From assembly GCF_004000605.1 (NCBI RefSeq), contig NZ_CP018911.1, forward strand, positions 2,647,001 to 2,711,000: a stretch of 64,000 nucleotides of DNA. Reading direction: 5' to 3'. How positions within the stretch are numbered: position 1 is the stretch's first letter; each line of letters begins with the position of its first letter. The notes below the pieces were generated by a model, which did no database searches, was not told the origin of the DNA, and worked only from the letters and a program-made list of their open reading frames with translations. Shown in pieces: positions 1 through 64,000 of the stretch. Position numbers and translations under genes: made by a program. Source of the DNA: Glycocaulis alkaliphilus (GTDB lineage: Bacteria; Pseudomonadota; Alphaproteobacteria; Caulobacterales; Maricaulaceae).

Positions 1-89
1 GCTAAGTCTTCCAGATTGCCAATAGGCGTACCCACCAGCCAGAGCCGGGGGCCGTCATAGGGCGTTTCAAGATTGGCGCTCGCGCTCAT
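1..89 (-). CDS. rsmI: 16S rRNA 2'-O-ribose methyltransferase RsmI, 5' fragment
   Basis: Only the first 29 codons and 2 bases lie in the window; the rest is beyond position 1. The translation reaches LWLVGTPIGNLEDL at about residues 16-29. This is the hallmark N-terminus of RsmI (SAM-dependent methylation of C1402 in 16S rRNA), which in the family also begins a few residues after a short variable leader. The ATG at 87-89 gives a 15-residue leader. An in-frame ATG at 141-143 would lengthen it by 18 residues, and neither start has a convincing ribosome-binding site. The gene is divergent from the lipoprotein gene at 212, so the roughly 120 bases between them must hold both promoters. The identification rests on one short but very characteristic motif. 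Confidence 0.8.
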   Translation of the reverse strand, partial: MSASANLETPYDGPRLWLVGTPIGNLEDL

Positions 90-211
90 GACGGAGCGTT
101 TTAGACCATCACGCGTTTCTGGCCAGAGCACACTTTCAGGCATGCGCGTTCACCGGTAATCTTTTCTTCGAAGTGGGCTTGGGTATTCGCAGTCACGAGA
201 GGACAGGGCTG

Positions 212-820
212 ATGACGAAGATTTCCAGATTCTTGCTCGCGGGCGCGGGCTGTCTTGCGCTGGCTGGGCTGGCGGCGTGCGAGGATAATGCCGGGACCGC
301 CGGCTGGGTCGATGTCGACGAGGCGGTGACGACACCGGCCGCCGAACCTGATCAGGATGCCGGGGAACGGGTGTCGACCCGCGAGCAGCATTTCGATGCC
401 TTTGGCTATTATCTGCCCTTTGAACCGCTGCAGTTCGGCAATTGGCGGCTGGACAATGTCTTCATCGCCCCCAGTAGCGATTTCGAGGCATGGGAAGCGG
501 GCGGCAGGCGCGACGAGATGCCGTTCGGCCCGGTGTTTGTGGATTTTTCTGATGTGAACAGCCCGACCGGCACAAACGAGCTCGGCGGTGAGTATCACAC
601 CGTCACGACGCGCGTGCAGGCCGACTATTACTATCTGGCCGATGGTGCCTTCACCTTTGAAGGCATCGATCCGGAGCTGGGAACCGTCATCATTGACGGC
701 GCGCTGCACGGCGATGTCGTCCGCGCCGGTGACAGCCAGCGCCCTGCCTTTACCGGCGGTGTGGAAGTGGGCGGAGAGCGTATCCGCAATATCTCGCTGC
801 GCTGGTATGGCGGGGACTAG
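212..820 (+). CDS. Putative lipoprotein of unknown function
   Basis: A 202-residue protein with a lipoprotein signal peptide: basic start (MTKISR), hydrophobic core, and lipobox LAAC with the acylated Cys at about residue 23. The next residue is Glu, and no Asp +2 inner-membrane retention signal is seen. The mature part is acidic and rich in aromatic residues, with Gly/Asp turns, suggesting a beta-rich fold. I do not recognise a family. The start at 212 is preferred over the upstream in-frame start at 173 because it follows an AGAGGA-like site and begins the signal peptide. It is divergent from rsmI and convergent with pbpC, with a palindromic repeat immediately after its stop codon. Confidence 0.7.
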   Translation: MTKISRFLLAGAGCLALAGLAACEDNAGTAGWVDVDEAVTTPAAEPDQDAGERVSTREQHFDAFGYYLPFEPLQFGNWRLDNVFIAPSSDFEAWEAGGRRDEMPFGPVFVDFSDVNSPTGTNELGGEYHTVTTRVQADYYYLADGAFTFEGIDPELGTVIIDGALHGDVVRAGDSQRPAFTGGVEVGGERIRNISLRWYGGD

Positions 821-886
821 AGCGCAATCCGAAAAGTGGGAACCGGTTTTCGGAAAAAATTGCGCGTTAAAATAAAAATTTGGAGC
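820..886. repeat. Alphaproteobacterial intergenic palindrome, copy 1
   Basis: This begins right at the stop of the lipoprotein gene. It is a nested inverted repeat: outer arms GCGCAAT (822-828) and ATTGCGC (859-865), inner arms CCGAAAA (829-835) and TTTTCGG (847-853), then an AT-rich tail ending TTTGGAGCG. A nearly identical copy lies at 45991-46054. The AGCGCAATCC...GAAAAGTGGGAACCGG core resembles a dispersed intergenic repeat common in alphaproteobacteria. Both copies here sit between convergent genes, so a role as a bidirectional transcription stop or RNA-end stabiliser is possible. Confidence 0.85.
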
Positions 887-891
887 GCCGG

Positions 892-2949
892 TCAGGACGG
901 GGCAGGCATCCGCACCCGGACACGGGTGCGGGCGCTGCGCCCGTCCGCATCGACCACCGTAAGCTCGTAAAAGCCCGGCCCTTGCGGCTGCCAGAGTGAC
1001 TGTCCGCCTGCATCAAGCGCCACCGGTACGCCGCGCTGATACCAGCGCAGCGGCCCGATGCCGCGCGCCGACAGGGCAAATCCGCGCCCCGGCTCATCGG
1101 CCCACACTTCTGCGCCATCGGGCGGGAAAACGATGTCAGGGCCGGACACACCCCGGTCAAAGCGCGCCAGCGGCCCTGTGGCGTTCCTGGCTACAAGACT
1201 GTCTGTGCGCGACGCAACACCAGACGGATCACGCCGCGCGATGACATCAAAAATGTCGAACAGGGCAGGCAGGGCGGCCTGCCGTCCGGTCTCGCCGGGG
1301 CGCGGCGCGCCATCGGCCCGGCCTACCCAGACCACAACCGCGTAATTGCCCGAAACGCCCGCCGCCCAGGCATCGCGAAACCCGTAGGACGTCCCGGTCT
1401 TGTAGGCGATGGCGGGCGCGCCGCTGGTCAGGCGAGCGGGCATAAGGCCCGGCGGGGCGGGCGAGCGCTGCAGCACATCGACAAGCGTGGCAGCGGCAGA
1501 GCGGTCCAGCAGGCGGAAGCCCCGGCTTTCCCTGTTGGCCGCCGCCGCCTCCGGCGTCCAGGCAAGCGGCAATGCCTCGCCGCCTGCGCCGAGCGCCGCA
1601 AACATGACCGCGATCTCCTCTGCCGTAATGCCAAGCCCGCCGAGCGCGATGGCCAGCCCGGCATCGCCTTCGGTCGAGCGCGGCACAATGGCCCGCCCGC
1701 CGGCAAAGCTCATGGCGGCGAGAAAGCGGTTGGCCCCCACCGCGTCGAGCACCTGCACGGCCGGCACGTTGAGCGAATGCTGCAGCGCCTCGGCAATCGT
1801 CACATCGCCCCGGAAGCTGCGGTCGAAGTTTTCGGGGTTATAGTCGGCAAAGCGGCGCGGCAGATCGGCAATGCGCGTGCCGGGTCCTGCCAGCCCGTCC
1901 TCGAACGCCAGCCCGTAGATGAAGGGCTTCAAGACCGAGCCAGGCGAGCGCGCGCGCCGCGTCAGATCAATCCAGCCGCCCGGCCTGCCGCGCCCCGCAG
2001 ACCCCACCGCCGCGCGCACTTCGCGCCCGTCCAGCGAGACGATCAGGGCGGAAGCCTGCACATCGGGTCCGGCCTCGTTTGCCAGCGTCTCCAGACGCGT
2101 CTCCAACGCGCTCTGAAGGCGGATGTCGATTGTGGAGAGCACCTCCCCGCCTGCACGGGCCAGATGCTGCGAGGCATGCCAGGCGCGCGCCGGGAAGGCG
2201 CGGCGGGAGGGTGCCGGTTCTTCTGCCGCATCCGCCGCCCAGTCCGCACTGATCAGGCCAGCGCGCTCCATGCGCGCCAGCAGCCGCGCACGCGAGGCCA
2301 TCGCAGCATCGGGGCGCAGATCGGGACGGCGCGCTTCGGGTGCCTGCGGCAGGGCAATCAGGAGCGCGATCTCATCAGGGGTGAGCACGTCCGGCTCATG
2401 GCCGAACCACGCCCAGCTGGCCGCGCGCACGCCTTCCAGATTGCCACCATAGGGCGCGAGCGTCAGATAGGCTTGCAGGATTTCATGCTTGGAATAGCGC
2501 CGCTCCAGCTGGATAGCGCGCACCATCTCGATCAGTTTGGCTATAATCGTCCGGCGCGGGCGCGGCTCCAGCAGGCGGGCCGTCTGCATGGTGATCGTTG
2601 ACCCGCCCGACACAATCCGGCCAGAGCTGATGAGGGAGCCAACAGCGCGCGCCATCGCCAGCGGGTCAACGCCGTGATGGGTATAGAAGCGCTGGTCCTC
2701 GATCTCGATCAGGGCGGCCAGAAACGCCGGATCGACGGCTTCAGGATCAACCGGCAGACGCCAGCGTCCATCCTCCACCGGGAAGGCGCGCAAGGCCCGC
2801 CCCTCCCGGTCTGTGACCAGCGCGGAGACCTCCGGCATGGGCGGGGGCGGCAGGGCGTGATCGAGCCCTGCCAGCAATACGCCAGCAGCGAGGAGCGAGG
2901 CGAGCGGCACGCTCGCCCGCCTCAGCCCTATCGTCAGCCAGCCAGCCAT
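892..2949 (-). CDS. pbpC: Penicillin-binding protein 1C (bifunctional transglycosylase/transpeptidase)
   Basis: A 685-residue inner-membrane murein synthase with its catalytic domains in the periplasm. There is one N-terminal membrane anchor (about residues 12-30). The GT51 glycosyltransferase domain shows EDQRFYTHHG with catalytic Glu about 84, and GGSTITMQ at about 115-122. The transpeptidase domain has SVLK (Ser338), SLN (392-394) and KTGT (517-520). The C-terminal roughly 90 residues match the position of the BiPBP_C domain of PBP1C. Its ATG shares a base with the TAA of the upstream alpha-2-macroglobulin gene (TAATG), so the two are translationally coupled. A yfhM-pbpC pair is a widespread conserved arrangement, and the two proteins are thought to act together in envelope repair and defence. 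Confidence 0.95.
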   Translation of the reverse strand: MAGWLTIGLRRASVPLASLLAAGVLLAGLDHALPPPPMPEVSALVTDREGRALRAFPVEDGRWRLPVDPEAVDPAFLAALIEIEDQRFYTHHGVDPLAMARAVGSLISSGRIVSGGSTITMQTARLLEPRPRRTIIAKLIEMVRAIQLERRYSKHEILQAYLTLAPYGGNLEGVRAASWAWFGHEPDVLTPDEIALLIALPQAPEARRPDLRPDAAMASRARLLARMERAGLISADWAADAAEEPAPSRRAFPARAWHASQHLARAGGEVLSTIDIRLQSALETRLETLANEAGPDVQASALIVSLDGREVRAAVGSAGRGRPGGWIDLTRRARSPGSVLKPFIYGLAFEDGLAGPGTRIADLPRRFADYNPENFDRSFRGDVTIAEALQHSLNVPAVQVLDAVGANRFLAAMSFAGGRAIVPRSTEGDAGLAIALGGLGITAEEIAVMFAALGAGGEALPLAWTPEAAAANRESRGFRLLDRSAAATLVDVLQRSPAPPGLMPARLTSGAPAIAYKTGTSYGFRDAWAAGVSGNYAVVVWVGRADGAPRPGETGRQAALPALFDIFDVIARRDPSGVASRTDSLVARNATGPLARFDRGVSGPDIVFPPDGAEVWADEPGRGFALSARGIGPLRWYQRGVPVALDAGGQSLWQPQGPGFYELTVVDADGRSARTRVRVRMPAPS

Positions 2950-5900
2950 TACGGGCGGATCGTGACCTGCCCGGCCTCAGAGCGGGCAAACACGTCCGGC
3001 CGGTACATGTCTTCCACCACCGTGCCGGGCTGGACAAACTGCCCCGGCGTGACGGCGCGGACCATATAGGCCACCCGCACCGCATCGCGCCCGCGCGTAT
3101 TGATGGCCGCGATGAAGCGGTCATCGCGCGCCTCGGCCACTTGCGTGGAAGCCAAGTCACCGAGGAAGGCGTAGGGCCCGGTATTGCCCGCATCGCTCTG
3201 GCGCAGAATGCCCTCGATCTCGAAGCCCGCAGGCAGGAGATCGGCGACGATCAGCGGCATGGCGCGGGTCTGCTCCGGCGTGATGGTCAGGCTGACAATG
3301 ATCTGGTCACCGCGCCTGATGGCTGCTGTGTCGATAGCATTGCCGCGCCGGTCAGTAAGGGAGCGCTCGACACTCACGCCTTCGGACGCCGCATCAGGCG
3401 CTTCCACCGGCACCCCGCGCGCAAATGCCGTCACCCAGACCGGCTGCTGGCCCCGATTGGTCAGCTCCCGGCCCTCGCTCAGCTCATCGGCATCAAGGGT
3501 GACAGACTGACCTTCCAGCGGCGCACCGCCCCATTCCAGAGACAGGTTTTGCGCATCACCGGCAAAGGCACGCGCGGCCATCAGGACATGGGCCTGTTCC
3601 TGCGTGGTCATGCGCGAGGCTTCGGGCAAGTCACGCGCCAGCCGGGCCAGCAGACCCTCGACGCGATCTTCAATGCCTGCCTCGGCCACCAGAGCGGTCA
3701 CACCGGCCAGATCACGCACCGGGGTCTGATACCAGTCGCCGGCATTATTGTAGCCGAGCACGGAGATGGCGCTGTCAAACGCGCTCACCGCGCGGGCGCG
3801 ATCACCAATGGCGGCCAGCCCGGCCCCGATATGGGCGCGCGCCAGCGGGCTTTCGATACGGCCAAGCATTTCATCGTGCAGATAGCGAAGCCGCGCCCGG
3901 TCTCCCCGGCCCGCACGGGCCAGAAGGTAGGCGGCATAGGCGCTGCTGCGATGATTGATCCGGTCTTGCGTATCGCGGCTCCAGCGCGGATCGGGTGCGC
4001 TGGTGTCATAGCCATAGGCCTGCCACAGATCACCGCGCGCCACCGGCACCAGCGCATCAAGCGCGCGGGTCAGCGCCGCACGCGGCACGCTGTAGCCAGC
4101 CTCTGCAGCCCGCATCAGGAAATCGGTGGAATACGCACCCAGCCAGGGCGATGCCTGTCCGTCGCCAATGCGCCAGAGGCCGATAGCGCCATCCTCGCTC
4201 TGGCGGGCCAGCACCGATTCCACCGCCCGGCGCACGATGTCGTCTGCATCGGCGGGCGCATCCGCCCCCGACAGCCCGGCCATCTGCCCGGCATAGAGCA
4301 AGGGCAGGGCCCGGCTCACGGCCTGTTCGGTGCAACCATAGGGATAGCCCGACAGCGCCTCGTAGATCGCGGCCACATCGATGGGCGTTGCGGCGACGGA
4401 GAGGCGCAAAGCCCCGCTACCCGGTGCGAATACGCTAAGCGCATCGGCTGGCGGCTGCCAGGTTTCGCCCGGTCGCAGGGTGCGCCGCGTGATGGACGTC
4501 ATCGGCAGGAAGGCTGAACGCACCTCAATCGGATACTCATGCACCACCGTCTCGCCATCCGGCCCGGTGACAGAGAGCGAGAGCTCTGCAATCCCCGGCG
4601 AAGACGCGGCAGAGAGGGCGACGGCGCGGTCGGTGCGCTGACCCGCAGGCAGGCTTTGCGTGAAGGCAGCGTCGGCAAAGCTGACAGGACCGTCCGCTTC
4701 CAGAGCCACCGCATAATCACCCGGCGCGCCATCAATATTGTCCAGGGTCAGCGTGGCCGAGGCCGTATCACCCGGTGCCAGGAAGCGCGGCAGGATCAGC
4801 TCTGAGGGCACATCATCGCGCACGGTCAGGGGCTGGCTCGCCGAGCCGATACCCCGATCAGACCACGCCACCGCCATCAGGCGCAGCTCACCATTGAAGT
4901 CCGGAATATCGAAGCTCACTTGCGCGCGGCCCTGCCCGTCAAAGCGCACCGGGCCGGAGAACAGCGCCACCGTGCGGGTCGGCACTACGGACAGACCCGC
5001 AGCCCCGATCTCGTCACCGCCAGAGCGCACCGGCGCTGCCGGTCCCTGATTGGGGTCGAGCAGGCGGCCATAATCATCGAGCAGGTCAACGCCGAGGCGC
5101 GCCTTGCCGAAGAACCAGCTTTCCGGGTCCGGCGAGGCAAAGCCGGTCAGCAGCAATATGCCCTCATCGACGGCAGCCACCGTCACATAAGCCTGTTCGC
5201 GGGCCGGGCCGTCGCTGGCAGTAATCGTGAAATCAAAACGCTCGCGCGGATTGATCCGCTCGGGCGCATCCAGTGTCAGCTCGAATGTACGGTCCTCGAC
5301 ATTGACCGGCACGTGCAGCACGCCCACCGCGCGGCGCGGGGTGGGGCGTGTCACGGCATCTCGCGGGGTGAAGACAGACACCATCACATAGGCGCCAGCG
5401 CCCCAGTCAGCGGTGACGGGCAGCTCCACTTCGGTAGCGCCTTCACCCACTTCCAGCGTGCGCGAGAGAATGACCCGGTCAGTCGCCACCACCAGCTCGG
5501 CCTGCCCGGCATAGGGGGCAAAGATGGACACTTGCGCGGTTTCACCGGTTTGCGGCGCCGCAGACGGGCCGGACAGGCGCACACGGTCAGGGGCCGCCTC
5601 GCCATCTGCAGGGCGTCCGCCATAGCCGGACCAGAAGCCGAAGCTCGCCAGATCCGCGCCATCAGCCGACACGATGAGGGTGTAATCACCCCAGTCGAGC
5701 GAAGGCGTTTCGACGATGGCCGGGTTCTCGCCATCGAGGCGCACTAGGCCGGACTCAATCGGCACGACGCGCTGCGAACGCCGCCAGCGCCAGTCGCCAT
5801 TATCAGTGCGGTACCAGTCATACTGCCAGTCGGTACGGATCAGGCGCCAGTCCGCTTCCATCGCCAGCGCCGCGCCGTCCGCCCCGACACCGATCACGGA

Positions 5901-7853
5901 CAGGCGCGTGGACTGGCCACGGCGCACGGTATCGTCATCGCCTGCCATGCGGATACCGACATAGCGGTCGCGCGGGCGGTAAGGGATGCGCACATCATCG
6001 CTGACAGCGCGCCCGCCGGGTTCTTCCACGGTGATGATCGCGCGCGCCCGCAAGGGCAGCGAGGAATCGCGCCCTGCCCGGCCCGGCGCGACCGGCATGG
6101 CCGCATTGCCCTGCCCGTCCGTCATGGTATCGGGCAGATCGATCACCTCCTCGGCGAAGCGCTCGTCATGCCTGCCAAAGCGGAAGCCGGAAAACTCAGG
6201 GAAAGGGTTGGGATCAGGCTGGATGCGGGCCGTACCGCGAAGCTGCAGCCCCGCCCCCGGCGCGCCATAAAGGAAGCGCGTGAAGGTTTCCACCATGCGC
6301 GTCTGACCGGCGCGGATCGGTGTGTCCGTGTCGGCGGTCAGCGTCAGCGCGACGCGTTGCGGTACAAAATCCTCGACAGACAGGCTATGACTGGCCACTT
6401 CGCCCACACCGTCCACGTTGACGCTGAGGCGCCAGCGGCCACGGGCCGCTTCGCGCGGCAGCTCAAAGTCATGGAATATCGCACCGGCCTGCGCGGCGCG
6501 CTCAAAACGCACCTCCTCATGGGCGAGGCCATTGGGCGCAAACAGCGTGATCGTGCCGGGGCGGTCAGATAGAGCCCGGCCCTCGCTGTCGCGGATCATG
6601 GCCGAGGCGTGAATTGTCTCACCCGGACGGTAAATGCCCCGGTCCAGCCAGATGAACCCGTCCGCGCCCTCGGCGCGGTTACGTCCGCCAACCGGCTGGG
6701 CGGAGAGATCAACCGGCGCGCGGGCAAGATCCAGCACCGCAAAATCACCATCAGGGCCGTAGGCCATCAGGAGGCGCGGCGCATCGCCTTCCCGGCCCGA
6801 CACCAGCGCCTCGCCAAAGCGCACACGTCCGCGCTCATCGCTGCGGGCGGTCGCCAGCACTTCGTTGGAGCGGGCAATCAGCTGCACCTCGACGCCGGCC
6901 TGCGGCCGGGCGCTCTGCAGGGAGCGGACAATCGCATCAATCCCGTCACGCCCGCGATAGGCGGTAAAGGCAAGGTCGGTAACGATCAGCCAGCGCGCAG
7001 CGCGGGCGTAATCGCCATAGCGGGCCGTATCGATCTCGGCGAGATTTTCCGCGCGCAGGAAGTACGCGCCGGGGCGCAGATTGCCGATGGTTTCGGCCAG
7101 CGGAAATACGGTCGTGGTCATGGCGTTGGCATTGCCGGGCGTATCCATCTCGCCCTGCCAGACCGGCGATCCGGCCTCGCCCGGCTGTTCTTCGGAACCC
7201 AGCCAGTACCAGTCGCCGGACGCGGCGTTAAAGCCGGAAATGATCTGGCGGAAGGCGAGCGCACGGTCGGTCACGCGCGTCACCGTCACACGTACGGCAT
7301 CGACATTGACGGTCTCGATGGCCACGCCGTCAGCGTCCACACGCGGCAGAATCACGCCCGTACCGGCAAAGCCGACATAGGCCGGGCGCGAGGCAAAGCT
7401 CAGCGTATCTCTCTCTTCGGTTTCAAGGCGGCGCCCATCGGCAGACGGCAGACCTTCGCGCAAGATGAGGGTGCGCGTCTGGCCAAAGCTAAGCCCGCCA
7501 ATGCACAGGCGCTGGCCATCGACATTGAGAGCAACCGGCTCGTCCACTTCGACATAGGCGCTGTAATCGGTATCAGGATCGAGGGGAGCGGAGAAGGTCA
7601 GGCACAGGCGCGGCGCATCACCATCAATATCGGCCGCATAGCGCAGATACTCAAAACGGTCAGAGACGTCCGGCGTGGCGCGCGGCGCGTCGGCAGAGCG
7701 TGATTGCAGGGCAGGGCCTTCATCGCGCGAAGCCGGGGAAGGATCATCGCCGCAACCGGCCAGGGCGAGTGCGCCGGCGAGGCCCGCAAGGACCGCCACC
7801 CGCCGCAAGGACGCCGCACCGATCCGGCAAATATTTCCCGTACTCATCCCCAT
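2949..7853 (-). CDS. yfhM: Bacterial alpha-2-macroglobulin, thioester-containing lipoprotein (YfhM-like)
   Basis: A protein of about 1,634 residues that acts as a periplasmic protease trap. The chosen ATG at 7853 follows GGGAGG by 7 bases and starts a lipoprotein signal peptide with lipobox LAGC. An in-frame start at 7931 adds a leader unlike a signal peptide. The reactive thioester motif GCTEQ is present (Cys about 1174), followed by an alpha-helical thioester-domain-like segment. Macroglobulin-like beta domains fill the N-terminal two thirds, including the MG2-type segment containing WLDRGIYRPGETIH. In this family the bait region is cut by a protease, the thioester is exposed and the protease is trapped covalently. 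It is coupled to pbpC downstream. It lies beside HtrA and a group of exported cysteine proteases (10-22 kb), which is noteworthy for a protease inhibitor. Confidence 0.93.
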   Translation of the reverse strand: MGMSTGNICRIGAASLRRVAVLAGLAGALALAGCGDDPSPASRDEGPALQSRSADAPRATPDVSDRFEYLRYAADIDGDAPRLCLTFSAPLDPDTDYSAYVEVDEPVALNVDGQRLCIGGLSFGQTRTLILREGLPSADGRRLETEERDTLSFASRPAYVGFAGTGVILPRVDADGVAIETVNVDAVRVTVTRVTDRALAFRQIISGFNAASGDWYWLGSEEQPGEAGSPVWQGEMDTPGNANAMTTTVFPLAETIGNLRPGAYFLRAENLAEIDTARYGDYARAARWLIVTDLAFTAYRGRDGIDAIVRSLQSARPQAGVEVQLIARSNEVLATARSDERGRVRFGEALVSGREGDAPRLLMAYGPDGDFAVLDLARAPVDLSAQPVGGRNRAEGADGFIWLDRGIYRPGETIHASAMIRDSEGRALSDRPGTITLFAPNGLAHEEVRFERAAQAGAIFHDFELPREAARGRWRLSVNVDGVGEVASHSLSVEDFVPQRVALTLTADTDTPIRAGQTRMVETFTRFLYGAPGAGLQLRGTARIQPDPNPFPEFSGFRFGRHDERFAEEVIDLPDTMTDGQGNAAMPVAPGRAGRDSSLPLRARAIITVEEPGGRAVSDDVRIPYRPRDRYVGIRMAGDDDTVRRGQSTRLSVIGVGADGAALAMEADWRLIRTDWQYDWYRTDNGDWRWRRSQRVVPIESGLVRLDGENPAIVETPSLDWGDYTLIVSADGADLASFGFWSGYGGRPADGEAAPDRVRLSGPSAAPQTGETAQVSIFAPYAGQAELVVATDRVILSRTLEVGEGATEVELPVTADWGAGAYVMVSVFTPRDAVTRPTPRRAVGVLHVPVNVEDRTFELTLDAPERINPRERFDFTITASDGPAREQAYVTVAAVDEGILLLTGFASPDPESWFFGKARLGVDLLDDYGRLLDPNQGPAAPVRSGGDEIGAAGLSVVPTRTVALFSGPVRFDGQGRAQVSFDIPDFNGELRLMAVAWSDRGIGSASQPLTVRDDVPSELILPRFLAPGDTASATLTLDNIDGAPGDYAVALEADGPVSFADAAFTQSLPAGQRTDRAVALSAASSPGIAELSLSVTGPDGETVVHEYPIEVRSAFLPMTSITRRTLRPGETWQPPADALSVFAPGSGALRLSVAATPIDVAAIYEALSGYPYGCTEQAVSRALPLLYAGQMAGLSGADAPADADDIVRRAVESVLARQSEDGAIGLWRIGDGQASPWLGAYSTDFLMRAAEAGYSVPRAALTRALDALVPVARGDLWQAYGYDTSAPDPRWSRDTQDRINHRSSAYAAYLLARAGRGDRARLRYLHDEMLGRIESPLARAHIGAGLAAIGDRARAVSAFDSAISVLGYNNAGDWYQTPVRDLAGVTALVAEAGIEDRVEGLLARLARDLPEASRMTTQEQAHVLMAARAFAGDAQNLSLEWGGAPLEGQSVTLDADELSEGRELTNRGQQPVWVTAFARGVPVEAPDAASEGVSVERSLTDRRGNAIDTAAIRRGDQIIVSLTITPEQTRAMPLIVADLLPAGFEIEGILRQSDAGNTGPYAFLGDLASTQVAEARDDRFIAAINTRGRDAVRVAYMVRAVTPGQFVQPGTVVEDMYRPDVFARSEAGQVTIRP

Positions 7854-7967
7854 GGCCTGTCCTCCCTGCCTGCCCGCTAAGGGCGCCGCACTCTTGCATG
7901 GCGGCGGCGGGAATTCACCCCTCAATGGCAAATTTCCAAAGGATGAAAAACTACCTGCTCCAGCCGG

Positions 7968-8675
7968 TCAGACCGAAAAGCTATCTGCCGGTAGCGGCAG
8001 CACATAGCCTTTCAGCCTCTGTGTCTCGATCAGATCTTCGCCGACAACCGCGCGGATCGAACGGCGAAGGCGCGCCACCGCCACATCAATGACATTGATC
8101 TGGGGCGGCAGATTGGGAAAATCAGTCCAGACTTCCGCCCAAAGCGTGTCACGGCTGACAGGCTGGCCGGGATTGTCCGCCAGCAGCTTCAATATGTTGA
8201 ATTCCTGTGGCGAAAGCGGGATGTGAACCCCGTTCCAGTGCGCCGTGCGCGCCTTTGCCCTGACCTCCAGCCCGCCCAGCACAATGACTTCAGGATTGGC
8301 CGCAAAGCCTGCCCGCCGCGCCAGCGATTTCAGCCGCGCCCGCAGCTCGGCAGCATCAAACGGCTTGGCAAGATAATCGTCCGCACCGGCCTCCAGCCCT
8401 TCAACGCGCTGATGGGTCTGGCCCAGACTGGACAAGACCAGCGCCGGTGCCACCACGCCCATATCCCGCAAACGGGAAAGCAGTTGGAGGCCGTCCGTGC
8501 CATCGGTCTCGATCATCCGGTCGATGACCAGCACATCGACGGCGCTGGACGCCGCGCGCGCAAGTGCCTCCCTGCCGGTTGCCACGCGTTCCAGCGTCCA
8601 GTCCGGCTCGGCGCTCACCGCCTGCGTGGCCTTGTCAGCCCACACATCTTCATCCTCGACCATCAGGATCTGCAT
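7968..8675 (-). CDS. OmpR/PhoB-family response regulator
   Basis: A 235-residue cytoplasmic two-component regulator. The receiver domain occupies about residues 1-115: acidic pocket EDED near the start, phospho-acceptor Asp52 in VLVIDRM, and the conserved Lys in LAKPFD. The C-terminal winged-helix DNA-binding domain (about 130-230) includes SPQEFNILKLLADNPGQPVS and the terminal LKGYVL hairpin. The start at 8675 is chosen because MQILMVEDED is a typical receiver N-terminus and GGGGAG lies upstream. A longer frame reaching 8888 overlaps the htrA gene and looks spurious. It follows htrA on the same strand with a 40-base gap, so co-transcription is likely. No kinase gene is adjacent. The nearest is at 22248, across the caspase/CHAT block. 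Confidence 0.92.
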   Translation of the reverse strand: MQILMVEDEDVWADKATQAVSAEPDWTLERVATGREALARAASSAVDVLVIDRMIETDGTDGLQLLSRLRDMGVVAPALVLSSLGQTHQRVEGLEAGADDYLAKPFDAAELRARLKSLARRAGFAANPEVIVLGGLEVRAKARTAHWNGVHIPLSPQEFNILKLLADNPGQPVSRDTLWAEVWTDFPNLPPQINVIDVAVARLRRSIRAVVGEDLIETQRLKGYVLPLPADSFSV

Positions 8676-8715
8676 CTGGATTCTCCCCGGATCTGCCTGA
8701 TCAGCAGGCTGGTTG

Positions 8716-10170
8716 TCAGAACGGCCCGCCAGACGCATCGGCGAACGCCGCATGGTCAGGCGCATGCGCTGTCGCCCCCTCGTCCAGCGCCAGCGCAATA
8801 TAGCGGGGCACATCGTCACCGCCACGCAATACCCGCAAGGCGACCTGGCGGCGGGCAAGCATGAGGCGGACCTGAGCCTCACCAGCATCGGTTATGTCCG
8901 TCGCGCCAATCGCCAGAACGGCGTCACCCTCGCGAAGGCCCGCCTGCGCGGCCGGGCTGCCGGGCACGACCGAGGCCACCTGCACACCAGCTCCTTCGCT
9001 GGCGGCAAAGCTGATCCCGTAGCCACGGCGGCTGACAGGCTCAAAACCCAGATCGCGGCTCGCCGCCAGATCCTGATTATCCGGCCTTCTGTCCAGCCAG
9101 ACCTCCACCCGGTAGCGCGCCTGACCGTCATGCAGGCTTAGCGCCGCACGTTCGCCCGGACGCGCCAGCAAAAGCGCGCGCGCAAGATCACGCGGCGTCG
9201 ACAGATCGATCCCGTTGACCGCCAGCAGCGTCTGCCCGGCACGGATACCGGCTCCGGCAGCGGCCGAGTCAGGATCAACAGCCTCTATCAGCACGCCTTC
9301 CCCGCTCTGACGTCCCATCGCGCTGGCCAGCGGGCCATGCAGGGCGCGCACCGTCAGGCCCAGATAACCACGTTCCAGCTGTCCGCGCTCCATCAGCGTC
9401 TCGGCAACCTCCCGGGCAATGCCTGACGGAATGGCCAGCGATATGCCGACATTGAAAAACGCTTCCTGCGGAATGGCTGTATTGACCCCGACCACGCGTC
9501 CGTGACGGTCGAGCAGCGGCCCGCCGGAATTGCCGGGATTGAGCGCGGCATCGTGCTGGATATAGCCAACCGGATCGGCCCCGTCATAAGCGCGCGCAAA
9601 ACCGCCCACGACGCCGGAACTCACCGACAGGTGAAAGTCCAGGGGCGAACCCACGGCCAGAACCGGCGCACCAAGACGCAACGCGACATCATCGCCCCAC
9701 TCCAGCGCTGGCAAGTCTGCCTGCACCCGCAACAGGGCCAGATCGGTCAGCGGATCGGCGCCAATCAGTTCAGCGCCCACCCGCCGCCCATTGGCAAGGC
9801 GTGCCTCGATCCGGCGCGCGCCGGACACGACATGGAAATTGGTCAGCACATAGCCGCCCTCGGCAACCGCAAATCCGGAGCCGGAACGCCAGGACCAGCC
9901 GGTCTGGTCTTCTGCGCTATTGCGCGCGCCCTCTTCCCCGGCCTCGTTCATCACCATGACGGGCTGGCTGACCGAACGCTCGGCATACACGGTGACCACG
10001 GAGCGGATGACGGCTTCGCCGCCTTCAAACGGCGCAGAACCCGGTACTTGCGTCTCCGCTGCGGGCGCTGCTGCCTGGCCGGGCCGCCAGCCTGCGTTCA
10101 GCTGGGCAACCGCCAGCAGGGCCGCAAGGAGCGCGGAGGCGATCAGGGCGCGCGTGGTGGAATAAGGCAT
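8716..10170 (-). CDS. HtrA/DegP-type periplasmic serine protease with two PDZ domains
   Basis: A 484-residue protein with an N-terminal signal peptide or anchor (about residues 6-26), so it acts in the periplasm. The S1C protease domain has the full triad: His113 (LTNFHVV), Asp143 (DPLTDLALL) and Ser215 (NPGNSGGP). Two PDZ domains follow, one with RGYLGLTVRAL and a second near the C-terminus with VPGSPAAQAGLREGDAVLAI. The ATG at 10170 is chosen over 10185 because GGAG sits 7-8 bases upstream. It is followed by the response regulator at 8675 and is divergent from the small exported protein at 10431. HtrA proteases degrade or refold damaged envelope proteins and often feed stress signalling. 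Confidence 0.93.
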   Translation of the reverse strand: MPYSTTRALIASALLAALLAVAQLNAGWRPGQAAAPAAETQVPGSAPFEGGEAVIRSVVTVYAERSVSQPVMVMNEAGEEGARNSAEDQTGWSWRSGSGFAVAEGGYVLTNFHVVSGARRIEARLANGRRVGAELIGADPLTDLALLRVQADLPALEWGDDVALRLGAPVLAVGSPLDFHLSVSSGVVGGFARAYDGADPVGYIQHDAALNPGNSGGPLLDRHGRVVGVNTAIPQEAFFNVGISLAIPSGIAREVAETLMERGQLERGYLGLTVRALHGPLASAMGRQSGEGVLIEAVDPDSAAAGAGIRAGQTLLAVNGIDLSTPRDLARALLLARPGERAALSLHDGQARYRVEVWLDRRPDNQDLAASRDLGFEPVSRRGYGISFAASEGAGVQVASVVPGSPAAQAGLREGDAVLAIGATDITDAGEAQVRLMLARRQVALRVLRGGDDVPRYIALALDEGATAHAPDHAAFADASGGPF

Positions 10171-10430
10171 GAGAGGCTCCGGCATGTCTCAGCGCAAATC
10201 TTGGCGGCACGGCGCGCACGCAGCTACTTACAAGCCCTGTCAGAAAGCAAAGACGCGGGCAAGCGGCATTCCTGACAAAGACGGACATACTTTTTTTGGC
10301 GCTTTTCCAGCCCTGAACAGCGGGCTAGGACTGATCAAGGCAGCAGGAAAAGCGTCCCGGACCGGGCACTGTCGAACACTGAATACCTGTTGGCGAATGC
10401 GGATAAAATGTCATTACAGGAGTAAACCAA
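10171..10430. promoter_or_regulatory. Divergent promoter region, htrA / small exported protein
   Basis: 260 bases separate two divergent start codons, so promoters for both directions must lie here. The rightward gene has a clear AGGAG ribosome-binding site about 8 bases before ATG 10431. An AT-rich GGATAAAAT at about 10400 could be its -10 region, but I cannot find a matching -35 with confidence. A T-run lies near 10290. No open reading frame is evident. Confidence 0.4.
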
Positions 10431-11114
10431 ATGAAACTGTCGTCTTTGCTTGCTGCAACTGCAGCGATCGCCCTGACCGGCTCTGTCATCGCCCAGGATG
10501 CTGACGAGACCGGCACCAACTTTGCCGAGGACCAGCGCAGCGAGGAAACCACCGGCGTCGAACTGCTGGCCCTGTCGCAGGAGCTTTATGCCTACGGTGT
10601 GGATGCCCGTGACCCGCTCGCCGTCATCGTGGCAGCGCGCATCCGCCAGGGTGTGGATGTCGAGGAGCGTGAATACGAGATCGCCGAGCAGGGCGGTGAG
10701 CCTGAAGAGGCCGAGATCGAGTTCGCGTCTGCGGCCGACATGCTCGATGAAGCGCGCGTTCTGGCCCGCGGCGACGAAGCGCTTGCCGGCCTGATTGCCG
10801 AAGTGGAAGCCGATGCTGCCCGTGGCCGCGTCGGCGGACCGGGCCGCGCTTCAGGCTGGGTCGGCGCACGCAGCACCACCAGCTACAACATCACCTTCCG
10901 CGGGGGCGAACGCGCCGCCGTCTGGGCCAACGGCCCCGGCCGCACGGATCTCGACATGTATGTGTATGACAGCAACGGCAATCTGATCTGCCGCCATATC
11001 GACTATTCCGACCGCATGTCCTGCTTCTGGACGCCGCGCTGGACCGGCACCTTCACCGTCCAGGTCCGCAATCTGGGCAATGTCGGCGTCAGCTACAACA
11101 TGGTGACCAACTAG
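10431..11114 (+). CDS. Exported two-cysteine protein, paralogue of the lipoprotein at 21643-22230
   Basis: A 227-residue protein with a cleavable signal peptide (cut after about residue 21, VIA/QD). Residues 40-130 are acidic and helical. Residues about 145-227 form a beta-rich domain with FRGGERAAV, DLDMYVYD, two cysteines (187 and 198) and the end GVSYNMVTN. The beta-domain resembles bacterial pre-peptidase C-terminal-like modules, but I cannot assign a family. The lipoprotein at 21643-22230 is collinear with it: a helical part, RGR(I/V)xGP, (F)xxGxxAxV, two Cys also 11 residues apart, and a similar end PYYLITN. Good AGGAG site. The function is unknown, but its position next to the caspase operon, with its paralogue closing the block, suggests a shared role. 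Confidence 0.8.
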   Translation: MKLSSLLAATAAIALTGSVIAQDADETGTNFAEDQRSEETTGVELLALSQELYAYGVDARDPLAVIVAARIRQGVDVEEREYEIAEQGGEPEEAEIEFASAADMLDEARVLARGDEALAGLIAEVEADAARGRVGGPGRASGWVGARSTTSYNITFRGGERAAVWANGPGRTDLDMYVYDSNGNLICRHIDYSDRMSCFWTPRWTGTFTVQVRNLGNVGVSYNMVTN

Positions 11115-11166
11115 CGTCCCGGGACCTGTCCGGCCTTCCGGACGCTCCCGCCGGAAGCTGGCAGTA

Positions 11167-11214
11167 CGGACGGCGCGGCGGCCACTTGGCCGCTCGCCGT
11201 CCGCTCGCCGTTTT
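11167..11214 (+). terminator. Strong hairpin after the exported two-cysteine gene
   Basis: CGGACGGCG (11167-11175) pairs perfectly with CGCCGTCCG (11195-11203). GCGGCC/GGCCGC extends the inner stem with an ACTT loop, and a short TTTT follows at 11211-11214. It lies between the exported protein gene and the caspase operon. It is probably a terminator that separates the two transcripts, although the T-run is short and 8 bases from the stem. Confidence 0.6.
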
Positions 11215-11327
11215 GGGCATTGCGGCTGGCACATGGCTGTCGGCCTTTGTCAGAAAACACATGCTCGCGGCCAGTGCCTGCGCCGCGCTAGGGTCACGGG
11301 AACAATGCAGCAGGGGATGCAAGGCTG

Positions 11328-13658
11328 ATGCTTGGCACGGCAATACGCTTCATCACGGTTCTGGCAGGTCTGACGGCCCTTGGAGCGGCAGCTCTGGCTG
11401 ACACCCCCCAGCGCCACGCCCTGCTGATCGGGGCTTCGGGCTATGACGAGGACCGGATCGGGCCGGGCGTCGAATTGCTGGGGCCGCGCAATGATGTGGC
11501 GCTGATGATCCGTGCGCTGCGCGCCTATGACGTACCCGATGCCAACATGCTGGTACTCGCCGACGGGCTGGAGCAGACGGGCATTGATTTTACCGCCCAG
11601 GGCGATCCCAACCGCAATGAGATTCTGGCGGCGTTCGAGGCCATGCTGGAGCGCGCCCGGCCCGGCGATGAAGTTCTGGTGTATTTTTCCGGCCATGGTT
11701 CGCGCCAGCCCCAGCCAGAAGGCGCAGCTGTGCCGGAGGCCAACGGCTTTGACGAGATATTCCTGCCGCTGGATATCGGTTCCTGGGAGGGCGCTCAGGG
11801 CGACCGGCAGGCTGGCGTGCGAAATGCGTTGATCGATGATGAAATCGGCGAATTTCTCGATGCCTTGAGAGCGCGCAATATCTTCGTCTGGCTGGTGGTG
11901 GACACCTGCCATTCGGGCGGCGCGAACCGGGGCGCGGGGCCAGGCGGCGAGTTCCGCACCCGCGCCGTCACCGAGGACATGCTGGGCATTCCGCTGGAGG
12001 CCCGCACCGCCGCCGAACAGCGCGCGCAGACGACACGCTCCGGCGCAGCCTCGCCGCGCCCTGATGCCTCGATTGCACTGGGAGAAGGCGGTTTCGTGGC
12101 CTTCTACGCCGCCCATTCCGGCCAGCTCGCCCTTGAAGGGCTGATGCCCAAGGTTGGCGCAGCAGAAGCGCGTAATAATTTCGGCGTGATGACCTTCCAC
12201 ATCGCCAACGGCCTGCTGGCAGGCAGCGTCGCGAGCTATCGCGACCTCGCCTACCGGGTTCTCTCCGGATACAATGACTGGGGTAGCCGGGCGCCAGCGC
12301 CCCTGTTCGAGGGCGACCTCGACCGCGCGCTTCTGGGCCAGGGAGGCACGATGCGCTCGCCGCAATGGCATGCCCGGTTTCTGGCCCGCGACACTGCCGA
12401 GATCGAGGCCGGCTTTCTGGAAGGCGTTGGCGAAGGCGCCGTGTTCGAGATCATCGTGCGCGACCCTGACACGCAAGGCCCCCACCCCTCCTTCCCCGGC
12501 CTCTATTTCGTCGAGGCAGTGGAGGTGGGACAGACCGCAACCCGCGCCGTCCTGACCGCCTTCGAGAACAACGAGGCGGCCCGCGCCCTGCCCGGACGTA
12601 CCGCCTATATGACGGCCCGGCTGGCCGACCCCGGCGTGCGCCTGTCGCTTTCCATATCGGTGGAAGAGGTAAGCGGAGATGTGAATGCGCGCGAGCAGAC
12701 AGCCCTTGAGGCACTCGCCCGGCTGGCACAGGCCAACCCGGAAACGCTGATCGCGCCGATAGATTTCCGTGATCCCGGCGAGCCTGCCGACGTGCGTATC
12801 CGCGTGCAGGATGACGCCATCTGGCTATTGCGCGGCGAGCCCGACATCATCGCGACTGGCCGCGAGCGCTCCGCGCATATCGCTATTGACGACACATCAA
12901 CCGCCGATGCGCTGATGAGCCAGATTGAGGGTGAACTGCGGAAGCTGGCCCGGGTGCGCAACATCCTCAATGCCGCCAGCGCGCTGCAGGGAGCTAACGG
13001 GCTGGAAAACCTGCGCCATGAGGCCTTCGTCTGGCGGGCCACCCCGCCGCGCCTGACCGCCAGTGCCCGTGCGGCCGATGACTGGGCCTGCTCCCTGCCC
13101 GACCCGTCCGCCATTCCAGCCAGTGCCGTTTCATTTGAAGAGCTCGGCACCAGCGATCTCAACGCGCTGGATCTTGGCCATTGCGACATCATCTATATCC
13201 GCCTGACCAATACGGGCAGCCGGGCAATCGACGTCACCCCGCTCTATATCGACAGCCAGGCGGGCATTCACCGCCTGCCCTTTCTCGGCGCCAGCACGTC
13301 CACCCGCATCGAGCCGGGAGAGCAGCCGCGCATCGTCTGGGCCGGGCTTCGCACGTTCGACTGGACGAGCGGCTATCCGGCAAGTGCGGGCCTGGAACGG
13401 CTTGTCCTGCTGGCGGTGGAGCGCGAGCCGGACGCGGCGATCCCGATGGATTTCAGCTTCCTGACACAAGCCAGCCTCAGCCGGTCCGCCGATGCCGCCA
13501 TGAACGATGCACAGCGTTCCCCGCTCGGCCAGCTGATGAGCATGGCCGCCTTTGGCGGCGCTGCTACCCGCAGCGCGCGCGCACGCCCGGCTCTCGATGC
13601 GCAGGCCGGTACCATACTGTTCCAGTGGCGGCTGATCCCGCCGGGCGGGGGGGAGTAG
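11328..13658 (+). CDS. Exported caspase-family cysteine peptidase (C14)
   Basis: A 776-residue protein with a Sec signal peptide (cut near residue 24, ALA/D). The caspase domain spans about residues 28-300. It starts with HALLIGASGYD, has the catalytic His123 in YFSGHGS and catalytic Cys194 in VVDTCHSGG, and retains a GFDEIFLPLD strand, so the enzyme should be active. Residues 370-776 are a long extension of unknown fold with beta-rich segments such as GHCDIIYIRLTNTGSRAIDV. Prokaryotic caspases are usually Arg/Lys-specific, and most studied ones are cytoplasmic. Export places this one in the periplasm or outside. It is the first gene of an operon with the TPR protein (4-base gap) and CHAT protease downstream. 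The ribosome-binding site is weak (AAGG close to ATG). Confidence 0.92.
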   Translation: MLGTAIRFITVLAGLTALGAAALADTPQRHALLIGASGYDEDRIGPGVELLGPRNDVALMIRALRAYDVPDANMLVLADGLEQTGIDFTAQGDPNRNEILAAFEAMLERARPGDEVLVYFSGHGSRQPQPEGAAVPEANGFDEIFLPLDIGSWEGAQGDRQAGVRNALIDDEIGEFLDALRARNIFVWLVVDTCHSGGANRGAGPGGEFRTRAVTEDMLGIPLEARTAAEQRAQTTRSGAASPRPDASIALGEGGFVAFYAAHSGQLALEGLMPKVGAAEARNNFGVMTFHIANGLLAGSVASYRDLAYRVLSGYNDWGSRAPAPLFEGDLDRALLGQGGTMRSPQWHARFLARDTAEIEAGFLEGVGEGAVFEIIVRDPDTQGPHPSFPGLYFVEAVEVGQTATRAVLTAFENNEAARALPGRTAYMTARLADPGVRLSLSISVEEVSGDVNAREQTALEALARLAQANPETLIAPIDFRDPGEPADVRIRVQDDAIWLLRGEPDIIATGRERSAHIAIDDTSTADALMSQIEGELRKLARVRNILNAASALQGANGLENLRHEAFVWRATPPRLTASARAADDWACSLPDPSAIPASAVSFEELGTSDLNALDLGHCDIIYIRLTNTGSRAIDVTPLYIDSQAGIHRLPFLGASTSTRIEPGEQPRIVWAGLRTFDWTSGYPASAGLERLVLLAVEREPDAAIPMDFSFLTQASLSRSADAAMNDAQRSPLGQLMSMAAFGGAATRSARARPALDAQAGTILFQWRLIPPGGGE

Positions 13659-13662
13659 GGTG

Positions 13663-14826
13663 ATGTGGAGCGTTTTCGTGCTGGCAACAGCTCTCGGCTC
13701 ACAGACGCCCGACCCGTACGCGGCTCTGGACGGGGACGCTGCTGCCATTTGCGCGAATGCCGAGCGCGCGATGGAGGCGGGCCGTCACAACGAGGCCGCC
13801 GCCGGGTTCCAGATGTGTGAACAGGCCACGCGTCGCGGGCTCGATCTGGAGCGCGGCGAACTGTGGGCCTTGCAGGCACATATCAGCCGCCGTCTTGCTG
13901 CGGCCCGTCAGGCTGATGGCGATGCAACCGGTGCAGCCAACGCAACCTATATGGCCGACCGGTACGAACAGCTGATGGGCCAGCTGGCCGATCTGACCCG
14001 GCAGTCGCAGGCGCGTACCCTGTTCCAGGAAGGCCGTTATGCCGAGGCCGAAGCCATCTCCCTCGTCCTTCTGGCCGAAGCAGAAGCCGGCGAACATCGG
14101 GTAGGGGCGGTCCACGACCGGCTTTACTCGCTGGCGAGCGCCCTCCTGCCCCAGGGGCGCGCGGAAGAGGCGATACCGCTGCTTGAACGCGCCGTTGACG
14201 AGGCCAGGCGCAGCGGGGAAGGCGGCGAGCCGGAAGTCTATCTGAACATGCTGGCAGAAGCCTATTTCGACACCGCACGTTTTTCGGAAAGCGCGGCCAT
14301 CCTGCGCGATCTCTATGACAGGTCAGGCGGGGCTGCGCGGTCCACCTATGGCAATAATCTCGCCCGGGCGCTGGATGGGGCGGGCCTGCATGCAGAGGCC
14401 GAAGCCCTGCTGCGCAGCGCGGTATCCGATGCCCGTGCCGACGATGGCGGCGTGGCCTCCAACCCGCACAGGCTGGCGCGCGTGCTCTTCAATCTTGCCC
14501 GCAATCTCGCCGCTCAAGGCCGGCATGAGGATGCCGCCAGCCTGTTTGCCGAGTCCGCCGCGCTGACCGTGCAGCGCCGCCCGGCGGGTCATACCGACAT
14601 CATCGCCGCCCATACCTGGCTGGTGGGCCACACACTCGCCAACACGCACGATGCGCAGACCGCCCTGAGCGGCGCACGCATACTCAGCGCCAATCTCGAC
14701 CGGTATCTCGCCTCAGGCGGGGAGGACGCAGACCGCCAGCGCGCCATCCAGAACGCCGGTGAGCCGCAAGCGCTCTTTACGCTCCACACAGAAGCGGCCT
14801 GGGCCGCTGCCCATAATGAAGGGTAA
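13663..14826 (+). CDS. Exported TPR-repeat protein
   Basis: A 387-residue protein (388 if the GTG at 13660 is used). It has a short hydrophobic start, probably a signal peptide cut near residue 15-18. It then consists of helical repeats of TPR type (for example AMEAGRHNEAAAGFQ, LFQEGRYAEAEAISL, ALLPQGRAEEAIPLLERAV, LARALDGAGLHAEAEALL and NLAAQGRHEDAASLF). TPRs bind partner proteins. It starts 4 bases after the caspase stop behind a GGGGGGGAG site, and is followed directly by the CHAT protease gene. The order TPR protein then CHAT protein reproduces, as two chains, the domain order of the single TPR-CHAT protein at 18709-21633. A role as substrate or partner receptor for the CHAT or caspase enzyme is inference. 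Confidence 0.85.
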   Translation: MWSVFVLATALGSQTPDPYAALDGDAAAICANAERAMEAGRHNEAAAGFQMCEQATRRGLDLERGELWALQAHISRRLAAARQADGDATGAANATYMADRYEQLMGQLADLTRQSQARTLFQEGRYAEAEAISLVLLAEAEAGEHRVGAVHDRLYSLASALLPQGRAEEAIPLLERAVDEARRSGEGGEPEVYLNMLAEAYFDTARFSESAAILRDLYDRSGGAARSTYGNNLARALDGAGLHAEAEALLRSAVSDARADDGGVASNPHRLARVLFNLARNLAAQGRHEDAASLFAESAALTVQRRPAGHTDIIAAHTWLVGHTLANTHDAQTALSGARILSANLDRYLASGGEDADRQRAIQNAGEPQALFTLHTEAAWAAAHNEG

Positions 14827-14830
14827 CACC

Positions 14831-16594
14831 ATGCACACCCGCAATATTGCGTGCCTTGCGCGCACCCTGCTGGTCTCCACCTGCCTTGCTGGCGCGGCCT
14901 TCACGGGCAGCAGCTTCGCGCAAGGCTCGCAAGCCTGCCCGGAAGGCTCGATGGAGTACGCCTGCCTGCGCGCGGAAGGATATTGGGCGGCGCAATGGGC
15001 GATCCAGACCTCTGCCGCCCGCGCCCTGTCACAGGTCGGGGCCCGCTTTGCCTCCGGTGACGACGCGCTGGGTCTGCTTGTCGCCGAGCGCCGCCGTATG
15101 GCGGACCAGCGCAACGCCGCCGAACGTGCCCTCTATGAAGCCCTTGCCATTACCGACCCGGCTTCGCGTGAGGAGGCCACGGCCACGGCGCGCAGCGCGC
15201 TGGATACCGCCTCTGCCCGCCTTGGCGAAATCGACGCCACATTGTCGCGCGACTTTCCCGAGTACGCCCAGCTCACCAGCCCCCAGCCGCTATCGGTCGA
15301 GGCGACGCAGGCCCTGCTGCGCGCTGACGAGGCCCTCATCCTGATCCTCGCCGGTGACCGCTCCACCTTCGTCTTTGCGATTGACCGGGACGGCATTGAC
15401 TGGGCGCGCGTAGAGGTGACGGCGGCCGAGCTTGGCGAGGCGGTGGACCTGTTGCGTCAGGGCGTCGATCTCGATCACGGGCGCGGCCCCTGGAACGCGG
15501 TCGCAGTACAGTCCAGCAGCGCGACCGCAGGCCTGCCCGTGTTCGACCGGCAGGCCGCCTTCCAGCTCTACCAGCAGCTTCTGGCGCCAATCGAAGCGCG
15601 CCTTGAGGGCAAGGCGCATGTCTATGCCATCCCCTCCGGCGCGCTTTCCAGCCTGCCGCTCGCCTTGCTGGTCACAGAGCCGCCATCAGGCGCAGACAGC
15701 GACGTGGACGCGCTGCGCCAGACCGCCTGGCTGGGACGGCGCTATGCCATGACAGTACTGCCCTCACCGGCTTCCCTGCGCTCGCTGACACGGTTTGGCG
15801 CAAGCCGCGCCTCTGCGCCCTTCCTTGGCGTCGGTGATCCCTGCATTGGCGCGCGCGCCGGTGCTGGCTGCGAGCGCGCACCGGCAAGTTCCGGCCCGCA
15901 GCAGCGCGGCGGCGGCACACGCGGCGTGTTCAATGCCAGCGCGTCCACAGACGGCGTATTTCTGGCTGATGTCGAGGCGGTGCGTGCCTTGAGCGCCCTG
16001 CCCAATACACGCCCCGAACTCATCGCGCTGGCAGAAGCCTTTGGCGCGCAACCGAGCCAGGATCTGCTGGTCGGCGATGGAGCAACCGAAGCCAATCTGC
16101 GCAGCACGGTCGACCTGTCGAACCGGCAGGTCATCGCCTTTGCCACGCACGGCCTGATCGCTGATGAGCTGCCGGGCCTGACCGAGCCGGCTCTGGTTCT
16201 CACCCCGCCTGCACAGGCCAGCGAGGGCGATGACGGTCTGCTGACGGCTTCCGAAATCGCGCGTGACCTGACGCTGGATGCCGACTGGGTGATCCTCTCG
16301 GCCTGCAACACGGCAGCACCGGGCGGCGCAGGCGCGGATAGCCTGTCAGGCCTTGCCAGCGCCTTCTTCTATGCCGGCGCGCGGGCCCTGCTGGTCTCGC
16401 ACTGGGTTGTCGATGACGCCGCCGCGCGGCGCATCACCACCGGCACACTCTCGGCGATGAACGCCGATCCGTCGGCAGGGCGCGCAGAGGCGCTGCGTCA
16501 GTCCATGCTATCCATGATGGATGACCCGCAATTTGCCCATCCGGCGATGTGGGCGCCCTTCGTGCTGGTCGGGCAGAACCGCCCCGCGGAGTGA
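14831..16594 (+). CDS. Exported CHAT-domain cysteine protease
   Basis: A 587-residue protein with a signal peptide (hydrophobic LLVSTCLAGAAF, likely cut after SSFA). Residues about 45-150 are helical, and the C-terminal half is a CHAT domain (caspase HetF associated with TPRs). Catalytic His440 is in FATHG and Cys492 in LSACNT. Also typical are the LPGLTEPALVLTPP, GLLTASEI and FYAGARALLVSHW segments. The ATG at 14831 has AAGGG 7 bases upstream. An ATG at 14816 would overlap the TPR gene. It is the third gene of the caspase operon. CHAT peptidases are cut-site-specific relatives of caspases, and in other systems TPR units regulate them. A palindromic repeat lies just beyond the stop codon. Confidence 0.92.
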   Translation: MHTRNIACLARTLLVSTCLAGAAFTGSSFAQGSQACPEGSMEYACLRAEGYWAAQWAIQTSAARALSQVGARFASGDDALGLLVAERRRMADQRNAAERALYEALAITDPASREEATATARSALDTASARLGEIDATLSRDFPEYAQLTSPQPLSVEATQALLRADEALILILAGDRSTFVFAIDRDGIDWARVEVTAAELGEAVDLLRQGVDLDHGRGPWNAVAVQSSSATAGLPVFDRQAAFQLYQQLLAPIEARLEGKAHVYAIPSGALSSLPLALLVTEPPSGADSDVDALRQTAWLGRRYAMTVLPSPASLRSLTRFGASRASAPFLGVGDPCIGARAGAGCERAPASSGPQQRGGGTRGVFNASASTDGVFLADVEAVRALSALPNTRPELIALAEAFGAQPSQDLLVGDGATEANLRSTVDLSNRQVIAFATHGLIADELPGLTEPALVLTPPAQASEGDDGLLTASEIARDLTLDADWVILSACNTAAPGGAGADSLSGLASAFFYAGARALLVSHWVVDDAAARRITTGTLSAMNADPSAGRAEALRQSMLSMMDDPQFAHPAMWAPFVLVGQNRPAE

Positions 16595-16623
16595 TGGGGA
16601 CCTGGAAAGCGCCTGCTTGTTGT

Positions 16624-16769
16624 CTCCCCCCGTTTACTGGCGGGGTGAGAAGCGAAGCTTCGAACGCCCGAAGGGCCGAGGGGGGGATTTTGAAAAGAAA
16701 AGTTTCCCCCCTCCGTCAGCTGCGCTGCCGTTCGTCGCTCCGCGCCTCACCCCGCCGTGAACGGGGGAG
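16624..16769. repeat. Long palindromic GC-rich repeat, copy 1
   Basis: About 146 bases between convergent genes. The outer arms are CTCCCCCCGTTTAC at the left and GTGAACGGGGGAG at the right. The inner part contains GAACGCCCGAAGGGCC, then GAGGGGGGA, a short AT-rich loop of about 15-20 bases, and CCCCCCTC, so the whole could fold into one long hairpin. A related copy lies at 27614-27734 with the same order of blocks. No reading frame is credible inside. It looks like a non-autonomous dispersed intergenic element, and no flanking duplication was identified. Confidence 0.7.
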
Positions 16770-16795
16770 GACATCCCGCCACCAAACCCCTGCCG

Positions 16796-18520
16796 TCAGC
16801 CTCCCGTCAGCCGGGCGATCAGCTGGCGGACATCATCCAGCCGGCCGGCAATCGCCGTTCCTGACAGGGCCGCAGCACTCTGCAGCAACTCCATCGGTTC
16901 GCCATCACCGCCGCGGCGCAGGGCGGTGATGGAGTATTTGAACACGTCCGGCTCGCAATGGCCCCCGGTTTGCGGGGCCACCGCGTAGAACTGTCCCAGC
17001 TCACCTGTATTGGTGTGCAGGATGCAGCGCTCTTCCGGGCTCAAGGACAGCCATATCAGCGCCCGGAAATCGTCCATGGCAGGGCCGGCATAGTCCGAAT
17101 GGCCAAGCCCGCGCCCGCCTGCCGCTGTGGTGTCCACCGTGCTGAGGCCCGCAACCACAACCGGGTAGGGCGGGCTGGAATCGCCAGCGCGCGCATTGCC
17201 GCCATTGATCCGGCGCGACAGCAGCAGGGCGCGGTCACGGCTGGAGGCATACAGCGTCATGCCGCTGGCCAGATGATCGATGCGCGGCAGCAGGTCCATG
17301 AACTCCTCAGCATCCACGTCCGGCGAGGCCCATACGACCTGATCAAAGAGCGGTTCGGGCGGGTTGGGATAGGTCTCGGCCAGCTGATCAAGGGCGCGCG
17401 CCAGAAAGCGGTTGCCCATCGAATGCGCGACGATATGGATGCGGTCCGCATTCGCGCCATTCATGAGCAGGTAGAGATAGTCCACAAGATCGCGGATATT
17501 GGCGTCATTCACCTCGCGCCCGTCGGCAAGATAGCCCAGCAATGACGCCCGCGACGGCCAGGAATAGAGCGCTGGCACCCCGTCAATCTCCAGATCGACT
17601 GCGAGCTGCGCCGCACGCTCCGCCGCGCCGCGAAAGTCTGAATTGAAGCCATGAATGAAGACGAGCAGCTCGCGCCGCTCTGATGCATCCATCGCCGTGC
17701 CGAGCGCGCGGGTGAAGGCATAATCGTCAGCAAAGGGCTCCACGCGTTCAAGGATGAAATAGTCTGCCCGGTACTGGTCCAGATCACCGGGATAATCACG
17801 CCGGCGCGGGATCGAGCCGACCTCGCGATTGCGCGGCACCGAGACGGTGACCACGCCCAGATCCAGCGGCGCTGCCGTCACACCGTAGAAGGCGTTGGGG
17901 TCCTCAGACCCCGTACGCACCCGGTTGGTCCCGTAGAACACCGGCACGATTACATGGTCTGCATCGGCGCCCGCGCCGGGATCGCGCGTCAATGCCTCCT
18001 CGTCCTCGCGGGCAATGCGCGCGCGCAGGACGGCGAGTTCAGCCTGCGCGCCTTCAAGGCTGTGCGCTGTGCCCGCCCCGGACGCCGCCGTCTCGACAGA
18101 CAAGGCTGTCTCCATCAGGTAGAGAAAATCGCGCGCCCGCACGGCGCCGGCCTCCTCCAGCACCGCATAGGCTTCATCGAGAATTTCGCGCGCCCGGTCG
18201 AACCGGCCCTGCGCCATCTCCAGCCTTGCCTCGTTGATCAGCCCATGCGCCCACGCGCCTTCAACCCTGTCGGCAGAGGCAATCAGCGTACGCGCCGTTT
18301 CGTAGGCACTGCGTGCGCGCGCGGTATCCCCGCACTCCGCCTGCCAGTCCGCAAGGTCAAAATAAAGCGCGACCTGCTCTGAAAGCTCCAGCTCCAGCGC
18401 CGCCAGATCGAGCGCCTCGACACGCTCCGGATCGACCTCACAGCCCTGCCCGAGCGCGGCGCCATGCCATGTCAGCATGGCCGCACCGGCACACATCACC
18501 GCCAGTATTCTCATCTGCAC
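16796..18520 (-). CDS. Exported alpha/beta hydrolase (DUF900-type esterase)
   Basis: A 574-residue protein with a signal peptide (hydrophobic 4-22, cut near ALG/Q). Residues 25-140 are helical with TPR-like patterns (ARSAYETARTLI, GRFDRAREILDEAYAVLEEA). The C-terminal two thirds is a DUF900-like alpha/beta hydrolase: VFYGTNR entry motif, LLVFIHGFNSDF oxyanion region, nucleophile Ser367 in IVAHSMGN, Asp in WASPDVD and a candidate His in GLGHSDY. The start is GTG 18520 (GGGG 6 bases upstream) or ATG 18514. It is transcribed against the CHAT operon and divergently from the TPR-CHAT gene at 18709. The substrate is unknown (lipid, ester or acyl-protein). Export and position suggest it belongs to the caspase/CHAT block. 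Confidence 0.85.
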   Translation of the reverse strand: MQMRILAVMCAGAAMLTWHGAALGQGCEVDPERVEALDLAALELELSEQVALYFDLADWQAECGDTARARSAYETARTLIASADRVEGAWAHGLINEARLEMAQGRFDRAREILDEAYAVLEEAGAVRARDFLYLMETALSVETAASGAGTAHSLEGAQAELAVLRARIAREDEEALTRDPGAGADADHVIVPVFYGTNRVRTGSEDPNAFYGVTAAPLDLGVVTVSVPRNREVGSIPRRRDYPGDLDQYRADYFILERVEPFADDYAFTRALGTAMDASERRELLVFIHGFNSDFRGAAERAAQLAVDLEIDGVPALYSWPSRASLLGYLADGREVNDANIRDLVDYLYLLMNGANADRIHIVAHSMGNRFLARALDQLAETYPNPPEPLFDQVVWASPDVDAEEFMDLLPRIDHLASGMTLYASSRDRALLLSRRINGGNARAGDSSPPYPVVVAGLSTVDTTAAGGRGLGHSDYAGPAMDDFRALIWLSLSPEERCILHTNTGELGQFYAVAPQTGGHCEPDVFKYSITALRRGGDGEPMELLQSAAALSGTAIAGRLDDVRQLIARLTGG

Positions 18521-18708
18521 CGATTACCCCGTTTTCAGAGCAAGCCTTGCCCGTGAGAAAGTCTTAGGCAGGAAATACGGGCTGTCGAGCAACATGCATA
18601 AAGCCTGTCTGTCTTTGTCAGGCTGGAGGCAAGGCAAGTATTTGCCAGCTGGCGCGTGCCACGCAATCATGGGCAGGCTGCGGGTGCGCTAGGGGGAGGT
18701 ACCGGCTT

Positions 18709-21633
18709 ATGGCATGTCATCATTTCATGATCTGGGCACTGGGACTTGTCCTGCTGGCCGCACCCGGCCTTCAGGCACAGGAGACGCCGCCACCGCTTGC
18801 CCCATCGATTGTCCAGGCTGATGCGCGCGCCCTGATTGAGGCCGCGGAAGCCATCGACATGGAGGAGGATCCTGCCGGGGCCCGCGCCGCATGGCAAAGC
18901 GCCTACGACACGGTTCTCACGCTTGAAGGCGTGGCGCAGACCGACCGTGCCGCCATCCTCAACCAGCTTGGCTCAGCGATCTTCTATGCTGGCGGGCGCG
19001 AGGAAGCGCTTGGCCTCTTCCGCGAGGCCGCCAGCGTTTTCGAGGCCGCCGGCCCGGACTATCTCGAGCCTCTGGAGCAGGCGCTTGGCAATGTCGCCTC
19101 CATCCTTGGCACGCTGGGCCGGCTGGACGAAGCTGAAGCGGCCACCCGCGACGTGCTCGCCATCCGCCAGCAGCTCTACCCGGAAGATCATGTCCAGATC
19201 GCCCGCTCCTATTTTGAACTGGGCTCGATACTGAATGCGCGTGGCGAGCTGAACGATGCCATCGCGCTGGTCGAGCGTTCGCTGCGCATCCGCGAGACAG
19301 TGCTGGAGGAGGGCCATCCCCATATTGCGATGACGCAGGTGAGTCTGGCGGCGATCCTGATACGCGCCTACCGCTTTGCCGACGCCGCCGAGCTGTCACG
19401 CCGCGCCGCAGAACAGCTCGAGGCCAGCCTGCCGCCCGGCCACCCCTTTATCGGGTTCGCCCGCTCCAGCTATGCCGGCGCGCTCAATGCGTGGGGCCGC
19501 TACGAGGCGGCTGAGCCCTTGCTGCGCCGTATTCTGGAAGACCGGCGCGCCAGCCTTGGCGACGCACACCCGCAAGTCGCCGACACGCTCAATAATCTCG
19601 GCGTGGCGCTGTTCGGACAGGGCCGTTCGGCGGAAGCCCGGCCATTATTCCTGACGGCGCGCGACATTTACCGCAATGCGGCAGGTGCTGAGTCCGTCGA
19701 GGCGGCCCGCATGCAAATGAATGCCGCCGATACGGCGTTTGCGCTGGGCCAGTATGATGATGCCCGCACGGAATGGCTGGACGTGCTGGGCGTGTTCGAT
19801 GCCACAGGGACGGCAGGCCCGGACCGGATCAGGGTACTGGCCGAGCTGGCGGCCCTTGAGGCGCTGGACGGCAATCCGGCGCAGGGCCGGGACTATATCG
19901 CCAATGCGCGGATGCTGGCCGCCGCCTATCTGCCCGAAGGCCATGATCGCCGCCATGAGCTGGCGATCGACGAGGCATGGATTTCGGCCATGGATGGCGG
20001 CACCTTGCAGGTTGTGCCACAGGAAGTGCATGCCGCCATGACGGCCCTCTCCGGCAACCTGGATCTGGCAGATGTCGACAGCGCGCGGGACATGGCCCGC
20101 ACCCGCCAGCGCGCCTTCCGCCGCGCCCTCGACATCGCCTTCGCCGCTGGCGATACTCAAACTGCCTTGCGCTACATGCAGATGGTACACGCCACAGGGC
20201 TCGCTCTCGCCGCAGAGGCAACAGCCCTGAGGGTCAGCAGCGGCGGCGCGCAAACAGCAGACCTTGTCCGCGCCCGGCAGGACAGCTGGCGCGCCCTGCG
20301 TCTGGCCGAGGAAAACTATGTCCGCGTCCGCTCTGCCAGCGCATCACCCGACCCGCAGACACTCGCCGCCGCCCGCGACGCCTACGAGATGGCGCGGACA
20401 GCCATGAGCGGACTGTCACCGGACGGCAATCGCGCCCAAGGGCTGGAGACGCTCACCCTCGAAACCGTGCAACAAATGCTCGGTGCGGGAGAACACATCA
20501 TCGCCTTCGCCTTCACACCCGCTGGCGGGGTCAGCCTGCGTATCGGGCAATCGGACCTGGTAATGGACCGGCTGGCGATTGACCGCGATGCAGCACAATC
20601 AGCACTGGCCATTTTGCGCCCGGCACTGGAGGCTGGCGCCGCAGCCGGGGTGGCCCGGCCATTCCCGGCGGACGAGGCTCACCGTCTCTATGCGGGCGTT
20701 TTCACCCCCCGTCTGACACACGGGCTGGAAGAGGAGGCCGCGCTGTTCGTTCTGGCTGATGGCCCCTACCGTTCCATCCCCTTCCCGGTATTGCTGACCG
20801 GAGAGCCGTCCCGGCCGTTGGACAGCGAGGCGGCCTATGCCGGCGCGCCCTGGCTGATCGCGCGCCATGCGGTGACCACGCTGGCCACCCTTTCTGTGCT
20901 GCGCCAGCGCAATGACGGGCCGGGCAGCGCCGAGCCCTATCTGATCGGCTTCGGGGCTCCGGTCTTCTCCGGTGACACCGGGGCAGAGCCTGTCACGCTG
21001 GCGGCGCTGACGCGCAGCGCAAGCGAAGAAAGCGGCCGGGCTCTGTCCTCCCTTGCACCGCTCCCCGGCGCGCGTGCGGAGCTGGAAGAACTCGCCCGGC
21101 TCTTTGGCGAAGACCGGGCAGACATAAGGCTGGGCGTCTGGGCCACGGAGACGGCCGTCAAATCCGCCGACCTTAACCGCGCCAGCGTTCTGGTGTTCGC
21201 CACTCACGGCCTGTTGCCCGGTGAGCTGGAGACGGTGCTGGAGCCTGCCCTCGCCTTCACGCCGCCCGCACAGCCCGACGCGCTTGATGACGGCCTGCTC
21301 ACCGCGTCTGAAATTGCCGGCCTGCGGCTGGATGCGGACTGGGTCGTGCTGTCGGCCTGTAACACCTTCACCGCTGACGGCACCGCCACGGCCCCGGACC
21401 GGCTCGCGCAAGCCTTCCTCTATGCCGGCGCGCGCAGCCTGCTGGTGTCCCACTGGACGGTGCGCGACGACGCGGCAGCCTACCTTACTGCCCAGACCAC
21501 CAGGCGGGCACTGGCAGGTGAGGCAAGGCCGCAAGCCTTTCGCGGCGCCATGCTGGAACTGATGCGCAACGAGGCGATACCCGGCAGCGCCCATCCAGGC
21601 GTCTGGGGCCCCTTCGCCCTGATAGGCCGGTAA
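18709..21633 (+). CDS. Exported TPR-CHAT fusion protease
   Basis: A 974-residue protein with a signal peptide (hydrophobic core about residues 6-20, cut near LQA/Q). Residues about 40-420 are TPR repeats of the kinesin-light-chain/CHAT type (ALGNVASILGTLGRLDEAEAA, and SYFELGSILNARGELNDAIA with LRIRETVLEEGHPHIA). A helical linker follows (about 450-580), then a CHAT domain with catalytic His833 (FATHGLLPGE) and Cys884 (LSACNTF). It has a strong GGGGGAGGT ribosome-binding site. Its domain order equals that of the separate TPR and CHAT genes at 13663-16594. The C-terminal regions share runs such as DDGLLTASEIA and FYAGAR/LYAGAR. It probably cleaves or senses envelope proteins; the substrate is unknown. 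Confidence 0.92.
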   Translation: MACHHFMIWALGLVLLAAPGLQAQETPPPLAPSIVQADARALIEAAEAIDMEEDPAGARAAWQSAYDTVLTLEGVAQTDRAAILNQLGSAIFYAGGREEALGLFREAASVFEAAGPDYLEPLEQALGNVASILGTLGRLDEAEAATRDVLAIRQQLYPEDHVQIARSYFELGSILNARGELNDAIALVERSLRIRETVLEEGHPHIAMTQVSLAAILIRAYRFADAAELSRRAAEQLEASLPPGHPFIGFARSSYAGALNAWGRYEAAEPLLRRILEDRRASLGDAHPQVADTLNNLGVALFGQGRSAEARPLFLTARDIYRNAAGAESVEAARMQMNAADTAFALGQYDDARTEWLDVLGVFDATGTAGPDRIRVLAELAALEALDGNPAQGRDYIANARMLAAAYLPEGHDRRHELAIDEAWISAMDGGTLQVVPQEVHAAMTALSGNLDLADVDSARDMARTRQRAFRRALDIAFAAGDTQTALRYMQMVHATGLALAAEATALRVSSGGAQTADLVRARQDSWRALRLAEENYVRVRSASASPDPQTLAAARDAYEMARTAMSGLSPDGNRAQGLETLTLETVQQMLGAGEHIIAFAFTPAGGVSLRIGQSDLVMDRLAIDRDAAQSALAILRPALEAGAAAGVARPFPADEAHRLYAGVFTPRLTHGLEEEAALFVLADGPYRSIPFPVLLTGEPSRPLDSEAAYAGAPWLIARHAVTTLATLSVLRQRNDGPGSAEPYLIGFGAPVFSGDTGAEPVTLAALTRSASEESGRALSSLAPLPGARAELEELARLFGEDRADIRLGVWATETAVKSADLNRASVLVFATHGLLPGELETVLEPALAFTPPAQPDALDDGLLTASEIAGLRLDADWVVLSACNTFTADGTATAPDRLAQAFLYAGARSLLVSHWTVRDDAAAYLTAQTTRRALAGEARPQAFRGAMLELMRNEAIPGSAHPGVWGPFALIGR

Positions 21634-21642
21634 CCGGCGATG

Positions 21643-22230
21643 TCAGTTGGTGATCAGGTAATAGGGGATTTGCGCGCCCGTGAGGTTGACCACCTCAATG
21701 GTGAACGGCTCCGACCATACCGGCACCCACTGGCAACTGACCGGAGCGGTGGTGGCAAGCGCCTCGCAGACAGGTTCGCCATCATGACGCCGGATCGACA
21801 GGCGCAGCGTGCCGCTTCCACGTGCCTGCAGCGAAACGCGTGCAGCGCGGCCAGAATGAAAACTGTCGCGCAACAGGGCCGTCTCCCCGGCTCCCACAAT
21901 GCCATTGCGATAGGCAGGGCCGGCAATGCGCCCGCGCGAAGGCGGCACAGTTTCGCCGAGCTCGGCGGCTCTGGCCTGCCAGCGTGCGGCCAGGTCAGCT
22001 TCGCCTTCAGCGGGACGCGCGCCGCTGGCCTCCAGCAGGCTCGCCGCCGCCAGCAATGCTGCGCCATCACCTGCCGCTTCGGCGCGCAAGCCAATGTCGA
22101 GCGCAGCGAATATCTGGCCATCAGGCTCGGCAACGGCAGGCAGGGCCGATACAGCCTGCTGCGACGCACAGCCCGTCATGACCACCGGAAAAACAACGGC
22201 CATCGCAAGGGCACAAAGGCGCTGGTGCAT
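21643..22230 (-). CDS. Lipoprotein paralogue of the exported protein at 10431
   Basis: A 195-residue lipoprotein: MHQRLC start, hydrophobic core, and lipobox VMTGC with acylated Cys21. The mature part has a helical stretch (45-100) and a beta-rich C-terminal domain with Cys155 and Cys166, ending PYYLITN. It parallels the protein at 10431-11114 along its length, with the same 11-residue Cys spacing and the same ending pattern. The start at 22230 is chosen over 22263 because it begins the signal peptide and follows AGAGGGG. It is convergent with the TPR-CHAT gene (9-base gap). Its start codon lies only about 17 bases from the divergent histidine kinase start, so the promoters overlap or lie inside coding sequence. 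Confidence 0.8.
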   Translation of the reverse strand: MHQRLCALAMAVVFPVVMTGCASQQAVSALPAVAEPDGQIFAALDIGLRAEAAGDGAALLAAASLLEASGARPAEGEADLAARWQARAAELGETVPPSRGRIAGPAYRNGIVGAGETALLRDSFHSGRAARVSLQARGSGTLRLSIRRHDGEPVCEALATTAPVSCQWVPVWSEPFTIEVVNLTGAQIPYYLITN

Positions 22231-22247
22231 CGGGGAGCCCCTCTTCC

Positions 22248-23651
22248 ATGATCCCGGACCCAACCTTAGACCAATCCCGCGCGGGGCGGAAAGGTTCGCG
22301 CTTGCGCATTCTGCGTTCCAGCTTCGCGCGCCTGGCCGCCATGATTGCGGCCCTCGTCAGCTTCGCCGCGACAGCCGTCTTCCTGATTGCCTACTTCGCC
22401 TTCGCTTTTGTATCCGACCAGACCCTGCGCCAGCTGGTCGATACCGACGCGGCAGGCCTGGTGGACATATATTCCATCGAGGGCGAGGCCGGTCTGCAGC
22501 GCTCCTTGCAGGACCGGCTGGCCTTCCGGCCGCTGGAAGGCGAAGGCCCGGTCTATCTGCTGGCGGACCCGCAAGGCAGTCCGCTCGTGGGCAATCTGAC
22601 CCACTGGCCGGACGCGTTTTCCCTTGATGCCAGCTGGGTGAACGGCACCTTCACGGTGGACGGCGAGGCCTTGCCGCTGATCGGGCGCGCCTTCCTGATG
22701 CCGCAGGACTACCGGCTGTTCGTCGGGCGATCCACCACCAGCCAGGCCGAGGCGCTCGCCCGCCTGCGCACGATCTTTACCGCCGGCTTCTTCATCACCA
22801 TGACCCTTGGCATTGCCGCTGGCCTGGTCGCGGCCGGCTGGATCATGCAGAGAGTGGAGCAGCTGAACCGCACCTGCCATGCGGTGCGTGACGGGGCCAT
22901 CGACCAGCGTGCGCCTGGAGCCGAAGGCGCCGATGAGTTCGGCGTGCTTTCGCGCAATATCAACGCCATGCTGGACCGGATTGAGCGCCTTATCAGCGCA
23001 CAGCGTGACGTGTCTGACCTGACCGCACACGAACTGCGCACCCCTCTGGTGCGCATCGACCGCACACTGGCAGACGCCGCAAGCGATCCTGAGCGTATCG
23101 AGCAGGCGCGCGAACAGCTCGCCGAGCTGGGCGAGCTCATCAACTCGCTCATGGATATTTCTGCGATCAGCGCCGAGATCGGCGACACGCGCGGTCTGGA
23201 AACGCTCGACCTTGCCGCCCTCGCCCGTTCGGTCACCCCGCTATACAATGACGTTGCCAGCGAAAAGGGCGCCAGCGTGAAGGTGGAAGCCGGCGCGCCT
23301 GTGATGATGCGCGGCAGCCCCGCCCAGCTGGGCCGCCTGATCGCCAACCTCGTCGATAATGCGGTGAAATTCCTGCCCGAAGGCGGGGAGGTGAAAGTGA
23401 TTGTCCGCGCCGGGCCTGTACTGATCGTGGAGGATAACGGCCCCGGCGTGCCGCCAGACTGGCGTGAGCGCGTATTCATGCGTTTCGCCCGTATCAGCCA
23501 TGGCGGCCCGCGCGGTCATGGTCTAGGCCTGTCCTTCGTCCATGCCGTGGCCCGCCGCCACGGCCTCACCGTCGATGTGGAGGATGCCAGGCCGGGATCG
23601 GCCCGGCCCGGCGCCCGCTTCATCGTCCGCAGGGCCGGGGCCACACCTTGA
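22248..23651 (+). CDS. Membrane sensor histidine kinase
   Basis: A 467-residue two-component kinase. Membrane segment 1 is at about residues 29-55, a periplasmic sensor spans about 56-172, and membrane segment 2 is at about 178-200. HAMP follows (about 197-250). HisKA contains the phospho-acceptor His261 in LTAHELRTPL. HATPase_c has the N-box NLVDNAVKFL, VEDNGPGVP and HGLGLSFV. No response regulator is adjacent. The OmpR-type regulator at 7968-8675 is the nearest candidate. The stop codon overlaps the start of the downstream transporter (TGATG). Its position at the edge of the exported-protease block suggests it could sense envelope state or proteolysis products, which is inference. Confidence 0.92.
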   Translation: MIPDPTLDQSRAGRKGSRLRILRSSFARLAAMIAALVSFAATAVFLIAYFAFAFVSDQTLRQLVDTDAAGLVDIYSIEGEAGLQRSLQDRLAFRPLEGEGPVYLLADPQGSPLVGNLTHWPDAFSLDASWVNGTFTVDGEALPLIGRAFLMPQDYRLFVGRSTTSQAEALARLRTIFTAGFFITMTLGIAAGLVAAGWIMQRVEQLNRTCHAVRDGAIDQRAPGAEGADEFGVLSRNINAMLDRIERLISAQRDVSDLTAHELRTPLVRIDRTLADAASDPERIEQAREQLAELGELINSLMDISAISAEIGDTRGLETLDLAALARSVTPLYNDVASEKGASVKVEAGAPVMMRGSPAQLGRLIANLVDNAVKFLPEGGEVKVIVRAGPVLIVEDNGPGVPPDWRERVFMRFARISHGGPRGHGLGLSFVHAVARRHGLTVDVEDARPGSARPGARFIVRRAGATP

Positions 23652-24955
23652 TGCAATCCCCATCGCTTGCCAGCCTCGCGCGCGACTTCACCCGTATCGG
23701 GTTTTTGAGCTTTGGCGGACCCGCCCCGCAGATTGCCATGCTGCACGATCTCGTCGTGGAGCAGCGCGGCTGGGTGAGCGATGGCGATTTCCTGCGCGCG
23801 CTCAATGTCTGCCACCTCCTGCCCGGCCCGGAAGCGATGCAGCTCGCCACCTGGATCGGCTGGAAGCTTGGCGGGATACGCGGGGGGCTGATCACCGGCG
23901 GGCTGTTCGTGCTGCCGGGCGCGCTGATCATGCTGGCCCTCTCCATTCTCTACGTGCTCGCCGCTGACCTGACCCTTGTTGAGGGCGCATTCTTCGGGGT
24001 GAAAGCCGCCGTGCTGGTAATCCTCCTGAGCGCGGTGATCCGGCTGGGCTCCAAGACGCTCAAAAGCCCCGCCACGCTGGCCATTGCCGCAGCCGCCTTC
24101 ATCGCGCTGAGCCTTGCCATACCCTTCCCGCTGGTCGTCGCAGGCGCAGGCCTTGCCGGATGGCTGGCCTCACGCTGGATGGCCGCCGGCCATCACGGGG
24201 CAGAAGCGCACGAAACACCGACAGGCGAGGGCGCGTCGGTGTCCGCGACCGCTGCATCCCTCCTCATCTGGACTGCCGTCTGGCTCGCGCCGCTGGCGCT
24301 GGCTGCGCTCCTGCTTTCGCCCTCCCATAGGCTGGTGGAGGTCGCGGGCTTCTTCTCCTGGCTGGCTCTGGTCAGCTTTGGCGGCGCCTATGCCGTGCTC
24401 GCCTGGATGGCGCAGGCAGGGGTTGAGCAATATGGCTGGCTGAGCGCCGGAGAGATGGCGGACGGGCTCGGGCTTGCCGAGTCCACGCCCGGTCCGCTCA
24501 TTCTGGTGACTCAGTTTACCGGCTTCATCGCGGGCTATCGTCTGCCCGAACCCTTCGGCGCGATGCTGGGCGGGATACTGGGCGCAGCGCTGACCCTATG
24601 GGCAGTGTTCCTGCCTTCCTTCATGGCGATCTTCACGCTCGCCCCTTGGATGGAAAAGCTGAACAGCATCAAGGCCCTGCAAAGTGCGCTCGCTGGCATT
24701 TCCGCCGCTGTAGTCGGCGTCATCGCCAGCCTTGGTGTGTGGTTTGCCGTGCAGATCCTCTTTGCCGATACCGGCTCTATGAGCCTTGGCCCCTTCCGGA
24801 TCGTCACCGCCGACCTCACGACCATCGACCCGTGGGTGATCGCCATTGCGGCCCTGTGCGCCATCATCGCCTTCGGGCTCAAGCGGGGCGTGATGACGCT
24901 TGTCGCGACAGGGCTGGCCGCTGGCCTCGCCCTGTCGCTTGCAGGCGTTATTTAG
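23651..24955 (+). CDS. chrA: Chromate-transporter (CHR/ChrA) family membrane protein
   Basis: A 434-residue, two-module CHR-family inner-membrane protein. The N-terminal module begins with TRIGFLSFGGPAPQIAMLH, the family signature, and contains CHLLPGPEAMQLATW. The second module repeats it as FFSWLALVSFGGAYAVLAWM and STPGPLILVTQF. About 10-12 membrane segments are predicted by eye. Some members export chromate and others have unknown anion substrates. The ATG overlaps the kinase stop codon (TGATG), so it is translationally coupled to the sensor kinase. That is unusual context for a chromate exporter and hints at a regulated or different substrate. It ends at a hairpin shared with the convergent MFS gene. 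Confidence 0.9.
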   Translation: MQSPSLASLARDFTRIGFLSFGGPAPQIAMLHDLVVEQRGWVSDGDFLRALNVCHLLPGPEAMQLATWIGWKLGGIRGGLITGGLFVLPGALIMLALSILYVLAADLTLVEGAFFGVKAAVLVILLSAVIRLGSKTLKSPATLAIAAAAFIALSLAIPFPLVVAGAGLAGWLASRWMAAGHHGAEAHETPTGEGASVSATAASLLIWTAVWLAPLALAALLLSPSHRLVEVAGFFSWLALVSFGGAYAVLAWMAQAGVEQYGWLSAGEMADGLGLAESTPGPLILVTQFTGFIAGYRLPEPFGAMLGGILGAALTLWAVFLPSFMAIFTLAPWMEKLNSIKALQSALAGISAAVVGVIASLGVWFAVQILFADTGSMSLGPFRIVTADLTTIDPWVIAIAALCAIIAFGLKRGVMTLVATGLAAGLALSLAGVI

Positions 24956-24979
24956 GGTCTGTACTCATAACAGACCCTA
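24954..24979. terminator. Bidirectional hairpin between convergent genes
   Basis: AGGGTCTG (24954-24961) and CAGACCCT (24971-24978) form a perfect stem with a 9-base loop. It overlaps the stop codons of the ChrA-family gene and the MFS gene. There is no T-run, so termination would be imperfect or Rho-assisted. Confidence 0.55.
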
Positions 24980-26323
24980 GGCCACGACCTCGTCTTTCAG
25001 CGTCCGCGCGGCGAGGAAGAAGGCGATGGAAGCAATGCCGCCCATGCCGCCAAACACCACCATCGACCAGCGAATGCCTTCAGCTGCACCCATGGTCTGG
25101 GCAAAGATGTCGCTGAACGTGCCGACCAGAAGCGGGCCCAGCCCCAGGCCAACCAGATTGATGATGAAGAGCAATACCGCCGCCGCCGTCGCCCGCGTCT
25201 GCGGATGGACAAGGCTCTGCGCGCTGGCAAAGATCGGCCCGTACCAGATCGCGCCGGCAAAGACCGGAATGGCAAGGAACAGGAAGGACAGCGCCACATT
25301 GTCCACCAGCATGGCCGCAATGAAGGGGATGACCGTGACGAGGCCCGCGATCGCCGGCACGGTCGCGTAGCCCGATACATTCTTGCGCGCCGCCCGGTCA
25401 GCCAGCACGCCGCCGAGGAAGGTGCCGGCCGCCCCGCATATCCCGATAATGAGGCCAAGCGCGGTGCCGACAAAGCCTATCGGGCCGAAGCTGACACCGA
25501 TCATTTCGTTCACGCTCGCGGCCATCGCAGTGAGGCCCTCGCCGTGATTGCGCAGATAGAAGGAGCCATAGAAAGCGATATGGCCGTAGCCGACCATGGC
25601 GCTCAACGCCGCGCCGATGGAAATCCACCAGAAGGATTTTTTGGATTTCAGCTCCCTGAGCGCATCGGCAAAGCTCGGCCCCTTGACCGGCACGACCTTC
25701 TTCTCAAGGCCCCGGCGCGGTTCCGGCAGGGTGAGGAAGGCCATGATGGACAGAATGATGCCCGGCGCACCGGCAACAAAAAAGGCGACCCGCCAGCCGA
25801 ACGCGTCAGCAATCAGCCCGCCGAGCGCCATGCCCGCCAGCGATCCCAGCGGGATGCCCATCGAATAGATGGCCAGCGCCGAGGCACGTTCTTCCTTGGG
25901 CGTATAGTCCGTGATGAGCGAGTGAGCGGGCGGCGAACACCCGGCCTCGCCCACGCCGACCCCGATACGCGCCAGCAATAGCTGGGTGAAATTGGCCGCC
26001 AGTCCGCAGGCAATGGTGAAGAGGCTCCACACCCCGACGGCTACCGAGATGATCTTCACCCGGTCAGCCTTCTCCGCGTAGCGCGCAATCGGAATGCCCA
26101 GCACGGTATAGAAAGCGGCGAAGGCAAGGCCGGTCAGCATGCCAAGCTGCCAGTCGGCCAACCCCAGCTCGATCTTGATCGGCTCAGCCAGGATGTTGAC
26201 GATCTGCCGGTCGAGGAAATTGAAAATGTAGATGACAAGCAGCATGCCGATGGCATAGCGGCGCGCGCTGGGCGCAAGCGGCTGGGTCACCGGGATACCC
26301 GGTGGCGGGCTGGCAGTGGCCAA
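24977..26323 (-). CDS. MFS transporter, spinster-like
   Basis: A 448-residue major facilitator with 12 membrane segments. The signature after segment 1 is FNFLDRQIVNILAEPIK, and loop 2-3 is ARYAEKADRVK, matching the spinster/lipid-linked subgroup common in alphaproteobacteria. GVGEAGCSPPAHSLI lies in segment 4-5. The start codon is TTG at 26323, supported by GGGAGG 8 bases upstream. The substrate is unknown; relatives are annotated as sphingolipid, sugar or drug transporters. It is the last gene of a minus-strand series following the paraoxonase-like gene, separated by 97 bases. Confidence 0.9.
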   Translation of the reverse strand: MATASPPPGIPVTQPLAPSARRYAIGMLLVIYIFNFLDRQIVNILAEPIKIELGLADWQLGMLTGLAFAAFYTVLGIPIARYAEKADRVKIISVAVGVWSLFTIACGLAANFTQLLLARIGVGVGEAGCSPPAHSLITDYTPKEERASALAIYSMGIPLGSLAGMALGGLIADAFGWRVAFFVAGAPGIILSIMAFLTLPEPRRGLEKKVVPVKGPSFADALRELKSKKSFWWISIGAALSAMVGYGHIAFYGSFYLRNHGEGLTAMAASVNEMIGVSFGPIGFVGTALGLIIGICGAAGTFLGGVLADRAARKNVSGYATVPAIAGLVTVIPFIAAMLVDNVALSFLFLAIPVFAGAIWYGPIFASAQSLVHPQTRATAAAVLLFIINLVGLGLGPLLVGTFSDIFAQTMGAAEGIRWSMVVFGGMGGIASIAFFLAARTLKDEVVA

Positions 26324-26399
26324 GGCAGTTCCTCCCCTGTGAAAACGCGGGCTTTGCCCGTCATGTGTCAGGAGAGGTTAAAGCGCGTTTCGCCGCTGT

Positions 26400-26415
26400 G
26401 AAGCGTTTTCGCTTC
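26400..26415. other. Perfect short hairpin downstream of paraoxonase-like gene
   Basis: GAAGCG-TTTT-CGCTTC forms a perfect 6-bp stem just beyond the stop of the paraoxonase-like gene. AAAAA follows on the plus strand. On the transcribed (minus) strand the T-run precedes rather than follows the stem, so it is not a canonical intrinsic terminator. It may be an mRNA 3' end stabiliser or a fragment of another dispersed palindrome. Confidence 0.4.
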
Positions 26416-26420
26416 AAAAA

Positions 26421-27464
26421 TCAGCCGCGCGGGCAGATCAGTACATTGGAATCAAACACCGCGCCCACCACGAACTGGTAGCCGAAGGGGGCCGCGACGC
26501 TGGATCCGCTCAATTCCTCGCCATGGGTGTAGAGCACGGTCGCCACCTGGCCGGTCTCCGGATCGACCCGGATCACGTGCGACGGGGCAAGCGCATTTTC
26601 GTCTTCGGCATGAGCCAGAAAATCGAACACGCGCGGATGCGCCCCGATCCAAAGATCTCCGCTTTCATCAATCTCGATATTGTCTGCCCCGGTGCGTACC
26701 GGAATGGACCGGCGGTGGGTCAGCGCGCCGGTTTCAGGATTGCGCTCGAACACATTTACCCGGCGGCCCAGAAACTCGGCTACATAAAGCGTCCTGCCAT
26801 CAGCTGATACATTGATGCCGTTGGCATAGATCATCCCGCCAGCGGCAGTGCGCCCGGTCTCCCCGTCATAATAGCTCACCCCGGCAAGCGGCAGGCCGAA
26901 ATAGGCTTCCAGCTGCTGCATGATGCCTGACTGGTAGCGGGAATCGTTGGTGGCGTAGAACTGGTTGGGGCCTACAGCGACCAGATCATTGGGCGATGAA
27001 AGCTCGGGATAGGCAATCGTCTCCGCGTGAAAGAGGCGCCAGTCCTGATCGACCTCGAACACTTCAACCGTGTGACCGCCCGCCAGCGGATGGTTGATGA
27101 CGAAGAGGCGCTGGCGTCCATCGTCCCCGATCCACAGGCTGATTCCGTGCGGCTGGAAATCGTCCGGCCCGTCGACACTCGCATAGCGCAGGGTCTGGAA
27201 GGGGTCCGCAATATCGAACGTCCAGATGCCGCCCGCGTCGGGATTTTCCGAGCGGCGGTCTGCCGCCGACACAAAGACGATGCCCGACCCAGGGTGGATG
27301 GTTACATCTTCGGTGCCGGGCGCAACCTCAAGGCTCTCACAGCGCTCGGCCAGCCGCGGCTCATGCGGAGTGAGCATGCCCGATGCCGGAACGATCATGT
27401 AGGCGATGCGCGCCAGCGCGATCAGAACCACAAGCCCAATGGCGATGAGAATAACGCGGATCAT
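26421..27464 (-). CDS. Paraoxonase/arylesterase-like lactonase (SMP-30-type propeller)
   Basis: A 347-residue beta-propeller hydrolase with one N-terminal membrane anchor (residues 4-27), so probably periplasmic. Paraoxonase-like blocks are present: CESLEVAPGTEDVTIHPGSG near the start, then HGISLWI, FVINHP, the calcium-site type SSPNDLVAVGPNQFYATND and FDFLAHAEDENAL. PON enzymes hydrolyse lactones and aryl esters, and several degrade N-acyl-homoserine lactones. It lies downstream of an acylase gene on the same strand, with a palindromic repeat in the 319-base gap. Both could inactivate acyl-homoserine-lactone signals. Specificity cannot be read from the sequence. Confidence 0.8.
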   Translation of the reverse strand: MIRVILIAIGLVVLIALARIAYMIVPASGMLTPHEPRLAERCESLEVAPGTEDVTIHPGSGIVFVSAADRRSENPDAGGIWTFDIADPFQTLRYASVDGPDDFQPHGISLWIGDDGRQRLFVINHPLAGGHTVEVFEVDQDWRLFHAETIAYPELSSPNDLVAVGPNQFYATNDSRYQSGIMQQLEAYFGLPLAGVSYYDGETGRTAAGGMIYANGINVSADGRTLYVAEFLGRRVNVFERNPETGALTHRRSIPVRTGADNIEIDESGDLWIGAHPRVFDFLAHAEDENALAPSHVIRVDPETGQVATVLYTHGEELSGSSVAAPFGYQFVVGAVFDSNVLICPRG

Positions 27465-27613
27465 GTGGAGCCCTCCCCGGTCGTGTAGACGGTAAAGTTA
27501 ACGCAAGGCAGGGGAGCTGTCTTGCGGGGAAATGGGGAACGCCCCCGTGCTTCGATCTCTCCAGTTGTCATCACCCGCTTTATGCGGGTGAACCAGGCCG
27601 GTCGAGCGTTTTC

Positions 27614-27734
27614 CTCCCCCGTTTACGGGGGGTAAGGCGCAGAGCGCCGAACGCCTGAAAGGCCGGAGGGGGGGAACTCTTTTCAGTATACCCCCCCTCG
27701 CCGCTTCGCGGCACTCCCCCCGTGAACGGGGGGA
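27614..27734. repeat. Long palindromic GC-rich repeat, copy 2
   Basis: About 121 bases inside the 319-base gap (27465-27783) between acylase and paraoxonase-like genes. The blocks are in the same order as at 16624-16769: CTCCCCCGTTTAC, then CGAACGCCTGAAAGGCCGG, GAGGGGGGGA, a short AT-rich loop, CCCCCCTC and finally GTGAACGGGGGGAG. It can fold end to end. The rest of the gap holds no reading frame that I can support. A promoter for the paraoxonase-like gene may lie at 27465-27600, where GTTAACG occurs. Confidence 0.7.
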
Positions 27735-27783
27735 GAAAGAGAGAACCGGGCCATGACAATGGAGGGGAAGGCGTGAGTAACTT

Positions 27784-29952
27784 CTACCCCCGCTCCCCCG
27801 GCCGATAAGCCTCCACCGCGCTGTCGCGCACCTCGTCCACCGTCATCGGCACGCGGCGCATCACCTCGTCGGCAAAGTCCTGCATCTGGCTGGTATAGTG
27901 GGGGTCACCCGGCCGGTTGGACGAGCCGAAATGGTGAACCGCCCACAGAGAAAACTCCCCCTCCGAATCCCATTCGGCGAGCATGACGAGGCCGTCGCCC
28001 GCCACCATGGAGAGCGTGCCATCGCCATTGCGCTGGCCATAGACTGCGCGCAGCGTGTCCGGCCCGCCCTGCAGCGGTACCGCCACATCACCGCGCCGGA
28101 TGAAGTTGACCTCGCGCCATGGCGGATCGAGCCGCCCATGATGCTCGGCCAGATACACCACCGCGTCGCGGAACGCCTCGTCCAGCGGTGGGCCTGCCCG
28201 TCCGGCTGCGCGGGCGGTGCCCACCGGCTGATAGGTCAGCAACGAGAGAGCCGCGTGGGGATTGTCGAAATTGGCCAGCCCGTCCCATGCCTCGATAATG
28301 GCCAGCGCATCGGCCATTAGCGGCTCTTCCGACCAGTCCATCGCCAGAAGCTCGGCACGCAATTGCATGGCCTGGCTGTCCGGGTGGAAGGAATGGTCCC
28401 ACTTGATCGCCAGAAGCTCGTCCCGGCTGATCGTTTCCAGCGCGGCCAGCGCCGTGGTGGCGACGAGGCCGCGATTGGTCATGTGCGTCTCGATGCCGAA
28501 AGTGCGCGGGAAGTCTCCCTCCTGCGGGTCTTCATCGCCAAGCGTCACGCGGAAGGGCGTGTGGTTGGCGTCCACCACATAGCCCGCCGCCGGATCAACC
28601 ATGTGCGGCAGGGCGGAGAAGGACGCGAACTCGCTCCAGACCAGATCGGAGCGGTCACCGGGGAGAATGCCGCGCCAGTCCAGCCCCGGCTCGTCGAGCC
28701 GCAGCGGCATGCGAGCATTGTAATAGCGGGCAATGCGCCCGGCGGAATCGCCCACCACCCGGTTGGTATTGCCCATGGCGAGCATCTCCATGGCGGTTTC
28801 ATATTCGCCAAGAGTACGGGCATGCATCAGGCGGTAGGTTTGCTCCACGCCGCGCAGATCGCCTTGTGTGGCGTGACGGATGGCAAACACGCCGCGCTCG
28901 GTACGCAGCACCGTGCCGTGAACAGAGCGCTCAATGGGGCGCGTCACCTGAAAGGCAAACGGCCCCCAGAGATGGACCAGCATGCGCGCGGTAGAGCGTT
29001 CAAACGGTACATATTCACCGTCGAGCAGATAGGAGCGGTCATCCAGCCCGACGGTCAGCGCATAGACGTCGATCAGGTCCGGCCGGTTGATGGTCGCGGC
29101 ATGGGCCATGCCCGGATTGGCACCCAGATGCAGCACGGGTACGCCCGGAAACGTGCCGCCGGCAAAGTTCAGCCCCTCGCCCGACATCATGTGGGTTTCA
29201 TACCAGGCAACGGGGCCTTCCACCGGCTGGTGGGAGTTGATGACCACGCGCGTTGCGCCATCGTCCGAGCGAGACGGCGCAACCGCAATCGCATTGGAGC
29301 CGAGCTCGTATTGCTCGCCCGGCGCGATGAAATGGACCTGAAGCTCCTGCCCGCGCGCGCCGTCGCGCTCCACATCGGGGGCAAAGAGATCGGTGAGCAC
29401 ATCGCTCATCCCGTAGAAGAGCGGGAAGTAGAAGGCCGCGAGCGCCGCCACATCGCGCCCCGTGACCGGGAAGAGATCACGTACGCGCTCATCCGGGTGA
29501 AGGGCGGCATAATAGTTCAGCCCCGCCGCATAGCCGCTGAGCAGAGCGCGCGTGTCGAGTGTGAGCTGCGTCTCGTACTCGGCTGCCACCAGCGCGGTGA
29601 CGCCCAGCGCCTGCACCAGATAGGCGCCTCTGGCCTCGCTCTCGTCGGCGGCCAGCATTTCCGGGCCCAGCGCGGCGCGCAGGGCGTACTGGATGGTGGG
29701 AAAATCATCTTCCGCATGGGCGAAAGCCAGCGCGAAGGCCGCGTCGGGGTCGGTGGTGCCCAGTACACGCGGCACACCCCATTCATCGCGGAAAATCTCC
29801 GCATCATAGGCCCGCGCTTCGGCCAGCGCAGCATCCGCGTCAAAACTGCGCATTTCCACCGGTACAAGGCGCAAGCCAGCAGCAAACGCGCCCGCGACCG
29901 CCAGCGCCAGAACCACCGGCACCGCGATGAGAATGATCCGTCCGACGCGCAT
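27784..29952 (-). CDS. Penicillin-acylase-family N-terminal nucleophile hydrolase
   Basis: A 722-residue Ntn hydrolase. It has an N-terminal signal peptide or anchor (5-27), an alpha region (about 45-200) with RDEWGVPRVLG and FAHAEDDFPTIQYALRA, and a linker removed on self-processing. The beta chain should start at Ser219 (GSNAIAV). Further family blocks are GPVAWYETHM and LHLGANPGMAHAATINRPD. Mature enzymes are periplasmic heterodimers that cleave amide bonds, including penicillins, aculeacins or acyl-homoserine lactones. A strong GGGGAGGGG site precedes the ATG. It is followed by the PON-like gene. A natural role in degrading acylated signals is plausible but not shown. Confidence 0.9.
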   Translation of the reverse strand: MRVGRIILIAVPVVLALAVAGAFAAGLRLVPVEMRSFDADAALAEARAYDAEIFRDEWGVPRVLGTTDPDAAFALAFAHAEDDFPTIQYALRAALGPEMLAADESEARGAYLVQALGVTALVAAEYETQLTLDTRALLSGYAAGLNYYAALHPDERVRDLFPVTGRDVAALAAFYFPLFYGMSDVLTDLFAPDVERDGARGQELQVHFIAPGEQYELGSNAIAVAPSRSDDGATRVVINSHQPVEGPVAWYETHMMSGEGLNFAGGTFPGVPVLHLGANPGMAHAATINRPDLIDVYALTVGLDDRSYLLDGEYVPFERSTARMLVHLWGPFAFQVTRPIERSVHGTVLRTERGVFAIRHATQGDLRGVEQTYRLMHARTLGEYETAMEMLAMGNTNRVVGDSAGRIARYYNARMPLRLDEPGLDWRGILPGDRSDLVWSEFASFSALPHMVDPAAGYVVDANHTPFRVTLGDEDPQEGDFPRTFGIETHMTNRGLVATTALAALETISRDELLAIKWDHSFHPDSQAMQLRAELLAMDWSEEPLMADALAIIEAWDGLANFDNPHAALSLLTYQPVGTARAAGRAGPPLDEAFRDAVVYLAEHHGRLDPPWREVNFIRRGDVAVPLQGGPDTLRAVYGQRNGDGTLSMVAGDGLVMLAEWDSEGEFSLWAVHHFGSSNRPGDPHYTSQMQDFADEVMRRVPMTVDEVRDSAVEAYRPGERG

Positions 29953-30057
29953 GAACGCCCCTCCCCGTTTCGTTTATTGGTGTGTCAGTGTGCACGCCCG
30001 CGCGGCGGGCGCAATCGCCCGCTTGCGCCGCCCCTCGCGCCGTCGCACCATCGCGCC

Positions 30058-30474
30058 ATGAGCCATATTGACCCTACCCGCGACGCCTTCACCCTGTTCA
30101 AGGGCCTCGACCGGACCCAGCCGGTGGAGATGCTGAACCTTTTGCGCTTCCGCGAGATCGCCGCCTATCCTGATGACCGCAAGATCAGCGGAGAGGACGC
30201 CTACAAGGCTTATGGCCGCGAAAGCGCACCTGTCTTCCAGCGCGTCGGCGGCAAAATCATCTGGCGCGGTGAGCCGCAACTGACCCTGATCGGTCCGTTG
30301 GAGGAGCGCTGGGACATGGCCTTCATCGCGGCCTATCCCAGCGCGAATGCGTTTCTGGAGATGGTCACAGACCCGCACTACCAGACACATGCCGTGCCGC
30401 ACCGTCAGGCGGCGGTGGCCGACAGCCGGCTTGTGCGCCATGCTGCCCTGCCGGTTGGGGATATGTTCGGTTAG
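30058..30474 (+). CDS. DUF1330-like small protein
   Basis: A 138-residue cytoplasmic protein starting MSHIDPTRDAFTLFKGLDR, with VEMLNLLRFREIAAYP early and AAYPSANAFLEMVTDPHYQ in the C-terminal half. This is the layout of DUF1330, a ferredoxin-like dimeric alpha/beta barrel fold. The start at 30058 gives the natural length. The frame remains open far upstream only because it runs antisense to the acylase gene. It is divergent from the acylase and convergent with the phosphatase gene (10-base gap). The reaction is unknown. Confidence 0.75.
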   Translation: MSHIDPTRDAFTLFKGLDRTQPVEMLNLLRFREIAAYPDDRKISGEDAYKAYGRESAPVFQRVGGKIIWRGEPQLTLIGPLEERWDMAFIAAYPSANAFLEMVTDPHYQTHAVPHRQAAVADSRLVRHAALPVGDMFG

Positions 30475-30484
30475 GGCGGGCGAA

Positions 30485-31156
30485 CTAGACCCCCAACAGC
30501 CCCGCAAGCTCGTCCACGCTATTGGCAAAGGCCGGGGCCCTGGCGGCAACCGGCTCACGCCGCACCACGCCGCCAAAGCCGATAAAGGCATCGGCTGCGC
30601 CCTCGGCGAAGGCCTCGTAATCGGTCATGCCATCGCCCACCATGACGGCGGTGGAGGCATTGGCGAGGGTTTTCAACGCCCTGACGGCCACCGCCTTGCC
30701 GCCCGAGCGCGAGAGCGGGTTTTCCCGGTCAAAGCCGCTGACCAGCCCCGCCTCATCGTATTCAAAGCGGTTGCAGCGCACATCGCCCGGCATGAAGCCG
30801 AGCGTGGAGAGCGCCGGGCCCAGCAACTCGATAAATCCGCCAGACACCGCAAACACGCCATGCCCCTTGTCGCGCAAAGCGCGGCTCAGCTCGAACATGC
30901 CCGGGGTCAGCATCTCGGCCAGCTGGACCGAGATCATCATGATTTCTTGCTGGCTCAGCGGCGCCATCGCGATGCGCTGTTCCAGCGACTGGCGGAAATC
31001 CAGCGCGCCGGCCATCCCGCGGCTGGTAATCTCGGCCAGCTCCGCCGCTTGCGCCTTGCCGCCCGGCTTGCGGCTCAGGGATTGCTCGACCGCGAAATCA
31101 AGGCTTTCCACGGCCAGCAGGGTGGAATCCACGTCAAAGATGATGATGCGTGTCAT
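30485..31156 (-). CDS. serB: HAD phosphatase, phosphoserine-phosphatase-like
   Basis: A 223-residue cytoplasmic HAD-superfamily enzyme. Motif I is FDVDST with nucleophile Asp8 and acid Asp10, motif II is FAVSGGF and motif III is MVGDGMTDYEA. The cap helices include GALDFRQSLEQR, matching SerB. The expected reaction is L-phosphoserine to serine, the last step of serine synthesis. The family also includes other small phosphomonoesterases, so the symbol is tentative. It follows msrA by 23 bases on the same strand and is likely co-transcribed. Confidence 0.82.
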   Translation of the reverse strand: MTRIIIFDVDSTLLAVESLDFAVEQSLSRKPGGKAQAAELAEITSRGMAGALDFRQSLEQRIAMAPLSQQEIMMISVQLAEMLTPGMFELSRALRDKGHGVFAVSGGFIELLGPALSTLGFMPGDVRCNRFEYDEAGLVSGFDRENPLSRSGGKAVAVRALKTLANASTAVMVGDGMTDYEAFAEGAADAFIGFGGVVRREPVAARAPAFANSVDELAGLLGV

Positions 31157-31179
31157 GCGTCCCCGCCCCGTTCAAACAC

Positions 31180-31854
31180 TCAGGCCTGACCCGGCGCGCT
31201 GATGCCGATACCGATGGGGCAGGTCACGCCAGTCCCGCCAATCCCGCAATAGCCTTGCGGATTCTTGGCGAGATATTGCTGGTGATAATCCTCGGCATAG
31301 TAGAACGGCCCGGCCTCGCGGATCTCGGTCGTGACCGCGCCCTTGCCCGCCTCTTTCAGTGCCGCCTCATAGGCTTTCGCTGATGCCTCGGCAGCCTTCT
31401 TCTGGTCCTTGCTGGTCCAGTAGATGGCCGAGCGGTACTGCGTGCCGACATCATTACCCTGACGCATGCCTTGCGTCGGATCGTGGTTCTCCCAGAACAC
31501 TTTCAGGAGCGTCTCGAAACTGATGCGTTTTGGATCGAAGACCACACGCACCACTTCGGTATGGCCCGTGCGGCCAGAGCACACTTCCTCATAGGTGGGG
31601 TTGGGCGTGATCCCGCCCGCATAGCCCGCAGCCGTGTTTACCACGCCCGGCAGCTGCCAGAACACCCGCTCCACGCCCCAGAAACAGCCCATGGCGAAAA
31701 TCGCCTCTTCATGACCCTCCGGCACGGCAGCCTTCAAGGTCCCGCCCTTGACGAAATGGGTGGCCGCCGTCGGCACGGACTGGATACGGCCCGGCAGGGC
31801 TTCACCCGCCGGTACCAGCTCGGTTTTCCAGCGCGCATTTGTATTGAGCACCAT
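31180..31854 (-). CDS. msrA: Peptide methionine-S-sulfoxide reductase MsrA
   Basis: A 224-residue enzyme that reduces methionine-S-sulfoxide in proteins using thioredoxin. The catalytic motif is AMGCFWG with Cys57. Further family blocks are [45 protein letters not shown] and [10 protein letters not shown]. The C-terminus has [13 protein letters not shown], with Cys in the position of the resolving residues. The ATG at 31854 follows a GGAG about 10 bases upstream. The longer frame from 31875 lacks support. There is no signal peptide. It is probably an operon with the SerB-like phosphatase. Confidence 0.95.
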
Positions 31855-31960
31855 GGTCAGCCATCTCCGGATCATTACCTGTCAGCATATAGGCACTCAC
31901 CGGCACAATGCCATCGCGCATGCGCTCGCCTACGCGCCAGATTGCAGACGCTTATCGCGC

Positions 31961-31988
31961 TTGACTGGCAGGCGTTCTCAGATAGTTT
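31961..31988 (+). promoter_or_regulatory. Putative promoter of tRNA-Ser
   Basis: TTGACT (31961-31966) and TAGTTT (31983-31988) are 16 bases apart and lie 13 bases before the first base of the tRNA, as expected for a housekeeping sigma-70 promoter of a stable RNA. The -35 match is good and the -10 match is weak. Confidence 0.55.
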
Positions 31989-32000
31989 GCGCCGCCTCGC

Positions 32001-32090
32001 GGTGAGGTGGCCGAGTGGTCGAAGGCGCACGCCTGGAACGCGTGTAGGCGGGAAACCGTCTCGTGGGTTCGAATCCCACCCTCACCGCCA
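32001..32090 (+). tRNA. tRNA-Ser (anticodon GGA)
   Basis: A 90-base class II tRNA with encoded CCA. The acceptor stem GGTGAGG (32001-32007) pairs with CCTCACC, followed by discriminator G and CCA. The D-arm starts GGCCGAGTGG. The anticodon stem ACGC/GCGT has loop CTGGAAC (anticodon GGA at 32035-32037, reading UCC/UCU). A long variable arm follows, then the T-arm GTGGG-TTCGAAT-CCCAC. Confidence 0.97.
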
Positions 32091-32097
32091 CTGATCA

Positions 32098-32123
32098 GCC
32101 ATGCCGCCCTCGCGCAGCATGGC
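32098..32123 (+). terminator. Hairpin after tRNA-Ser
   Basis: GCCATGC (32098-32104) pairs with GCATGGC (32117-32123), starting 8 bases after the CCA end. It is followed by CTTGGTCT without a real T-run. It may be a 3' end or processing signal for the tRNA precursor. Confidence 0.4.
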
Positions 32124-32313
32124 CTTGGTCTCCCAGTATATTGTCCTCAACATTTGTGTAGGTCAGCAGCGCCATTGAGCGCACGGCGCTGCTTATGCTC
32201 GCGCGCTTACATTGCATCCTGTTTAGGATTAAGTTTTCTGATCAGGATTGCTTTTTCTGTTTTGGGGTGGTTCCTTTATCGCCATGTCCGGGATTTGCTG
32301 GCGGGAGCCCCCC

Positions 32314-33492
32314 ATGAACCGACTGTTTCTGATTGCCGTTTCGGCACTTGCGTTGTGGGTATACACACCTGCCAGCGTTATCGCGCAGGCCGAAGCCCGG
32401 CAGACCGCCAGTTCCACCGCTATCAGCGAGCTGGAGACGGCCGTCGACGCCTTTGCCCGCAATGTGCTGGACGAAGCTCAGGCGCCCGGCCTTTCGATCG
32501 GCATTGCCCGTGGCGGCGAGACGCTTCTGGTGCGCGGCTATGGCCTTGCCAATCTGGAGCATCAGGTGGAGGTGACCGGCGACACCGTGTTCCGCATCGG
32601 CTCTGTCACCAAGCAGTTCACGGCGGCCGCCATTCTTCTGCTGGCAGAAGACGGCCGGCTGAGCCTTGATGATACGCTGGACCAGTATTTCCCCGATTTT
32701 CCGCGCAGCGATGAAGTGACGGTGCGCCAGCTTCTCCAGCACACATCCGGCATCCGCAATTACACATCGCTTGATGGCTTCATGGACACCACCGCGCCGC
32801 TGGACCATGACGAGGCGCGCATGGTCGCCTATATCGCAAGCGCTGATCCGCTCTACGATTTCGAGCCCGGCACGGGCTGGAGCTACTCCAATTCGGGCTA
32901 CATGCTGCTGGACTATATCGCCGAACAGGCAGCAGGAGAGCCGCTGGCCGATTTCCTCAAAACGCGCATCTTTGATCCGCTGGGCATGGACAATACCCGC
33001 ATGGACGATGCAGCAGAGATCGTGCCCCACCGCGCGCAGGGCTATGACGCCGCGCCGGATACGGAAGCCGGTTTTACCAACGCCCCGCACCTCTCCCTTT
33101 CGGTCGCAGCCGGTGCCGGTGCCATCCGCTCCACGCCGCATGACATGATCGTGTGGATGCAAGCCCTGCTGAACCGCCAGGTGGTGTCGTCGGATAGCCT
33201 TGCCCTGATGCTGGAACCGGCGCGCCTGAATGATGGCAGCCTTGCCAGCGCCTCCCTGTCCTCACCGCCTGCCGCGCTGGCCAACATGGACTACGGTTTT
33301 GGCATCATGACCGGCGAGCGCCACGGGCACCGCTTTATCGGCCATGGCGGCTCCATTCCCGGCTTCAATGCATCCCTGATCCATTATCCCGATCAGGACA
33401 TCACCATCGTACTGCTGGTCAACACGATCGGCCCGGCGGCGCGCGGCGCGCCGGTTCTGGCTGAAGCCGTGTTCGAGGCGCTGGCAGACTGA
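32314..33492 (+). CDS. Exported serine hydrolase, beta-lactamase/class C family (1)
   Basis: A 392-residue protein with signal peptide MNRLFLIAVSALALW, cut near IAQA. It has the serine beta-lactamase/D-alanyl-peptidase fold: SxxK nucleophile motif SVTK (Ser97, Lys100), Tyr motif YSNSGY, and the third motif as GHGG (HxG variant) near the C-terminus. LLQHTSGIRNY and FKTRIFDPLGM-type blocks are typical of the Pfam Beta-lactamase family (esterases, D-aminopeptidases and EstB-like). GGGAG precedes the ATG at 32314; the frame upstream is not supported. It is followed by a second, related hydrolase after 30 bases. The substrate is unknown; cell-wall peptides or small esters are likely. Confidence 0.9.
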   Translation: MNRLFLIAVSALALWVYTPASVIAQAEARQTASSTAISELETAVDAFARNVLDEAQAPGLSIGIARGGETLLVRGYGLANLEHQVEVTGDTVFRIGSVTKQFTAAAILLLAEDGRLSLDDTLDQYFPDFPRSDEVTVRQLLQHTSGIRNYTSLDGFMDTTAPLDHDEARMVAYIASADPLYDFEPGTGWSYSNSGYMLLDYIAEQAAGEPLADFLKTRIFDPLGMDNTRMDDAAEIVPHRAQGYDAAPDTEAGFTNAPHLSLSVAAGAGAIRSTPHDMIVWMQALLNRQVVSSDSLALMLEPARLNDGSLASASLSSPPAALANMDYGFGIMTGERHGHRFIGHGGSIPGFNASLIHYPDQDITIVLLVNTIGPAARGAPVLAEAVFEALAD

Positions 33493-33522
33493 TCACATCA
33501 AAAACTACAAGGGGAGATATTC

Positions 33523-35037
33523 ATGACCACAATCCGCACTCTGCTGATGGCCACATCGGCCGCCATTCTCGTCATCACACCGGCGGCGATGGCCCCGGCC
33601 ATGGCCCAGCCAGCCGGGGCTGCGGCCAGCTTCAACGAGGAAGCGCTGGACACCCTGCCCGCCTTCATCGATGGCGTCATGGCCCAGCAGATTGCCTCTC
33701 GCGAGGTATCGGGCGCGCTCGTCACAGTGGTCCATCAGGGCGAAGTGTTGATGAGCCGCGGTTACGGGTTCGTTGATGTCGAGAACCGCATTCCGGTCGA
33801 TGGCGAGAGCACGCTCTTCCGGCCCGGCTCCATCTCCAAAATGTTCACCTGGATCGCGCTGGCGCAGATGATCGAGCAGGGCCATGTCTCGCTGGACGAC
33901 GATGTCAACGCGCATATCGATTTCGAGATCGAACCGTTTGACGGCCAGCCGATTACCGTGCGCGACCTGTTCCAGCACACGCCGGGCATGAGCGATGTCA
34001 GCGGGTTTACCACCACCAACCTGGAAGACCTGGTCGATCACGCGGAATGGACCCGCAACAATGTCCCGCAGCGTGTCGCCGCGCCGGGTGTTGAGGTGGC
34101 CTATTCAAACTGGGGCACGTCGCTGGCGGGCTATATCGTGGAGCAGGTGTCAGGCGAGCATTTCGCCGACTATGTCGAGAACCACATCTTCGCTCCGCTC
34201 GGCATGACCTCCTCGACTTTCCGCGAGCCTTTGCCTGATGCTCTGGCAGATCGCATCGCGCTTGGCCACGATCTTGAGAACGGCCGTTATACCGCCCGGT
34301 CATTTGATTATTATTCCATGGTGATGCCGGCCGGGTCGGCCACCGTCAGCGGGCCGGACATGGCGCGCTTCATGATCGCCATGCTGAATGATGGCGCGCT
34401 GGAGGGGACACGTATCCTCTCTGAAGAGCTGGTGGCATTGCTGGAAACCAATTCGATTGCCAACGCTCCACGCCTGCCGGGCATGGCGCATGGCTATCTG
34501 GTCTATCGCGAGGAGGGGCCGCGCCTGATCGGCCATGCCGGCGCAATGCGTGATTTCCGCTCCAACATGATCCTGTCGCCTGAAACCGGCACCGGCGTTT
34601 TCCTGTCCATCGTGGCGGCCCCTGCCGGACGCCCGGCGCAAGGTGAGTTGAGCGCTGCAATCACCGGACGGCTCTTCCCGCAAGCGCCTGCGCCGCGCTG
34701 GAGCGAGGCGGCAGAGGCGGAACAGTTTGAAGGGCGCTACCTCATCAACCGGCGCGACCATTCGGCCGAGCCGCATCCGCTGATGCATGCGGTGGTGCAA
34801 GCCGTTGGCCCCAACGCCATCACGATCACCTCGCTGGGCCAGACCCAGTATTTTGAACAGATTGAATCCGGCCTGTTCGAGCAGGTGACAGGCCTGCGCG
34901 AGGGCGGCCCGTTTGACCGGGTGGAATTTTATGGTGAGCCCGGCGCATGGCGGCTTTCTTTCGGCAGCCAGCCCTTCATGAACTGGCACTATGTCGGTGA
35001 GCTGGAAGATGACGGCGCCGAAGACGCGGACGGCTAG
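33523..35037 (+). CDS. Exported serine hydrolase, beta-lactamase/class C family (2)
   Basis: A 504-residue protein with a signal peptide cut near AMA/Q (residue 28-29). The catalytic domain shows SISK (Ser103, Lys106), YSNWGT and GHAGA, with DLFQHTPGMS as in its neighbour. A C-terminal extension (about residues 400-504) is beta-rich (EGRYLINRRD, LRLSFGSQPF-like segments) and is probably the lipocalin-like accessory domain seen in some members. AAGGGGAG lies 8 bases before ATG. It is likely co-transcribed with the upstream hydrolase (30-base gap) and ends at a strong bidirectional terminator. The two are distant paralogues, not a recent tandem copy. Confidence 0.9.
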   Translation: MTTIRTLLMATSAAILVITPAAMAPAMAQPAGAAASFNEEALDTLPAFIDGVMAQQIASREVSGALVTVVHQGEVLMSRGYGFVDVENRIPVDGESTLFRPGSISKMFTWIALAQMIEQGHVSLDDDVNAHIDFEIEPFDGQPITVRDLFQHTPGMSDVSGFTTTNLEDLVDHAEWTRNNVPQRVAAPGVEVAYSNWGTSLAGYIVEQVSGEHFADYVENHIFAPLGMTSSTFREPLPDALADRIALGHDLENGRYTARSFDYYSMVMPAGSATVSGPDMARFMIAMLNDGALEGTRILSEELVALLETNSIANAPRLPGMAHGYLVYREEGPRLIGHAGAMRDFRSNMILSPETGTGVFLSIVAAPAGRPAQGELSAAITGRLFPQAPAPRWSEAAEAEQFEGRYLINRRDHSAEPHPLMHAVVQAVGPNAITITSLGQTQYFEQIESGLFEQVTGLREGGPFDRVEFYGEPGAWRLSFGSQPFMNWHYVGELEDDGAEDADG

Positions 35038-35062
35038 GCTTGGCGGCCATCGGAACCCGGAA

Positions 35063-35096
35063 ACAAGGGCAGGGCGCAGACGCACCCTGCCCTTGT
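35063..35096. terminator. Bidirectional intrinsic terminator
   Basis: ACAAGGGCAGGG (35063-35074) and CCCTGCCCTTGT (35085-35096) form a perfect 12-bp stem with a 10-base loop, with A-rich sequence before and TCTGTTATG after. It lies between the convergent hydrolase and acyl-CoA dehydrogenase genes and can serve both. Confidence 0.8.
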
Positions 35097-35100
35097 TCTG

Positions 35101-37329
35101 TTATGATTGCCGGTCTGCGCCGCTCGCCCCGGCAACGGCCTGCGCATCGAAATCATCGGTCAGCAACACCTCGCGGATCAGCGCGTTGGCGGCCTCGATC
35201 TCGCGGTATTCCGCCTTGGTCAGAACACCCTTGGACACCGCCTCATCCAGCTCTGTCTTTGCCTCTTTCAGCTTCTTCAGCAGCGCATCGCGCCGGATGA
35301 TGGCAGCAAAGGCCCGCTCCAGCACGGCAAGCGGATCATCGCCCTCGCCAATATAGACGCCGCGTGCCAGCCGTTCACGGGGGCCGCCCGGCTCCAGGAC
35401 ACATTGCGCCGCCGCGTTCATCAGACGGTGCGAAGGCGGCTTTCTGTGCTGGCCCAGCGGACACAGGAACAGCCTCAGCAGGATGCGCCAGTGCAGGCCC
35501 GGAAATTCCCGGATCACGTCGCGCAGGCGCTGCTGGACACGATAGAGACCGTCTTCAAAGCAAAGGTCCAGCAAGGGCTTGTCAGCCGCCTGGCGTCCTT
35601 CTGCCTCGAACCGTTTCAGCACAGCCGACAGAAGGTAGACTTCCGAGAGTATGTCGCCGAGGCGGCCAGACAGCGCCTCCTTGCGTTTCAATGCGCCGCC
35701 CAGAACACCCAGAGCCATCTCGGAGATCACGGCAAGGCGCACCGAGGCATGAGTGAGCTGACGGTAATAGGGCGCAAGTTCGCCTGCGCCTTCGGGGGCA
35801 TGCGCAAACCGGCCAAATGTCAGGCCGTGCGCGAAGGAGCGGGTGAAATTCCTGATGTCGTGCCAGATATGGGCAAACACCGCATGATCGAAGGCTTTCA
35901 GGCCCTCTTCCCTGTCAGGGTTACGCACCGCCTCCATCTCGGCGAGCAGATAGGGATGGCAGCGTATCGCGCCCTGCCCGAATATGATCAGGCTGCGCGT
36001 GAGGATATTGGCGCCTTCCACGGTAATCGCCACGGGGATGGCGTTATACGCCGTCGCCAGATAATTGCGCGGCCCCTCCATGACCAGCTTGCCGCCATGA
36101 ACATCCATCGCGTCATTGACCGCCTGACGCAGGCGCTCGGTCGCATGATATTTCATGATCGCTGAGACGACGGCCGGCTTCTCACCCTTGTCAATTCCGG
36201 CAGCCGTCAGCTTGCGCGCAGCGTCGATCAGATAGGCAGAGGCGGCTATGCGCGCGAGCGGTTCACGCACGCCCTCGAAATTGCCGATTGAGAGACCGAA
36301 CTGCTCGCGCACCCGGGCATAGGCGCCGCACGCCTGCGCAGACAGGGCGGCGGCAGCGCAGCTCATCGAGGGCAGGGAAATGCCCCGCCCGGCAGCCAGC
36401 GCGCCGGTCAGCATTCTCCAGCCTTTGCCGATATGATCGCGTCCGCCCAGCACCTGGTCCATCGGCACGAATACGTCCTTCCCGCGCACCGGCCCGTTCT
36501 GGAAGGCCAGTCCGGACGGGATGTGACGCCGCCCTGTGTCGAGTCCCGGCGTATCGGTCGGCACGAGCGCGACCGTAATGCCAAGCTCCTCCTCGCCGCC
36601 CAGCAAACCGTCCGGATCGCGCAGGCGGAAGGCAAGGCCCGCAATCGTCGCGACCGGAGCCAGCGTGATGTAGCGCTTGTCGCATGTGATCTCGATGCCA
36701 AGTACGCGTTTCCCGTCGATTTCGCGTTCAACCACCACGCCGGTATCGGTCATGGCACCGGCATCCGACCCGGCCTCGATGCCGGTCAGGGCAAAGCAGG
36801 GAATATCCTCTCCGCTGGCAAGGCGTGGCAGATAATGGGCCTTCTGCTCATCCGTCCCGTAGAGCATCAGCAATTCGCCCGGCCCCAGAGAGTTGGGCAC
36901 CATCACCGTGACAGCCGCCGTGATGGAGCGCGTGGCAATGGTGCGCACCACCTCTGAATGGGCCAGCGCCGAGAAACCCTTGCCGCCATATTCGGTGGGA
37001 ATGATCATCGCCAGGAAGCCCTCGCGGATCATCATGTCCCAGACAGGGCGGGGCAGGTCGTGCAGCTCGCTCTCGATCTGCCAGTCATCCAGCAGGGCGC
37101 ATAATCGCTGAACGGGGCCGTCAATGAAGGCCTGCTCGGCCTCGGTGAGCTGTCCGGTCTCCAGCGTGCGCAAATAAGACCAGTCCGGCCTGCCGGACAT
37201 GATCTGCGCGTCCCACCATACCGTACCGGCCTCGATAGCCTCTGCCTCGGTGGCCGACATTTCGGGCATGACGCCCTCATACCAGCGCATGAGAGGCTTG
37301 CTGATCAGGTTCCGGCGCCATTGGGACAT
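35101..37329 (-). CDS. fadE: Acyl-CoA dehydrogenase, FadE type
   Basis: A 742-residue flavoenzyme catalysing the first oxidation step of fatty acid beta-oxidation. Family blocks: EGFLAMIIPTEYGGKGFSA, SLGPGELLMLYGTDEQK, CFALTGIEAGSDAGAM, then DKRYITLAPVA and MDVHGGKLVMEGPRNYLATA. The C-terminal roughly 200-residue extension is typical of FadE rather than of short acyl-CoA dehydrogenases (E. coli FadE is 814 residues). The N-terminal membrane region of E. coli FadE is missing. The ATG at 37329 has GGAG 7 bases upstream; the longer frame to 37467 overlaps the divergent reductase gene and is rejected. Confidence 0.92.
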   Translation of the reverse strand: MSQWRRNLISKPLMRWYEGVMPEMSATEAEAIEAGTVWWDAQIMSGRPDWSYLRTLETGQLTEAEQAFIDGPVQRLCALLDDWQIESELHDLPRPVWDMMIREGFLAMIIPTEYGGKGFSALAHSEVVRTIATRSITAAVTVMVPNSLGPGELLMLYGTDEQKAHYLPRLASGEDIPCFALTGIEAGSDAGAMTDTGVVVEREIDGKRVLGIEITCDKRYITLAPVATIAGLAFRLRDPDGLLGGEEELGITVALVPTDTPGLDTGRRHIPSGLAFQNGPVRGKDVFVPMDQVLGGRDHIGKGWRMLTGALAAGRGISLPSMSCAAAALSAQACGAYARVREQFGLSIGNFEGVREPLARIAASAYLIDAARKLTAAGIDKGEKPAVVSAIMKYHATERLRQAVNDAMDVHGGKLVMEGPRNYLATAYNAIPVAITVEGANILTRSLIIFGQGAIRCHPYLLAEMEAVRNPDREEGLKAFDHAVFAHIWHDIRNFTRSFAHGLTFGRFAHAPEGAGELAPYYRQLTHASVRLAVISEMALGVLGGALKRKEALSGRLGDILSEVYLLSAVLKRFEAEGRQAADKPLLDLCFEDGLYRVQQRLRDVIREFPGLHWRILLRLFLCPLGQHRKPPSHRLMNAAAQCVLEPGGPRERLARGVYIGEGDDPLAVLERAFAAIIRRDALLKKLKEAKTELDEAVSKGVLTKAEYREIEAANALIREVLLTDDFDAQAVAGASGADRQS

Positions 37330-37456
37330 GCGCAAACTCCATTTTTCGGGGCGTCTCAGGATTGTCTCATGCGCCTTCACGCCCGTCACCGGAGCGGTGC
37401 GCGCAAGGTGACGCCTTATCCTTGCAACGCGTTGAGGTCTCACGCGTTCCCAAGGG

Positions 37457-38791
37457 ATGACGGTCAACCTGCCTCATCCCTCACTGCGGGCTATTGCCTG
37501 GATCGCCCTGGCGGCGCTGGCGCTGGCGCTGCCCTTTATCGTGCTGCTGACAGGCGAACGCGCCAGCGGCACCAGCTTCCTGTGGGATTTCTCCATGGGG
37601 CTGGGTTTTGGCGCACTGGCTGCGACAGGCCTGCAATTTGTGCTCACCGCCCGCTTCCAGCCAATCACCCGGCCCTATGGCATCGACATCGTCTATCTGT
37701 TCCACCGCTATTTCGCGATTGGCGCAGTGGCGCTGATGCTCGGCCATTTCGCCATACTCTATATCTGGTTTGAGGATGCGCTGGGTGATCTGAACCCGCT
37801 CACCGCCGAGTGGGAGCTGACCATGGGACGCATCGCGCTGGGCGCGTTCGTGCTGCTGGTCATTACCTCGGAATTCCGCAAGACGCTGCGCATCCCTTAC
37901 GAGCTCTGGCGCTATGGCCATATCGCGCTGGCGATCATCGCGTTTGGCGCCGCCGTGACCCACATTATCGGCGTTGGCCATTTCACGGCGGAAGCCGACA
38001 AGCGCATCCTCTGGCTGGGTGTGGCGGTCAGCTGGACCGGCCTGATGGTGTGGACGCGGGCGATCCGCCCTTTGCGCCTGTTGCGCAATCCGTGGCGCAT
38101 CGTGGAGAATATTCCGCGCGAGGGCGGGGTGCATTCCCTCGTGCTGGAGCCCATGGGCCGGGGCCTGAAGAACTGGAAGCCGGGCCAGTTTGTCTGGCTG
38201 ACGCTCGGCGCATCTCCCTTCGCCCTGAAGGAGCACCCTTTCACCATCTCCACGCCGCCAGAGCACGGCCCGAAGGTTACACTCTCCATCAAGCCGCTCG
38301 GCGATTTCAGTGAATGGGCAGTTCATACGAAACCCGGAGCCAAAGCCTATCTCGACGGCCCCTATGGTGCGTTTTCTGTCGATAACGATCCCCACGCCAA
38401 AGGCTTCGTCATGATTGCCGGCGGGGTCGGCATCACGCCCATGATGAGCAATATCCACGCCCTGCAGGAGCGAGGTGATCCGCGCCCGGTCATCCTCATC
38501 TATGGCAACAAGGACTGGGAGAGCGCCCATTTCCGCCATGAGCTGGCGGAGCTGGAGGAGAAGCTGAACCTCAAAGTGGTCCACGTGCTGGAGAACCCGC
38601 CAGAGGGCTGGGAGGGTGAAACCGGCTTTATTGACCGCAAGGTGCTGGCAGATCATCTGCCCGAAGAGACGCGCCACTGGCCGCACTTCCTGTGCGGTCC
38701 CGGCCCGTTGACCGATGCGGCCAGGTCAGACCTCGTGGCGATGGGTGTGCCGCTGACGGCCATCGATTCTGAAATTTTCGATCTGGTTTAG
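37457..38791 (+). CDS. Ferric-reductase-like membrane flavoprotein
   Basis: A 444-residue protein. The N-terminal half has about six membrane segments with the ferric-reductase/NADPH-oxidase cytochrome b layout, with candidate haem ligands in YLFHRYF, MLGHFA, LWRYGHIA and AVTHIIGVGHF. The C-terminal half is an FNR-like module: FAD site KEHPFTIST, NAD(P) site MIAGGVGITPMMSN, and the terminal FLCGPGPL plus DSEIFDLV. It should carry electrons from NAD(P)H across the membrane via FAD and haem. The ATG at 37457 directly abuts AAGGG, so the ribosome-binding site is abnormal. Translation may be leaderless, or the start may be slightly later. Confidence 0.9.
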   Translation: MTVNLPHPSLRAIAWIALAALALALPFIVLLTGERASGTSFLWDFSMGLGFGALAATGLQFVLTARFQPITRPYGIDIVYLFHRYFAIGAVALMLGHFAILYIWFEDALGDLNPLTAEWELTMGRIALGAFVLLVITSEFRKTLRIPYELWRYGHIALAIIAFGAAVTHIIGVGHFTAEADKRILWLGVAVSWTGLMVWTRAIRPLRLLRNPWRIVENIPREGGVHSLVLEPMGRGLKNWKPGQFVWLTLGASPFALKEHPFTISTPPEHGPKVTLSIKPLGDFSEWAVHTKPGAKAYLDGPYGAFSVDNDPHAKGFVMIAGGVGITPMMSNIHALQERGDPRPVILIYGNKDWESAHFRHELAELEEKLNLKVVHVLENPPEGWEGETGFIDRKVLADHLPEETRHWPHFLCGPGPLTDAARSDLVAMGVPLTAIDSEIFDLV

Positions 38792-38801
38792 GAGGCGTGC
38801 C

Positions 38802-38894
38802 ATGAGACCCGTACTCGCCCTCACAATCGCCATCGCGCTGATTGCCTTCACACTGGCGCTGGCGGCCGGTTTTGCCTGGCTGGTGAACAGCTAG
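38802..38894 (+). CDS. 30-residue single-pass membrane peptide
   Basis: A 30-residue product, MRPVLALTIAIALIAF followed by more hydrophobic residues and ending FAWLVNS, i.e. one membrane helix with a basic N-terminus. An excellent GGAGG lies 5-6 bases before ATG and 10 bases after the reductase stop, so it is translated with the reductase. Its stop TAG overlaps the stop of the convergent oxidase-locus gene (CTAG). It may be a small subunit or stabiliser of the flavocytochrome; this is inference. Confidence 0.6.
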   Translation: MRPVLALTIAIALIAFTLALAAGFAWLVNS

Positions 38895-39250
38895 ACGCAC
38901 GTCTCCAGAACCAGCACTGGCGCGCCCGTCCACAGCGTGGAGATTACGGCCGCTATCGTCACGATCGCCGCCACCCGGCGCATGGTATCAGCAGACGCGC
39001 CCTCCCAGCGCCGGGCGATCCGGTTCAGCGGAAACCACAGCATGGCGCCCAGCGCGACATGGCCAAGATAGGCGACAAGCAGGAGGATGCGGTTCGCCGA
39101 CAGCCCGGCGACTCCTGTCTCCTCCCACCCGGCCCGGCAGCCGGCCGCATGCAGCCCGTAGAGCACCGAAAAGCCTGCGGCCCACACGGTGAAGCCCGCG
39201 ACCAGCCAGATGAGGTCCGGCCCGCGTACGCGGCGTAGCGCTCCGCTCAT
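38891..39250 (-). CDS. Small membrane protein of the cytochrome oxidase operon
   Basis: A 119-residue protein with three predicted membrane segments (about 14-35, 50-72 and 92-110). The ATG overlaps the stop of the fused oxidase gene (ATGA), so it is translationally coupled and last in the oxidase operon. I do not recognise a family. By size and position it could be a small oxidase subunit (subunit IV-like) or an assembly protein. It overlaps by 4 bases, tail to tail, with the 30-residue peptide gene. Confidence 0.7.
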   Translation of the reverse strand: MSGALRRVRGPDLIWLVAGFTVWAAGFSVLYGLHAAGCRAGWEETGVAGLSANRILLLVAYLGHVALGAMLWFPLNRIARRWEGASADTMRRVAAIVTIAAVISTLWTGAPVLVLETCV

Positions 39251-41748
39251 CCCATACCTCCCGGCGCCAGAATGATGAGAGCCAGCGCGCCGAGCCCCGT
39301 AATGGCGGTATAGAGCTGCCAGATGGCGGCGCCGCGCATATCGGCTGAGCGCATGGCCGAGACGAAGCCGAACCGGCATCGCGCCAGCGCATAGGCCGCG
39401 AACAATATCCCCAAAAGCGCGTGCAGCATGACGTAGCCGATGACCGCCATGGTCACCGCCGCATAGGCATGGCTCTCCGGTGCGGGAGCCTCGAAAACCG
39501 CCAGCGCGCTGAGGGCTACAAGCGCGACAAGGCTCGCGATGAGCGACCCGGCCAGATGGATCAGACGCGCACCCGCCCTGCCCGCCTGATTGGCCCGTCT
39601 GGCAGTGAAAGCAAACCCCGAGGCGGCTGTGAGCCCGATAGCGATGGCGGCTACCAGTGCCGGGCTTGCGCCCAGAAATTCCGGCGGCGGCCAGTCCGGC
39701 GCGGTCGTCCACAAGAAGAGATAGCCAAACACCAGCGAGCCGAAGAAGGCGCCATTGGCGGCAAGGAAATATTTCAGGCCCAGCAGGGTCGGCACCGAGC
39801 TGACGACATAATGCACGGGCAGGCTGAGGCCATGCCCGGCATCGATGGGTTCAGGATCAGACTTCGCGCCCAGCGACCACAGCCAGCGCCATCCAAACAC
39901 GGCGGCAAGCACCACACCCACCAGCGAGAACCAGTAGGCGCTGAACAGGAAAGACACGAAGAACACGGCCAGACCTGAAGCCATGAAGAAGGGCGTGTAG
40001 TCATTTTTTGGCAGGACGAGCACATGCTCCGGTTCACCGGTCGCCATATCGACGCACAGCGTCTCCATCTCGCCTCGGGGTGCGCCGGGCAGATAGCCTT
40101 TCCCGGCGGCAATATCGGCGCCCAATCGCGCATTGTCTTCCAGCGGGTCACGGCCCGTCACCAGCGGCAGGGAGGCGAAATTATAGCTTGGCGCAGGCGT
40201 GGGCATCGCCCAGTCCAGCCCCGTCCCGCCCCACGGGTTGCGGCGGAAACGCCGCCCGAAGCGGGTCTGCAGCACGATGTCGACCACAAAGAGCGCAAAG
40301 CCCGCCGTCATCACGAACCCGCCAATGGAGGAGATGAGATTGGGCAGATCCCAGCCCAGCCCCCCTTCATAGGTGAAGACGCGGCGCGGCATGCCCATCA
40401 GCCCGGTAAAGTGCATGATGAGGAAGGTGCCGTGGAAGCCGAGGAAGATCAGCCAGAAGGCGGCTTTCGACACCTGGAAGACAGGCAGACGCCCGGTCAT
40501 CAGCGGCAGCCAGTAATAGGCGGCCGCCAGCATCGGGAACACGAACCCGCCAATCAAAACGTAATGCAGATGGGCAACCACGAAATGCGTGTCATGGGCC
40601 TGCCAGTTGAACGGTACGAGAGCCAGCATCACGCCGGTCAGCCCGCCGAGGATGAAGACCGAAAAGAACCCCATCAGATAGAGCATGGGCAGGGTCATTT
40701 GCGGGCGGCCGCGCATCAGGGTCGCGATCCACGCAAAGACCTGCACCGCCGTCGGCACCGCCACCAGCATGGAGGCTGCCGAGAAGAAGGCGAGTGCCAG
40801 ATGGGGTATCCCCACGGTGAACATGTGGTGGACCCATAGCCCGAAGCTTAAGAATGCCAGCGCGATGATGGCCGCCACGATCCACGCATAGCCGACGATT
40901 TTCGTACGCGCGAAAACGGGAATGAGGGTGGAGACTGCCCCGGCGGCCGGCAGGAAGATGATATAGACCTCAGGGTGACCGAACAGCCAGAAAAGGTGCT
41001 GCCACAGAAGGGGCGCGCCGCCCCGCTCTGCATCGAAGAAGGGCCAGTTGAAGGCGCGCTCTATCTCCAGAAGCACGCTGCCGAGGATGAGCGGCGGGAA
41101 GGCGATGAGCATCATCGCCGCCGTCACCAGCAGATACCAGGCCATGAGCGGCATGCGCGAGAGCGCCATGCCTGCGGTACGTACCTTCAGGATCGTGACC
41201 ACGATTTCCACCGCCGCGCAGATCGCCGAAATCTCGACGAAGGTCACGCCCAATAGCCAGACATCGGCATTGATACCCGGCGTGTAGGTAGCAGAGGCCA
41301 GCGGGGTGTACATGAACCAGCCGCTATCAGGCGCAACGCCCATGACCATGGCGACAAGAATGATCGTTCCGCCAAACAGATAGCACCAGTATCCGAAGGC
41401 CGAGAGGCGTGGATAGGCGAGATCGCGCGCGCCAAGGATTTTCGGCAGGAGATAGAGCGCCACCCCCTCGATGAGGGGAATGGCGAACAGGAACATCATC
41501 ACCGTGCCGTGCATGGTGAAAATCTGGTTGTAGGCATCAGCCCCCAGGAAGGGGTTTTCGGGCCGGGCGAGCTGGGCGCGGATCAGCATGGCCAGAAGCC
41601 CGCCAATAGCGAAATAGATGAAGGCCGTGATGATGAAGCGACGGCCTACGACGGTGTGATTGACCGCCGACAGCGCGGCGATCCCCTTCGGTGCGCGCCA
41701 TATGGCATCAAGGGCCCGGTGCAGGCCGACAGGTGTGTTTGCGCTCAT
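39247..41748 (-). CDS. ctaD: Cytochrome c oxidase, fused subunits I and III
   Basis: An 833-residue inner-membrane haem-copper oxidase. The N-terminal 560 residues are subunit I: FTMHGTVMMF (haem a His), FGHPEVYIIFLP (CuB His and the His-Tyr cross-link), WVHHMFTVG (CuB) and HDTHFVVAHLHYVLIGG (haem a3/a His). The K-channel GHPEVY and the SSIGG end are intact. Residues about 610-833 have the membrane segments and LLGLKYFLAANGAFFGSLVF of subunit III, so the chain is a CoxA-CoxC fusion as known in some caa3/aa3 enzymes. The ATG overlaps the stop of subunit II. Confidence 0.93.
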   Translation of the reverse strand: MSANTPVGLHRALDAIWRAPKGIAALSAVNHTVVGRRFIITAFIYFAIGGLLAMLIRAQLARPENPFLGADAYNQIFTMHGTVMMFLFAIPLIEGVALYLLPKILGARDLAYPRLSAFGYWCYLFGGTIILVAMVMGVAPDSGWFMYTPLASATYTPGINADVWLLGVTFVEISAICAAVEIVVTILKVRTAGMALSRMPLMAWYLLVTAAMMLIAFPPLILGSVLLEIERAFNWPFFDAERGGAPLLWQHLFWLFGHPEVYIIFLPAAGAVSTLIPVFARTKIVGYAWIVAAIIALAFLSFGLWVHHMFTVGIPHLALAFFSAASMLVAVPTAVQVFAWIATLMRGRPQMTLPMLYLMGFFSVFILGGLTGVMLALVPFNWQAHDTHFVVAHLHYVLIGGFVFPMLAAAYYWLPLMTGRLPVFQVSKAAFWLIFLGFHGTFLIMHFTGLMGMPRRVFTYEGGLGWDLPNLISSIGGFVMTAGFALFVVDIVLQTRFGRRFRRNPWGGTGLDWAMPTPAPSYNFASLPLVTGRDPLEDNARLGADIAAGKGYLPGAPRGEMETLCVDMATGEPEHVLVLPKNDYTPFFMASGLAVFFVSFLFSAYWFSLVGVVLAAVFGWRWLWSLGAKSDPEPIDAGHGLSLPVHYVVSSVPTLLGLKYFLAANGAFFGSLVFGYLFLWTTAPDWPPPEFLGASPALVAAIAIGLTAASGFAFTARRANQAGRAGARLIHLAGSLIASLVALVALSALAVFEAPAPESHAYAAVTMAVIGYVMLHALLGILFAAYALARCRFGFVSAMRSADMRGAAIWQLYTAITGLGALALIILAPGGMG

Positions 41749-42458
41749 GGCTGGCCCTGCCCCGCGAGTTCTGCCGTCAGTGCTGCCTCAAACTCGTCAG
41801 CCGCATGCGCGACGATCTGGAAGCGCATGGTGGCATGCTCCAGCCCGCAGAACTCCGCGCACATGCCCTCATAGACACCCGGCTCGGAGGCGAGAATCCG
41901 CAGTGTATTGGTCGTGCCGGGTATCGCGTCGATCTTGCCGGCAAGGCGCGGCACCCAGAAGGCGTGAATGACATCGAGCGAGGTGATGGCGACATCGACC
42001 GGCTCACCGGCCGGTATGTGCAGCACTTCTGCCGTCATACCCTCCCGGTCCGGGTAGCGGAAATTCCAGCCCCACTGGAAGGCTTCGGCCTCCACCGTGT
42101 AGACTTGCGCCCCGCGCCCTGCCAGCATGGACTGGCCGGCAGGCAGTCCCCAGGCCAGAAGCGCAGCCAGCACCACCAGCGGAAAACCGAGCCCCCCGGC
42201 CCACAGCCACAGCTTTTCGGGAACCTCGCGCGGCTGATGCCGTTTGAAGAAGGGCCACAGTATCAGGCCCATCATAAGGGCAAGGATCAGCAATGATCCT
42301 GCCATCATCACCCACCACACGCCTGCAATGGACTGCGCGGCGGGCCCGGCGGGATCGAGCGTAGACAGAGCGCCTTCGCACCCGATGAGCGCAGGGGCCA
42401 GCAAGAGGGGAAATACGCCATGGCGAGCACGGACACACGCAAGGACGAGGTGTTTCAC
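41745..42458 (-). CDS. ctaC: Cytochrome c oxidase subunit II (lipoprotein)
   Basis: A 237-residue electron-entry subunit. The best start is GTG 42458, which gives a lipoprotein signal (hydrophobic VFPLLLAPALIG, Cys27) and has AGAGG nearby. Two membrane helices follow (about 44-70 and 84-104), then the CuA domain with the full ligand set: His165, Cys200, Glu202, Cys204, His208 and Met211 (CAEFCGLEHATM). There is no cytochrome c domain after CuA, so it is not the caa3 form. The start region overlaps 39 bases head to head with the DUF2231 gene, which is unusual. It overlaps the subunit I start by ATGA. Confidence 0.88.
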   Translation of the reverse strand: MKHLVLACVRARHGVFPLLLAPALIGCEGALSTLDPAGPAAQSIAGVWWVMMAGSLLILALMMGLILWPFFKRHQPREVPEKLWLWAGGLGFPLVVLAALLAWGLPAGQSMLAGRGAQVYTVEAEAFQWGWNFRYPDREGMTAEVLHIPAGEPVDVAITSLDVIHAFWVPRLAGKIDAIPGTTNTLRILASEPGVYEGMCAEFCGLEHATMRFQIVAHAADEFEAALTAELAGQGQP

Positions 42459-42983
42459 AATCCCTCTGCCGCCGATCCGGCCTATCACGACCTCGACAGC
42501 CGTATCGCGCTGGCCGGCCATCCCATCCACGCCATGCTGGTCGCCTTCCCTATTGCCGGCAGTTTCGCGCTCGCCTTCTGCGATGTCGCATTCTGGTGGA
42601 CAGGTGATCTGTTCTGGGCGCGTGCCGCCCTCTGGGCCAGCGGGGGCGGCTTTGCCATGGGCTGCCTCGCCGCGCTGGCCGGAGCCGCCGAGCTGCTGCT
42701 GGTGCCGGGCGTGCGCCGACGCGCCGCGGCCTGGAGCCATGCCGTTGCCGCCATGGTGCTGCTGGGCGTGATGGCCGCCAGCTGGTCGCTGCGCCTGCAA
42801 CAGGGCGCAGACGCCATCCTGCCCTGGGGGCTGATGCTCAGCTGGCTGGCTCTGGGTCTGGTCGCGATTGCCGGATGGCATGGCGGCAAGCTGGTGTTTG
42901 AGCATCAGGTCGGTGTCTCCCTGCCAGAGGAAGAGGATCCGGCGCTGGGTCCCTCGGACACGAGCGGTAACTCCTCGCCCTGA
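42420..42983 (+). CDS. DUF2231 membrane protein
   Basis: A 187-residue protein with about four membrane segments. The DUF2231 signature GHPIHAMLVAFPIA begins at residue about 33, and the end has GWHGGKLVFEHQVGV. The family is often found next to oxidase or haem genes and has paired His residues that could bind haem; the function is unknown. AGAGGGG lies 9 bases before ATG 42420. It is the only plus-strand gene within the minus-strand oxidase locus. It overlaps subunit II by 39 bases at its start and the CopD-like gene by 79 bases at its end. Confidence 0.82.
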   Translation: MASTDTRKDEVFHNPSAADPAYHDLDSRIALAGHPIHAMLVAFPIAGSFALAFCDVAFWWTGDLFWARAALWASGGGFAMGCLAALAGAAELLLVPGVRRRAAAWSHAVAAMVLLGVMAASWSLRLQQGADAILPWGLMLSWLALGLVAIAGWHGGKLVFEHQVGVSLPEEEDPALGPSDTSGNSSP

Positions 42984-43435
42984 CCCTCCAGCAGCCAGCC
43001 GGGCATCCAGCTTTCAGGGATGGAGGGACGGCCGAGCACCAGCGTCAGTACCGCCAGAATGGTCACGACCGCGCCGGCCACAAGCGCAGCGCGCTTCCAG
43101 CGCGTAGGGCGGGCATCGGGCGATTCCAGCTGGTCGAGCACGCGGCCGATCAGCATGTGGACACCGACCATGCCGGCGACGGCAACCAGTTTGAGAAACA
43201 GCCAGTCATCAGCGACAACGAAAAAGATCAGACCCGTTCCCGTCGCAATGGCCAGAACCGCCGCTGGCGACACCAGCGCATCATAGGCAAAGCGGGAGAA
43301 ATGATGCAGGCGCACGACCGCAGCCCGGCTGGCCATCTCGTCATCGCGGCGCAGAAGCGCTGGCAGCGCCACCAGTCCGCCAGCCCATATGGCGATGGCG
43401 ATGATGTGGACGGACTTGAGCGCTATCAGCATCAC
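42905..43435 (-). CDS. CopD-like membrane protein
   Basis: A 176-residue protein with four membrane segments. It opens with ALKSVHIIAIAIWAGGLVALP, the CopD/DUF-type motif with His residues at the membrane face, and HHFSRFAYDALVSPAAVLAIATG follows. CopD-like domains are linked to copper uptake and often accompany CtaG in oxidase loci, so copper supply to the oxidase is likely. The ATG overlaps the stop of the upstream ctaG gene (ATGA). The last roughly 26 codons are antisense to the DUF2231 gene and encode a polar Ser/Gly-rich tail, which may be dispensable. Confidence 0.8.
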   Translation of the reverse strand: MMLIALKSVHIIAIAIWAGGLVALPALLRRDDEMASRAAVVRLHHFSRFAYDALVSPAAVLAIATGTGLIFFVVADDWLFLKLVAVAGMVGVHMLIGRVLDQLESPDARPTRWKRAALVAGAVVTILAVLTLVLGRPSIPESWMPGWLLEGQGEELPLVSEGPSAGSSSSGRETPT

Positions 43436-44193
43436 CGCGCCGCCGTCTCCCCGCTACGCGAGAGCGCCGCCGCCACCGCCAGCCCCAGCGCGATCAGATA
43501 GGGCAATACGCCCGGCACCCACATGATGAGGCCGGCCAGTTGCTGGTCTTCGAGCGCAGTGATGCCCCACGCCGCCGTTGTCACGGCGTGCGGCGCGTAA
43601 AGCGGATCAGGAGCAAAGGCGATCAGCGCGCCGAGCAGCCCCATCTGGGCGGCAAACCCGGCCAGCGTACCGGCTGTCGCGACAATATCGTTCCAGCGCG
43701 CCATGAGTGCGCTCCAGAACCAGACGGCGCTGCCCAGCAGGCTCAGCTGCATCAGCCAGTATATGCCGTCATGGCCAAGCGCCGCCGCATAGGGCGCAGG
43801 CGCGTGCCAGAACCAGAAGAGCACTGCGTGTACGATGGCGGCGGGGCCGAGCCATCCCGAAAACCGCCGGGCACCCAGGCCATAAGCCAGCAGCGGCGCC
43901 AGCACCGCAACCAGAATGAGATGGTTCACCGCCCGCATGGAAAACAACGCCACGCTCATCGCGCAGAGCGGGGTCACGAACAGGGCGAAGGCTATGAGCC
44001 ACGCGCCAGGAAGCGCCGGATTGCGCTTTCCGGCCTGTGCCCCGCGCCGCACGGCCAGCGCGCCGCCTGCGACAGCCAGGACAATCAGGGCCGCAATCAA
44101 CCACGGATCAGTATTCCATGCCGACCAGAGGCCGTCCGGCCGGGCGGGCGGACCGCAATAGGCTGCTGACTGACCGCTCACCATGAGGGTCAT
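43432..44193 (-). CDS. ctaG: CtaG/caa3-type cytochrome oxidase assembly factor
   Basis: A 253-residue protein with about seven membrane segments (Caa3_CtaG family). Typical blocks are ALFSMRAVNHLILVAVLAPLL (the family HxxL.. helix), LFWFWHAPAPY, and a C-terminal EDQQLAGLIMWVPG. This family helps build the CuA/CuB centres of the oxidase. The ATG at 44193 is preferred to 44256; an ATG at 44184 is possible, and no ribosome-binding site is strong. It is first in the minus-strand oxidase operon: ctaG, copD-like, subunit II, fused subunit I-III, small protein. Confidence 0.85.
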   Translation of the reverse strand: MTLMVSGQSAAYCGPPARPDGLWSAWNTDPWLIAALIVLAVAGGALAVRRGAQAGKRNPALPGAWLIAFALFVTPLCAMSVALFSMRAVNHLILVAVLAPLLAYGLGARRFSGWLGPAAIVHAVLFWFWHAPAPYAAALGHDGIYWLMQLSLLGSAVWFWSALMARWNDIVATAGTLAGFAAQMGLLGALIAFAPDPLYAPHAVTTAAWGITALEDQQLAGLIMWVPGVLPYLIALGLAVAAALSRSGETAAR

Positions 44194-44382
44194 ACTGGCG
44201 TCTTTACTGAACGTGGGGATAGGAGCATCCCGCCCTCCTGCCCGGTTTGCGTACACTCAGATCAACCCGCGCCGCGCCCGATGGTTCCGCCAGGCATACG
44301 TGTTTCACGGAACGAATACCGTCCAGACCTGTTTTCCCGGTATTCGCCCAGTTCTGACGCACGCTGACAGGAGGGATGACCC

Positions 44383-44571
44383 ATGCCCGCAAAATCCAAG
44401 GCTCAGCAGAAAGCCGCTGGCGCCGCTCTGGCTGCCCGGCGCGGTGAGACGAGCAAGAGCAAGCTGAAAGGCGCCTCAAAGGAAATGGCCGAGACGATGA
44501 GCGAGGAGGCGCTGGAAGAACTGGCCTCAACGCCGCGCAAGGGCAAGCCTGAAAAGGTGGAGCAATCCTGA
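44383..44571 (+). CDS. DUF3008 small basic protein
   Basis: A 62-residue cytoplasmic protein starting MPAKSKAQQKAAGAALAARR and ending with ELASTPRKGKPEKVEQ, matching the DUF3008 pattern. It is highly charged and probably disordered. GGAGGG lies 7 bases before ATG. Members occur in many proteobacteria, and their function is unknown. It stands alone between the divergent ctaG gene and the small membrane protein at 44630. Confidence 0.85.
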   Translation: MPAKSKAQQKAAGAALAARRGETSKSKLKGASKEMAETMSEEALEELASTPRKGKPEKVEQS

Positions 44572-44629
44572 CGGGATCGCGCCCCCGCTTTGATCGTACC
44601 GGCATGCCTGACAAGGCGACGGAGTTAAA

Positions 44630-44908
44630 ATGTCCATTTTTATCAAGATACTCGGCGTTCTGGCTGTTATTGTTGGCCTCGCCCTGTCCTGGTCGCCAAT
44701 CCCGCTGGGCATTTTCCTTATCCCCATCGGGCTGGCGATGATCGTGGCCACATCGCAGACCGCGCGCGACTGGCTGCAGCGCCGCCGGGAAAACAACCCA
44801 AAATTTGATCGCTGGATGAAGAAGATGGAGGACAAGGTGCCTGAACGCTTTTCCAAACCCCTCCGTCGTACGGATGCAGATAGTGACACCGGCAATGACA
44901 AGGGCTGA
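44630..44908 (+). CDS. Small inner-membrane protein
   Basis: A 92-residue protein with two closely spaced membrane helices (about 3-20 and 24-41; SPIPLGIFLIPIGLAMIVATS) followed by a basic cytoplasmic tail (ARDWLQRRRENNPKFDRWMKKM). The layout resembles PGPGW-type small membrane proteins, but the name-giving motif is not intact. A GGAG-type site lies upstream. It is followed by the epimerase gene after 68 bases. Its function is unknown. Confidence 0.7.
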   Translation: MSIFIKILGVLAVIVGLALSWSPIPLGIFLIPIGLAMIVATSQTARDWLQRRRENNPKFDRWMKKMEDKVPERFSKPLRRTDADSDTGNDKG

Positions 44909-44976
44909 GCGCTTTACCTCCCGCACTCTACCGCGCATAAGGTCGGGCAGGATTTTGCGGGAGACCTGCCCTCACC

Positions 44977-45990
44977 ATGAAGCGCGTTCTCATCACCGGT
45001 ACAGCGGGCTTTATCGGCTTTCATCTAGCGCGCCTGCTGCTGGACGAAGGCCATCAGGTTCACGGCTATGACGCTCTGACCGATTATTACGATGTCACCC
45101 TGAAACAGGCCCGCCACCGTATTCTGGAAGGCATGCCGGGCTTCAGCAAAACCGAAGCCCTGCTGGAGGATGCCGAAACACTGTTTCAGGCCGCGCGCGG
45201 CTTTGCCCCGGACGTGATCGTCCACCTCGCCGCGCAGGCGGGCGTTCGCTACAGCCTTGAAAATCCGCGTGCCTATATCGAGGCCAATATTGTCGGCACG
45301 TTCAACGTGATGGAGATCGCGCGCGAGCTGAAAGTCTCCCACCTTCTCATGGCCTCCACCTCCTCGGCCTATGGCGCGAACGAGGCAATGCCATTCAAGG
45401 AAACCGACAAGGCCGACACGCCGCTGACCATGTATGCGGCAACGAAAAAGGCCAATGAGGTGATGGGCCATTCCTACGCCCATCTGTGGGATCTGCCGAC
45501 CACCATGTTCCGCTTCTTCACGGTCTATGGCCCGTGGATGCGTCCTGACCTGGCCCCGTTCAAGTTTGCCGATGCCATCCTCGCGGGCCGGCCAATCGAC
45601 ATCTATAATCATGGCGAGATGTACCGGGATTTCACCTATGTGGAGGATCTGGTGCGCGGCATACGCCTGCTTATGGACGCGGTGCCGGTGCGCCCGGCCA
45701 GCAGTGCAGACATCGCACCGGGCGACTCTCTAAGCCCCGCCGCACCTTTCCGCATCGTCAATATCGGCAACTCCACCAAGGTGAAGCTGGCGGACTTTGT
45801 TGATATTATCGAGGCAGAGCTCGGGGTGAAGGCGATCCGCAATTACATGGATATGCAGCCCGGCGATGTACCGGCCACCTGGGCTGATGCCAGCCTGTTG
45901 CAGAGCCTGACCGGCTATCGCCCGCAGACCGAGTTCCGCGACGGCATAGCCAAATTCGTCAGCTGGTTCCGCGAGTACTACCAGCGTTAG
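44977..45990 (+). CDS. NAD-dependent sugar epimerase, UDP-glucuronate 4-epimerase type
   Basis: A 337-residue extended SDR enzyme of the cytoplasm. The NAD site is ITGTAGFIGFH (7-15), followed by DALTDYYDVTLKQAR, HLAAQAGVRYSLENPRAYIEAN, then catalytic Tyr153 and Lys157 in MYAATKKAN, and RFFTVYGPWMRPDLA. These blocks are those of bacterial UDP-glucuronate 4-epimerases (LpsL/Cap1J-like), which make UDP-galacturonate for polysaccharide or glycolipid synthesis. In sphingolipid-producing alphaproteobacteria a uronic acid is often the sugar head group. That fits the SPL-like gene at 56817, but the connection is speculative. It is followed by palindromic repeat copy 2. Confidence 0.88.
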   Translation: MKRVLITGTAGFIGFHLARLLLDEGHQVHGYDALTDYYDVTLKQARHRILEGMPGFSKTEALLEDAETLFQAARGFAPDVIVHLAAQAGVRYSLENPRAYIEANIVGTFNVMEIARELKVSHLLMASTSSAYGANEAMPFKETDKADTPLTMYAATKKANEVMGHSYAHLWDLPTTMFRFFTVYGPWMRPDLAPFKFADAILAGRPIDIYNHGEMYRDFTYVEDLVRGIRLLMDAVPVRPASSADIAPGDSLSPAAPFRIVNIGNSTKVKLADFVDIIEAELGVKAIRNYMDMQPGDVPATWADASLLQSLTGYRPQTEFRDGIAKFVSWFREYYQR

Positions 45991-46054
45991 AGCGCAATCC
46001 GAAAAGTGGGAACCGGTTTTCTGAAAAATTGCGCGTAAAAACAAAATTTGGAGT
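45991..46054. repeat. Alphaproteobacterial intergenic palindrome, copy 2
   Basis: A near-identical second copy of the element at 820-886: AGCGCAATCCGAAAAGTGGG followed by AACCGGTTTTC, then ATTGCGCG and an A-rich tail ending TTTGGAG. It again starts directly after a stop codon and lies between convergent genes (epimerase and DsbA-like). The inner arm has one change (CTG instead of CGG). Confidence 0.85.
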
Positions 46055-46069
46055 GTCTATCTGATCCGC

Positions 46070-47320
46070 TCAGTTCGAATAGCCTGCCAGAGCGAACAAA
46101 TCCTCTTCCACCGCCCAGAGCCGGTCCTGACCCCAATGGGCGGGAAGATTGTTCACGCGGAAGCTGGGCACGCCCCACAGGCCCGCCTCCAGCATGGCGG
46201 CGCGATTGGCTTCAGCCTTCTCCCGCCAGCTTTCATCGGCAAGAGCTGCATGCATGGCCGCAGCCGGGATGCCTGCGCGCCGGGAAAGCATTTCAAGCCC
46301 CTGATCGCTGCCGGCATCAATGCCTTCTGCAAACACGCCGCGCAGGAAGGAATAGAGGAAGTCTGCCCCCTTGCCCTGATCCATGGCGGCAAACAGCACG
46401 GCAAGCCCGCGCTCGACCGGCGCACCCACCGGGTCTGACACCTTGCCGAAAGGCAGGCCGAGGCGCTCCGCCTCCCGCTTGGTATCGCGCATGATGTAGA
46501 GACGCTTTGCCAGTGGCACGGGCAGACCGCGCATCACCATGGGCAGGACCGGGCGCAGGCGCAGCTCTGCGCCGCTCGCCTCGCTCAGCGCTCTCAGGCG
46601 CGGTATCGCAATATAGGTGTAGGGACTGCGCAGGGACACGAACGCCTCGATCACCGTCCCGGCAGGCGCTTTTCGGGCCTCCAGATCCACCTCGCGCCGC
46701 TCGGAGAAACGCACCCCGCCGGGACGGATGCGCACAAGCCGGTCTTCGAGATAGGCCAAGCGGTCGAGCCCCCAATACCACTCACCCTCAAACTGGAACA
46801 TGCCGCCGAGATAATGCCCGCGCCGCGCCCTTGCCCCGCGCGCCAATGCCGCGCGCGCATCGCTATCAGACAGTGGAATGGCGGACGCCTTTCCCGTTTT
46901 GAAGGCACGCTCAATGGCGCTGGAAATGGCGGAGAATACGGTCGCGTCACGGATCCCCGCCAGCGCCGCCTGCGCGCGCGTCATCAGCTCTGGCGATGGC
47001 GCCGAGGTGAAACTTGTCTCCATCCCCAGCCCGTCTGCAAGGGTCGCCGCATCGCGCAGCGACCAGAGCCTCAGACGTTGCGCATCGGGCGCAGCAGCCG
47101 CGTCTGGCGGCGGCACGATATAGGGGATCACTCTTGCGCCCCAGACGGCCTCCAGATGTGGCAGGGCGCGCGCGGCCAGCGCCGAGTAGGGATCGTCCAC
47201 CTGATGGAAATAACGCACGACAGGCCGCGAGAGATTGAGCCGCCGCCGCACCGCGGCCAGGCCGCGCCGGGCTGAGCGCAGTGTGGAGCTGGTCACGATC
47301 TGCGGGACGAGTGTCTTCAC
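46070..47320 (-). CDS. Tandem DsbA-like / 2-hydroxychromene-2-carboxylate isomerase-like protein
   Basis: A 416-residue protein with two thioredoxin-fold DsbA/HCCA-isomerase-like halves. The N-terminal half contains [19 protein letters not shown]. The C-terminal half contains [21 protein letters not shown] and ends with [24 protein letters not shown], a strong HCCA isomerase/kappa-GST pattern. There is no CxxC, and the Ser in SLRSPYTY fits a glutathione-binding rather than a redox role. It is the last gene of the TetR-GST-GST operon and overlaps the GST stop (ATGA). A glutathione-dependent isomerase or conjugating role in detoxification is likely. No signal peptide is apparent. Confidence 0.78.
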
Positions 47321-47979
47321 GGGCGCACCAGCTCCTGCCCGGCCTTTTGCAGCTTGGAGAGGTCTGGCAAAGGCGGGATGGAAAGGCCTTTCAGAACCGC
47401 CGGGCGCTGTTCCAGCCGCGCCTTCCAGTCCAGCAGATGGTCAAACCCGTCCAGTGGCACACCGGCCCAGAAATGCCCAAACACCCAAGGGAAGCAGGCA
47501 ATGTCGGCGATGGAGTATTCATCGCCCGCCAGATAGGGCGCCTCACCAAGGCGCGTATTCATCACCTCGTAATGGCGGCGCGTCTCGCCCTGATAGCGTT
47601 CAATGGCGAGCGGAATTTTCTCCGGCAGATAGCGGAAGAAGACATTGGCCTGACCCTGCATCGGCCCCAGCCCGCCCACCTGCCAGAACAGCCACTGGAT
47701 GGCACGCGAGCGGCCTTCGGCGTCCTGAGGCAGGAGTTTGCCGGTCTTTTCGGCCAGATGCATCAGGATCGCCCCGGACTCGAATATCGCCCGCCCGCCC
47801 TCGTCGTGGTCGACCAGCGCAGGGATGCGGCCATTGGGATTGATCTTGAGGTACTCCGGCGCTTTCTGCTCGCCCTTTAGAAGCTGGAGGACATGCAGCT
47901 GATAGGGCAGGCCCAGCTCCTCCAGCGCTATGGATATCTTCCAGCCATTGGGCGTCGGCGCGGTGAAGAGCTCCAGCAT
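47317..47979 (-). CDS. Glutathione S-transferase (1)
   Basis: A 220-residue cytosolic GST. The N-terminal thioredoxin-like domain has [21 protein letters not shown] and [13 protein letters not shown], and the glutathione gamma-Glu site is ES ([14 protein letters not shown]). The C-terminal helical domain has [15 protein letters not shown]. It is closest to the Ure2p-like/YfcG-type bacterial GSTs with the NPNGRIPAL block. It overlaps the downstream gene by ATGA and follows GST 2 by 3 bases. Confidence 0.92.
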
Positions 47980-47982
47980 GGC

Positions 47983-49020
47983 CTAATCCTCATACGCGGC
48001 CAGAAGGCCATGATCGCCCAGCAGTTCACGCACGTGTCCGCGATCCGTTTCGGGAAGGGCATCAATCGCGGCTTTGGTGGCAAGGCGGGTGTCTTCCACG
48101 GGTTTGCGGGTCATCATCCGCACCTCCTGCCCGCTGGAGATCGTGAAGTACGAGGACTTCTCACCGGCCTTCAGCGCCGCCCGGTTAGCGATCATGTAGG
48201 GCACGAAACCGCCCGCCATCAGCGTGAAGAGACCGGACATGCCATCTGGCAGCGCATCACCGGCCAGCCAGTCCTCCCCCTCATCACGCCGCTCCCAAGC
48301 ACGGTCTGTCCAGTCCAGCATGGCAGGAGCCGCGTTAGCCACGAAATTGCGCGCGTAATCATCAGCGGCAAAGTGCGCCTTCATCGCGCCCAGCAGGCCC
48401 AGATCAGCCATGGAGAGGCGCTGGCCAAACAGGCCGCCATCCTTGCCAAGAAGCCCTGCACATTGCTGCAGGAAGCTCGCAAACTCGGCGCGCAGATCCT
48501 CCTGATATTCCGGCCCTGCCCCCATGACCGTCATCGCCTTGCGCCCCCAGGGCTGGATGAAGGCGGCGGTCGCGGCGACCTGCTCTTCCTCCTGCGCCGT
48601 CAGCGGGCGCTCATGCGTGCCGCCGCCCATATCCATGGCGATCTTGCGCGCGCAGATGGCGCCATCCTCATCATCGATCCAGCGCAAATGCAGCGCGGCA
48701 CGCGTGAACCATTCATCGATCCAGTCATCCATCAGGCGGCAGGCGATATGCTGCACCGGGCTTGCCGGGATGACCGGATGGGCGGGAAAGCGCGCCTGCA
48801 GCAGCTCGATAATGTAGGTGGAATCGTGGATCACCCACCCTTCAGGCGTTTCCACCACCGGGATCAGATGCGTGCCTGAACGCGCTTCCAGCCGGGCACT
48901 CACATCCGGCGATTTCGGCCGCGCTGCATGCGGGATGCGCATATAGCGCAGCGCCGCTTCCACCTTGCGGGTGAAGTAGGACGGGTCGGCTCCGTAGACG
49001 ATATACTCACCCGGCATCAT
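47983..49020 (-). CDS. Glutathione S-transferase-like protein (2), long form
   Basis: A 345-residue protein (344 if the second ATG is used). The N-terminus is a GST thioredoxin-like domain: YGADPSYFTRKVEAALRYM, HLIPVVETPEGWVIHDSTYI with the SNAIL/DST-type gamma-Glu position, and RFPAHPVIP. A helical C-terminal domain (RLSMADLGLLGAMKAHF) follows. It is longer than usual GSTs (about 220), with extra C-terminal helices ending DRGHVRELLGDHGLLAAYED. GGGAGA precedes the double ATG. It is second gene of the TetR operon. Confidence 0.82.
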   Translation of the reverse strand: MMPGEYIVYGADPSYFTRKVEAALRYMRIPHAARPKSPDVSARLEARSGTHLIPVVETPEGWVIHDSTYIIELLQARFPAHPVIPASPVQHIACRLMDDWIDEWFTRAALHLRWIDDEDGAICARKIAMDMGGGTHERPLTAQEEEQVAATAAFIQPWGRKAMTVMGAGPEYQEDLRAEFASFLQQCAGLLGKDGGLFGQRLSMADLGLLGAMKAHFAADDYARNFVANAAPAMLDWTDRAWERRDEGEDWLAGDALPDGMSGLFTLMAGGFVPYMIANRAALKAGEKSSYFTISSGQEVRMMTRKPVEDTRLATKAAIDALPETDRGHVRELLGDHGLLAAYED

Positions 49021-49043
49021 GGCATGTCTCTCCCTGAATATTT

Positions 49044-49715
49044 TTATGCGCGGCGCAGCGCGCCGTGTTTGAGTACGGCAATCAGCGTGTCCGCATAGCG
49101 CTCTGCCGTGTCCGGATCCGACAATTCCATGCCTGCCAGCGCGCGGGCATTCGCGCTCTGCGCAAACGGGCCAATGGCCGCATTGGTCGACAGCATGAAG
49201 AGGAAATGCGGATCAAAGGCGTGCGCGCGTCCTGCCTCCCTCAGCTGGAAGAACGGCTCCAGCGTGAAGGCATAAGCCGGGCGCAAATGCTGCTCCACCA
49301 GCCTCTCATAGCGCTCCCCGCCCGCCAGACCCGCCTGCATGACAAACGCCGCCAGCCAGGGGATACGCGAGGCCGTCAGCACGGTGGCGCGCACCTGTGC
49401 CTCCATGCGGGCGCGGGGATTATTCATGTCGACCTTCCCCAGCGCCTGCAGCATGGCATCATTCATCTGGCCAAACAGGTCTGCCGCCGCCGCATCCCAC
49501 AAATCATCCTTGCTGCCGAACACGTGGCGGATCACGGCGTGGGCGAGCCCGGCATCGGCGGCAATGTCGCGCAAGGACGCGCCCTCGAACCCGTGGCGGG
49601 CAAAGCGGGCCGCTGCCGCATCGAGAATCCGGCGGCGCTGCTCGTCCGGCGCGATCTTGGCCGGACGGCCGGGACGCGCAGGGGTTGCGGACGGATTTGC
49701 AGGCAGGTCAGGCAT
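49044..49715 (-). CDS. TetR-family transcriptional regulator
   Basis: A 223-residue repressor. The N-terminal helix-turn-helix is RRRILDAAAARFARHGFEGASLRDIAADAGLAHAVIRHVFGSKDDLW (about residues 28-74). The C-terminal ligand domain contains HFLFMLSTNAAIGPFAQSANA, similar to other TetR_C regulators of detoxification genes. It is the first gene of the minus-strand operon with two GST genes and the DsbA-like gene, and diverges from the sulfatase genes at 49820. It probably represses its own operon in the absence of an electrophilic or aromatic ligand, perhaps through the palindrome at 49747-49770. Confidence 0.9.
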   Translation of the reverse strand: MPDLPANPSATPARPGRPAKIAPDEQRRRILDAAAARFARHGFEGASLRDIAADAGLAHAVIRHVFGSKDDLWDAAAADLFGQMNDAMLQALGKVDMNNPRARMEAQVRATVLTASRIPWLAAFVMQAGLAGGERYERLVEQHLRPAYAFTLEPFFQLREAGRAHAFDPHFLFMLSTNAAIGPFAQSANARALAGMELSDPDTAERYADTLIAVLKHGALRRA

Positions 49716-49746
49716 CGCGTTTCAGATTCCGTTGGACAGGAGCGGC

Positions 49747-49770
49747 TAATATTTTTACAAGTGTATATTA
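49747..49770. promoter_or_regulatory. Putative TetR operator in divergent promoter
   Basis: In the 104-base gap between the TetR gene and the sulfatase gene lies an AT-rich palindrome, TAATAT-12 bases-ATATTA, in an otherwise GC-rich region. Its size (24 bases) suits a TetR dimer site. It could control both directions. No other part of the gap shows a comparable dyad. Confidence 0.45.
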
Positions 49771-49819
49771 ATGAGCTTGCCGCCTGAGGCAAGCCGGTAA
49801 AAACGGGGAGGCGGCACCG

Positions 49820-51481
49820 GTGTTCAACAGCACTCCTGGCCGGGTCATACTGGCCGCAGGCGCGGCGCTTGTCATACTGGCTGCGGCAGGCTTCTGGGCG
49901 TTTGACCGCTATTTCATCTATCTGCCAGGTCTGGTGCAGGACATCCGCAACCCGATAGGCCCAAATCGGGCAGTGGACTGGCAGCGCGGACCGGATACGG
50001 CTCCTGAGGGGGAGCGCCCGCCCAATATCATCCTCATCGTCGCCGATGATCTGGGATGGAATGACATCACCCTGCATGGCGGGGTAGCGGGCGGGAGCGT
50101 ACCCACACCCAATATCGACCGCATAGCCCGTGAAGGCGTACAACTGACCAATGCCTATGCCGCCAGCGGCACATGCGCGCCGTCACGCGCAGCGCTGATG
50201 ACCGGACGCTATCCCGCCCGCACCGGCTTTGAGTTCACCCCCACCCCGCCCGGCATGACGCAAGTGATCCGCCATGTTGAGCGCGGCCAGACAGAGCGCC
50301 GCCCCTTCCTTATCCGTGAGACGGATGGTGACGTCCCGGACTTTGCCGATATGGGCCTGCCCACTGACGAGATAACGCTGGCCGAGATGCTGTCCGGCGC
50401 GGGCTATCACACCATGCATATCGGCAAATGGCATCTGGGCAATACCCACGGGTCAGACCCGCTGGGTCAGGGCTTTGATGAAAGCCTGGAGCTGGCCGGC
50501 CTGCTCTACGCGCCAGCCGGAGCGCCGGACGTTGTCGAGGCCCGGCAGGATTTCGATCCCATAGATCAGGTTTACTGGGCGATCGGCCGGGCCGCCGTGA
50601 CGCACAACAATTCGGCGCGCTTCACGCCCGACGGCTATCTGACCGACTATTTCACCCGGGAGGCGGTGGAAGCCATCGAGGCCAACCGCAACCGGCCCTT
50701 CTTCCTCTATCTGGCGCACTGGGCGCCCCATTCGCCCCTGCAGGCCACGCGTGAGGATTATGACGCCCTCGCCCATATCGAGGACCACCCGCTTCGTGTC
50801 TACGCGGCGATGATCCGCGCGCTGGACCGGGGCATTGGCGAGGTGATGGACGCGCTGGAAGCCAATGGTATCGCCGATAACACCATCATCGCCTTCACCT
50901 CCGATAATGGCGGCGCGCACTATATCGGCCTTGAGGACATCAACGCGCCCTATAGGGGCTGGAAGGCGACCTTCTTCGGTGGCGGTATCCGCGTGCCCAC
51001 CTTCGTCAGCTGGCCGGGCAGGATCGAACCGGGCACCGAAATGCCGGGCCTTGCCCAGCATATCGATTTTGCGCCGACGCTGGCCGCCATCGCCGGAGCA
51101 TCACTGCCCGCAGACCGCCTGATCGACGGGGTGGACCTGACGCCCTTCCTGACCGGCGAGGCAGAAGGCGAGCCGCGCGAGACGCTGTTCTGGCGCAGCG
51201 GGCACTATGAGGCGGTGATCCACCAGGGCTGGAAGCTGCAACGCACACAGCGCCCTGACCGCGTCTGGCTGTTTGACCTTTCCAGTGATCCGGAAGAGCG
51301 CAACGACCTCTCCGCCGCCGAGCCGCAGCGCGTGGCCGCGCTGGCCGCGTTGCTGGATGAGCACGCACAAGGCCTCGCCGAGCCGTTATGGCCTTCGATT
51401 GCAGAAATGCCTGTCAGTATCGACCAGCCTCTGGGCTGGCCGGAAAGCGAGGATGACGAGTATGTTTACTGGCCCAATTAA
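49820..51481 (+). CDS. Formylglycine-dependent sulfatase (1)
   Basis: A 553-residue type I sulfatase with an N-terminal membrane anchor (8-28) that puts the enzyme in the periplasm. Metal-site block NIILIVADDLGWND lies near residue 70. The formylglycine motif CAPSR has Cys119, the residue oxidised by FGE, with MTGRYPARTGF after it. GKWHLGN and FTSDNGGAH are further active-site blocks. The start codon is GTG 49820, behind GGGGAGG. It overlaps the second sulfatase by 20 bases. The FGE-like gene at 53330 should activate both. The substrate (sulfated polysaccharide or other ester) is unknown. Confidence 0.94.
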   Translation: MFNSTPGRVILAAGAALVILAAAGFWAFDRYFIYLPGLVQDIRNPIGPNRAVDWQRGPDTAPEGERPPNIILIVADDLGWNDITLHGGVAGGSVPTPNIDRIAREGVQLTNAYAASGTCAPSRAALMTGRYPARTGFEFTPTPPGMTQVIRHVERGQTERRPFLIRETDGDVPDFADMGLPTDEITLAEMLSGAGYHTMHIGKWHLGNTHGSDPLGQGFDESLELAGLLYAPAGAPDVVEARQDFDPIDQVYWAIGRAAVTHNNSARFTPDGYLTDYFTREAVEAIEANRNRPFFLYLAHWAPHSPLQATREDYDALAHIEDHPLRVYAAMIRALDRGIGEVMDALEANGIADNTIIAFTSDNGGAHYIGLEDINAPYRGWKATFFGGGIRVPTFVSWPGRIEPGTEMPGLAQHIDFAPTLAAIAGASLPADRLIDGVDLTPFLTGEAEGEPRETLFWRSGHYEAVIHQGWKLQRTQRPDRVWLFDLSSDPEERNDLSAAEPQRVAALAALLDEHAQGLAEPLWPSIAEMPVSIDQPLGWPESEDDEYVYWPN

Positions 51482-53216
51482 ACGCGTCCTTACTGCGCTT
51501 TGCCTGGCGGGCGCACTGGCTGCTCCGGCATCTGGCGAAGAGCGGCCCAACATATTGCTCGTCATTCTCGATGATATCGGGTTCACCGATCTGGGTGCCT
51601 ATGGCAGCGAGATATCAACGCCCCACATGGACGCGCTGGCGGCGCGCGGCGCGCAGTTCACCAATTTTCACGTCGCGCCCACCTGTGCGCCGACGCGTGC
51701 CATGCTGTTGACCGGCGCAGACAGTCACCGTACCGGCATCCCCACCCTCGAACACATGGTCATCCCCGAATATCAGGGCCAGTTCGGCCATGAGGGCGAG
51801 CTCAATACCGCTGTGGCCACCATTGCCGAGCATTTGCAGGCGGCGGGCTATCAGGCCTTCATCACCGGCAAATGGCATCTGGGACGTTCACCCACCGCCC
51901 TGCCCGCCGCACGTGGCTTTGACCGCAGCTTCATTCTGGACTCGTCTGGCGCCGATAACTGGGAGCACCGCACCTATCTGCCTCACTACACTCACGCCGA
52001 ATGGTGGGAGGATTTCGAACCCGTCCACGAACTGCCCGACAATTTCTATTCGTCCGAGTTTCTGACCGACCGGCTGATCGCCTATATTGATGACCGGGAC
52101 GTGAACCGCCCCTTCCTGGCCGTGCTGTCGCTACAGGCCAACCACATCCCCCTGCAGGCCCCACGCGAATTCACCGAGCGCTATGCGGGCCGCTATGACG
52201 AGGGCTGGGACGTGCTGCGCGAGGAACGCCGCAGCGCCGCCATCGCGCGCGGGCTGGTGCCTGAAAGTACGCAGCTGGCAGAGCAGCCGCCGGGATTACG
52301 CGACTGGGAGGGGCTGTCCCGGCGCGAGCGCGAGTTTGCCATTGCCAGCCGCGAAGTGGCCGCCGGCATGCTGGAAGCGGCAGACCATCATGTCGGACGG
52401 CTTCTGGACTGGCTGGAGGCGCAAGGCCAGCTGGAGAACACGCTGGTCATCGTGCTGTCTGACAATGGCCCGGAATATAACCACCCCACCGATAACCGCG
52501 CCTTTGCCATGTGGCTCGCCGTGCAGGGCTATTCACGCAATCCGGAAAATCTCGGCGAACAGGGCACCTACGCCTTTATCGGCCCGGAATGGGCAACCGC
52601 CTCCGCCTCGCCGCTCTCTTTGTTCAAGTTCCATGCAGGCGAAGGCGGCGTACGCGTGCCCCTTATCGTCGCAGGGCCGGGGGTTGAGACCCTTGGCCTT
52701 GTCTCCGGCTTCAGCTTTGTCACCGACATCGCCCCGACCCTGCTGGACATGGCAGGCGCCCGTCCGCTTGTCGGGCGTGAACCCATAACGGGCCGCTCGC
52801 TCATGCCGGTGCTGAGCGGGCAGTCGGACACGGTCTATGGTCCGGACGACGCGGTGGGCCTTGAAATGTCGGGCATGTCGGCCCTCTGGCGCGGCGACTG
52901 GAAGCTGGCACGCAGCATGCCGCCTTTCGGCGATGAGCAATGGCGGCTCTTCAACCTGGCCACTGATCCGGGTGAGGCTCACGATCTTGCAGGCTCGGAG
53001 CCTGAAATCCTGGCGTCGATGATGGAGGCCTATGCCGCCTATGAGGCGCGTGTGGGCGTGATCCCGGTGCCAGAGGGCTTCAATGCCGCCGAACGCATTG
53101 CGGCGCTGGGCTGGAAAGCCTTCCTTGACCAGCACGGGCTGATGCTCGCCGGTATCGGCCTTCTTTTCGTGATGCTGCTGGGGGGCGGCCTCATTCTGCT
53201 GACCCGCCAGCGCTGA
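51462..53216 (+). CDS. Formylglycine-dependent sulfatase (2), C-terminally anchored
   Basis: A 584-residue sulfatase with a signal peptide (cut near ASGEE, residue 24), the metal block ILLVILDDIGFTD, the formylglycine motif CAPTR (Cys75), GKWHLG and LSDNGPEY. The C-terminal HGLMLAGIGLLFVMLLGGGLIL is a membrane helix followed by TRQR, so the enzyme is tethered on the periplasmic face. The start at 51462 overlaps the first sulfatase gene by 20 bases, and GAGG lies about 10 bases upstream. It is a paralogue of sulfatase 1 but has a different anchoring mode. It ends at a hairpin shared with the FGE gene. Confidence 0.92.
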   Translation: MFTGPIKRVLTALCLAGALAAPASGEERPNILLVILDDIGFTDLGAYGSEISTPHMDALAARGAQFTNFHVAPTCAPTRAMLLTGADSHRTGIPTLEHMVIPEYQGQFGHEGELNTAVATIAEHLQAAGYQAFITGKWHLGRSPTALPAARGFDRSFILDSSGADNWEHRTYLPHYTHAEWWEDFEPVHELPDNFYSSEFLTDRLIAYIDDRDVNRPFLAVLSLQANHIPLQAPREFTERYAGRYDEGWDVLREERRSAAIARGLVPESTQLAEQPPGLRDWEGLSRREREFAIASREVAAGMLEAADHHVGRLLDWLEAQGQLENTLVIVLSDNGPEYNHPTDNRAFAMWLAVQGYSRNPENLGEQGTYAFIGPEWATASASPLSLFKFHAGEGGVRVPLIVAGPGVETLGLVSGFSFVTDIAPTLLDMAGARPLVGREPITGRSLMPVLSGQSDTVYGPDDAVGLEMSGMSALWRGDWKLARSMPPFGDEQWRLFNLATDPGEAHDLAGSEPEILASMMEAYAAYEARVGVIPVPEGFNAAERIAALGWKAFLDQHGLMLAGIGLLFVMLLGGGLILLTRQR

Positions 53217-53228
53217 ACGGGAAAATGG

Positions 53229-53258
53229 CCCCGGATACGCATTTCATGCGTTCCGGGG
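53229..53258. terminator. Bidirectional terminator between sulfatase and FGE genes
   Basis: CCCCGGA-T-ACGCAT (53229-53242) pairs with ATGCGT-TCCGGGG (53246-53258) around a TTC loop with one bulged base, followed by TTTC and later TTAAAA. It lies between convergent genes. Confidence 0.65.
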
Positions 53259-53329
53259 TTTCACCCTTAAAATACATCTGCCTTGAACTCCCGGCCTGCG
53301 CAGCAGAGCCGGGACCTGGCGCAAAGAAT

Positions 53330-54256
53330 CTAGTCCGGCGCTGGTCCGCGCCAGATCGTGCGGAAGCCCAGATGCTCGGTGGAAAAGCGCTCATCGCCCG
53401 GCTGGCGCGCCGCCGGGCGGTAGCGGTGGCAATAGCTGTCCGAGCACAGGAATGACCCGCCCTTGATGACGCGGAAGCCCGGCTGCTCCCATTCGTCCTG
53501 CGTCCATTCCCAGACATTGCCCGCCATGTCGTAGAGCCCGTACCCGTTGGGCGCATAGCAGCCGACCGGCGCAAGCCCGGCATGACCGTCCGCGCCGCTA
53601 TCCTGCACCGGAAACGCGCCCTGCCAGTGATTGGCCATATAGGCCCCGTCCGGGCGCATCTCGTCGCCCCAGACATAAAGCGCACCATCAATGCCGCCGC
53701 GCGCGGCATGTTCCCATTCAGCCTCGCGGGGCAGATCGTGGCCGCGCCAGCGCGCATAGGCCAGCGCATCCTCATAGGCGATCTGTACGACCGGCCAGCT
53801 ATCCCGGCCCTCAATCGTGCTGGAGCGCCCTTGCGGATGACGCCAGCTCGCGCGCGGATCAAACCGCCACCAGGTGCGTATGTCCGACCAGTCGCGCACC
53901 TGCACGCCGGGGCCGAACACCCCGCCCCCGCCCGCATCCGGGCCTTCGCGCTCAGCCAGCGTCACATAGCCCGTCGCCTCCACGAAGGCGGCGAACTCGC
54001 CATTGGTGACCTCGTGAATGCCGATCCAGAACCCATCCACGTCGGCGCTACGCACCGGGCGCTCCTCGGGGAAAAAATCCTCCGATCCCAGCTGGACGGT
54101 GCCAGCCGGCACCCAGATCATGCCCGATGCCGGCGCGGCGGGGTCTGGAAGCGTCACAGGCAGGCAGGCCTCGATAGCCGGTTCGTCGCTGCAAGCGGCA
54201 AGGCCCGCCATCCCGGACAGCAGCGCTGCCAGTGCCAACCGATTGTTTGCCATCAT
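53330..54256 (-). CDS. Formylglycine-generating enzyme (sulfatase-modifying factor), lipoprotein form
   Basis: A 308-residue protein with lipoprotein signal peptide (lipobox LAAC, Cys22). Next come the FGE/SUMF1 blocks MIWVPAGTVQLGS, EVTNGEFAAFVEATGYVT, SWPVVQIAYEDALAYARWRG and LPREAEWEHAARGG. The copper-binding catalytic pair is in GGSFLCSDSYCHRYR (Cys271 and Cys276), with NVWEWTQDE before it. FGEs convert the CxPxR Cys of sulfatases to formylglycine with O2. Export with a lipid anchor means it would act outside the cytoplasm, as in the eukaryotic ER, on sulfatases translocated unfolded. It is convergent with the sulfatase genes. Confidence 0.92.
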   Translation of the reverse strand: MMANNRLALAALLSGMAGLAACSDEPAIEACLPVTLPDPAAPASGMIWVPAGTVQLGSEDFFPEERPVRSADVDGFWIGIHEVTNGEFAAFVEATGYVTLAEREGPDAGGGGVFGPGVQVRDWSDIRTWWRFDPRASWRHPQGRSSTIEGRDSWPVVQIAYEDALAYARWRGHDLPREAEWEHAARGGIDGALYVWGDEMRPDGAYMANHWQGAFPVQDSGADGHAGLAPVGCYAPNGYGLYDMAGNVWEWTQDEWEQPGFRVIKGGSFLCSDSYCHRYRPAARQPGDERFSTEHLGFRTIWRGPAPD

Positions 54257-54405
54257 GAAATCCCCTCAACGCCCGTCAGTGCGAATTGCGAGCCAATCGC
54301 AATCTATAAAGAAATTCTCTACTTCGCGCGTGCAGCATAAACCCGGACTATACCGCCAATCAGGATAATCGATTTAATTTCGCACGCCCCGCTTGATAGA
54401 GATAG

Positions 54406-56661
<2,256 letters not shown>

Positions 56662-56687
56662 GAGAGCCAGGTCTGACCAAATGCCAG

Positions 56688-56724
56688 CGCCCGGATGCTC
56701 ACCCGCATCCGGGCGTTTCTTTTT
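56688..56724 (+). terminator. Rho-independent terminator of katG
   Basis: CGCCCGGATGC (56688-56698) and GCATCCGGGCG (56705-56715) form an 11-bp perfect stem with a 6-base loop, followed directly by TTTCTTTTT. This is the clearest intrinsic terminator in the window. Confidence 0.93.
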
Positions 56725-56816
56725 ACGGTCGAAGGCTTGATCCATGCCAAGGCTCCGATAGCGTCACGGCAAGGGCGCGGTTTAAAAAGCGCCCATCCAT
56801 CAGGGAGCCGGTATCC

Positions 56817-58274
56817 ATGACATTTCCGAAAAAGGGCCGCGCCGCAGACGCGCTTCTGGCCGAGCTGGAAGCGCGCAAGGCCAATGATGTGCGCTGGCAG
56901 GAGGGGCGCGTCTTTGCCTATATCTACGATGCCGGCGCCGAGGCCATGGATGTCGTGAAGAAAGCCTATTCGGCCTTCCTGACCGAGAACGGTATCGACC
57001 CCACCTCCTTCCCCTCCGCGCTGGAGCTGGAACGCGATGTCATCGCCATGGCGCTGGACCTGCAGAACGCGCCGCCCGGCGCCAAGGGCAGCTTCACCAC
57101 GGGCGGCACTGAAAGCATATTGCTGTCGGTAAAAACCGCGCGCGATCATGCCCGCGCCACGAAACCCCACATCACCGCGCCAGAGCTTGTCCTGCCGGAA
57201 ACCGCCCACCCCGCCTTCTTCAAGGCGTGTGCCTATTTCGACGTGAAGCCGGTCATCACCCCGGTCGATCCGGAGAGCTTCACCGCCCTGCCGGGTGCCA
57301 TGGCGAAGGCGATAACAGACCAGACAATAATGCTGGTCGGATCAGCCCCCTCCTATGCGCACGGTGTTATCGATCCGATTGCCGCCATCGGCCAAATGGC
57401 GCTGAAAGCGGGCGTGCTCTTCCATGTCGATTGCTGTGTCGGCGGCATGTATCTGCCCTTCATCCGCAAGCTGGGCGCGGATGTAGAGGCCTTCGATCTC
57501 TCCACGCCCGGGGTCACCCAGATGTCGCTGGACTTCCATAAATGGGGCTATGCCGCCAAGGGCGCATCCAGCGTGCTCTATGCAAATGGCGAGCTTCGCA
57601 AATACCAGATTTTCGCCTGGTCGGGCTGGACCGGATATACAATCGTCAACCCCACCATCCAGTCAGGCCGCTCTGCCGGACCCATTGCGGGTGCTTGGGC
57701 CGCGCTCAACTTCATCGGCGAGGATGGCTATCTGCGTCTTGCCAGGATCACGCAGGACGCCTCGGCAAAAATGTGCGCGGCCATCCGGGAGATCGAGGGT
57801 CTGAAACTGCTGGGTAATCCACCGGGTAATCTTCTGGCGTTTGCGGCTGAAGGCTTTGACATATTTGCGCTGGCCGACGCGATGAAGGCCAAGGGCTGGT
57901 TCCTGCAGGCCCAGTTCGCGCATGGCCCCTCCCCGGCCAATCTGCACGTCTCCGTCGGCCCCGCCAACGCGCCCCATATCGATGCCATGCTGGACGATCT
58001 GCGCGCCGAGACCGCACGGCTGCGTGCCGATCCGCAATATCGCGTCGCCACGCCTTCTGAAGACGAGATCGCCGCCATCACGGCGATGGAACCTGCTGAC
58101 CTTCTGGACGCCATGGAGAGCATGTTCACCGGCGGCACGGGCGGCATGCCGGACGAGATGCGGCCCATCAACACGCTGATGGATGCCATGCCGTTCGAGG
58201 CGCGCGACCGGATATTGAAGGAGTATATCAACCGGCTTTACGCCAAGCCTGCCGGCGCCGCAGCGGACACATGA
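56817..58274 (+). CDS. PLP-dependent lyase, sphingosine-1-phosphate lyase type
   Basis: A 485-residue fold-type I PLP enzyme. TTGGTESILLSVK binds the phosphate, FHVDCCVGGMYLPF carries the Asp that bonds pyridine N, and SLDFHKWGYAAKGASSVLY has the Schiff-base Lys242. The RPGG-like block is GRSAGPIAGAWAAL. This order and the KWGYAAKG motif match sphingosine-1-phosphate lyases rather than glutamate decarboxylases. It has no N-terminal membrane helix. It may degrade phosphorylated long-chain bases, fitting sphingolipid-containing alphaproteobacteria. AGGGAG precedes ATG. It lies between katG and the PEPC-like gene with no operon partner obvious. Confidence 0.85.
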   Translation: MTFPKKGRAADALLAELEARKANDVRWQEGRVFAYIYDAGAEAMDVVKKAYSAFLTENGIDPTSFPSALELERDVIAMALDLQNAPPGAKGSFTTGGTESILLSVKTARDHARATKPHITAPELVLPETAHPAFFKACAYFDVKPVITPVDPESFTALPGAMAKAITDQTIMLVGSAPSYAHGVIDPIAAIGQMALKAGVLFHVDCCVGGMYLPFIRKLGADVEAFDLSTPGVTQMSLDFHKWGYAAKGASSVLYANGELRKYQIFAWSGWTGYTIVNPTIQSGRSAGPIAGAWAALNFIGEDGYLRLARITQDASAKMCAAIREIEGLKLLGNPPGNLLAFAAEGFDIFALADAMKAKGWFLQAQFAHGPSPANLHVSVGPANAPHIDAMLDDLRAETARLRADPQYRVATPSEDEIAAITAMEPADLLDAMESMFTGGTGGMPDEMRPINTLMDAMPFEARDRILKEYINRLYAKPAGAAADT

Positions 58275-58332
58275 CGCAGCGCAGCATCTCCGCTAGCCTG
58301 CCTTCCTGATCACCGCAGCAGAAGACGCCCCC

Positions 58333-61140
58333 ATGACCAGCAGCCCGGACTACCCTGACATGCGCCTGCCCGGCACACCCGGCGCGCTTGCCGCCTACTG
58401 CCTAGACGCGCTCAAAGGCGGCTGGGGTGAGGACTGGGATACACCTCTGAAGAACGCGGTGGGCGACCTCGCCAACGAGATATTCTCCGGCCTGCATCGC
58501 GGCGCGGTGTCGGTCGAAGGGCTGGGCGCGCTCGTCCGCGAACTGGCAGACCAGGGCCTGACAGGCCGTGCAGACGCCTTGCGGGCACTGCATGCTGACG
58601 GGCTTTCCGGCGCGGCGCTGGAAGCACTCAAGGCGCGTCTGGACACGCTGGCAGCCCAGGGCTTTGATGCCTTTGCGGACGCCGTGACCCGGCGTAAGGC
58701 CGGTATCGTATTTACCGCCCACCCGACCTTTGCGCTGTCAAAAGCCATGCGGCTGGCCCTCGCCAACGCGGCGGTTGATGGCGCGCCGGCCAATGGAGAG
58801 CGGCTGGAGCACGGTCCGGACAGTGACATCTCGCTTGTCAGCGAACATGGCGAGGTGAAAGAGGCAATCTCCCGCGCACGCGGCGCGCTGGCGCAGCTCG
58901 ATGCGCTGATCCTGGGCACCGCCCGCCGCCACTTCCCTGATCGCTGGCACACGCTAAAGCCCGGCCTCATCTCGCTGGCGAGCTGGGTCGGCTATGATCT
59001 TGATGGCCGCACCGATATTCACTGGGGCCGCTCGATCGCCTTCCGGCTGGAGGAGAAGGCCATCCAGCTGGAGCGTTACGCCGCCCTGGCCGCCGAGGCC
59101 GGTGCGGGTGACATGGCCACACGTCTGGAGCGGGCTGGCGCGCTGACGCGCGAGCATGCGGCGCTTTTCGAGGGCAATCTGGATAATCCCGCCACAGTCG
59201 TCCACGCAGCCAACGCGCTGACAGCGCCGCATACCGGCAGGCTGGTATCACTCACTGCGCTGATTGCAGAGCTTGGCGAGGCCATTGAAGGCGCATCAGA
59301 CGAGAACAAGCCAGCCCTCGCGGCCCTGCGCGCCGAAATGGCATCAGCCGGGCTTGGCGCTGCTCATATCCATCTGCGCATCAATGCAGCCCAGCTGAAA
59401 AGCGCGGTAAGGGCCGATCTGGGCCTTGAGCAGGACGAGGAGGATTTCGGCCGCCTCGCCCTCGCCCGCGCCGCCGAGCGCGCCCAGAGCGCGGAGTTGC
59501 ACGCGGTCAGCTTTGCCTCCGTATTCCTTGAGCAGATGACCGCACGCCGCCAGTTCATGATGTGCGCGCAATTCCTCAAGCATATCGACGCCGACACGCC
59601 GATCCGCTTCCTGCTGGCCGAATGCGAGACACCCGCCACCGTTATGGGCGCGGTCTATCTGGCGCGGCTCTACGGCGTCGCAGACAAGGTGGACATCTCA
59701 CCCCTGTTCGAGACACCCGACGCGCTGGAGCGCGGCGGACGCCTGATGGACCGGCTTATCAGCGAGCCGGCCTATCGTGACTATGTTCAGACGCGCGGGC
59801 GGCTATCCATACAGCTCGGCTTTTCCGATGCAGGCCGGTTCATGGGACAGGCGGGCGCAGAGCTGGCCATTGAACGCCTGCACATACTCGTCGCGCGCGC
59901 ACTGGCGCGCCACGGCGTGAAGAATATCGAGATCGTCGTCTTCAACACGCACGGCGAGTCCATGGGACGCGGCGCCCATCCGGGCAGCCTGATCCAGCGG
60001 CTGGACCATTTGCTGACGCCATGGGCCCGCTCACGCTTCAAAGCCGCAGGCGTGCCGCTGGTCCATGAGACCAGCTATCAGGGCGGGGACGGGTTTCTCC
60101 ATTTCGCCCGGCAGGAACTGGCAGACTCGGTTGTCCTGCAGACGGCCCTCCACGCGCTGGATATTCCCGACGGCAACAAGGCCGACCCGTTCTATGCCGA
60201 GATCGACTACACTTGGGACATCTACCGGGCGCTGAAAAGCTGGCAGGAAGACCTGTTCGCCAATACCGATTACCGCAATGCGATCACGGCGTTTGCACCG
60301 AACATGCTGGTCAAGTCCGGCTCGCGAAAGGCCAAGCGGCCCGGCGCGCCTGGGCAGGCGCTCGACCTCTCCATGCTGCGCGCCATTCCCCACAATGCCG
60401 CCCTGCAGCAGCTCGCCATCCCTGTGAATGTGTCTGGCGGGATCGGGGCATCCACCCAGTCCGAACCCGAACGCATGGCTGATCTCATCACGCGCTCACC
60501 GCGCATGGCCAACCTGATCGCCATGGTGATGCGCGCGCGCACCCTGACCAGCCTCAGCGCGCTGCGCGGCTATGCGCGCCTGTTTGATGCCAGCGAATGG
60601 ACCGGGCGCGCCGCCTGGGCGCGCTCGCCCGCCATGCAACGTGCGTTTCTGGATCTTGCCGGCAGGCTCTCGGACCAGTCCCGTCATACCGCTCTGGTGC
60701 GGCTGGCCAATCATCTCTCTGCCGATCTGATGAAGTTTGACCAGCTGATCGCCGGACATGACTGGCGCGAGGATCCCGACCGTTATGCGGTCGAGGCGCT
60801 GCACGCCGTGCGGCAGGCGCTGATCATGCAGGCTTTTCTCATCATATCGCGCCTTCCGGGCTTCTCGCCGCGCCACGACCTCACGCGCGCAGACCTGATC
60901 GATCTGGTGCTGGCCTTGCGCATTCCCGAAGCCGTGGCCGCACTGGACGAGATATTCCCCGAGGCCAGCGAGGCACTCAGCGCGCTCGACGCCATTGAGG
61001 AGCCGAGCACGACTGATTCACCGGCTTTGCGGGGCTATCCCGAGATTCAGGCGCGTATCATTCGTCCGCTGGAGCAGCTCTACCCCCTGATGACGCAAGT
61101 GAGCGTGGCCATCAGCCATTATCACCGCGCCATCGGGTAG
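58333..61140 (+). CDS. Divergent phosphoenolpyruvate-carboxylase-family protein
   Basis: A 935-residue protein of full PEPC length with the family layout. The first catalytic block is FTAHPTFALS (His130) where normal enzymes have TAHPTE, so the Glu is Phe. The second is LGFSDAGRFMG instead of GYSDSxKDAG, with Lys replaced by Arg. The third, FNTHGESMGRGAHPGS, replaces the F-HGRGGxxGRGG loop and lacks its first Arg-Gly-Gly. His130 and the GRG part remain. It may be catalytically altered, or belong to a little-studied PEPC clade. It is named PEP carboxylase only by overall family. The ribosome-binding site is weak. Confidence 0.8.
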   Translation: MTSSPDYPDMRLPGTPGALAAYCLDALKGGWGEDWDTPLKNAVGDLANEIFSGLHRGAVSVEGLGALVRELADQGLTGRADALRALHADGLSGAALEALKARLDTLAAQGFDAFADAVTRRKAGIVFTAHPTFALSKAMRLALANAAVDGAPANGERLEHGPDSDISLVSEHGEVKEAISRARGALAQLDALILGTARRHFPDRWHTLKPGLISLASWVGYDLDGRTDIHWGRSIAFRLEEKAIQLERYAALAAEAGAGDMATRLERAGALTREHAALFEGNLDNPATVVHAANALTAPHTGRLVSLTALIAELGEAIEGASDENKPALAALRAEMASAGLGAAHIHLRINAAQLKSAVRADLGLEQDEEDFGRLALARAAERAQSAELHAVSFASVFLEQMTARRQFMMCAQFLKHIDADTPIRFLLAECETPATVMGAVYLARLYGVADKVDISPLFETPDALERGGRLMDRLISEPAYRDYVQTRGRLSIQLGFSDAGRFMGQAGAELAIERLHILVARALARHGVKNIEIVVFNTHGESMGRGAHPGSLIQRLDHLLTPWARSRFKAAGVPLVHETSYQGGDGFLHFARQELADSVVLQTALHALDIPDGNKADPFYAEIDYTWDIYRALKSWQEDLFANTDYRNAITAFAPNMLVKSGSRKAKRPGAPGQALDLSMLRAIPHNAALQQLAIPVNVSGGIGASTQSEPERMADLITRSPRMANLIAMVMRARTLTSLSALRGYARLFDASEWTGRAAWARSPAMQRAFLDLAGRLSDQSRHTALVRLANHLSADLMKFDQLIAGHDWREDPDRYAVEALHAVRQALIMQAFLIISRLPGFSPRHDLTRADLIDLVLALRIPEAVAALDEIFPEASEALSALDAIEEPSTTDSPALRGYPEIQARIIRPLEQLYPLMTQVSVAISHYHRAIG

Positions 61141-61154
61141 AGCGGCTGGAACTC

Positions 61155-61310
61155 CTACCGCCCCTCGGTTTCGATACGCAGGGTCTCGTCGCCGATATTG
61201 ATTTCCATCGTGTTGGTCCGGCTATCGCGCCACATCGCATAGCCGACCGCGCCGATGACAATCAGCAAAACCGCTACGCCTGCATAAACCAGCTTCTGGT
61301 TGGAACGCAT
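61155..61310 (-). CDS. 51-residue single-pass membrane protein
   Basis: A 51-residue protein: basic start MRSNQKL, one membrane helix (about 8-26), then a polar periplasmic tail ending INIGDETLRIETEGR. AGGAG lies 8 bases before ATG, which strongly supports translation. It is convergent with the PEPC-like gene and downstream of the trimeric autotransporter on the same strand. Its function is unknown. Confidence 0.7.
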   Translation of the reverse strand: MRSNQKLVYAGVAVLLIVIGAVGYAMWRDSRTNTMEINIGDETLRIETEGR

Positions 61311-61399
61311 GAGCTTACTCCTTTTCATACCCCGCCTTGGGGAGTGTGAAAGGAGAAACGCTCCGAGAGACAGCCGGTTCCAGGGGCTGCAGACAAGCG

Positions 61400-61427
61400 A
61401 AGGGCCGGAGTGGTGGCTCCGGCCCTT
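61400..61427 (-). terminator. Terminator downstream of trimeric autotransporter
   Basis: AAGGGCCGGAG (61400-61410) and CTCCGGCCCTT (61417-61427) form an 11-bp perfect stem with a 6-base loop. On the minus strand the stem is followed by TTCGCTTG, a modest T-rich tail, about 25 bases past the stop of the adhesin gene. Confidence 0.75.
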
Positions 61428-61453
61428 CCCTCCTCAACGCAAGACCGGAAGCC

Positions 61454-64000
61454 CTACCAGCCCCAGCTCACGCCCGCCCGGCCAGAAACCTGGCCTGTGC
61501 GGAAGCCGGTCCCGACACCGACATTGAGGAAGACATTCTCCCGGTAGCGGCCGATCGCGCCGAAGCCGACAGCGCCCGAGCTGCTGTAGTGACCGTAATT
61601 GGCCGAGAAGGCGAAGGTCTGGCCCGGCTGTAATACGGTCGCGCCGCTGAGCGCCATCGCCATGGCGATACCGTCAGAATGCTGACGCAGCTGATCACTT
61701 TGCGCCATGACGCTGCTCTCCAGCCCGTCGACCCGGTCGAACCAGGGCTGGAAGTCCATCGTCGCCAGATTACCGGCCGCATCCGAGGTGACCATATAGG
61801 TCTGGCCCGACTGCGCGGCGCGGCTGGCCGCCGAGTTGATGCCGGCAAAGGTATAGGTGTTGCTGGACGTCCCGATCACCACCTGATTGTCGCGTGTGGT
61901 CTCCGCGCCCGATCCGATGGCAATGGCATTCGCATTCGTTGCCTGCGCATTGACGCCGATGGCAATCGAGCCTGAGCCGGTCTGTGCCGGGCTCATATCC
62001 CCCGCAGATGCCAGCCCCGCGCCGCCCGCATCCTGGGAGCCAGCCTGCGCGCCCGAACCGATGGCAATATCATTGCCGGAACTCGTCTGGCCGCCCTGCA
62101 CGCCGCCGGTCTGCAGCTCGGCAAGCTGCGTCGAGGCTTGCTGAAGCGCCTCCATCTGCGCCTGCATCTGGGCCTGAAGGGCCTCGATCTGGGCCTGCAG
62201 TGCTGCCACTTGAGCCGACGTGTCGCCCGATGGCGGTGCAGCGTCCTTGATCGCCTGTATCTCGGTCGCGTTCTCCGTGACCTTGCCGTCCAGCGCCGCG
62301 AACGCGCTGCCGACATCACCAAAACTGGTGCCCTGAATAATATAGGTTGGGTGAGTGAACGCACCGGCAGCATAGGCCGCCCCGCCCCCGAAGAAGCTGG
62401 CGATATCGCTTCCGAAGACCGACATGTCAAAGCCCGCTCCACCAGTTGCAGCGTTGAGCTGGGCCACGGTCACGGCGTCGGTGTCAGCAATGCCGTCGGC
62501 AACGTTCACCAGACGGCGCTCATTGGTGATGGAGCCGAACGAGACGGTGTACTCTTCATCCGCTTCGGAAAAGGCACCGATGGCAACGGCATTGTCCGCC
62601 GTCGCCGATGCGCTCCGGCCAAAGGCGATTGAATTGAAGTTGTGCGCGTCCGCACCCTGCCCGAACGCCAGGCCGTAAAGCCCACTTGCAGAAGCGGACG
62701 CACCAATGGCAACCGCTTCGCTCCCGCTCGCAACGGCGCTGCGGCCCAGCGCCAGCGTGTTGAGCGCACTCGCATTGGCCTGGAAGCCGAGCGCGACACC
62801 AGACGTGCCACTCGCCTGCGCAAGGGCACCAAAGGCCATCGCGCCCGTCGCCGAGGCATTGGAGGATGCGCCCAGCGCAATAGTGTTGAAGCCGGAGGAC
62901 GTGGCACCCTGACCGAAGGCCATCGAAAACAGGCCGCTGGCGGTGGATTCATGGCCCAATGCGATAGCGTCATTGGCCGAGGCGTCAGCCTCATGCCCCA
63001 CCGCGATAGCGCGCTCGCCAGTTGCATCGGCGCCCGACCCCAGAGCGGTGGATCCAATGGCTTCTGCCACCGCGCCAGAACCGACAGCCGTCGAGAAATC
63101 GGCCTCCGCGTCACTGTCAGCACCGATTGATGTCGCGCCCTGCCCCGTGGCGTGCGCGAACATGCCGAAGGCGGATGCACCGAATCCGTTGGCAACCGCA
63201 ACGGCGCCAAAACTGCTGGCCCCGTCACCGATGGCCTGTGCCTGGGTGCCGACAACCGTGCCACCTTCATTCTGGGAGAAGGCCGAATGGCCGATGGCGA
63301 TGCCGCCCTCTTCCTGCACCTGCGACAGACGGCCAACCGCGATTGAGCGAAAGCCCAGCGCGTAGGATTCCGGCCCGACCGCCAGAGCATCTTCTTCCAT
63401 CGCCCAGGCACCATGACCGAGGGCATGGGCATGGTTAGCCTGCGCGCGCGCCTCCGCACCAAACGCGATGGTGTTGGCGTGGGACGCTATGGATGCACCG
63501 CCAAGAGCGATACTGCTCAGTCCGCTGGCATTGGCGGCAGTGCCGATAGCAGTAGAAGACACGCCCGTTGCGCTAGCACTTGACCCCAGAGCGATTGCGG
63601 CATCGGCGTCGGCCACGGCGCCAAGGCCCTGGGCAATGGACCCATCCCCATTCGCCTGGCTCATTGCGCCGAGAGCCAGAGAGCCCGCGCCTTGCGCCGA
63701 TGACATCGCTCCGAGAGCTGTCGAACTTTCGCCAGACGCCGAGGCCATATTGCCTACGGCAACAGCACTCTCCGCGCTGGCATCGGCTTGAGCGCCCACA
63801 GATACCGCGCCTTCACCGCTTACCTGAGCTTCATATCCCAGCGCTACACCTCTGTCAGCCATGGCGAGACTTAGGGCGCCGATCGCCAAAGCGCCCTCAT
63901 TCTGCGACACGGCAAACGCACCGACGGCCAAGCCACCTAACGCTTCCGCACGAGCGGAATTGCCAATGGCGGTAGAGCCAATGCCGAACGCCCGCGCGTT
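61454..64000 (-). CDS. YadA-like trimeric autotransporter adhesin, 5' end beyond window
   Basis: At least 848 residues; the reading frame is open to the last base of the window (no start seen), so the N-terminus is missing. About 30 imperfect 14-residue YadA head repeats (such as AIALGSSASATGVS and STAIGTAANASGLS) form a left-handed beta-roll. They end at a neck-like ERRLVNVADGIADTDAVTVAQL. A spacer and a coiled-coil stalk (ALQAQIEALQAQMQAQMEAL) follow. A second, short head block (GSIAIGVNAQATNANAIAIG) lies after it, then the C-terminal anchor (about 70 residues, ending AGVSWGW) that forms the 12-strand outer-membrane pore as a trimer. It is a surface adhesin. Head repeats vary, so slippage could alter its length. 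Confidence 0.93.
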   Translation of the reverse strand, partial: NARAFGIGSTAIGNSARAEALGGLAVGAFAVSQNEGALAIGALSLAMADRGVALGYEAQVSGEGAVSVGAQADASAESAVAVGNMASASGESSTALGAMSSAQGAGSLALGAMSQANGDGSIAQGLGAVADADAAIALGSSASATGVSSTAIGTAANASGLSSIALGGASIASHANTIAFGAEARAQANHAHALGHGAWAMEEDALAVGPESYALGFRSIAVGRLSQVQEEGGIAIGHSAFSQNEGGTVVGTQAQAIGDGASSFGAVAVANGFGASAFGMFAHATGQGATSIGADSDAEADFSTAVGSGAVAEAIGSTALGSGADATGERAIAVGHEADASANDAIALGHESTASGLFSMAFGQGATSSGFNTIALGASSNASATGAMAFGALAQASGTSGVALGFQANASALNTLALGRSAVASGSEAVAIGASASASGLYGLAFGQGADAHNFNSIAFGRSASATADNAVAIGAFSEADEEYTVSFGSITNERRLVNVADGIADTDAVTVAQLNAATGGAGFDMSVFGSDIASFFGGGAAYAAGAFTHPTYIIQGTSFGDVGSAFAALDGKVTENATEIQAIKDAAPPSGDTSAQVAALQAQIEALQAQMQAQMEALQQASTQLAELQTGGVQGGQTSSGNDIAIGSGAQAGSQDAGGAGLASAGDMSPAQTGSGSIAIGVNAQATNANAIAIGSGAETTRDNQVVIGTSSNTYTFAGINSAASRAAQSGQTYMVTSDAAGNLATMDFQPWFDRVDGLESSVMAQSDQLRQHSDGIAMAMALSGATVLQPGQTFAFSANYGHYSSSGAVGFGAIGRYRENVFLNVGVGTGFRTGQVSGRAGVSWGW

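Follow-up and report, generated by a model that had tools for sequence, protein, structure and literature searches.

The Cpx system of E. coli (CpxA-CpxR-CpxP-DegP) combines a membrane kinase, an OmpR-type regulator and an HtrA/DegP-family protease with a small periplasmic protein encoded next to the kinase or the regulator. That protein, CpxP, inhibits CpxA in the periplasm; it cooperates with DegP, which has been proposed to degrade it (PMC4160245). Bacterial metacaspases, or orthocaspases, are built on a p20 fold with a catalytic His, a Cys within the DxCHSG motif and acidic S1-type residues, and orthocaspases are reported to cleave after basic residues (PMC6426788). CHAT proteases are exemplified by the TPR-CHAT subunit of Craspase and by the gasdermin-tied enzymes, which use a His/Cys dyad; the Asp that reads a P1 Arg in separase corresponds to Lys in Craspase (PMC9729208). 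Finally, pre-peptidase C-terminal (PPC) domains are jelly-roll β domains attached to proteases. The locus described here has features of all four, in an order that the first-pass annotation could not match to any described system; we likewise found no exported caspase-CHAT unit and no such gene order in the open literature searched, from which subscription papers and preprints are largely absent.

The locus was recognized in the window, a 64,000-nucleotide stretch of the Glycocaulis alkaliphilus genome. As kept in relatives, the unit consists of ten genes (7968-23651), with a response regulator and HtrA at one end and a histidine kinase at the other. The minus strand encodes an OmpR-family response regulator (RR; 7968..8675; Pfam Response_reg and Trans_reg_C) and an HtrA/DegP-family periplasmic protease with a signal peptide (8716..10185; Trypsin_2 and two PDZ domains; degP_htrA_DO, 1.8e-96), for which an ATG at 10167 is another possible start. 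Four genes follow on the plus strand: secreted PPC1 (10431..11114), which alignments, an AlphaFold model and Foldseek resolve into a helical N-domain and a PPC-fold β domain; an exported metacaspase-like caspase (CASP; 11328..13658; His123/Cys194; Peptidase_C14, 4.8e-13); a secreted TPR protein (13663..14826; Pfam TPR); and the exported CHAT protease CHAT1 (14816..16594; CHAT, 2.6e-50), whose dyad His440/Cys492 is numbered from the ATG at 14831, the start being either 14816 or 14831. The remainder comprises an exported DUF900 α/β hydrolase (ABH; 16796..18514, minus strand; 3.7e-41), an exported TPR-CHAT protease (18709..21633, plus strand; His833/Cys884; Pfam TPR and CHAT, 1.5e-45), the lipoprotein-like PPC-fold protein PPC2 (21643..22230, minus strand; lipobox-like VMTGC) and, divergent from it, the membrane sensor histidine kinase (HK; 22248..23651, plus strand; HAMP, HisKA and HATPase_c). 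PPC1 and PPC2, homologous to each other, are the two proteins noted earlier for their pair of cysteines. The first-pass annotation had drawn a five-gene block from the caspase to TPR-CHAT, within a range (10431-22230) that covers PPC1 and PPC2 as well. These five lie where it placed them, carry the Pfam domains it named and have intact catalytic residues, but it missed the RR, HtrA and HK that bracket them, together with the deeper core described below.

Compared with Cpx, the unit has a kinase and an OmpR-family regulator, adjacent in six relative loci (L071, L072, L090, L122, L236 and L238) and split in Glycocaulis, where HK and its presumed partner RR occupy opposite ends. The htrA gene adjoins that of RR, with shared candidate operators upstream. 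A CpxP/Spy-type inhibitor was not found among the unit's proteins; PPC1 and PPC2 have the PPC fold and resemble CpxP in gene position only, PPC2 adjoining HK-RR in L071, L072 and L090 too. The unit further differs from Cpx in its additional exported caspase, CHAT proteases and hydrolase, and in a candidate operator based on TGACA. Relative to known metacaspases, CASP appears to be exported, has a C-terminal half that is long and matches nothing in Pfam, recurs with PPC proteins and belongs to a unit that has a two-component system of its own. The CHAT proteins share the TPR-CHAT architecture and the His/Cys dyad with Craspase and the gasdermin-tied enzymes, whereas the unit's proteins have signal-peptide-like N-termini; no Cas7-11/gRAMP, crRNA or Csx30, and no other CRISPR or gasdermin gene, is present at 7968-23651. 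The PPC proteins are encoded next to proteases rather than attached to them, and add a helical N-domain and a conserved cysteine pair to the jelly roll.

The catalytic residues and export signals of the unit are retained across orthologs. His123/Cys194 of CASP and His440/Cys492 of CHAT1 are invariant in their alignments. All aligned orthologs likewise share the TPR-CHAT dyad, His833/Cys884, and the hydrolase's nucleophilic Ser, and the His and Ser of HtrA are conserved. Eight proteins are presumed to be exported: their N-termini are signal-peptide-like by a crude hydrophobicity and AxA rule, used in place of SignalP, and the orthologs differ in sequence here but keep a hydrophobic stretch and an AxA-like site, in keeping with the signal peptides first proposed. 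That of the TPR protein is short and has no basic n-region. CASP can be assigned further. Profile searches against the PDB return metacaspases (best 7e-21), and the p20 fold, the His and the Cys in DxCHSG are those of a metacaspase or orthocaspase; its structure model (pLDDT 62) is too weak for a fold search. Asp56, Ser121 and Asp192 (D/S/D) are invariant S1-type residues, which by position match those of the acidic S1 pocket that receives Arg or Lys in TbMCA2. CHAT1 contains a CHAT domain above cut-off (PF12770) with its dyad, and has an invariant Asp529 in WxVxD that may, as a lead only, correspond to the separase Asp that reads P1. Searches of PDB sequences with CHAT1 and the C-terminal part of TPR-CHAT found no relatives.

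The unit behaves as a discrete block. Five of the six genomes of the genus (the window's own, G001 or Glycocaulis albus, G002, G003 and G005) share one gene order, and only the number of TPR genes differs among them, from zero to two. The same set recurs in another genus (G223) at 45-69% identity, with three TPR genes and unrelated flanks, and RR is kept at the unit end there as in G001, G002, G003 and G005. The predicted co-occurrence and conserved order are thus borne out in relatives, whose genes were called with our own codon-usage caller. The most variable part is TPR, with zero to three copies across relatives, which makes the proposed TPR sensor the weakest element of the original scheme. 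In the sixth genome of the genus (G004), neither caspase nor CHAT gave a match, and at the empty site PBP1C, A2M, a TonB receptor and ChrA adjoin one another. This indicates that the unit was gained or lost as a discrete block, with A2M and PBP1C as its flanks. In the window, a bacterial α-2-macroglobulin (A2M; 1634 aa; 2949-7853, minus strand) and PBP1C adjoin the unit as a pair (892-7853, minus strand); both were rejected as members in Glycocaulis, being present at the empty site and having no motif. In another Maricaulaceae locus (L122), the same pair (12647-19590) is found at the opposite side of the unit, after CHAT1. A YadA-like adhesin and a TonB receptor were rejected as partners, because they lie near some copies only; YadA-like trimeric autotransporter head repeats occur at 61454-64000 (minus strand), cut by the window end, and YadA-like genes lie near the PPC2/TPR-CHAT loci of G006 and G008. 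A cut copy is found in G237, where CHAT1 is a 309-aa fragment beside a transposase-like gene (L089:13262-15633) and caspase and TPR are absent from the 20-kb locus; intact copies exist elsewhere.

The unit's promoters share a candidate operator. An alignment of the promoters of htrA/PPC1, the caspase and the hydrolase/TPR-CHAT pair yields CTGACAAAGnCnGACAG, which, with at most one mismatch, occurs at only three sites in the 3.02-Mb genome, all at unit promoters, against 0.19 expected from base composition. These putative direct-repeat operators are CTGACAAAGACGGACAT (10272..10288, plus strand; one mismatch), CTGACAAAGGCCGACAG (11237..11253, minus strand; no mismatches), 75 bp before the caspase start, and CTGACAAAGACAGACAG (18605..18621, minus strand; no mismatches), between ABH and TPR-CHAT. 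At up to three mismatches, the window contains ten matches versus 1.3 expected. The motif was derived from these very sites, so the independent weight comes from relatives: across six carrier loci, 15 of the 16 sites with up to two mismatches lie before unit genes, the control giving one match in 319 kb, and the operators at 11237..11253 and 18605..18621 are conserved in G001, G003 and G005. A second, inverted-type candidate operator, CTTACAAGCCCTGTCAG (10227..10243, plus strand), lies in the htrA/PPC1 promoter and is kept there as TGACAAGnCnnGTCA in RR-bearing carriers, the distant loci L236 and L238 included. Neither motif was found in a caspase-CHAT locus without RR (L121), nor at the promoters of the G006, G008 and G186 loci, where RR is strongly diverged. 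The absence of the motif where RR is absent or diverged points to this RR as the binder, and from this co-occurrence and the repeat geometry we infer that RR binds the candidate operators. Other two-mismatch sites in the genome lie mostly inside genes, and no similar protease unit was recognized at them. HK and PPC2 have no shared motif site. Their starts are head to head, 17 bp apart (22230-22248), as in G001 and G003, so the promoters of both must overlap coding sequence. By their sequence features, the ten genes look like one regulon, and the sites common to unit promoters argue against independent regulation.

Beyond the genus and its neighbours, a smaller set persists. Two genomes of another family of the class (G814 and G834) have HK-RR-HtrA divergent to PPC-caspase, with the inverted operator and no CHAT within the 19-kb loci, and L122 has HK-RR-HtrA divergent to PPC-PPC-caspase-CHAT1, again with the inverted operator. 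Gene content thus suggests a deep conserved core in which HK-RR-HtrA is joined by PPC and caspase and not by TPR or hydrolase; some carriers have no CHAT, TPR or hydrolase, so those parts may do something separate. Other combinations are PPC, PPC, caspase, PPC and TPR-CHAT beside an HK (G428), PPC, CHAT and caspase together in Ahrensia (L139), HK, RR, PPC2 and TPR-CHAT in G006, G008 and G186, and PPC1-CHAT1 in the f3/g21 genomes. Three PPC N-domain proteins accompany a caspase and CHAT in G558, which its kinship label places in another class. In an even sample of the class (289 genomes), PPC proteins occur in four genomes, all four with CHAT and all four with PPC beside caspase or CHAT, and CHAT is present in 26 of 36 genomes with CASP versus 33 of 253 others (odds ratio 17, p 4e-13, uncorrected for kinship and genome size). 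Unit-linked sequences were the source of the PPC and CHAT profiles, a choice that may favour unit-like matches; the scans themselves were blind to location. CHAT alone was rejected as a marker of the system, many CHAT genes, for example in Bradyrhizobium, lying outside any such unit. A Xanthobacter caspase-CHAT1 locus (L126:14264-17704) also encodes a trypsin-domain protein and a second caspase.

In the PPC proteins, a signal peptide precedes a helical domain and then a β domain. PPC1 and PPC2 have no Pfam match by sequence; the AlphaFold model of PPC1 (mean pLDDT 71) matches PPC and collagen-binding jelly rolls in Foldseek (5sv5, 3jqw and 3afg), placing the jelly-roll fold at about residues 136-227 of the predicted structure. 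Cys187 and Cys198 of PPC1 occupy adjacent strands, an arrangement expected of a periplasmic disulfide. Between the two domains, after helix 116-129 and before the strand at 138, lies Arg131-Gly132 (10821..10826, plus strand), aligned with Arg99-Gly100 of PPC2 (21931..21936, minus strand). The junction residue is Arg or Lys in 32 of 34 non-redundant PPC proteins and is followed by Gly in 30 of 34, which makes Arg/Lys-Gly a place where the metacaspase-like caspase may cut. The two exceptions are a truncated short protein (L198) and L242 of G058 (9670-10425), in which a long proline-rich stretch replaces Arg-Gly; G058 has no CHAT match, and this single case fits a role in cleavage. Conservation of Arg-Gly could also reflect folding, and PPC proteins keep the junction with no caspase found adjacent in G006, G008, G186 and the g21 genomes. 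G834 and G814 each have a second, stand-alone PPC gene (L235:9423-10133 and L237:9438-10148); the G834 promoter has two TTTGTCA half-sites, and G814 has one of these in altered form. In G558 (L241:2417-10722), where caspase and CHAT are neighbours, the three PPC N-domain proteins stop shortly past the conserved basic residue; the locus also has an FtsZ-like gene (16868-18073).

The best reading of this evidence, to which we give an even chance, is a discrete two-component cell-envelope regulon whose exported proteases process the PPC proteins. The membrane HK (22248) would signal to the OmpR-type RR (7968), which would bind the TGACA repeats before htrA/PPC1, the caspase and ABH/TPR-CHAT and switch on an exported set made of HtrA, the metacaspase-like caspase, two CHAT proteases with a TPR helper, the hydrolase and the small PPC proteins. 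In the periplasm or at the surface, the caspase, and probably CHAT too, would cut PPC at Arg/Lys-Gly between the helical and β domains. The cut proteins may then release or engage HK, or act on the envelope, in a manner comparable to CpxP/CpxA/DegP in the E. coli Cpx system; the purpose of the unit would apparently be the sensing or repair of cell-envelope damage. The sequence evidence gives good support to export, co-regulation and co-inheritance. PPC cleavage, feedback on the kinase and the trigger are steps that we infer, and it is the Cpx-like layout that suggests the PPC proteins as proteolytic switch or effectors. A bolder claim, which we hold only tentatively, is that caspase-type cleavage, after a basic residue, of dedicated two-domain PPC proteins in the envelope is the input to the sensor kinase. 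This would be a new form of extracytoplasmic signalling by limited metacaspase proteolysis outside the cytoplasm, with a caspase-PPC core conserved in Alphaproteobacteria and in one or more further classes of the phylum.

It is unlikely that the unit is an envelope-stress regulon whose proteases do general clean-up in the manner of HtrA, with the PPC proteins as substrate adaptors or chaperones that are not cut as signals. HtrA does belong to the same presumed regulon, PPC-fold domains are known in secreted proteases (among them the Foldseek matches) and CpxP has been proposed as a DegP adaptor (PMC4160245), but an adaptor would not need the near-invariant Arg/Lys-Gly junction. A true cascade of the kind first proposed, in which caspase or HtrA activates CHAT1 or TPR-CHAT by cutting, leading to lysis or attack on neighbours, is less probable still. 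Three caspase-fold proteases with intact dyads are indeed encoded together, and the TPR-CHAT of type III-E CRISPR stays inactive until triggered (PMC9729208). Against this, the deep core of G814 and G834 includes caspase and PPC but no CHAT in the 19-kb loci, and no toxin, pore-former or immunity gene was recognized within the unit. The latter result and the HtrA/two-component context favour envelope stress over lysis or competition, so that of the roles first proposed for an extracytoplasmic protease set, the envelope-stress one is retained. An anti-phage or inter-bacterial defence island is very improbable: presence or absence at a fixed site and the truncated G237 copy by a transposase gene resemble a gain-and-loss cassette, and caspases and CHAT are known in defence, but PADLOC recognizes the caspase only by its generic caspase model and otherwise gives matches that are weak or generic (BovA 4e-4, SduA 1e-3 and, for HtrA only, RT-Protease_XI), the effectors look exported, and to our knowledge control by a two-component system with HtrA is unlike known defence loci.

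A two-component envelope regulon of exported proteases and PPC proteins would bear on a wider problem, since bacterial metacaspases and CHAT proteases are common and mostly have no known substrates. The PPC family tracks these proteases across distant bacteria. What the unit supplies, in a harmless marine bacterium, is a genetic module with clear limits, a regulator and operator that may be private to it, and a family of small proteins bearing a conserved candidate cut site; with these, experiments can address directly the old question of the targets of bacterial caspases and the purpose of cutting them.

Follow-up and report, generated by a model that had tools for sequence, protein, structure and literature searches.

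According to the excerpts of PMC4505483 available, the prokaryotic formylglycine-generating enzyme (FGE) "resides in the cytosol", and the S. coelicolor FGE is cytosolic. These statements agree with the preliminary description of the present DNA, which had taken the studied bacterial FGEs to be cytosolic. Excerpts of other papers state that formylglycine (FGly) is formed on the unfolded chain (PMC5066984), that the sulfatase motif is defined as (C/S)-x-(P/A)-x-R, that the maturase of E. coli is elusive, and that the S. meliloti choline sulfatase was characterised in its unmodified form (all PMC6189696). Cys-type sulfatases have been described as typically cytosolic and Ser-type sulfatases as periplasmic (PMC3920027, excerpt), and a cytosolic mycobacterial FGE has been co-expressed for sulfatase production in E. 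coli (PMC8746622 and PMC6923384, excerpts). FGE genes and exported sulfatases were counted in PMC6388578, the available part of which does not give the compartment of the FGE. Proteins of the FGE fold that are exported but do not belong to the catalytic FGE subfamily have been described (PMC5915273, excerpt), and no exported catalytic FGE was named in the literature searched (titles, abstract openings, and passages, with few subscription journals).

The window, the whole 64,000-nucleotide stretch of Glycocaulis alkaliphilus DNA that was analysed, contains an FGE gene (53330–54256, minus strand) convergent with a pair of sulfatase genes. The encoded protein of 308 residues is a predicted lipoprotein. 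It matches PF03781 with an E value of 1.5e-73 (Pfam), and its closest sequence in the PDB is the FGE of T. curvata (6s07, E 5.4e-69). The predicted structure has a mean pLDDT of 90.7 (58–59 for the first 20 residues), and the best Foldseek matches of this model are the human, T. curvata, and S. coelicolor FGEs (human 1y1j, E 3.0e-30). Both catalytic cysteines named in the preliminary description, C271 (53444–53446) and C276 (53429–53431), were confirmed; they lie in the stretch GGSFLCSDSYC (cysteine pair at 53429–53446, minus strand) and align with the corresponding pair in 6s07 and in the human enzyme. The domain and fold, the catalytic, copper-binding Cys pair, and a Cys-type sulfatase partner in the genome are those of an aerobic FGE (SUMF1 type). 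The scores for other members of the fold are below their cut-offs: 100 bits against 350 for GldK/PorK (TIGR03525), and 86, 79, and 58 bits against equivalog cut-offs of 360, 420, and 500 for EgtB, SenA, and PvdO, respectively. These identities were rejected.

The N-terminus of the FGE, MMANNRLALAALLSGMAGLAAC followed by SDEP, fits a lipoprotein signal peptide (residues 1–22, 54191–54256, minus strand) ending in the lipobox LAAC (54191–54202), in which C22 would be the lipidated residue. The lipoprotein signal proposed earlier is therefore upheld. Export signals were assigned throughout by home-made simple rules and inspection by eye; of 14 window proteins, including 8 of cytosolic type, the lipobox rule called the FGE alone, and of 321 control ORFs, some of which are real lipoproteins, it called 26. 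The stretch GAGGGGA immediately precedes the start codon. An internal start at Met46, which would give a cytosolic form, was rejected because no SD-like site was read by eye in front of it, and a cytosolic short form is thus without support. An Rfam search gave no match, and a promoter and terminator scan gave results at about chance level.

Sulfatase 1 (553 aa, GTG start, 49820–51481, plus strand; PF00884, E 2.8e-53) has an N-terminal transmembrane (TM) anchor and the motif CAPSR (C119, 50174–50188), and its gene is preceded by GGGGAGG. Sulfatase 2 (584 aa, 51462–53216, plus strand; PF00884, E 8e-57) has a signal peptide (about 51462–51533), the motif CAPTR (C75, 51684–51698), and a C-terminal TM segment (about 53142–53204) with a hydrophobicity of 2.46 over 18 residues. 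The two genes overlap by 20 bp; the mechanically derived ORF of sulfatase 2 begins with the TTG at 51273, but the ATG at 51462 is more probable as the start. With PF00884 and the (C/S)-x-(P/A)-x-R motif, both are type I (S1) sulfatases, and neither reaches an NCBIfam equivalog cut-off. The export signals and CxPxR motifs ascribed to the two proteins at the outset are present in both. The same pair of architectures was found again in other loci, where the C-terminal TM segment is present in all 12 uncut sulfatase-2-type ORFs from 20 chosen loci (8 further ORFs were cut by the locus edge). Elsewhere, the window encodes a YadA-type trimeric autotransporter adhesin with many head repeats (61454–63931, minus strand), a penicillin-binding transglycosylase/transpeptidase with a BiPBP_C domain adjoining a bacterial alpha-2-macroglobulin (892–7931, minus strand), and a CHAT domain fused to TPR repeats (18709–21633, plus strand).

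The genome consists of one contig of 3,019,659 bases (3.02 Mb). A PF03781 search of it found the window FGE and one other gene, matched in two pieces; this second gene is EgtB-like and lacks the catalytic Cys pair, by which a second catalytic FGE was ruled out. A PF00884 search found both window sulfatases and one weak match (28 bits), the sequence of which reads as a phosphodiesterase-like lipoprotein. The anSME search (TIGR03942, E 0.001) gave no match in the genome. The window thus carries the sole catalytic FGE and the sole two clear sulfatases found. Since the catalytic FGE is single and anSME has no match, the only FGly-making enzyme of known type in this genome is itself predicted to be exported. 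The pairing of an exported FGE with exported Cys-type sulfatases, as first proposed, is backed by these sequences and by the relatives described below, and neither a cytosolic FGE nor an anSME was found in the genome. The three genes would form a self-contained envelope module: a single catalytic FGE that bears a lipoprotein signal, and two CxPxR sulfatases of Sec type with membrane anchors.

Among 119 related genomes including its own, an FGE match was found in 60 and a sulfatase match in 66 (E 1e-20); 58 genomes have both, 2 only an FGE, 8 only a sulfatase, and 51 neither. Two members of the same genus (G002 and G004) have neither at this threshold. We examined 64 distinct FGE ORFs at the order level, leaving out two fragments from G031. 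Both catalytic cysteines are invariant in all 64; a lipobox is present in 53, another signal peptide or TM segment in 7, and no signal in 4. One related genome (G046) has two FGE copies, with a TGA stop within one match (L011, G046:C1:762879-763796). In a class-wide sample, PF03781 was matched at E 1e-40 in 126 of 337 genomes; the best loci listed included 28 new ones, 22 of them catalytic (15 exported and 7 cytosolic) and 6 non-catalytic. One extra search added 2 further catalytic FGEs, both cytosolic, and a scan of named genomes showed the catalytic motif in 60 of the best 80 loci listed.

Altogether, 148 distinct catalytic FGEs were collected, and 144 of them were classed: among the loci listed, 112 are predicted to be exported (77 with a lipobox, 35 with a signal peptide or TM segment) and 32 to be cytosolic. 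All 148 were classed by eye from their N-termini, the lipobox class being the default unless a TM segment or signal peptide, a cytosolic N-terminus, or an unclear one was seen; L231 is truncated by the end of its contig, and the lipoboxes of L237 and L238 are weak. Only 2 of the 77 lipobox FGEs have D at position +2, and the FGE may sit in either membrane. The phenomenon is broader than the preliminary description suggests: exported FGEs are not unusual in two-membrane bacteria, and the lipid is one anchor among several (77/112 have a lipobox, 35/112 a signal peptide or TM segment).

Actinomycetota, Bacillota, and Chloroflexota have one membrane. Among the classed rows of the named loci listed, their FGEs are cytosolic in 11 of 11 cases, and those of Bacteroidota are exported in 21 of 21. 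Exported FGEs were also found among the named loci listed in Planctomycetota (4/4), Verrucomicrobiota (2/2), Cyanobacteriota (3/3), Gamma- and Betaproteobacteria (4/4), Myxococcota (1), Acidobacteriota (1), and one unplaced bacterium. The cytosolic ones in this set further include those of Alphaproteobacteria (6/6), one unplaced proteobacterium, and one member of Vulcanimicrobiota; therefore, the two-membrane groups are not uniform. A Parafrankia FGE (L249) is split across two reading frames by a frameshift or a sequencing error, and a Steroidobacter homologue (L261) has an altered motif (GGSFLCVPESCND) and perhaps a different function.

A tree of the FGEs was calculated with 147 rows, of which 144 carry a state, and was compared with 300 label shuffles. 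The exported or cytosolic state changes 3 times on the tree, while the shuffles gave a minimum of 23 and a mean of 29.2 changes. The anchor type changes 18 times among the exported rows. Under a mixture model with one long row removed, there are 3 compartment changes and 15 anchor changes. If only well-supported branches are considered, 2 compartment changes are required in both trees, and 8 changes of the lipobox label in the first. The compartment is thus kept while the anchor type switches, which is the pattern expected if the compartment matters. One cytosolic clade (97*) includes the human and T. curvata FGEs together with 14 bacterial rows. Another, likewise cytosolic (98*), comprises 17 rows, and a sulfatase with a Tat signal or without a signal adjoins the FGE in 8 of the 13 with a usable neighbour.

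We compared the compartment of each FGE with the export route of a Cys-type sulfatase encoded within 5 kb. The set had 84 rows, of which 81 were usable after correction, the query being added; the neighbours of L024 and L016 were set by hand to Sec and that of L209 to cytosolic. Among the loci listed, exported FGEs have a Sec-route neighbour in 57 of 58 cases and a Tat-route neighbour in 1, and cytosolic FGEs have a Tat-type or cytosolic neighbour in 17 of 23 cases and a Sec-route neighbour in 6. The Fisher p value of 1.3e-11 applies to rows that are related by descent; the independent contrasts number only 2–3, mostly in the same direction and never in the opposite one, and are too few for a test. 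The Tat system transports folded proteins. Sec chains reach the outside unfolded and can therefore be modified there, whereas Tat proteins fold inside, so that their modification must take place inside. Two genomes (G152 and G339) with two FGEs each are natural controls in this respect: the exported FGE lies beside a TM-anchored sulfatase, and the gene of the cytosolic FGE lies directly 3' of that of a Tat-signal sulfatase, with the open frames overlapping.

In genomes with exported FGEs only, 154 of the 174 classed Cys-type PF00884 proteins are Sec-type, and in genomes with cytosolic FGEs only, 9 of 40 are. A strict genome-wide matching of the compartments of FGE and sulfatases is ruled out by these numbers. 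The count used hand-made Tat and Sec overrides and covered the 150 order-level matches listed, outside which lie two genomes with no FGE (G032 and G078), and 18 of 108 class-level matches, weaker ones, were left out. Also left out were 14 motif-less rows, 2 that are truncated, 9 from three genomes that have FGEs of both kinds, 6 from genomes with no FGE, and the sulfatase pair of the window itself. G031 entered the count as exported without its FGE pieces; when it is omitted, 150 of 169 proteins are Sec-type and 19 of 169 are exceptions.

The 20 exceptions among the 174 proteins of exported-only genomes are cytosolic or Tat-type. No anSME match at E 1e-10 was found in the 17 genomes that hold exceptions or in the 8 genomes with a sulfatase and no FGE. 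Therefore, part of the FGly may arise by another route or never be formed, and the exported FGE gives only part of the FGly picture in these cells. Some exception proteins may be phosphonate hydrolases, active without FGly, or dependent on a system like the one postulated for E. coli. Fifteen cytosolic Cys-type PF00884 proteins (L120, L183, L172, L177, L381, L387, L378, L389, L355, L360, L345, L324, L382, L376, and L380) were found in genomes in which neither a cytosolic FGE nor an anSME match was found (G100, G088, G070, G075, G126, G240, G222, G324, G121, G389, G120, and G236), and they point to another possible FGly route. Several of them contain a C[AG]PSR...HTG[ML]Y stretch, which presumably resembles that of phosphonate hydrolases. 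Five genomes (G041, G042, G086, G090, and G092) encode Cys-type sulfatases (L125, L104, L181, L186, and L189), four of the five with Tat-like signals, and have no match to FGE (E 1e-20) or anSME.

A further cysteine, C233 (53558–53560, minus strand) in a GC[FY] loop, is present in 67 of the 112 exported FGEs and in none of the 32 cytosolic ones among the loci listed. All 67 FGEs with C233 also have a Cys in the linker that precedes the domain (found by rule in 60 and by eye in 7, including the query). The rule also finds an upstream Cys in 5 exported FGEs without C233 and in 8 cytosolic FGEs, which speaks against a disulfide. In the window FGE this residue is C31 (54164–54166, minus strand), which lies in a low-confidence part of the structure model. 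We predict from sequence that C31 and C233 form a disulfide, as would befit an oxidising compartment. Because no more than 4 changes of C233 are needed on the tree, it is mostly one inherited trait, which also weakens the argument, and the independent contrasts are too few for a test of the Cys pair.

Taken together, these observations make it likely that the sulfatases of this locus undergo an ER-like maturation in the periplasm after Sec export. This reading draws on the sole FGE and sulfatases of a genome without an anSME match, the co-occurrence of the two families, the conserved compartment, the routes of the neighbours, the two genomes with both kinds of FGE, and the Cys pair of exported enzymes only. 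It is weakened by the 20 exceptions, the shared descent of the neighbour pairs, the six cytosolic FGEs that adjoin Sec sulfatases, the few changes of C233, and the low model confidence around C31. Sec would deliver both sulfatases unfolded. The FGE, with its lipid on C22, would face the periplasm and bind the exposed CAPSR or CAPTR stretch of a chain that has yet to fold; using the copper and O2 of the periplasm, it would oxidise the Cys to formylglycine. The order of events would be that of the eukaryotic ER and not that described for the cytosolic prokaryotic FGE, and C31 and C233 would be joined in a structural disulfide that fits an oxidising space. Both sulfatases would then act as membrane-anchored periplasmic enzymes on a sulfate ester.

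Alternatively, the FGE might act in the cytoplasm on nascent sulfatases before its own export, through slow export or a leaky dual location, the periplasmic enzyme being an end state. The 6 of 23 cytosolic FGEs that adjoin Sec sulfatases among the loci listed are consistent with this, and maturation before export therefore seems possible in some bacteria. However, no SD-like site precedes Met46, 60 of the 64 order-level FGEs retain an export signal while its type changes, and G152 and G339 have a separate cytosolic FGE beside the Tat-type sulfatase; we consider cytoplasmic action unlikely for this locus. It is quite improbable that the window sulfatases are matured by something other than the exported FGE, with FGly made by a cytosolic system such as the one postulated for E. 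coli and the lipoprotein having another substrate, because the genes are adjacent and 58 of the 68 genomes with an FGE or a sulfatase have both. Moreover, among six genomes with no FGE whose listed sulfatases were read, Sec Cys-type enzymes occur in two, and one of these two genomes is 75% complete. Cytosolic or Tat Cys-type enzymes are encoded in genomes that have neither a cytosolic FGE nor an anSME match, which argues for such a system, as does the elusive maturase of E. coli (PMC6189696, excerpt).

The window protein could also be a non-catalytic FGE-fold lipoprotein of the GldK/PorK kind. Lipoproteins of this fold are known, and the GldK model does give 100 bits, but this score is under the 350-bit cut-off, the catalytic Cys pair is invariant in 64 of 64 ORFs, and the nearest structures are true FGEs, which makes this identity very improbable indeed. 

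It is fairly likely that post-translocational maturation in the periplasm is the rule in two-membrane bacteria with a catalytic FGE. The enzymes concerned would form an exported branch whose anchors can replace one another and a large part of which has a disulfide of its own. The bacterial model, drawn from cytosolic enzymes, would then describe an exception that goes with one-membrane cells and with sulfatases that are cytosolic or leave by Tat. If this is true, a post-translational modification moves to the opposite side of the membrane in a large share of bacteria, and bacteria offer a model of the ER reaction, with an unfolded chain, an oxidising space, and copper supplied in the envelope. 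It would also account for the different locations of the FGEs that go with Sec and with Tat sulfatases, and it bears on the production of marine and gut-type sulfatases in E. coli.

The FGE of T. curvata is cytosolic. The window FGE shares its domain, fold, and Cys pair with this enzyme (6s07 and 5nxl) and with that of S. coelicolor (2q17); however, the T. curvata FGE belongs to a cytosolic clade and, unlike the window FGE, has no Cys at the place of C233. Human FGE (SUMF1) works after translocation in the oxidising ER (PMC4505483, excerpt), as is proposed here for the window FGE, but it groups with the cytosolic bacterial clade, so that the likeness in location need not be inherited. GldK/PorK and OCTIN have the FGE fold and are exported in bacteria, like the window FGE (PMC5915273, excerpt; PDB 9mzu); they are not known as FGly makers, whereas the window FGE has the catalytic cysteines and sulfatase neighbours. 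The radical SAM maturase anSME also makes FGly in sulfatases (PMC6388578, excerpt) but belongs to a different enzyme family. In contrast to the description of Cys-type sulfatases as typically cytosolic in the excerpt of PMC3920027, most of those examined here bear Sec signals. What would set the present system apart is that the same enzyme works on the opposite side of the membrane.
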